From assembly GCA_030615745.1 (NCBI GenBank), contig JAUWYR010000042.1, forward strand, positions 1 through 22,142: a DNA stretch of 22,142 bases. Reading direction: 5' to 3'. The position numbers were made by a program, and so were the translations under genes. The notes below the pieces were generated by a model. It saw nothing but the letters and a program-made list of their open reading frames with translations. It was not told the origin of the DNA and searched no databases. Numbering within the stretch: position 1 is the first letter of the stretch; every line of letters begins with the position of its first letter. The DNA comes from Candidatus Zixiibacteriota bacterium. GTDB lineage: Bacteria > Zixibacteria > MSB-5A5 > SM23-73-2. Of the stretch, positions 1 to 22,142 are shown one piece after another.

Positions 1-1
1 A

Positions 2-223
2 AATGCTAAAACCAAGCTGAAAGAGAAGAATTTAGACCTGATAGTTGTGAACAATCCTAAAACACCTGGTGCAGGATTTGAACTCGATACTAATGTTGTC
101 ACAATAATTGATAAAAAGGGAAAGGTTCAAAAGCTTCCACTCTTGACTAAGAAGGATTTAGCTGATAAGATACTGGATAAAATCTCTTTTCTTTTAAAAA
201 GGAAACATCCGAAGGACTCATAG
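2..223 (+). CDS. coaBC: CoaBC C-terminus (partial): phosphopantothenoylcysteine synthase/decarboxylase
   Basis: An open frame enters from the left edge and stops with TAG at 221-223, leaving 73 codons. The visible residues include LDLIVVNN, then GAGFELDTN, VVTIID, KLPLLTKKDLADKILDKI. This is the typical end of the CoaB (phosphopantothenate-cysteine ligase) half of bifunctional CoaBC, where the GAGF-DTN segment belongs to the nucleotide-binding region. CoaBC makes 4'-phosphopantetheine from 4'-phosphopantothenate and cysteine in coenzyme A synthesis, in the cytoplasm. The decarboxylase half and most of the ligase domain lie outside the window, so a separate coaB gene cannot be excluded. The stop codon is six bases before the next gene, which suggests co-transcription. 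Seen: the C-terminal motif. Inferred: the bifunctional form. Confidence 0.85.
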   Translation, partial: NAKTKLKEKNLDLIVVNNPKTPGAGFELDTNVVTIIDKKGKVQKLPLLTKKDLADKILDKISFLLKRKHPKDS

Positions 224-229
224 AGGAAG

Positions 230-943
230 ATGGAAAAAAGTTCCAAAGGACTCATAGAGTATGAAAAGCTTTTAGAGGCTTTTGCAATAACAAAAAAATA
301 TCTGAAACAGCAAATCGATTTAGGGTTTGACCAGATTTATCTTTCAAAAAAATCAGAGTTAGAAAATAACTTTTCCGATTTGGTTGAGCAAAAGTTGAAA
401 AAGCTTTACCAAAGAATAAAGAATTGTAATAAATGCTCGCTTCATAAAACCAGAACAAATTTCGTGTTTGGACAAGGCTCAGGAAAATCAAAAGTTTTGT
501 TTGTCGGCGAGGCTCCTGGGAGGGAGGAGGATTTAAGAGGAGAGCCATTTGTTGGGCATGCTGGAAAGCTTTTGGATAAGATATTGAAAGCGATAGACTT
601 TAAAAGAGAGGAGGTCTATATAGCCAATGTTTTGAAATGCAGACCTCCGGGAAATCGTGACCCACAACCTGTTGAAATAAAAGAATGTGAGCCTCATCTT
701 TTACAGCAGATAGAGATATTAAAACCCAAAATAATCTGTGCTCTGGGTCGGATAGCTGCACAGGCACTTTTGAAGACAAAGGCTCCTTTGAATCAACTGA
801 GAGGAAAATTTCACGATTATCACGGGATAAAATTGATTGTGACCTATCATCCAGCAGCACTTCTTCGTTATCCCCAGTATAAGAAAGGGTGCTGGGAGGA
901 TATGAAGATGTTGAAAAGAGAACATGATGAAATAATACAGTAA
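230..943 (+). CDS. Family 4 (Fe-S) uracil-DNA glycosylase
   Basis: This 237-residue protein removes uracil from DNA to start base-excision repair. Motif A is GEAPG at 93-97, followed by GEPFVG at 104-109. GNRDP is at 141-145, and HPAALLR at 207-213 is the motif B region. Cys66, Cys69, Cys137 and Cys153 match the four cysteines that hold the [4Fe-4S] cluster in family 4 UDGs. The first ~60 residues form a charged, probably helical extension beyond the core. The ATG at 230 follows a GAGGA element at 224-228, which lies very close to the start. The gene sits six bases behind coaBC. The first codons lie inside an imperfect 34-bp-spaced duplication of the coaBC end, so the true start could be a little further in. 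Family assignment is firm; substrate details are inferred from the family. Confidence 0.9.
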   Translation: MEKSSKGLIEYEKLLEAFAITKKYLKQQIDLGFDQIYLSKKSELENNFSDLVEQKLKKLYQRIKNCNKCSLHKTRTNFVFGQGSGKSKVLFVGEAPGREEDLRGEPFVGHAGKLLDKILKAIDFKREEVYIANVLKCRPPGNRDPQPVEIKECEPHLLQQIEILKPKIICALGRIAAQALLKTKAPLNQLRGKFHDYHGIKLIVTYHPAALLRYPQYKKGCWEDMKMLKREHDEIIQ

Positions 944-990
944 ACAGAAAACCGAAAACAGAAAACGGTAAACAGTTTACTGTTTGCTGT
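942..990 (+). repeat. Heptamer tandem array between UDG gene and dnaB
   Basis: Seven consecutive 7-bp units can be read without gaps: AAACAGA, AAACCGA, AAACAGA, AAACGGT, AAACAGT, TTACTGT, TTGCTGT. The first five share AAAC and the last two are close to reverse complements of the earlier units, so 970-985 can also fold as AAACAGT-TT-ACTGTTT-like dyad. The array begins inside the UDG stop codon (941-943) and ends 21 bases before the dnaB start. It resembles the heptanucleotide STRR repeats known from cyanobacteria in design, not in sequence. Function unknown. Confidence 0.75.
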
Positions 991-1011
991 GAACAAATCG
1001 AGGGTATCGAT

Positions 1012-2409
1012 ATGGCAGAGAGAACCACAACAAAAGATAGGCTTCCACCCCAGGTAGTGGAGGTAGAACAGGCGGTTTTAGGCGCGATGCTTTTAGATAA
1101 AGAGGCTATTGGAAAAGCAGTGGAGGTCTTGGATGAAAGCTGCTTTTATAAATCCTCTCATGCTAAGATTTTCTCTGCTATGGTTTCCCTCTATGACAGA
1201 AATGAGCCTGTGGATTTAATCACCCTTCCTCAGGAACTAAAGAAAAGATTGGAGTTAGAAGAGGTGGGCGGAATACCATACATAAATGATTTAGCCACCT
1301 CTGTTGCCACTTCAGCAAATATCGAGTATCACTCCAGAATAGTTTTAGAAAAAGCAACTTTGAGAAGGTTGATCCAGACCTCAACTGAGATAGTCTCCCG
1401 GTGTTTTGATCAGACTGAGGATGTTGATTTGCTTTTAGATTCTGCTGAACAGAGGATTTTCGAGATCTCTGAGAAAAGGATAAAGCATGGCTTTACACCT
1501 CTTTCTGATATACTTCCTCAGACCTTCGAGTCAATAGACAGAATAAGGGAGGGTCAGATAACTGGTCTTCCCACCGGTTTTGTTGAGTTAGATACTTTGA
1601 CCGCTGGGTTGCAACCCTCTGATTTGATAGTTGTAGCTGGAAGACCATCGATGGGGAAGACTTCATTTTGCCTCTCCGTGGTTGAACACTCAGCAGTGGA
1701 ACTCAAGGTGCCTGTTGCTATATTCAGCCTGGAGATGGAAAAGGGGCAATTAGCTAACAGAATGCTTTGCTCAAGAGCAAAATTGAGCTCGCATAAGATG
1801 AGGACTGGTAGGCTATCGGACCATGAGTGGACTAACCTCTCAATTGCAGTTGGTCCTTTATCCGAGGCTAAGATATTTGTGGATGACACGCCAGCTATTG
1901 GGATTTTGGAGATAAGAGCTAAAGCGAGAAGATTGAAGGCTAAGGAGAATATAGGATTGATTATTGTCGATTACCTTCAGCTAATGGCAGGACCGAGAGG
2001 AGCAGAGAGCAGACAACAGGAGATATCTACGATCTCAAGAGCCTTAAAAGGCTTAGCCAAAGATTTAAAGGTTCCAGTCTTAGCCATATCACAGTTATCA
2101 AGAGCAGTTGAGACCAGAGGTGGAGAAAGACGCCCCCAGTTGGCTGATCTAAGAGAATCAGGAGCAATTGAGCAGGATGCGGATTTGGTTATGTTTATCT
2201 ATCGCCCAGAGTTATATGGGATCAAGAGTATGGAATTCAGAAAAGAGAAAATCTCAACCGATGGGATTGCAGAGGTAATTGTGGGAAAACATAGAAATGG
2301 ACCCACAGGAAGCATTCTTTTAACTTTTCTTAAATCCTATGCTCGATTCGAGAACCCAGATTTCGTTCATAAAGGTGCTCTTCCTTCAGGCGAGGAAGCC
2401 CCATTTTAA
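1012..2409 (+). CDS. dnaB: Replicative DNA helicase DnaB
   Basis: A 465-residue protein of normal DnaB length. It is the hexameric 5'-3' helicase that opens the replication fork and binds primase. The N-terminal DnaB domain covers about 10-115, with the family-typical start PPQVVEVEQAVLGAMLLD. The RecA-like C-terminal domain covers about 170-455, with Walker A GRPSMGKT (210-217), SLEM (239-242), Walker B LIIVDYLQL (316-324), SQLSR (360-364) and DLRESG (379-384) near the arginine-finger region. No intein or insertion is seen. The ATG at 1012 is preceded by GAGGG at about 1000-1004, a moderate ribosome binding site. The upstream neighbour is a heptamer repeat array, not rplI as is common for dnaB. 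It is the only dnaB in the window. Confidence 0.97.
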   Translation: MAERTTTKDRLPPQVVEVEQAVLGAMLLDKEAIGKAVEVLDESCFYKSSHAKIFSAMVSLYDRNEPVDLITLPQELKKRLELEEVGGIPYINDLATSVATSANIEYHSRIVLEKATLRRLIQTSTEIVSRCFDQTEDVDLLLDSAEQRIFEISEKRIKHGFTPLSDILPQTFESIDRIREGQITGLPTGFVELDTLTAGLQPSDLIVVAGRPSMGKTSFCLSVVEHSAVELKVPVAIFSLEMEKGQLANRMLCSRAKLSSHKMRTGRLSDHEWTNLSIAVGPLSEAKIFVDDTPAIGILEIRAKARRLKAKENIGLIIVDYLQLMAGPRGAESRQQEISTISRALKGLAKDLKVPVLAISQLSRAVETRGGERRPQLADLRESGAIEQDADLVMFIYRPELYGIKSMEFRKEKISTDGIAEVIVGKHRNGPTGSILLTFLKSYARFENPDFVHKGALPSGEEAPF

Positions 2410-2429
2410 AAATCCTGAGTGGAGAATTT

Positions 2430-3209
2430 TTGAAAAAGAAAAATTTCTTTGAAATAATCGGAGAAAAGACCCTGCGTTTCTTTGAGGGAATAGGAGAAGT
2501 GGCAATTCTTCTAAAAGATATATTCATCACCCTTCCTAAAGTTTTTCGTAATTTTCATCTCACCACCCAGCAGATGCTTTTCATGGGAGTGAGCTCATTA
2601 CCTTTGGTTTTAATCACTTCTATTTTTACCGGGGGGGTCTCCGCTGTTCAGGCAGCCTACCAGTTCTCAGACTATGTTCCGATGAGGTATCTGGGAACTG
2701 CTGTGGGAAAGGCTGTGGTGATCGAGCTTGGGCCTGTTCTCACCGCTCTGGTGGTTGCCGGGAGAGTGGGAGCTGGTATTGCAGCCGAGCTGGGAACGAT
2801 GAAGGTTACCGAGCAGATCGATGCTTTGGAGACTTTGGCTTTAAATCCCATAAGGTTTTTGGTAGTCCCCAGATTTTTAAGCGGGATTTTTATGTTGCCG
2901 GTGTTAACTATCTTCTCCGACTTCGTCGCTATTTTAGGTGGTTTAGGAGTTTCTGTATTTTTATTAGGTATCTCCTCTTATACCTTTTTAAATGGGTTAA
3001 AGCTTTTTTTCCATACAAGGGATCTGATAGGAGGTTTGGTCAAGGCGGTGGTTTTCGGCGGGATAATAGCTACCATGGGATGCTATCATGGTTTCAAAAC
3101 CCAAGGTGGGGCAGAGGGTGTTGGAAAATCTACCACCCGTGCAGTGGTCTTCTCCTCGGTATTGATTTTGATCTCAGATTATGTGATAGCATCGATATTT
3201 TTTGGATAA
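2430..3209 (+). CDS. mlaE: MlaE-family ABC transporter permease
   Basis: A 259-residue integral inner-membrane protein of the MlaE/YrbE family (DUF140). These permeases work with an MlaF-type ATPase and an MCE protein to move phospholipids between inner and outer membrane. Diagnostic stretches are the signature GRVGAGIAAELGTMKVTEQI (111-130) followed by DALETLALNPI, and the C-terminal GCYHGF-GGAEGVG-TTRAVV (217-240). Hydrophobic segments fall roughly at 48-70, 95-115, 145-180, 200-220 and 238-258. The N-terminal ~45 residues are an amphipathic helix region, as in the family. Translation likely begins at TTG 2430, with GGAGA at 2421-2425 as ribosome binding site. mlaF follows after nine bases, which supports the call. 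No MCE-domain (mlaD) gene is found nearby. Confidence 0.93.
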   Translation: MKKKNFFEIIGEKTLRFFEGIGEVAILLKDIFITLPKVFRNFHLTTQQMLFMGVSSLPLVLITSIFTGGVSAVQAAYQFSDYVPMRYLGTAVGKAVVIELGPVLTALVVAGRVGAGIAAELGTMKVTEQIDALETLALNPIRFLVVPRFLSGIFMLPVLTIFSDFVAILGGLGVSVFLLGISSYTFLNGLKLFFHTRDLIGGLVKAVVFGGIIATMGCYHGFKTQGGAEGVGKSTTRAVVFSSVLILISDYVIASIFFG

Positions 3210-3218
3210 ATCAAAGTA

Positions 3219-3977
3219 TTGAAAGAAATGATTGAGATAGTTGACCTCTATAAAAGCTTCGGCGAAAATCAGGTTCTAAGAGGGGTTAATCTTAAGATAA
3301 ATAAGGGTGAGACAGTGGTGGTTTTGGGGAGGAGTGGTTGTGGTAAATCTGTGCTTTTGAAGCATATCATCGGACTTTTGAAACCGGACAAAGGTAAAAT
3401 TTTTGTCGATGGCGAAGATATAACAACTTTCAAAAATAAGAAATTATACAAGCTTCGTCAGAGATTCGGGATGCTTTTTCAAGGATCTGCACTTTTCGAT
3501 TCGATGACAGTTGAGGAAAACGTCGCTTTAGGCTTGAGAGAACACAGGCTTCTACCTGAAAACAAGATAAAAGAAAAGGTAAAGAAAAAGTTAAAGTTAG
3601 TAGGGCTCTCCGAGCTGGAAGATTTAAAGCCAGCAGAGCTTTCAGGTGGGATGAAAAAAAGGGTTGGACTTGCTCGGGCTATCGCTATGGAACCGGAGTT
3701 TGTTTTATATGATGAACCCACAACGGGTCTTGACCCTATTATGGCTGATGCGATAAACCAGCTTCTAATTGAACTGAGAAATAAGTTATCTATCACCTCA
3801 ATTGCAGTTACTCATGATATTACCTCAGCCTATAAAATAGCTGACAGGATCGCTCTTCTTTATCAGGGAAAAATAGTCTTTGAAGGAACACCAGAGATAA
3901 CTAAATCATCAGAAGATCCAGTGGTGATGCAGTTTGTCACCGGCTCAGCAGAAGGACCAATACAAGCTAAAGAGTAA
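3219..3977 (+). CDS. mlaF: MlaF-type ABC transporter ATPase
   Basis: A 252-residue ABC ATPase that should power the MlaE permease encoded just upstream. Walker A is GRSGCGKS (37-44), the Q-loop is FQGS (87-90), the signature is LSGGM (141-145), Walker B is FVLYDE (161-166) followed by PTTGLDP, and the H-loop is TH at 198-199. The LFQGSALFDSMTVEENVALGL stretch and the LSGGMKKRVGLARA order match MlaF/Ttg2A-type ATPases more closely than generic importers. Two starts are possible: TTG at 3219 (used here) or ATG at 3228, which loses three residues. Neither has a convincing ribosome binding site. Spacing of nine bases from mlaE and four bases to radA suggests one transcript. Confidence 0.93.
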   Translation: MKEMIEIVDLYKSFGENQVLRGVNLKINKGETVVVLGRSGCGKSVLLKHIIGLLKPDKGKIFVDGEDITTFKNKKLYKLRQRFGMLFQGSALFDSMTVEENVALGLREHRLLPENKIKEKVKKKLKLVGLSELEDLKPAELSGGMKKRVGLARAIAMEPEFVLYDEPTTGLDPIMADAINQLLIELRNKLSITSIAVTHDITSAYKIADRIALLYQGKIVFEGTPEITKSSEDPVVMQFVTGSAEGPIQAKE

Positions 3978-3980
3978 GCC

Positions 3981-5351
3981 GTGAGCTCCGATAAAGAGAA
4001 AAGAGTATATGTTTGTCAAAGCTGTGGTTCTTTTTCACCCAGATGGGTTGGAAAATGCCCTAATTGCGGAGCGTGGAACTCAATGAGCGAAGAAAGAGTC
4101 TCAAAAAAACCTCAAACCGCTCTCAACAGAAAAAGAAAAGGAGCTGAGAGCGCTGTTTTGCTTTCTCAGATTAACTTGGGTGAAGAGCAGAGGATAAAAA
4201 CCGGATTTTCTGAGCTCGATCGCACATTAGGAGGCGGGATAGTAAAAGGGTCGGTGGCATTGGTAGGAGGAGATCCAGGCATAGGAAAATCAACCTTACT
4301 TTTGCAGGCTTCAGATAAAATAGGGGAAAATTATGGCGAGGTTTTATATGTAACTGGCGAGGAGTCAAAATCGCAGATAAAACTTAGGGCGGAGAGATTG
4401 AGAATAAATTCATCCAATTTGAAGATTCTGACTGAGACCTGTATGGAGGCAATATTAGATGTGCTTGTAAGGGAAAATCCTGTGGTAGCGATAATTGATT
4501 CGATTCAGACCACCTATAGTTTGGATCTTGAAAGCCCTGCTGGCACAATATCTCAGATAAGGGAATGTGCTTCTAAACTTATCGATTTTGCTAAAAGCTC
4601 AAATGTCTCTTTATTTTTAGTAGGTCATGTTACCAAGGAAGGAGCAATCGCAGGTCCAAAAGTTTTGGAGCATATGGTTGACACAGTCCTTTATTTCGAA
4701 GGGGAGAAAAATTATTCTTACCGTATATTGAGGACTGTAAAAAATCGTTTTGGAAAATCTGGTGAGATCGGTGTATTTCAGATGGAAAGATTTGGACTTT
4801 TGGAGGTTTCAAACCCCTCTGAGATATTTTTGTCCGAGAAAGAAAAGCCTTTTTCCGGATCAGTTGTGGTCTCAACGATCGAGGGGACAAGACCAATTCT
4901 TTTAGAAATTCAAGCCTTAGTCTCTCCTACCAGTTACGGTGTTCCTCAGAGGGTTTGCACAGGAATTGATCCAAAAAGATTATCTTTGCTTTTAGCTATC
5001 TTAGAGAAGAAGGAAGATATACATTTGGGAGTTTTTGACGTATTTGTTAATGTAGTGGGGGGAATAAAAGTTGATGAGCCAGGAGTCGATCTCGGAGTCT
5101 GTTTATCTTTAATCTCGAGTTTTAAAGATCTGGCTGTTTTCAAATCATCGGTTGTGATAGGCGAGGTTGGGTTGGGTGGTGAGGTTAGAGGTGTGAGTCA
5201 GATTGAGGAAAGGATTTTTGAGGCTGAAAAATTAGGGCTTAAAAGATGCCTGATCCCTTATAATAATTACAAAGCTTTTGCTCACAAATTTGAAATTGAG
5301 ATTTTGGAGGTGAAAAGTTTAAATCAAGCAATTGAGTTGACTCTAACTTAA
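3981..5351 (+). CDS. radA: DNA repair protein RadA (Sms)
   Basis: A 456-residue RecA-family ATPase that helps branch migration in homologous recombination. Domain order is complete. An N-terminal C4 zinc finger uses Cys12, Cys15, Cys26 and Cys29. The ATPase has Walker A GGDPGIGKST (96-105) and Walker B VVAIIDSIQ (168-176). The RadA-specific KNRFG motif is at 254-258. A Lon-protease-like domain fills about 285-456 and is structural, not proteolytic, in known RadA. Start is GTG at 3981, three bases after the mlaF stop; a weak AAAGAG lies upstream, so translational coupling to mlaF is likely. Length and motifs are typical. Placement behind an Mla pair is unusual compared with well-studied genomes. 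Confidence 0.97.
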   Translation: MSSDKEKRVYVCQSCGSFSPRWVGKCPNCGAWNSMSEERVSKKPQTALNRKRKGAESAVLLSQINLGEEQRIKTGFSELDRTLGGGIVKGSVALVGGDPGIGKSTLLLQASDKIGENYGEVLYVTGEESKSQIKLRAERLRINSSNLKILTETCMEAILDVLVRENPVVAIIDSIQTTYSLDLESPAGTISQIRECASKLIDFAKSSNVSLFLVGHVTKEGAIAGPKVLEHMVDTVLYFEGEKNYSYRILRTVKNRFGKSGEIGVFQMERFGLLEVSNPSEIFLSEKEKPFSGSVVVSTIEGTRPILLEIQALVSPTSYGVPQRVCTGIDPKRLSLLLAILEKKEDIHLGVFDVFVNVVGGIKVDEPGVDLGVCLSLISSFKDLAVFKSSVVIGEVGLGGEVRGVSQIEERIFEAEKLGLKRCLIPYNNYKAFAHKFEIEILEVKSLNQAIELTLT

Positions 5352-5368
5352 ACTAAAAAGGAGGAGAG

Positions 5369-5668
5369 ATGAAACTCAAAGTTAAAAAATCTTTGGTTCG
5401 GGGGGAGTATCACTTAAACTTCCAAACCGTTGGCTTTAACGACGAGGAGACGGAGAAAATAAATAAATTCGGTTCTCCTAAAATAGATTTCAGCTCCGAT
5501 GGTTTGGGTGAGCATGGTATAGAGAAGCTCGATATCTACTTAAAAGCTGATAGCCAACAAGAAGCTAATGAGCTGATAGAAAGAATCCAGAACAAGATAA
5601 AGGAGAAATTGGGTGAGCTTTTATCGAAGATAGATAATTTCAGCGGTGAGGAAGTAATCGAGATTTAG
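5369..5668 (+). CDS. Small hypothetical protein (99 aa), unrecognised
   Basis: I do not recognise this family. The ATG at 5369 has one of the best ribosome binding sites in the window (AAGGAGGAGAG, 5358-5368, very close to the start), so the gene is probably real and well translated. The protein is soluble, with no signal peptide, membrane segment or cysteine. The first ~55 residues look like beta strands and loops (HLNFQTVGFNDEE, KIDFSSDGLG, KLDIYLKAD). Residues ~60-90 form a strongly charged amphipathic helix (QQEANELIERIQNKIKEKLG). The end is acidic. It lies 17 bases after radA and 11 bases before the flavin reductase-like gene, all probably one transcript. A nucleic-acid or protein-interaction role is possible but unsupported by any motif. 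Confidence 0.7.
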   Translation: MKLKVKKSLVRGEYHLNFQTVGFNDEETEKINKFGSPKIDFSSDGLGEHGIEKLDIYLKADSQQEANELIERIQNKIKEKLGELLSKIDNFSGEEVIEI

Positions 5669-5679
5669 CTTTTTTTGTT

Positions 5680-6243
5680 ATGCCCAAAAAGCTTTTAAAG
5701 GCTCAAACACTTTTAATTCCACTGCCAGCTGTTCTAATCAGCTGTCAGTGGGGGGTTGAGAAGCCAAATATAATAACCGCCTCCTGGGTGGGAATATGTT
5801 GTTCTGAACCTCCGATGCTTTCTGTTGCTATAAGAAAGGGTCGGTTTTCCCATTCGATTATCTCAAAATCTATGGAGTTTGTGGTAAACTTAACTTCAGA
5901 AAAACATCTCAAGGTTGTGGACTTCTGTGGAACGATCTCTGGTAAGAAAGTGGATAAATTTAAAAAGATGGGGCTGACACCAAAAAAAGGTGAAAAAGTC
6001 AATGCCCCATTGATAGAGGAGTGCCCATTTAATTTGGAATGCGTCGTTAGAAAAATTTTAAAGTTAGGTTCTCATGACCTTTTTATCTCAGAGATTGTAG
6101 CTGTTCACGCTGACCCAGCTTATCTGGACCAACAGAACAAACCCGATTTAAAAAAGTTCAAGCCTCTTATCTATTGCACAAAAGCTCAAGAGTACTGGGG
6201 TGGTTTATCTGTGATGTTAGGCAAATATGGGAAAATAAAATAA
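5680..6243 (+). CDS. Flavin reductase-like FMN-binding protein
   Basis: A 187-residue protein of the flavin reductase-like, FMN-binding split-barrel family. Typical elements are the NIITASWVG strand (30-38), SEPPMLSVAI followed by RFSHSII (42-61), SHDLFISEIV (131-140), which corresponds to the family's GDHDLFIGEV stretch, and the ending EYWGGLSVMLGKYG (171-184), as in proteins that finish YW-LG-G. Members bind FMN and serve as NAD(P)H flavin reductases or unknown flavoproteins; the substrate cannot be told here. Several cysteines (22, 40, 41, 84, 115, 121, 166) are present with no clear metal motif. The ATG at 5680 has no good ribosome binding site, so coupling to the gene 11 bases upstream is likely. 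Confidence 0.85.
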   Translation: MPKKLLKAQTLLIPLPAVLISCQWGVEKPNIITASWVGICCSEPPMLSVAIRKGRFSHSIISKSMEFVVNLTSEKHLKVVDFCGTISGKKVDKFKKMGLTPKKGEKVNAPLIEECPFNLECVVRKILKLGSHDLFISEIVAVHADPAYLDQQNKPDLKKFKPLIYCTKAQEYWGGLSVMLGKYGKIK

Positions 6244-6261
6244 GGATTTTTTTGAAATTGA

Positions 6262-7491
<1,230 letters not shown>

Positions 7492-7531
7492 AATCGATTT
7501 GATTTAGGTAGAAATAAAAAAGGAGAGAAAA

Positions 7532-7837
7532 ATGTTTGAAATTGCTAATGCAATGGGAACACAAGGTGGCCAGGAGGGTGGAAGTCTTTTAGTTTGGCTA
7601 CCTTGGATTTTGATATTTTTGGTATTTTATCTTCTCTTGATCCGTCCTCAGCACAAACGTCAAAAGGAGCATCAAAAGATGCTTTCAATTTTGAAAAAAG
7701 GAGATAGGGTTGTAACGAATTCAGGGATGTACGGAACCATTGTGGGTATAAATGATAAGGAAAACATCGTGGTTTTAAAAGTGGCGGAGAATGTAAAGAT
7801 TGAGTTTTTGAAAACCTCAATAGCAGGAAAGGCGTGA
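7532..7837 (+). CDS. yajC: Preprotein translocase subunit YajC
   Basis: A 101-residue single-pass inner-membrane protein that associates with SecDF-YidC. After a short glycine-rich N-terminus it has one transmembrane helix at about 19-37, immediately followed by the family hallmark LIRPQHKRQKEHQKML (36-51). A small beta-rich cytoplasmic domain follows, with KKGDRVVTNSGMYGTIVGI, as in all YajC proteins. The ATG at 7532 has a good ribosome binding site, AAGGAGAG. It follows tgt by 40 bases. secD and secF, normally next, are absent; def starts right after, its possible GTG start overlapping the yajC stop. Confidence 0.95.
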   Translation: MFEIANAMGTQGGQEGGSLLVWLPWILIFLVFYLLLIRPQHKRQKEHQKMLSILKKGDRVVTNSGMYGTIVGINDKENIVVLKVAENVKIEFLKTSIAGKA

Positions 7838-7857
7838 AAAGAGGAGTAGATTATTTT

Positions 7858-8373
7858 ATGGTGTTAAAAATAAGAACATATGGTGACCCGGTATTGAGGG
7901 AGAAGTGCAAAAAGGTTGAAAAAATCGATGATAGTATAAAAAAGCTGGCCTCGGATATGCTTGAGACTTTGAAAAGTGTGGGAGGGGTTGGATTGACAGC
8001 TAATCAGGTGGGTGAACCTAAAAGGGTATTTGCGGTGGATAGGTCCCGCTTTTTATTGGATGAACCCCCTCTGGTTGTGATAAATCCTGAGATAGTTGAA
8101 AAAAAAGGAAAACAAATTGCTGAGGAAGGATGTTTATCCATACCAGGTATATGGGCAGATGTCACCCGTCCTCTCAAACTTAAAATAAAAGGAATTGACC
8201 TTGATGAAAAAGAGATAGAGATAGAAGGTGAGGGGATTTTGTCGAGGGTTCTCTCTCATGAGATTGACCATTTGAATGGGCTTTTTTTCGTGGATAGGTT
8301 GAGCTCAATTGAAAAAAGACTCCTTTCGAAAAAGCTTAAACAGATAACTCAGAAAAAAGATATAACATATTAA
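7858..8373 (+). CDS. def: Peptide deformylase
   Basis: A metalloenzyme that removes the formyl group from the first methionine of new proteins. From the ATG at 7858 it has 171 residues, and the start MVLKIRTYGDPVLREK matches the usual deformylase N-terminus. Motif 1 is GVGLTANQ (43-50), with Thr in place of the common Ala. Motif 2 is EEGCLSIP (89-96), with the metal-binding Cys. Motif 3 is HEIDH (134-138), with both metal-binding His and the catalytic Glu. A GAGGAG ribosome binding site lies at 7841-7846. A longer form from GTG at 7834, which overlaps the yajC stop as GTGA and has AGGAAAGG before it, would add eight residues; I prefer the shorter one because it fits the family. fmt, its functional partner, lies 151 bases downstream. 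Confidence 0.95.
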   Translation: MVLKIRTYGDPVLREKCKKVEKIDDSIKKLASDMLETLKSVGGVGLTANQVGEPKRVFAVDRSRFLLDEPPLVVINPEIVEKKGKQIAEEGCLSIPGIWADVTRPLKLKIKGIDLDEKEIEIEGEGILSRVLSHEIDHLNGLFFVDRLSSIEKRLLSKKLKQITQKKDITY

Positions 8374-8471
8374 TCGCTTAAAATTTTAAAAATACAAATA
8401 ATTTTTTTCTGATTTTATTTATATTTTATTTAAAGACTGTTTTTTTAAGTTTTCAAAATCAAATTTGGATG

Positions 8472-8500
8472 TTGACCGCTTCATTTTAAGTTAATATCTT
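8472..8500 (+). promoter_or_regulatory. Putative sigma-70-type promoter for fmt
   Basis: TTGACC at 8472-8477 and TATCTT at 8495-8500 are separated by 17 bases, and lie 25 bases before the fmt start codon. The gap 8374-8524 between def and fmt is very AT-rich and shows no terminator hairpin. The match to the -35 is five of six and to the -10 four of six. Sequence-only prediction. Confidence 0.5.
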
Positions 8501-8524
8501 ATTAAAACCCGAAGGAACTTCGAT

Positions 8525-9472
8525 ATGAGAATTGTCTTCATGGGAACACCTGAGTTTGCCTTACCATCTCTGGAAGCATTGGTAAGATCGGAACATGAAG
8601 TTGTTGGAGTGGTTACCCAGCCTGACCGACCTAAAGGAAGAAGAAGAAAACTGTCACCCACACCGGTGAAGGAATATTGCCTTAAAAATAATCTTTTGGT
8701 TTTAACACCCGAGAATTTAAAATCGGATGATTTTGTAATCCAGCTAAAAGATCTAAAGCCTGATTTAGCTTTGGTCGTAGCATTTCGCATCCTTCCTGAG
8801 AAGGTTTTTTCAATTCCTCCTAAAGGGACCATAAACCTTCATCCCTCTCTTTTACCCAAATACAGAGGTGCAGCCCCTATCAACTGGGCTATAATCAATG
8901 GAGAGACCAAAACAGGGATAACAACTTTTTTCATTCGTAAAAGAGTCGATACCGGAAATATAATTTTGCAAAGGGAAGTAGATATTGCGCCTGATGAGAG
9001 TTTTGGTGAGCTTTCAAAAAGATTAGCTTTGATTGGTGCGGATCTTTTAATCGAGACAGTTGAATTGATTGAAAAAGGTGAGGTAAAGACTTTCACTCAG
9101 GATGAAACTCAGGCAACTTCAGCGCCAAAGTTGACCCCTGATATCGGAAAAATAGAATGGTCAAGAAAAGCAGAAGAGATAAAAAATCTGATAAGGGGAC
9201 TTTCCCCTCTCCCAGGAGCATACACTTTCTTCGAGGGGAAGCGTTTGAAAATCTTTCGGGCAGAAGTTATCGAAGATCAAGAGATTGACAGAAAAGACGT
9301 TACACAAGGCTTTGGCGAGGTGACATCCGCTGATAAAAATCAAGGAATTGTGGTCAAAACAAAAAGGAAAGAATTAAAATTGCTTTTGCTCCAACCCGAA
9401 GGCAAAAAAAAAGTTACAGCGGATGAGTTTTTAAGGGGTTACAGAATCAAGGTCGGTGACAAGCTCGGTTAA
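8525..9472 (+). CDS. fmt: Methionyl-tRNA formyltransferase
   Basis: A 315-residue enzyme that formylates initiator Met-tRNA using 10-formyltetrahydrofolate. The N-terminal formyltransferase domain (about 1-205) starts MRIVFMGTPEFALPSLEAL. Asn104 and His106 in INLHPSLLPKYRGAAPINW, and Asp142 in VDTGNI, are the expected catalytic triad. The C-terminal tRNA-binding domain (about 208-312) includes the linker and GEV segments. AFRILP (86-91) replaces the more common AYG-ILP loop, a modest variant. The ATG at 8525 follows AAGGAA at 8512-8517, which lies inside a small hairpin (8510-8522). The next gene starts five bases after the stop. Confidence 0.97.
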   Translation: MRIVFMGTPEFALPSLEALVRSEHEVVGVVTQPDRPKGRRRKLSPTPVKEYCLKNNLLVLTPENLKSDDFVIQLKDLKPDLALVVAFRILPEKVFSIPPKGTINLHPSLLPKYRGAAPINWAIINGETKTGITTFFIRKRVDTGNIILQREVDIAPDESFGELSKRLALIGADLLIETVELIEKGEVKTFTQDETQATSAPKLTPDIGKIEWSRKAEEIKNLIRGLSPLPGAYTFFEGKRLKIFRAEVIEDQEIDRKDVTQGFGEVTSADKNQGIVVKTKRKELKLLLLQPEGKKKVTADEFLRGYRIKVGDKLG

Positions 9473-9477
9473 TTAAA

Positions 9478-10242
9478 ATGGAGAAAACTGAAAGTAATAA
9501 GTCGATTTTTATTTTCCTTTCAATTTTAAGTTTGGTTGTTCTTCTTTGCTTTTCTTTTCTTTTCTGGTATCTTATCGAGCCGAGGATAGTATCTTTTTCT
9601 AAATACGTTGCTTTTGGGGTGAAAATCGGGTTAGGTATTTTCATTTTAGGTGTTAGCGGTGGTCTTTTTTTAATTGTTCTCTCCGCTTTAACAGAAAAAG
9701 ATTTTCTCATCCCTTATGGAAAAAAGCAGATCACCTTAAAAGTCCTTTTCCCTATCAATTTACTTTTAGCAAAATTTTTTGGATGGCCCAAGGGAAAAGT
9801 CATAGAATCTTTTGTGGAGGTTAACAACTCACTTTTTAAGGCTGCAAAAAAAAGGATAAAAAATGACAGGGTCTTAATTCTTCTGCCCCAATGTTTGCAA
9901 AAATTCGATTGTCCTCATAAGGTAACAGCTAATATCGATAACTGTAAAAGATGCGGTGAATGCTTAATTTGTGACATAATCGAGCTAAAAGAAAGGTATA
10001 ATCTATCATTAGCAATTGCTACTGGAGGAACTCTGGCTCGTAAGGTAGTTGTGGAAAACAGACCAACAGTCATTGTGGCTGTCGCATGTGAAAGGGATCT
10101 TACCTCTGGTATCCAGGATGTCTTCCCCATACCTGTTTATGGTATTTTAAACCAAAGGCCTTTTGGTCCCTGTGTTAACACAAAAGTTAATATGAAGAAA
10201 TTGGAGAGCGTTATAAAATTTATTTTGAATGGAGTTGGATAA
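9478..10242 (+). CDS. DUF116 membrane-anchored cysteine-rich protein
   Basis: A 254-residue member of the DUF116 family, function unknown. Two hydrophobic helices at about 9-33 and 46-70 anchor it. The rest is probably cytoplasmic. Eight cysteines occur: Cys139 and Cys145 (PQCLQKFDCP), Cys156, 159, 162 and 165 (NCKRCGECLICD), Cys204 (VACERDL) and Cys232 (FGPCVNT). The CxxCxxCxxC run looks like a ferredoxin-type cluster ligand set, which is inference. The ATATGG (180-185) and VAVACERDLTSGI (200-212) stretches are family-typical. DUF116 genes have been seen near fmt in other bacteria as I recall, so this pairing may be meaningful. It begins five bases after fmt without a clear ribosome binding site and overlaps or abuts the RNase G gene. 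Confidence 0.85.
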   Translation: MEKTESNKSIFIFLSILSLVVLLCFSFLFWYLIEPRIVSFSKYVAFGVKIGLGIFILGVSGGLFLIVLSALTEKDFLIPYGKKQITLKVLFPINLLLAKFFGWPKGKVIESFVEVNNSLFKAAKKRIKNDRVLILLPQCLQKFDCPHKVTANIDNCKRCGECLICDIIELKERYNLSLAIATGGTLARKVVVENRPTVIVAVACERDLTSGIQDVFPIPVYGILNQRPFGPCVNTKVNMKKLESVIKFILNGVG

Positions 10243-10243
10243 T

Positions 10244-11761
10244 ATGAAGAGGGACATAATAATAAATGTTTCACCATTTGAGACTCGCTTAGCTATTTTG
10301 GAGGATGATAAGCTTGTGGAGCTCTGGGTGGAAAGACCGGAGAAAGAAAGGATGATTGGGGATATTCATAAGGGTGTGGTTAAGGCTGTTTTCCCTGGAA
10401 TGCAGGCTGCTTTTATCGATATTGAAACAGAAAAAAATGCATTTCTTCACCTGTCCGATATCACCCAGCCACCAAAGCTTGAGGGTTTAGAGGGATATCC
10501 TCAGAGAAAAAGAAGAAATAAACTTCATTTTAAGATCGAGGAGGTTTTAAAAAAGGGGCAAGAAATTATAGTTCAGGTGATAAAGGAGCCTATGGGTTCA
10601 AAAGGTGCCAGGGCGACCACATCTTTATCTCTGGCAGGAAGATATGTGGTTTTAACTCCAGGAGAAAATCACATTGCAGTATCGAGGAAGATAACTGAGC
10701 TGGAGGAGAAAAAAAGGCTTAAAAGGATTGTCTCTGAGATGAAGCCCGAAGGTTTTGGCCTGATCGTAAGGACTGTTGCTTCTGGAAAGGATAAAAGGGA
10801 TTTTAAATCGGACATCAGGGCTTTGACCAGATTATGGCAAAGGATTAAAAAGAAAGCTGAGAAGAAAAAAGCTCCAGCACTTCTGCATCAGGATATCGGG
10901 ATGGTCTTTTCGGTGATGAGGGACCTTTTATCTCCTCAGGTAAGGGAGGTGGTGATCGATTCAAAAAAAGAGTATAAAAGGATACTATCATATCTGAGAG
11001 CTATTGCCCCGGCTATGCGTTCCAAGGTCAGGTTTTATGATAAGGAGATTCCCATCTTTGATTTTTACAACATAGAAACTCAGATAGGTAAGATGCTTGA
11101 TCGCAAGGTTTGGGTAAAAAAAGGAGCTTATATTGTTATCGATCAGACCGAGGCTATGGTTACAATCGATGTGAACACCGGAAGATATGTTGGAAAATCA
11201 GACCAGTCCTCCACCATACTTAAGGCTAATCTCGACGCAGCCAGAGAGATCGCCAGGCAGATAAGGTTACGTGATATCGGGGGCTTAATCGTAGTTGATT
11301 TCATCGACATGAATTCAAAGGAGGATAGAAAAAAAGTCTACGATGAATTCAGGGCAGTTTTAAAAGCTGACCGTTCAAAATCGAGCATTCTTCCCATCTC
11401 CGATTTCGGCTTAATCGAGATGACCAGAGAGAGGGTGAGGCCATCTCTGATCTATACCTTTTCTGACCTCTGTCCCACCTGCGGTGGATCTGGAAGGGTC
11501 CTGTCCCTCAAGACCCTGGCAGTAAAAATAGAAAGATGGTTTAAAAGGGTAAAAGTGCTCTCTGTTCAAAAAGAGTATAAACTATTTGTCTCCCCTGATT
11601 TAGCAAAGATTCTAACTGAGGGGAGAAAAAGCAGGATAAAAAATCTTGAAAAAGAGTTAAAGCTGAAAATCGGGGTAGAGGAAAACGACGAAATTCCTTC
11701 AGATAGCTTCAAGGTTTTCACCGATGATGATTTGGAGGTAACTGATAAGTTCAAGGTGTAA
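10244..11761 (+). CDS. rng: Ribonuclease G/E family endoribonuclease
   Basis: A 505-residue endoribonuclease of the RNase E/G family, used in rRNA maturation and mRNA decay. It has the length of RNase G; the long C-terminal scaffold of RNase E is missing. An S1 RNA-binding domain occupies about 35-125, interrupted by a basic RKRRNK insert. The DNase I-like catalytic core has Asp309 (VTIDVNTG) and Asp352 (LIVVDFIDM), matching the metal-binding aspartates of RNase E. The zinc link CPTCGGSG (Cys410, Cys413) is intact. The ATG at 10244 has GGAG at 10231-10234 and gives the family-typical start MKRDIIINV; an ATG at 10229, inside the DUF116 end, would add five residues. Cotranscription with fmt and DUF116 is likely. 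Confidence 0.93.
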   Translation: MKRDIIINVSPFETRLAILEDDKLVELWVERPEKERMIGDIHKGVVKAVFPGMQAAFIDIETEKNAFLHLSDITQPPKLEGLEGYPQRKRRNKLHFKIEEVLKKGQEIIVQVIKEPMGSKGARATTSLSLAGRYVVLTPGENHIAVSRKITELEEKKRLKRIVSEMKPEGFGLIVRTVASGKDKRDFKSDIRALTRLWQRIKKKAEKKKAPALLHQDIGMVFSVMRDLLSPQVREVVIDSKKEYKRILSYLRAIAPAMRSKVRFYDKEIPIFDFYNIETQIGKMLDRKVWVKKGAYIVIDQTEAMVTIDVNTGRYVGKSDQSSTILKANLDAAREIARQIRLRDIGGLIVVDFIDMNSKEDRKKVYDEFRAVLKADRSKSSILPISDFGLIEMTRERVRPSLIYTFSDLCPTCGGSGRVLSLKTLAVKIERWFKRVKVLSVQKEYKLFVSPDLAKILTEGRKSRIKNLEKELKLKIGVEENDEIPSDSFKVFTDDDLEVTDKFKV

Positions 11762-11849
11762 ATAAAAGTTTTTTAGCTTCGAAAACAAAATCTTAAGTTT
11801 TTTTAAAGAAACCAATAGCTTCTATCCTGCGTATTCAAACTAAATTGAC

Positions 11850-11877
11850 TTGACTTGTATCTAAATAGTGATATATT
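11850..11877 (+). promoter_or_regulatory. Putative strong promoter for rplU operon
   Basis: TTGACT at 11850-11855 and TATATT at 11872-11877 are separated by 16 bases. A second TTGACT overlaps just upstream at 11845-11850 (21-base spacing, so less suitable). The -10 lies 30 bases before the rplU ATG, leaving a short leader that ends in AAAGGAGAAG. It is the clearest promoter in the window and fits the need of a ribosomal protein gene. The 146-base gap after rng has no convincing terminator. Confidence 0.6.
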
Positions 11878-11907
11878 GTTATCCGTATCAAAAAAAGGAG
11901 AAGTTAT

Positions 11908-12222
11908 ATGTATGCTGTAATTGAGACAGGTGGATTCCAATTCACTGTTAAAGAGGGTGAAAAACTAAAAATACCAAAAATCTCAGCAAAACCAAAAGAA
12001 AAAATTTCTTTTGATAAAATACTTTTGATATCAAAAGATAATGACCCTATTATTGGAACTCCATTTATAAAGGGAGCTAAAATCGAGGCAGAGGTCTTAA
12101 ACCACGGAAAAGATAAAAAGATAGTGGTTTTTAAGTTTAAAAGAAGGGTGAAATACAGAAGGAAAAAAGGGCACCGTCAAGATTTCACAGAGGTTCAGAT
12201 CAAAAAGATCAACCTTCCTTAA
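11908..12222 (+). CDS. rplU: 50S ribosomal protein bL21
   Basis: A 104-residue protein with the bL21 hallmarks: start MYAVIETGGFQFTVKEGEKL, middle IIGTPFIKGAKIEAEVLNHGK, and the basic VVFKFKRRVKYRRKKGHRQDFTEV-type end (key residues K, R, Y, H, Q) that binds 23S rRNA. Normal length. Ribosome binding site AAAGGAGAAG sits at 11894-11903. rpmA (bL27) almost always follows rplU in bacteria, but here the next start codon, two bases on, belongs to bamA. No bL27 frame exists in the window. Confidence 0.97.
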   Translation: MYAVIETGGFQFTVKEGEKLKIPKISAKPKEKISFDKILLISKDNDPIIGTPFIKGAKIEAEVLNHGKDKKIVVFKFKRRVKYRRKKGHRQDFTEVQIKKINLP

Positions 12223-12223
12223 A

Positions 12224-14635
12224 ATGAGAAACACGCTTTTAAATAAAATGAAAAAGAATATAATTTTTTTCCTTTTATTTTTTCTTTTCATAAGCTTATC
12301 ACCCTCATATTCACAAAAACCCTTGATCTCTGAAATCGACGTCGAAGGAAATATCACTGTGGATAGGTCTTTAATCATCAATATGTCCGGCTTAACCAGG
12401 GGAATGAAAATAGATACCTACCTTTTACAGGATGTTATCAAAAGAATACATAATATGGGATATTTCTCAGATGTGCAGATAAAGGGGGAGGAAACCATAG
12501 ATGGAAAAAAGCTTATCATAGCTGTCAGAGAATATCCGAAGCTTGAAGAGATTCAGATAAAGGGTAACAAAAAAATTAAATCTGAGGATATCAAGGAGAA
12601 GTTGAGAGTATATGAAGGTCAAATGATAAGTCCCTCACAGATAAAAGAGGAGGTTAAAAATATCAAATCACTTTACGAGGAGAAGGGGTATCTTTTAGCT
12701 ATCATAGAATCTGAGGTTTTGGGCACAGAAAAAAAAGGTGAGGTTATTTTAAAATTCAATATCGATGAGGGCAAAAAAGTAAAGATTAAAAAGATAGAAA
12801 TTGAGGGGAATAAGGTATTTAGTGATGGCAAGATCAGGAAACAGATGAAAAACAAACAGGATAGTTTCTTCAGAAGCGGGAGTTTCAACTCAGAGGAGTA
12901 TGAGAAGGACAAAGAAAGGGTAGTGCAATTTTACAAAAAAAAAGGATATTTGGATGCTGAGATTATCTCTGATTCCATCTGGTATAGTCCTTCCAAAAAA
13001 AAGATGTATATAAAACTTCAAATCTATGAAGGGGATAAATATCATTTTGGAGAGGTAAGCTTTTCAGAGAATGTGCTTTTCTCTTTTGATGAATTAAAAG
13101 ACCAGCTCGAATTTGAAATCGGTGAGGTCTACAATCAGGAGAAGTTCGATAAAAGCTTAGCTGATCTTCATTCGATTTATATGGAAGAGGGATACATTTA
13201 TGTTAGGGTCCTGGATAATATTAGCACAAAAGGGAGCAGAGTTGATATAAGATACCAGATAACTGAGGGAGCTCCTGCCAGGGTTCATAAAATCGATATC
13301 GAGGGTAATACCAAAACCAAAGAGAAGGTGATTAGAAGGGAGCTTTTTATAAAGCCTGGGCAGATTTTCAGACGTTCGCTTTTAATGCGAAGCTTAAGGG
13401 ATGTTACCTATCTTAACTATTTTTCCAATGTTATTCCGGATTATAAAGTTTTAGAAAATGGTGATATAGATTTGATAATAAAAGTTGAGGAGAAGTCAAC
13501 TGGTCAGGTCTCCTTCGGAGCAGGATATAGTGAGAGGGATAAGCTTATTGGCACAATTGGGCTTGGAACCCCTAACCTTTTTGGAAATGGGCAACAGCTT
13601 CAATTAAACTGGGACTTTGGAAAAAGGAAAAACTCTATACAGTTAAGCTTCACCGAGCCATGGTTTAGGGATACACCCACATCGGTTGGCTTTGATATTT
13701 ATAATCTTAATCGTAGATGGTATACTGATTTCACAGAAGGGAGACGTGGTCTTTCCTTCAGATTGGGAAGGAGGCTTACCTGGCCAGATAATTACTTCAC
13801 CATTTTCTGCCGCTACCGGATTGAAGATGTCAAATACTATGATTTTCAGACATACGATGGGAATGTAGTTAGAGAATGGAGACATCTTGCTGAGATCAAG
13901 TGGCCACAAAGAACCTCGAGTTTCGATTTCACAATTCAGAGAGATTCCCGTGATTTACCTCAATTCGCAACCTCAGGGTCAAAAGTTTTCTGGAGGGCTG
14001 AGTTTGCTGGTGGAATATTAGGCGGGGACTGGTCATATCATAAACATATTTTCGAGGCTTCAAAATTTATCAAGACTCTCTGGAAATTTGTCTTGGCTAT
14101 AAAGGGAAGAGTGGGTATAATAGATGCTTATAGCCTTGATACGAAAATACCTTATAACCACACATTTCCTGCACTTTTGCCCGGAGGTCATACTCTCGAA
14201 TATCCTTTTAAGGAGGTGATAGTTCCTTACTCAGAGAGGTTTTCGCCCGGAGGAGTAGACCCGGATGGAGTGATAAGAGGATATCCTGATGGAGCAATAG
14301 GACCTATTGGTCCACTCGGTTACAGAATTAGGGGGAGAAGTGTTCTGGTCTATAATATAGAATACCAATTCCCTATTGTGGAACAGCAGATCTATGCACT
14401 TCTTTTAGCTGATTTCGGAAATGCCTGGCTCACTGGACGACAGATTCAGCCTTTTGCTTTTAAAAATCTCTACAAGTCACTGGGTTTTGGAGTGAGGTTG
14501 GTAGTCCCCGGCATGGGAATTATCGGGTTTGATATGGCTTATGGGTTCGACTATAACAGCTTAGGTGAACCTGATGTTAAAGAGAGAGACCATGGTGAAT
14601 GGAGACCCCACTTCAATTTCGGAACAACATTTTAA
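12224..14635 (+). CDS. bamA: Outer membrane protein assembly factor BamA (Omp85)
   Basis: An 803-residue Omp85 protein that inserts beta-barrel proteins into the outer membrane. A signal peptide covers about 1-31 (hydrophobic core IIFFLLFFLFISL). Five POTRA-like domains can be placed at about 35-105, 107-182, 186-270, 274-348 and 352-424; several begin with the ISEIDVEGN / IKKIEIEGN / VHKIDIEGN pattern. The 16-strand barrel fills 428-803. The conserved loop-6 motif is IRGY at 684-687, and the protein ends in Phe, as outer-membrane barrels do. The ATG at 12224, one base after the rplU stop, has no ribosome binding site; start by coupling is likely. ATG 12248 (MKKNIIFF) is an alternative that keeps the signal peptide. 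ompH and lpxD follow in classical order. Confidence 0.95.
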   Translation: MRNTLLNKMKKNIIFFLLFFLFISLSPSYSQKPLISEIDVEGNITVDRSLIINMSGLTRGMKIDTYLLQDVIKRIHNMGYFSDVQIKGEETIDGKKLIIAVREYPKLEEIQIKGNKKIKSEDIKEKLRVYEGQMISPSQIKEEVKNIKSLYEEKGYLLAIIESEVLGTEKKGEVILKFNIDEGKKVKIKKIEIEGNKVFSDGKIRKQMKNKQDSFFRSGSFNSEEYEKDKERVVQFYKKKGYLDAEIISDSIWYSPSKKKMYIKLQIYEGDKYHFGEVSFSENVLFSFDELKDQLEFEIGEVYNQEKFDKSLADLHSIYMEEGYIYVRVLDNISTKGSRVDIRYQITEGAPARVHKIDIEGNTKTKEKVIRRELFIKPGQIFRRSLLMRSLRDVTYLNYFSNVIPDYKVLENGDIDLIIKVEEKSTGQVSFGAGYSERDKLIGTIGLGTPNLFGNGQQLQLNWDFGKRKNSIQLSFTEPWFRDTPTSVGFDIYNLNRRWYTDFTEGRRGLSFRLGRRLTWPDNYFTIFCRYRIEDVKYYDFQTYDGNVVREWRHLAEIKWPQRTSSFDFTIQRDSRDLPQFATSGSKVFWRAEFAGGILGGDWSYHKHIFEASKFIKTLWKFVLAIKGRVGIIDAYSLDTKIPYNHTFPALLPGGHTLEYPFKEVIVPYSERFSPGGVDPDGVIRGYPDGAIGPIGPLGYRIRGRSVLVYNIEYQFPIVEQQIYALLLADFGNAWLTGRQIQPFAFKNLYKSLGFGVRLVVPGMGIIGFDMAYGFDYNSLGEPDVKERDHGEWRPHFNFGTTF

Positions 14636-14653
14636 ATTTCAGGAGGGAAAAAT

Positions 14654-15190
14654 ATGCTAAAAAAAACTTTTTTGACTTTCCTTTTTACTCTGTTTTTTGG
14701 ATTGCTTATACTCTCTGGGCTTTCCTTTTCCCAGGAGGGAAGGCTTGGCTATATTGATTCGATGAGGTTGAGAACTGAGTATAAGGAGTTTACTGAGGCT
14801 CAGGCGAAATTTGATAAGGAAGTCATATCCTGGGAAGCACAGGCGGACTCAATGAAAAAAGAGATCGACAGCCTCGAGGCGGATTTAGATAATCTAAAAT
14901 TGATTTTATCAGAAGAAAAAAAGAAAGAAAAAGAGGAGTTTTTGGAGACAAAAAAGCTTGCGTATCATAAATTCACCGAGGATATTTTTGCACCTAATGG
15001 AAAAGTTGAAAAAAGGAACGCTGAGTTGACCAAGCCAATTTTGGATAAGATAAATAAAGTTTTGGAAAAAATAGCGCTTGAGAACAATTTCGATATAATC
15101 TTCGATTCGGTTAACGGGAATATCGCCTATGCCAAAAAAGCACTTGATTTAACAGATAAGGTCTTGGAAGAGCTGGAGAAGTTAGAATAA
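14654..15190 (+). CDS. OmpH/Skp-family periplasmic chaperone
   Basis: A 178-residue periplasmic protein of the OmpH/Skp family, which shields unfolded outer-membrane proteins on their way to BamA. The signal peptide is about 1-27, with a likely cut after SFSQ or nearby. The mature start [11 protein letters not shown] is the family's first strand. A long charged coiled coil runs about 42-125 (the Skp tentacles), and [25 protein letters not shown] (128-153, key hydrophobic I/L/F positions) is the typical end of the trimerisation body. The ATG at 14654 has GGAGGG at 14642-14647. It sits between bamA and lpxD, as in many Gram-negative bacteria. Confidence 0.9.
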
Positions 15191-15191
15191 A

Positions 15192-16256
15192 ATGGAAAAA
15201 ACACTTAAGGAAATAGCTTTATTTGTTGAGGGGAAGCTTGTCGGTATCGATCAAGAGATGGGTGGTAAGGAGGTTAAAATAAAAGGTCTTTCTGGAATAG
15301 AGGAGGCTGGTCCTGGAGATTTAACCTTTTTGGCTAACCCTAAATATAAGAATTTTTTGGACAAAACCAAAGCTTCTGCTGTGATCGTTGGTGAGGATAT
15401 CGGTATCGATCAAGAGATAGAAAAGTCGAGGATCCCAGTAATCAGATGCAAAAATCCTCGTTTTGCCTTCTGTAAGGTTATGGAGCTTTTCTTTCCCCCA
15501 CAAAAAATATATCCTGAAAAAATCGATAAAACATCTGTTTTGGGAAAAGATGTAAAAATAGGTAAAGGTATCTATATCGGACCTTTTGTGGTTGTTGAAG
15601 ATAACGTCGAAATAAAAGATGATGTTGTTATTATGGCTGGCTCTTTTATCGGCAAGAATTCTACACTTAAAGAAAACTCGATTATTTATCCTAACGTGAC
15701 CATAAGGGAGGATGTAACCGTAGGTAAGAATGTTGTAATTCACAGTGGAACAGTTGTCGGAGCAGATGGGTTTGGATATGCTTTTGAATCGGGAGTCTAT
15801 CATAAAATTCCTCAGGTGGGCAAAGTCCAGATCGATGATTTTGTTGAGATAGGAGCCAATGTATGCATTGATAGAGCCACTTTAGGGACAACGAAGATTG
15901 GCAAGGGGACAAAGATCGACAATTTAGTCCAGATCGGACACAATGTGAAGATTGGAGAAAATACAATAATTGTAGCCCAGGTTGGAATCTCAGGAAGCAC
16001 CCGGATCGGCAACAACGTTATCATAGCAGGACAGGCTGGATTTGTTGGTCATATAGAGATAGGTGATCGTGTGGTTGTAGGTGCACAATCAGGTATCTCC
16101 AAGGATATTCCCTCTGATACTGTGGTATTCGGATATCCAGCCAGGGAGGCAAGAAAAGCTAAAAAGATAGAGGCATGTATTTCCAATCTTCCCAAATGGG
16201 TTAAAAGGGTAAGTGAGTTGGAAAAGAAAATAAAAGAGATCGAAAAAAAACATTGA
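15192..16256 (+). CDS. lpxD: UDP-3-O-acylglucosamine N-acyltransferase LpxD
   Basis: A 354-residue cytoplasmic acyltransferase that adds the second acyl chain in lipid A synthesis, using acyl-ACP. The N-terminal uridine-binding domain (about 1-105) has [21 protein letters not shown]. The left-handed beta helix (about 108-315) is built from hexapeptide repeats. His250 in QIGHNVKIG is the likely catalytic base. GADGFGYAF (190-198), KIPQVG and IDRATLGTT (226-234) are LpxD-specific. The end is a lysine/glutamate coiled coil. The start ATG at 15192 lies one base after the ompH stop, with GGAG at 15175-15178 rather far upstream. fabZ and lpxA, frequent followers, are absent. Confidence 0.97.
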
Positions 16257-16281
16257 TTTTTTTTAATCCGAGGAGGTTAAT

Positions 16282-16608
16282 ATGAGCGAGACTATTGAAT
16301 TAACAGATGATACTTTTGAAGATGAAGTTCTGAAATCGAATAAACCAGTAATAGTTGACTTCTGGGCTCCCTGGTGTAGCCCTTGCAGGCTGGTTTCACC
16401 GGTGGTGGAGGAGCTTGCCACCGATTATCCTGATAAACTTAAAGTTGGTAAACTGAACGTGGATGACAACTCCAAGATCGCATCCCAATATGGAATAATG
16501 AGTATTCCCAGTATCCTTTTTTTCAAGGATGGAAAACTTGTGGATCAGGTTATTGGTGCAGTTCCAAAATCTTATTTGAAGGAAAAGGTAGATAAAATCT
16601 TAGGATGA
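16282..16608 (+). CDS. trxA: Thioredoxin
   Basis: A 108-residue cytoplasmic thioredoxin that reduces protein disulfides. The active site is WCSPC (Cys32, Cys35) in place of the standard WCGPC; serine at that place is an uncommon but seen variant and may shift the redox potential. VDFWAPWC, LNVDD (62-66) and cis-Pro80 in SIPSILFF are intact. No signal peptide. The ATG at 16282 has a strong GAGGAGG site at 16269-16275. The stop overlaps the next start as ATGA, so both proteins are made together. Confidence 0.95.
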   Translation: MSETIELTDDTFEDEVLKSNKPVIVDFWAPWCSPCRLVSPVVEELATDYPDKLKVGKLNVDDNSKIASQYGIMSIPSILFFKDGKLVDQVIGAVPKSYLKEKVDKILG

Positions 16609-17033
16609 AAACAGAAGCTAAAAGATTTGAGAACCCAAAAGATGAAAAGATTAAAGAGATTTTGGCAAACTCAAGAAATATTGCTGTGGTCGGGCTTTCA
16701 CCAAATCTATCACGTCCATCTTTCTGGGTGGCAAATTATCTTAAAAAAAACAACTTCAAGATAATCCCAGTAAACCCTAAATATCAACAGATTTTAGGAG
16801 AGAGAGCTTTTCCTAAGTTGACTGATGTTTTAGAAAAAATTGATGTTGTGGATATATTTCGCAGTCCTGAGTATGTTATGCCTGTGGTTGAGGACGCTAT
16901 AAAAATTAAGGCGAAGGTTATCTGGATGCAGGAGGGTGTGATAAATTTTGAAGCCGCAGAAAAGGCTAAAAAGAATAATATTTTGGTTGTTATGGACAGG
17001 TGTATTTCCAAGGAGCACAAAAGACTGTTTTAG
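16605..17033 (+). CDS. CoA-binding domain protein (YccU-like)
   Basis: A 142-residue single Rossmann-fold CoA-binding protein. It carries IAVVGLSPNLSRPS (26-39) as the nucleotide loop, IPVNPKY (54-60), VDIFRSPE (82-89), IWMQEGV (106-112) and the terminal DRCISKEHKR (131-140), whose Cys133 matches the conserved DRC-EH motif of the family. Family members bind CoA, and their physiological role is poorly defined. The gene overlaps the thioredoxin stop by four bases (ATGA). The pairing with a thioredoxin suggests, but does not prove, a role in CoA or thiol redox. A heptamer array begins directly after its stop codon. Confidence 0.88.
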   Translation: MKTEAKRFENPKDEKIKEILANSRNIAVVGLSPNLSRPSFWVANYLKKNNFKIIPVNPKYQQILGERAFPKLTDVLEKIDVVDIFRSPEYVMPVVEDAIKIKAKVIWMQEGVINFEAAEKAKKNNILVVMDRCISKEHKRLF

Positions 17034-17096
17034 ATTCAAGATGCAAGTGACAAGATGCAAGGGTTAAGGGGCAAGATGCAAGGGGCAAGGGTTGAA
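17034..17096 (+). repeat. Heptamer tandem array after CoA-binding protein gene
   Basis: Nine gapless 7-bp units follow the stop codon: ATTCAAG, ATGCAAG, TGACAAG, ATGCAAG, GGTTAAG, GGGCAAG, ATGCAAG, GGGCAAG, GGTTGAA. Eight of nine end in AAG and six of them in CAAG preceded by a variable triplet. It is the second heptamer array in the window and, like the one at 942-990, starts at a stop codon. This opens a 357-base stretch without a gene. Confidence 0.7.
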
Positions 17097-17108
17097 AATC
17101 AGAGGTTA

Positions 17109-17132
17109 GTGAAGGGTACCCTTACCCTTCAC
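17109..17132. repeat. Perfect 10-bp inverted repeat
   Basis: GTGAAGGGTA at 17109-17118 and TACCCTTCAC at 17123-17132 flank a CCCT loop. It could end the rplU-to-CoA-binding transcript, but no T-run follows directly (the next bases are CATTTTAAC), so a Rho-independent terminator is only a weak possibility. The loop continues the GGGTA/TACCC theme of the neighbouring heptamers. Confidence 0.6.
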
Positions 17133-17198
17133 CATTTTAACTAAATTTCACAAGTTTTTTTCTTATCTTTAATTGATTTTATAAAACTTCAATTTACG

Positions 17199-17270
17199 GC
17201 GGGATGAATTCCCGCTACTATGAAGTGTTGAGAAGTTTTGCGGTCATAGAGCGGGGAATTTATCCCCGCT
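17199..17270. repeat. Paired inverted hairpins, REPIN-like element
   Basis: Two related palindromes face each other. The first is GCGGGA-TGAAT-TCCCGC (17199-17215). The second is AGCGGGGA-ATTTA-TCCCCGCT (17250-17270). The reverse complement of the first closely matches the second, so they are inverted copies 34 bases apart, and TATGA/TCATA flank the spacer. This is the layout of REPINs (two REP sequences in inverted order). No transposase of the RAYT type is in the window. The rest of 17133-17390 is AT-rich with no other clear feature except a weak dyad at 17311-17340 followed by a T-run. Confidence 0.65.
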
Positions 17271-17420
17271 AAATAATTATCATCAAGAATTTTTCTTTTT
17301 ATTCTTAGCTTGGATTATCGATGAAAACAAATCCACCGATTTTTTTCTAACCCCATTTAATTAATCCAATTTCAAAATATCAGGTAATCTTTGATTCAAC
17401 CGATACGTATAATAGATAAA

Positions 17421-18224
17421 ATGAGCTATTACCACAGAACATATGATTGGGGCAGAAGAAGGTGGACTAAAGGTGTTAAAAGGCTTATTATTATAAATGT
17501 AGTTATATGGCTTTTGATGCTGGTTGGTTACAATTTGCTCACCCCCTTTGGTCTTACCCCCACTTTAGTTAAAAAAGGATATATCTGGCAACTTTTCACC
17601 TATATGTTCCTTCACGGTGATTTTTTCCATATACTTTTCAATATGTTCATTTTATGGATGTTTGGAAGATCTATCGAGGAGGAATGGGGGACAAAAGAGT
17701 TTGTGAAATACTATTTTATAACCGGCATAGGCGCAGGAGTCTTCACCTTCATCCTCTCGATAAACTCATCTATCCCAACAATCGGAGCCTCCGGCGCAAT
17801 TTTCGGAATACTGGTGGCTTATGCTATGATGTTCCCTAACAGCTTAATCTATGTCTGGTTTTTGTTCCCGGTCAAGGCAAAATATTTAGTTATGTTTTTT
17901 GCTATCCTTGAGCTAATTGCATCGGTGAGATATACTCCTGATGGGATCGGGCATTTCGCTCACTTAGGAGGAATGGTGGTGGGATATCTTTATCTTAAAT
18001 CTGACCGGAGATTATTCGGTTTCCTTAAGTTTTTTAAAAAAATCAAATATAAAAAGAAACTGAGAACAGTTCATAAGAAAAGGGAAAAAACAGAGGAGTT
18101 GATGAAAAGGGTTGACCAGATATTGGACAAGATAAATCAGGTGGGATATGATAACCTATCCAAGGAGGAAAAAAAGATTTTAGAGAAAGCCAGCCACATC
18201 CTTTCAGATGAACAAAGTGGCTGA
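17421..18224 (+). CDS. Rhomboid-family intramembrane serine protease
   Basis: A 267-residue polytopic membrane protease that cuts transmembrane substrates. Six hydrophobic helices lie between about 20 and 193. Catalytic Ser124 is in GASGAIFG, catalytic His181 in GHFAHLGG, and the oxyanion-region His65, His70 and Asn74 are in LHGDFFHILFNM. The cytoplasmic tail has a basic stretch (205-222) and an acidic helical segment, DQILDKINQVGYDNLSKEEK (232-251), a small conserved module found at the end of many such rhomboids. I choose ATG 17421 (MSYYHRTYDW), the start type seen in related proteins. TTG 17391, with CAGG upstream, would add ten residues. A TATAAT at 17408-17413, eight bases before ATG 17421, would allow a leaderless transcript but lacks a -35. 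Confidence 0.93.
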   Translation: MSYYHRTYDWGRRRWTKGVKRLIIINVVIWLLMLVGYNLLTPFGLTPTLVKKGYIWQLFTYMFLHGDFFHILFNMFILWMFGRSIEEEWGTKEFVKYYFITGIGAGVFTFILSINSSIPTIGASGAIFGILVAYAMMFPNSLIYVWFLFPVKAKYLVMFFAILELIASVRYTPDGIGHFAHLGGMVVGYLYLKSDRRLFGFLKFFKKIKYKKKLRTVHKKREKTEELMKRVDQILDKINQVGYDNLSKEEKKILEKASHILSDEQSG

Positions 18225-18257
18225 GGTGTAGCCAGCATATGCGTATGCATTCATACG
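18218..18257 (+). promoter_or_regulatory. Two adjacent small hairpins before response regulator
   Basis: TGGCT (18218-18222) pairs with AGCCA (18230-18234), and CGTATG (18242-18247) pairs with CATACG (18252-18257). The first overlaps the rhomboid stop. The second ends eight bases before the GGGAGGA ribosome binding site (about 18265-18271). They could modulate readthrough or translation of the response regulator, but no T-run follows either. Weak evidence. Confidence 0.3.
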
Positions 18258-18275
18258 AAAAAAAGGGAGGATGCT

Positions 18276-19193
18276 ATGCCAAAAAAGATTTTGGTTGCAG
18301 ACGATTCTTTTGCCATAAGGAGTGTGGCAGAATCCCTTCTCAGTCAAAAGGGATATGAGGTCCTGTGTGCCAGCAATGGCGCAGAAGCGTGGGAATTGAT
18401 CAGGATGACAAAACCTGATCTTATTTTTTTAGATCACTCCCTGCCAGATCTGGAAACAGACAAAATCTGTGAAAAGATAAAAAAACAGAGTGATTTAAAA
18501 GATATACCTGTAGTTGTTCTTCTGGGAACTAATGAGGTTAAAAAGCAGGGTAAGTTTAAAGATTTAGGAGTGGACGCTTTTGTGCTCAAGCCTTTTACAC
18601 CAAAGGAATTTTTAACGAAAGTTGAGCTTTTTTCTGAGTTGAAGCCTTCTTCTGAACAAAGATCATCTGAAAAAAAAGAAGAGAAAAAAACCCAGGTTCA
18701 CGGATATGACTGGTTCATCTCAGAGATGAAAAAGGAGATGGGGCAGGTTCTGCCTGAAAAGTCTTTTGATGAGCAAAAAGATAAAAAAGAGTCAACTGAG
18801 GAAATTGTTCTAAATCAAGACTTAGAGAAAAAAGCTCTTTCACAGGAAAATGACAAAGAATTCAAGGTGAAGGAGCTGGATTCTCGAAAAGAAGGCTATG
18901 ATAACTTCATCTTTGAGCAAAAAAAACAAGATAAAAAAGACCTCACAACCCAAGAGGTGGTTTACACTGAACTTAAATTCGATGATGAGCCAGAAAAGAA
19001 AAGGTCTGAACAAAAAAATGCGAAGCATCCTTCGAAGAGGTCTTTGGATGTGACCTTTTCAGATTTCGATTACAAAGAGATAACAGATAAATTGGTTGAG
19101 CAGATCTCCACCAAAATAGCAGAAAAAATCGCCTCTATGATCGATAGAAAGGTTTTAGAGGAGGAGATAAAAAAGAGACTGGGGGAGTTTTAG
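18276..19193 (+). CDS. Response regulator receiver protein with unique C-terminal tail
   Basis: A 305-residue protein. Residues 1-120 are a complete receiver domain: acidic pair Asp9/Asp10, phosphorylation site Asp53 (FLDHSLP), Thr85 and Lys105 (LKPF). The remaining 185 residues match no output domain I know. About 125-260 is lysine/glutamate-rich and probably disordered, and carries two copies of one motif, GYDWFISEMKK (143-153) and GYDNFIFEQKK (207-217). The last ~38 residues (268-305) form an amphipathic helix with regular I/L/V spacing. No DNA-binding, kinase or GGDEF domain is present. The ATG at 18276 has a strong GGGAGGA site. No histidine kinase gene is nearby. It may be a signalling adaptor; function is unknown. 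Confidence 0.85.
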   Translation: MPKKILVADDSFAIRSVAESLLSQKGYEVLCASNGAEAWELIRMTKPDLIFLDHSLPDLETDKICEKIKKQSDLKDIPVVVLLGTNEVKKQGKFKDLGVDAFVLKPFTPKEFLTKVELFSELKPSSEQRSSEKKEEKKTQVHGYDWFISEMKKEMGQVLPEKSFDEQKDKKESTEEIVLNQDLEKKALSQENDKEFKVKELDSRKEGYDNFIFEQKKQDKKDLTTQEVVYTELKFDDEPEKKRSEQKNAKHPSKRSLDVTFSDFDYKEITDKLVEQISTKIAEKIASMIDRKVLEEEIKKRLGEF

Positions 19194-19228
19194 GAATTTA
19201 AATCAAGCATCTAACCTTTCTGTGGAGT

Positions 19229-19337
19229 GTAAACCTTCAGGTTTACTTGGTCAAGCGACAGCTTGACCTAACTTGCATATGTGGAGTGTAAACCCTTCAG
19301 GCTTACAAGTCAAGCTAAAGCTTGACACTCCATATGC
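19229..19337. repeat. Two copies of a nested palindromic element (TGGAGTGTAAAC type)
   Basis: Both copies start TGGAGTGTAAAC. Copy one: GTAAACC-TTCA-GGTTTAC (19229-19246) then GGTCAAGC-GACA-GCTTGACC (19249-19268). Copy two: a diverged GTAAACCC-TTCA-GGCTTAC (19288-19306) then GTCAAGCT-AA-AGCTTGAC (19309-19326). Copy two is also closed by an outer repeat, GCATATGTGGAGTGT (19275-19289) against ACACTCCATATGC (19325-19337). This is part of a 502-base region (19194-19695) without a credible gene. Confidence 0.7.
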
Positions 19338-19380
19338 TTCTTGAGTGTGCGAAGTCTCTTGACCTTCGGCATCTTGACGA

Positions 19381-19436
19381 TAAACCTTTCCTGGCCGGAC
19401 AGGCAGGTTTACAAAAAAATAAAGCTAAAGCTTTAT
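19381..19436. repeat. Palindromes TAAACCT/AGGTTTA and ATAAAGCT/AGCTTTAT
   Basis: TAAACCT (19381-19387) pairs with AGGTTTA (19405-19411), with inner CCTG/CAGG (19390-19393, 19400-19403). ATAAAGCTAA-AGCTTTAT (19419-19436) follows and continues into ACTCCA. The same AAAGCT...AGCTTTATACTCCA ends bracket 19549-19594. They share the ACTCCA end with the copies at 19229-19337, so they look like shortened members of one family. Confidence 0.55.
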
Positions 19437-19461
19437 ACTCCAAATTACTTTTTTAAAGTGC

Positions 19462-19516
19462 CTGTCGGGTCCCCAGACCCGACAGACCTATCCCGCCAGG
19501 TCGGGGACCTGGCGGG
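19462..19516. repeat. Doublet of strong GC-rich hairpins
   Basis: CTGTCGGGTC-CCCA-GACCCGACAG (19462-19485) and CCCGCCAGGTC-GGG-GACCTGGCGGG (19492-19516) are perfect 10-bp and 11-bp stems six bases apart, in otherwise AT-rich DNA. Neither is followed by a T-run. Their base composition and pairing suggest an inserted repeat unit, REPIN-like, not a terminator. Confidence 0.7.
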
Positions 19517-19548
19517 CACAAATTGATGACCACCAAGTTTGCTAAAAG

Positions 19549-19594
19549 ATAAAGCTGAAGTTATTGTCACACTTAGACTGAGCTTTATACTCCA
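19549..19594. repeat. ATAAAGCT...AGCTTTATACTCCA inverted repeat
   Basis: ATAAAGCT at 19549-19556 and AGCTTTAT at 19581-19588 form 8-bp ends around a 24-base spacer, and the right end continues to ACTCCA. It matches the 19419-19436 palindrome with a longer loop. A tandem decamer (TCGGTATCTT, TCGGTATCTC) follows at 19601-19620. Confidence 0.5.
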
Positions 19595-19695
19595 GTATAT
19601 TCGGTATCTTTCGGTATCTCAAATTTAGCTGAGTAGGCAAGGTAAATTTTTCAATAGGCTTTCCGTATTAATAATATAGAATCGGAGGATTTGTA

Positions 19696-20442
19696 TTGGG
19701 TGCTGAGCTAAAAGACATCACTATTTTTATCGCCTTTTTAGGGGGAATAATCTCATTTGTCTCCCCCTGCGTTCTGCCATTAATCCCCGGCTATCTTTCG
19801 TTTATCTCCGGGGTTTCAATCGAAGAGATGAAGGATAAAACTGAGAAAGCTAAGGTTACCAAAAAGGTAGCAATGAATTCTTTGTTTTTCATCTTTGGAT
19901 TTTCCGTTGTCTTTATTTTACTTGGCGCCTCCTCCACATTCTTAGGAAATTTCATCTTAGCACATAAGTTCACTTGGTTCAATAAAATAGCAGGTGGGAT
20001 AGTTATCCTCTTCGGATTGCATCTTTTAGGCGTTTTCAAAATATCATTTCTGAACTATGAGAAAAGATTTCACATAAGACGAAAATCATTCGGAATCTTG
20101 GGCTCATTTTTGATCGGCTTTGCCTTTGCTTTTGGCTGGACACCCTGTGTTGGACCAATCTTAGCTCCTATCTTAGGAATGGCTGCTTTAAAAGAGAGCG
20201 TTATGCAAGGTATTTTGCTTCTGGCTTTTTACTCTTTGGGTTTGGGTATCCCATTTTTCATCGCGGGAATAGGGTTCAACACTTTTTTAAGAGTTTTTCA
20301 AAAAGTAAAAAGATATTTTAATATCATCGAGATAATAAGCGGTCTTTTTCTAATTGGAGTTGGTCTTTTGATCTTCACCAATTCTTTTTTCTATTTAGCT
20401 GGTCTTTTAACAAGATTGTTTCCCGGGCTAACAGTGGGATGA
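19696..20442 (+). CDS. ccdA: CcdA-type cytochrome c biogenesis / thiol-disulfide transporter
   Basis: A 248-residue polytopic protein of the CcdA/DsbD-beta family, which carries reducing power from cytoplasmic thioredoxin across the inner membrane. The two redox cysteines are Cys25 in SPCVLPLIPGY and Cys151 in GWTPCVGP, each next to proline as in the family. Six hydrophobic segments are visible at about 8-40, 60-85, 96-118, 132-160, 168-195 and 205-245. The start is TTG at 19696 with a strong GGAGG site at 19684-19688. No cytochrome c maturation partner (resA, ccsB) or DsbD periplasmic domain is nearby. The thioredoxin at 16.3 kb is a plausible electron donor, which is inference. Confidence 0.92.
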   Translation: MGAELKDITIFIAFLGGIISFVSPCVLPLIPGYLSFISGVSIEEMKDKTEKAKVTKKVAMNSLFFIFGFSVVFILLGASSTFLGNFILAHKFTWFNKIAGGIVILFGLHLLGVFKISFLNYEKRFHIRRKSFGILGSFLIGFAFAFGWTPCVGPILAPILGMAALKESVMQGILLLAFYSLGLGIPFFIAGIGFNTFLRVFQKVKRYFNIIEIISGLFLIGVGLLIFTNSFFYLAGLLTRLFPGLTVG

Positions 20443-20479
20443 CTTTTTATTGCTTGTCCAAACAAAATAAACCCAATAC

Positions 20480-20539
20480 GTAGGGGAGACCCTTGTGGTC
20501 TCCCGCTGGCAGTCGGGAGGGGACAAGCCCCTCCCCTAC
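20480..20539. repeat. Nested palindrome doublet, GTAGGGGAG type
   Basis: GTAGGGGAG (20480-20488) and CTCCCCTAC (20531-20539) close a 60-bp unit. Inside are GGGAGACC-CTTGT-GGTCTCCC (20484-20504) and GGGAGGGG-ACAAG-CCCCTCCC (20515-20535). The two loops, CTTGT and ACAAG, are reverse complements. It lies in the 288-base gap between ccdA and the DUF362 gene. The unit resembles dispersed GC-rich repeats I recall from other bacterial genomes. The rest of the gap is AT-rich with a TATAAT at 20697-20702 that may be a -10 for the DUF362 gene (weak TTCATA 18 bases upstream). Confidence 0.65.
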
Positions 20540-20751
20540 AGAAAAATCCGAAGGATCTTGACGATTTGCATTATTTAATTGGAATGGTATTACCTATGTT
20601 TTTTATCAATGAATTTAAAAAATCTTTAATCTATTTTTCTTTTGTCTGTAAGCTGGGCAGGTAATGAAAATATTCATAAACTTTTGTCCGACAAGTTATA
20701 ATATAGACGTTCAGTTCATCTAAACAAATTTTGAATTATTTCGAGCCTTCT

Positions 20752-21678
20752 ATGAGAAAGATTTCAAGAAGAGATTTTATAAAAAGTTCAATTGGCTTGG
20801 CAACAACCACGCCTTTTTTAGCTTTCAATCTTGAAAAAAACTTAGCTGAGATCGAAAAAGAACTGGTGGAGTTCCCTGATTTAGCTGTTGTTACCAATGG
20901 AGAGCCGAAAGATCTAACAAGAGGAGCGCTTGAGCTTTTAGGTGGGATGAAAAGGTTTGTTTCAAAAGGTGATATAGTTGTTGTCAAGCCGAATATTGGC
21001 TGGGACAGAAATCCAGAGCAAGCAGCAAATACCAATCCTGAAGTTGTGGCTGAGATTGTCAGACTATGTCTTGACGCAGGGGCAAAAAAGGTCAAGGTTT
21101 TCGACCGTCCCTGCAACACCGCATCGAGATGTTATGAGAACTCTGGGATAAAAAAGTCCGCATCTGAGGCTGGAGCTGAGGTAAGCTATGTGGTTGATTA
21201 TGGTTTTGTCAAAACCAAATTCCCGGAGGGGATAAAGTTGAAATCCTGGGAGATATATAAGCCCGCCTTAGATTGCGATCTTTTGATCAATGTCCCTGTT
21301 GCCAAGCATCACAGCCTTACGAGATTGACCTTGGGAATGAAAAACCTTATGGGGATAATGGGAGGTGACAGAGGAAAAATTCACTGGAACATCGATGAGA
21401 ATTTAGCTGACCTTTCAAATTTCGTAAGACCTAAATTGACAATATTGGATGCTGTCAGAATTCTTATAAGAAACGGTCCCCAGGGTGGTAGGTTAAAAGA
21501 TGTCAAAAAGATAGATACAATCGTTGCAGGTGAAAAGGTTGCCTCAGTGGATGCTTATGGTGCAACCCTTTTTGGATTGAGTCCTTCTGATCTGGGCTCT
21601 GTCAAACTCGGAGAAAAGCTCGGCTTAGGAGAGATAGATTTTAAAAAACTCTGGATTAAAAAAACAAGCCTCTCTTAA
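20752..21678 (+). CDS. DUF362 protein with Tat signal
   Basis: A 308-residue DUF362-family protein. The start MRKISRRDFIKSS has the twin-arginine motif (Arg6, Arg7) followed by a weakly hydrophobic stretch to about 26, so the folded protein is probably exported or membrane-tethered. Family features are VVKPNIGWD (77-85), NTNPEVVAEIV (93-103), AGAKKVKVFDRP (109-120), LINVPVAKHH (178-187) and MKNLMG (197-202). Cys106, 121, 127 and 175 are scattered, and there is no ferredoxin domain of the kind some longer DUF362 proteins have. ATG 20752 is chosen since the Tat motif falls right behind it; TTG 20731 would add seven residues. The next gene, 17 bases on, encodes a polyferredoxin-like protein, suggesting a redox unit. 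Confidence 0.88.
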   Translation: MRKISRRDFIKSSIGLATTTPFLAFNLEKNLAEIEKELVEFPDLAVVTNGEPKDLTRGALELLGGMKRFVSKGDIVVVKPNIGWDRNPEQAANTNPEVVAEIVRLCLDAGAKKVKVFDRPCNTASRCYENSGIKKSASEAGAEVSYVVDYGFVKTKFPEGIKLKSWEIYKPALDCDLLINVPVAKHHSLTRLTLGMKNLMGIMGGDRGKIHWNIDENLADLSNFVRPKLTILDAVRILIRNGPQGGRLKDVKKIDTIVAGEKVASVDAYGATLFGLSPSDLGSVKLGEKLGLGEIDFKKLWIKKTSLS

Positions 21679-21695
21679 AAGGGGGTAAATTTTTT

Positions 21696-22142
21696 ATGAG
21701 AACTCTCAGGAGATTCACTCAGATTCTTTTTTTTATTTTTTTTATACATCTTTTCTTTTCCGCAAGCTACCCTTTAACTTCAAAAATACCAATTGACCTT
21801 TTTTTGCGAGCTGACCCTTTGATTGCTATTTCATCAATTGTTTCCTCACGTGCTTTTATCAATAAATTTACCATAGCATTTATCTTAGTTCTTTTAACCA
21901 TTCCCTTAGGAAAATTCTTCTGCGGTTGGGTCTGTCCTCTGGGAACAGCTCTGGATGGGGTTAGTTATCTAACCAAGAACAAGATTGGAAAAAGTATAAA
22001 AAAACTTCAAACTTTAAAATATTATATTTTAATATTTTTATTAATCGGAGTCTTATTCTCATCCCAGTTAGTCTGGTTTTTAGATCCTATTGCTCTTTTG
22101 AGCAGAAGTTTGACTTTATCGGTTTTCCCCATTGTTACACTT
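21696..22142 (+). CDS. NapH/polyferredoxin-like membrane 4Fe-4S protein (partial)
   Basis: The frame opens at ATG 21696 and runs to the window edge without a stop (149 codons). A GGGGG element lies at 21681-21685. Residues about 8-25, 57-75 and 109-126 are hydrophobic helices. FFCGWVCPLGTALD (75-88) is the motif of the NapH/CcoG-type membrane polyferredoxins, next to a membrane helix, and WFLDPIALLSR (127-137) is also typical of this group. The 4Fe-4S ferredoxin cysteines expected near the C-terminus would lie beyond the window. Together with DUF362 it likely forms a membrane electron-transfer pair; the partner redox reaction is unknown. Confidence 0.85.
   Translation, partial: MRTLRRFTQILFFIFFIHLFFSASYPLTSKIPIDLFLRADPLIAISSIVSSRAFINKFTIAFILVLLTIPLGKFFCGWVCPLGTALDGVSYLTKNKIGKSIKKLQTLKYYILIFLLIGVLFSSQLVWFLDPIALLSRSLTLSVFPIVTL

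Follow-up and report, generated by a model that had tools for sequence, protein, structure and literature searches.

Two REP families tagged GGAG and GTGC make up a probable RAYT-associated island in an intergenic slot of a Candidatus Zixiibacteriota genome

The tag of REPs that go with a RAYT is given as GT[A/G]G, that of class 3 as CnGA, and residues W94, Q95, E100, H101 and R104 of the E. coli enzyme belong to its GTAG-recognition region (PMC2817692, PMC3686654, PMC6006769, PMC8266576); the systems studied depend on the GTAG tag to recognise REPs, and in E. coli this tag tolerates no substitution (PMC8266576). Two subclasses of TnpA-Y1 proteins are also relevant here: subclass 2.8, with the signature NHYH, W[YH] and YIHYNP, reported in Cyanobacteria with GT[AG]G tags (PMC6006769, Quentin et al.), and subclass 2.6 (group 5 of Bertels), with NH[LIV]H, WQ and YIH[QN]NP and flanking 'atypical secondary structures'. 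In the texts searched, GGAG was absent as a REP tag, which is not proof of its being undescribed, and one literature search on such palindromes in this candidate phylum found no paper.

The island described here lies in a window of 22,142 nt (the whole stretch of DNA analysed, contig C59) from a genome of 2.28 Mb in 74 contigs, and is best explained as a cluster of two RAYT-associated REP families of the REPIN/BIME type (probability about 0.87). Its units resemble the REP/REPIN/BIME elements of RAYTs (TnpA-REP) of group 3 or subclass 2.5 in being short hairpins with a 5' tetranucleotide tag, present as singles and as inverted doublets, and in being intergenic, multicopy and found on both sides of RAYT genes. 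They differ in their tags, which are GGAG (family 1) or GTGC (family 2) and not GTAG or GTGG, and in the AT-rich stems and four-hairpin composites of the GGAG family. Since neither tag fits GT[A/G]G, we file them as a variant and not as canonical REPs. CGTC-tagged palindromes (PMC3733652) are likewise tagged and form inverted dimers, but have another tag and apparently no dedicated transposase. Mobile DNA of this kind is known; the novelty lies in the GGAG tag, in the RAYT clade that goes with it and in the recognition residues altered in that clade.

All palindromes named in the original prediction are present in the gap between a response-regulator gene and a gene coding for a DsbD/CcdA-type membrane protein; the remainder of the window (1-19200 and 19640-22142) contains no comparable island. 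The island lies after the stop codon and before a leader shared with relatives, which it leaves intact. The features are as follows (a dot means that no strand is assigned).

18276-19193, strand +: upstream gene with a response-regulator domain (ORFs, Pfam)
19194..19695, strand.: intergenic slot holding the island, 502 nt (ORFs, Pfam, gene order kept in order-level relatives)
19223..19332, strand.: element I, four-hairpin composite REPIN of 110 nt, TGGAGT ... ACTCCA (homologous copies in contig C37 and in G001; DNA fold)
19224..19246, strand +: element I, GGAGT head and hairpin A (GTAAACC TTCA GGTTTAC), one of 77 pattern units in the genome
19249..19268, strand.: element I, hairpin B (GGTCAAGC GACA GCTTGACC)
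19282..19306, strand +: element I, second GGAGT head and hairpin C (GTAAACC CTTCA GGCTTAC, one mismatch)
19309..19331, strand -: element I, hairpin D (GTCAAGC TAAA GCTTGAC) and ACTCC, an inverted GGAGT unit (pattern match C59:19309-19331)
19341..19442, strand.: element II, second composite, TTGAGTGTGCGAAG... (decayed head) ... AAAGCTAAAGCTTTATACTCCA
About 19348-19372, 19379-19412 and 19419-19436: hairpins of element II
19458..19519, strand.: GC-rich doublet with GTGC and GCAC at its ends, made of two GTGC-tagged hairpins in inverted orientation (CTGTCGGGTC..GACCCGACAG, CCCGCCAGGTC..GACCTGGCGGG)
19549..19594, strand -: element III, decayed GGAG half-element (ATAAAGCT ... AGCTTTAT ACTCCA; direct repeats D1-D3)
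19643..19689, strand +: leader 5' of the dsbD-type gene, outside the repeats (TAAATTTTTC..TTCCGTATTAATAAT resembles L198, L199, L200 and L205 by eye)
19696-20442, strand +: downstream gene coding for the DsbD/CcdA-type membrane protein (ORFs, Pfam)

The right end of element II reads TATACTCCA, and element III is akin to it through the direct repeats D1-D3, while the left part of element II is repeated at four loci of the same genome (L003, L005, L006 and L015) with 94-100% identity (BLASTN). Where two or three families had been proposed, we recognise two: the AAAGCT/AGCTTT palindromes turned out to be the right-hand hairpins of GGAGT...ACTCC elements. The island also contains six sigma-70-like sites (1.1 expected), several of which overlap the repeated TATACTCC/TACACTCC ends.

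A BLASTN comparison of the island with its own genome gave 64 matches, so that the repeats are multicopy and the single-copy state that would have refuted the prediction does not hold. GGAGTGTAAACC was found at 84 sites when at most one mismatch was allowed (12 in the reversed control), the stem-neutral pattern GGAGTG-N6-TTYA-N6-C at 77 sites (reversed control, 1) and the GTGC pattern at 18 sites (control, 0). Only 3 of 41 GGAG units fell within an ORF of at least 120 aa, compared with 77% of positions drawn at random from these loci, and the 77 and 18 units are thus multicopy, mainly intergenic short palindromes, as REPs and REPINs are. The GGAG was preceded by T in 38 of 41 units, and the next base out was C or T in 36. 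No inverted partner was present within 150 nt for 22 of the 41, and direct repeats of at least 3 nt occurred at the borders of one dimer out of 21 (0.63 expected by shuffling), which is no excess; unpartnered units without border repeats fit REPs rather than transposons with terminal inverted repeats and target-site duplications. In the same-genus genome G001 about ten copies of the four-hairpin element occur; the genome studied has two that are clear (the window and C37) and, by eye, another in C12. In one GGAG element of this genome (L039, 1501-1598), the hairpins GCACGAAT..ATTCGTGC and GCACAGAT..ATCTGTGCCTAC are enclosed, and these look like a nested GTAG-tagged REP.

GGAG units exceeded the control in all same-order relatives except G010 (n=10, same genus included; 11 to 84 units), and genomes outside the order had 0 to 5, and among the hits listed for these most lack complementary arms. 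Folded as single-stranded DNA and compared with 200 dinucleotide shuffles, element I (19222-19333) and the GC-rich doublet (19455-19522) reached z-scores of -5.6 and -8.2, element II (19340-19443) reached -2.9, and element III (19540-19596) was no better than shuffles (-0.7). The arms of the GGAG units, which comprise 13 stem types, were perfectly complementary in 67 of 77 cases, a proportion that fell to 12.6% when arms were swapped between copies. Over the 28 distinct sequences, pairing was found in 92.9% of cells and the stem covariation score reached 0.70 (0.18 for shuffled and at most 0.125 for slid alignments); the GGAG units thus show the conserved hairpin with compensatory stem changes that is typical of REPs and REPINs.

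A transposase encoded outside the window had been suggested as the possible mover of the repeats, and a search of the genome for RAYTs found three Y1 genes (L061, L062 and L063), all above the NCBIfam RAYT cutoff (NF047646, 102.7-145.2 bits, cutoff 80). Among named genomes, the best matches of L061 belong to Candidatus Zixiibacteriota. L061 is flanked by GTAG-tagged hairpins (1272-1294 and 1869-1891), as is L063 (993-1028, 1417-1444 and 1984-2009), the hairpins of the two being unlike each other, and L062 is flanked by GTGC-tagged GTGCTGGATT..AATCCAGCAC. In the GTGC family, the hairpins that make up the doublet occur in inverted orientation, as GTGCTCGCCAGGTCCCCTGACCTGGCGAG and GTGCCCGTCGGGTCCCCCGACCCGACGG, on either side of the RAYT L109 of G004, a genome of the same order. 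In the final tree L062 groups with L109, L096 and L103 (support 94/90). This group also holds L085, for which no tag was seen, and L095, which has a GTAG hairpin nearby, so that the GTGC label does not strictly denote one clade. The four GTGC-flanked RAYTs share NH[LI]H and mostly YIHNNP with subclass 2.6, but three of the four have E or D after the W; the likeness is drawn from motifs.

The GGAG family is linked to a RAYT lineage of other genomes. In G001, a sister species in the same genus, the RAYT L098 (801-1541) is flanked by three full copies of element I-type composites, and in a first tree the RAYTs of G001, G002, G009 and G010 that have GGAG-tagged flanks fell into a single clade. A profile built from the four proteins retrieved further members in G005, G008, G009, G040 and G130, among which L267 and L271 have clear GGAG-tagged pairs in their flanks, L270 one clear GGAG hairpin, L272 decayed ones and L276 one weak one; L274 and L275, which fall outside the clade, have GTAG tags. 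The final tree unites the nine GGAG RAYTs in a single clade (support 100/97) that is recovered in all bootstrap trees. RAYT genes with the same inverted GGAG hairpins on both sides thus occur in G001 (L098), G005 (L267), G009 (L113) and others. In the genome of the window GGAG hairpins do not flank a RAYT in this way, and a profile from four RAYTs found no GGAG-clade gene in its incomplete 74-contig assembly. Transposases of the kind suggested do exist elsewhere in the genome, as three RAYTs, but none of them is of the GGAG clade. Flank stems in G002, G005, G009 and G010 are unlike the common GTAAAGC/GTAAACC units, and with a close match in G001 only, no exact cognate RAYT was found for the commonest GGAG units. 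The number of units is not tied to whether the gene is there: the genome studied and G006 have 77 and 74 units with the gene undetected in both, and G010 has a single GGAG-pattern unit despite its GGAG-clade RAYT gene. A GGAG-clade RAYT gene of G008 (L272/L277, C134:10406-10943) is split across two frames with a stop and is apparently decaying. No GGAG-clade RAYT was found among viral contigs; the best plasmid hit (Kovacikia minuta) was a RAYT of the WQ type that has a GTAG-tagged hairpin and falls outside the group, and a wider search around G130 returned the same class and added nothing.

NF047646 scores cover the three RAYTs of the genome studied, and the GGAG-clade proteins were judged by motif residues. 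Of the HuH motif, the second H is present in 8/8 and the first in 7/8; Y115 and N119 are present in 9/9. Where the E. coli enzyme has Q95, eight of nine members have an aromatic residue or H (30 of 33 GTAG-type proteins have Q). H101 is lost in all nine (26 of 33 GTAG-type proteins keep H), and all nine have a deletion of one residue between Q95 and H101; W94, D100 and mostly R104 are kept. The losses at the Q95 and H101 equivalents thus fall within the GTAG-recognition region of the E. coli enzyme. Most GGAG-clade RAYTs share with subclass 2.8 the NHYH motif and a W followed by an aromatic residue or H, and several have YIHYNP; subclass 2.8 itself was reported from Cyanobacteria with GT[AG]G tags, and the assignment made here is by motifs.

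Taken together, these data suggest that RAYT transposases (TnpA-REP, HuH/Y1) would recognise 5'-tagged hairpins in single-stranded DNA, cut them and copy them in trans, the tag presumably acting as guide sequence. Family 1, tagged GGAG(T), is often arranged in inverted head-to-head pairs (GGAGT-hairpin ... hairpin-ACTCC), here including the 110-nt four-hairpin form, and family 2, tagged GTGC, in GC-rich doublets, each family being associated with a separate RAYT lineage; both would have piled up in one intergenic slot, moved, now or in the past, by RAYTs in trans. In this genome the GGAG family may now lack a cognate RAYT, the state expected after RAYT loss. That the elements are mobile we infer from their copy number and pairing, from their association with RAYTs and from the differing content of one orthologous slot. 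The small non-autonomous units of the original prediction are recovered in this picture as multicopy, intergenic, often inverted pairs with RAYT-type transposases elsewhere, their movement being deduced.

Symmetric elements with TGGAGT/ACTCCA ends, of which there are many, could also be MITEs, small elements with TGGAGTGT...ACACTCCA as their terminal inverted repeats and with an ordinary DDE transposase, encoded at another place, as their mover. This reading is already largely refuted and very improbable, as about half of the units are single, with a tag and one hairpin but no inverted partner, the 21 dimers show no excess of border direct repeats indicative of target-site duplication, the stems covary within units, and the tag tracks a RAYT clade. 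Scarcely more probable is that the hairpins, instead of being mobile DNA, regulate the flanking genes as RNA, in the manner of a terminator, attenuator or riboswitch. Their strong folds between two co-oriented genes speak for it, as does the effect that REPs elsewhere can have on transcription termination and mRNA stability (PMC6006769), but no terminator-like site was found in the island, no Rfam family reached its gathering threshold, dozens of copies lie in other places, and the orthologous slot lacks them in G004 and holds another REP family in G008, the hairpins at the slot not being conserved across the species compared. A match to preQ1-III over the doublet (19438-19537) scored 34 bits against a gathering threshold of 63; it was absent at four other doublet loci and was rejected.

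Unlikely, though less so than either of these, is that one of the three RAYTs present in the genome, and not a lost GGAG-clade RAYT, moved the GGAG elements. About 30 nt separate an inverted GGAGT pair from the REP on the 3' side of L061, and the hairpins flanking L063 share the stem start GTCAAG with one GGAG stem type; however, the flanks of L061 and L063 are GTAG-tagged and those of L062 GTGC-tagged, all three proteins fall outside the GGAG clade, and L061 and L063 retain the GTAG-type WQ..(D)H..R motif. Within the preferred reading of two RAYT-associated REP families, the chances are about even that a RAYT lineage exchanged GTAG for GGAG as its guide tetranucleotide through the changes at the Q95 and H101 equivalents and the one-residue deletion between Q95 and D100, with the REP tags changing in step, and that the GTGC lineage represents a second such switch. 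Copies of both GGAGTGC and GTAGTGC accompany the RAYT L112 of G010, linking the GGAG and GTAG tags. If true, the switch would be a natural reprogramming of single-strand DNA recognition, and a monophyletic GGAG RAYT clade with an altered guide-recognition motif offers natural variants for testing the co-evolution of tag and protein.

The gene order rhomboid, response regulator and dsbD-type gene is conserved in several order-level relatives, on which the comparison of the slot rests, as the dsbD-type gene was unmatched in G001. With this gene order, the slot of G004 is about 130 nt long and has no REP, and that of G008 contains GTAG-tagged REPs instead. In G006, too, GTAG-tagged REPs lie 5' of the dsbD-type gene; there, no response regulator was found next to that gene. 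The GTAG REPs of G008 (L199) and G006 (L198) have a stem, GTGCGACCCTTTAGGGTCGC, that resembles the hairpins flanking the RAYT L106 of G008. In G008, GTGC- and GGAG-tagged units also occur close together at four places (contigs C66, C109, C111 and C149), no more than about 200 nt apart, as in the window.
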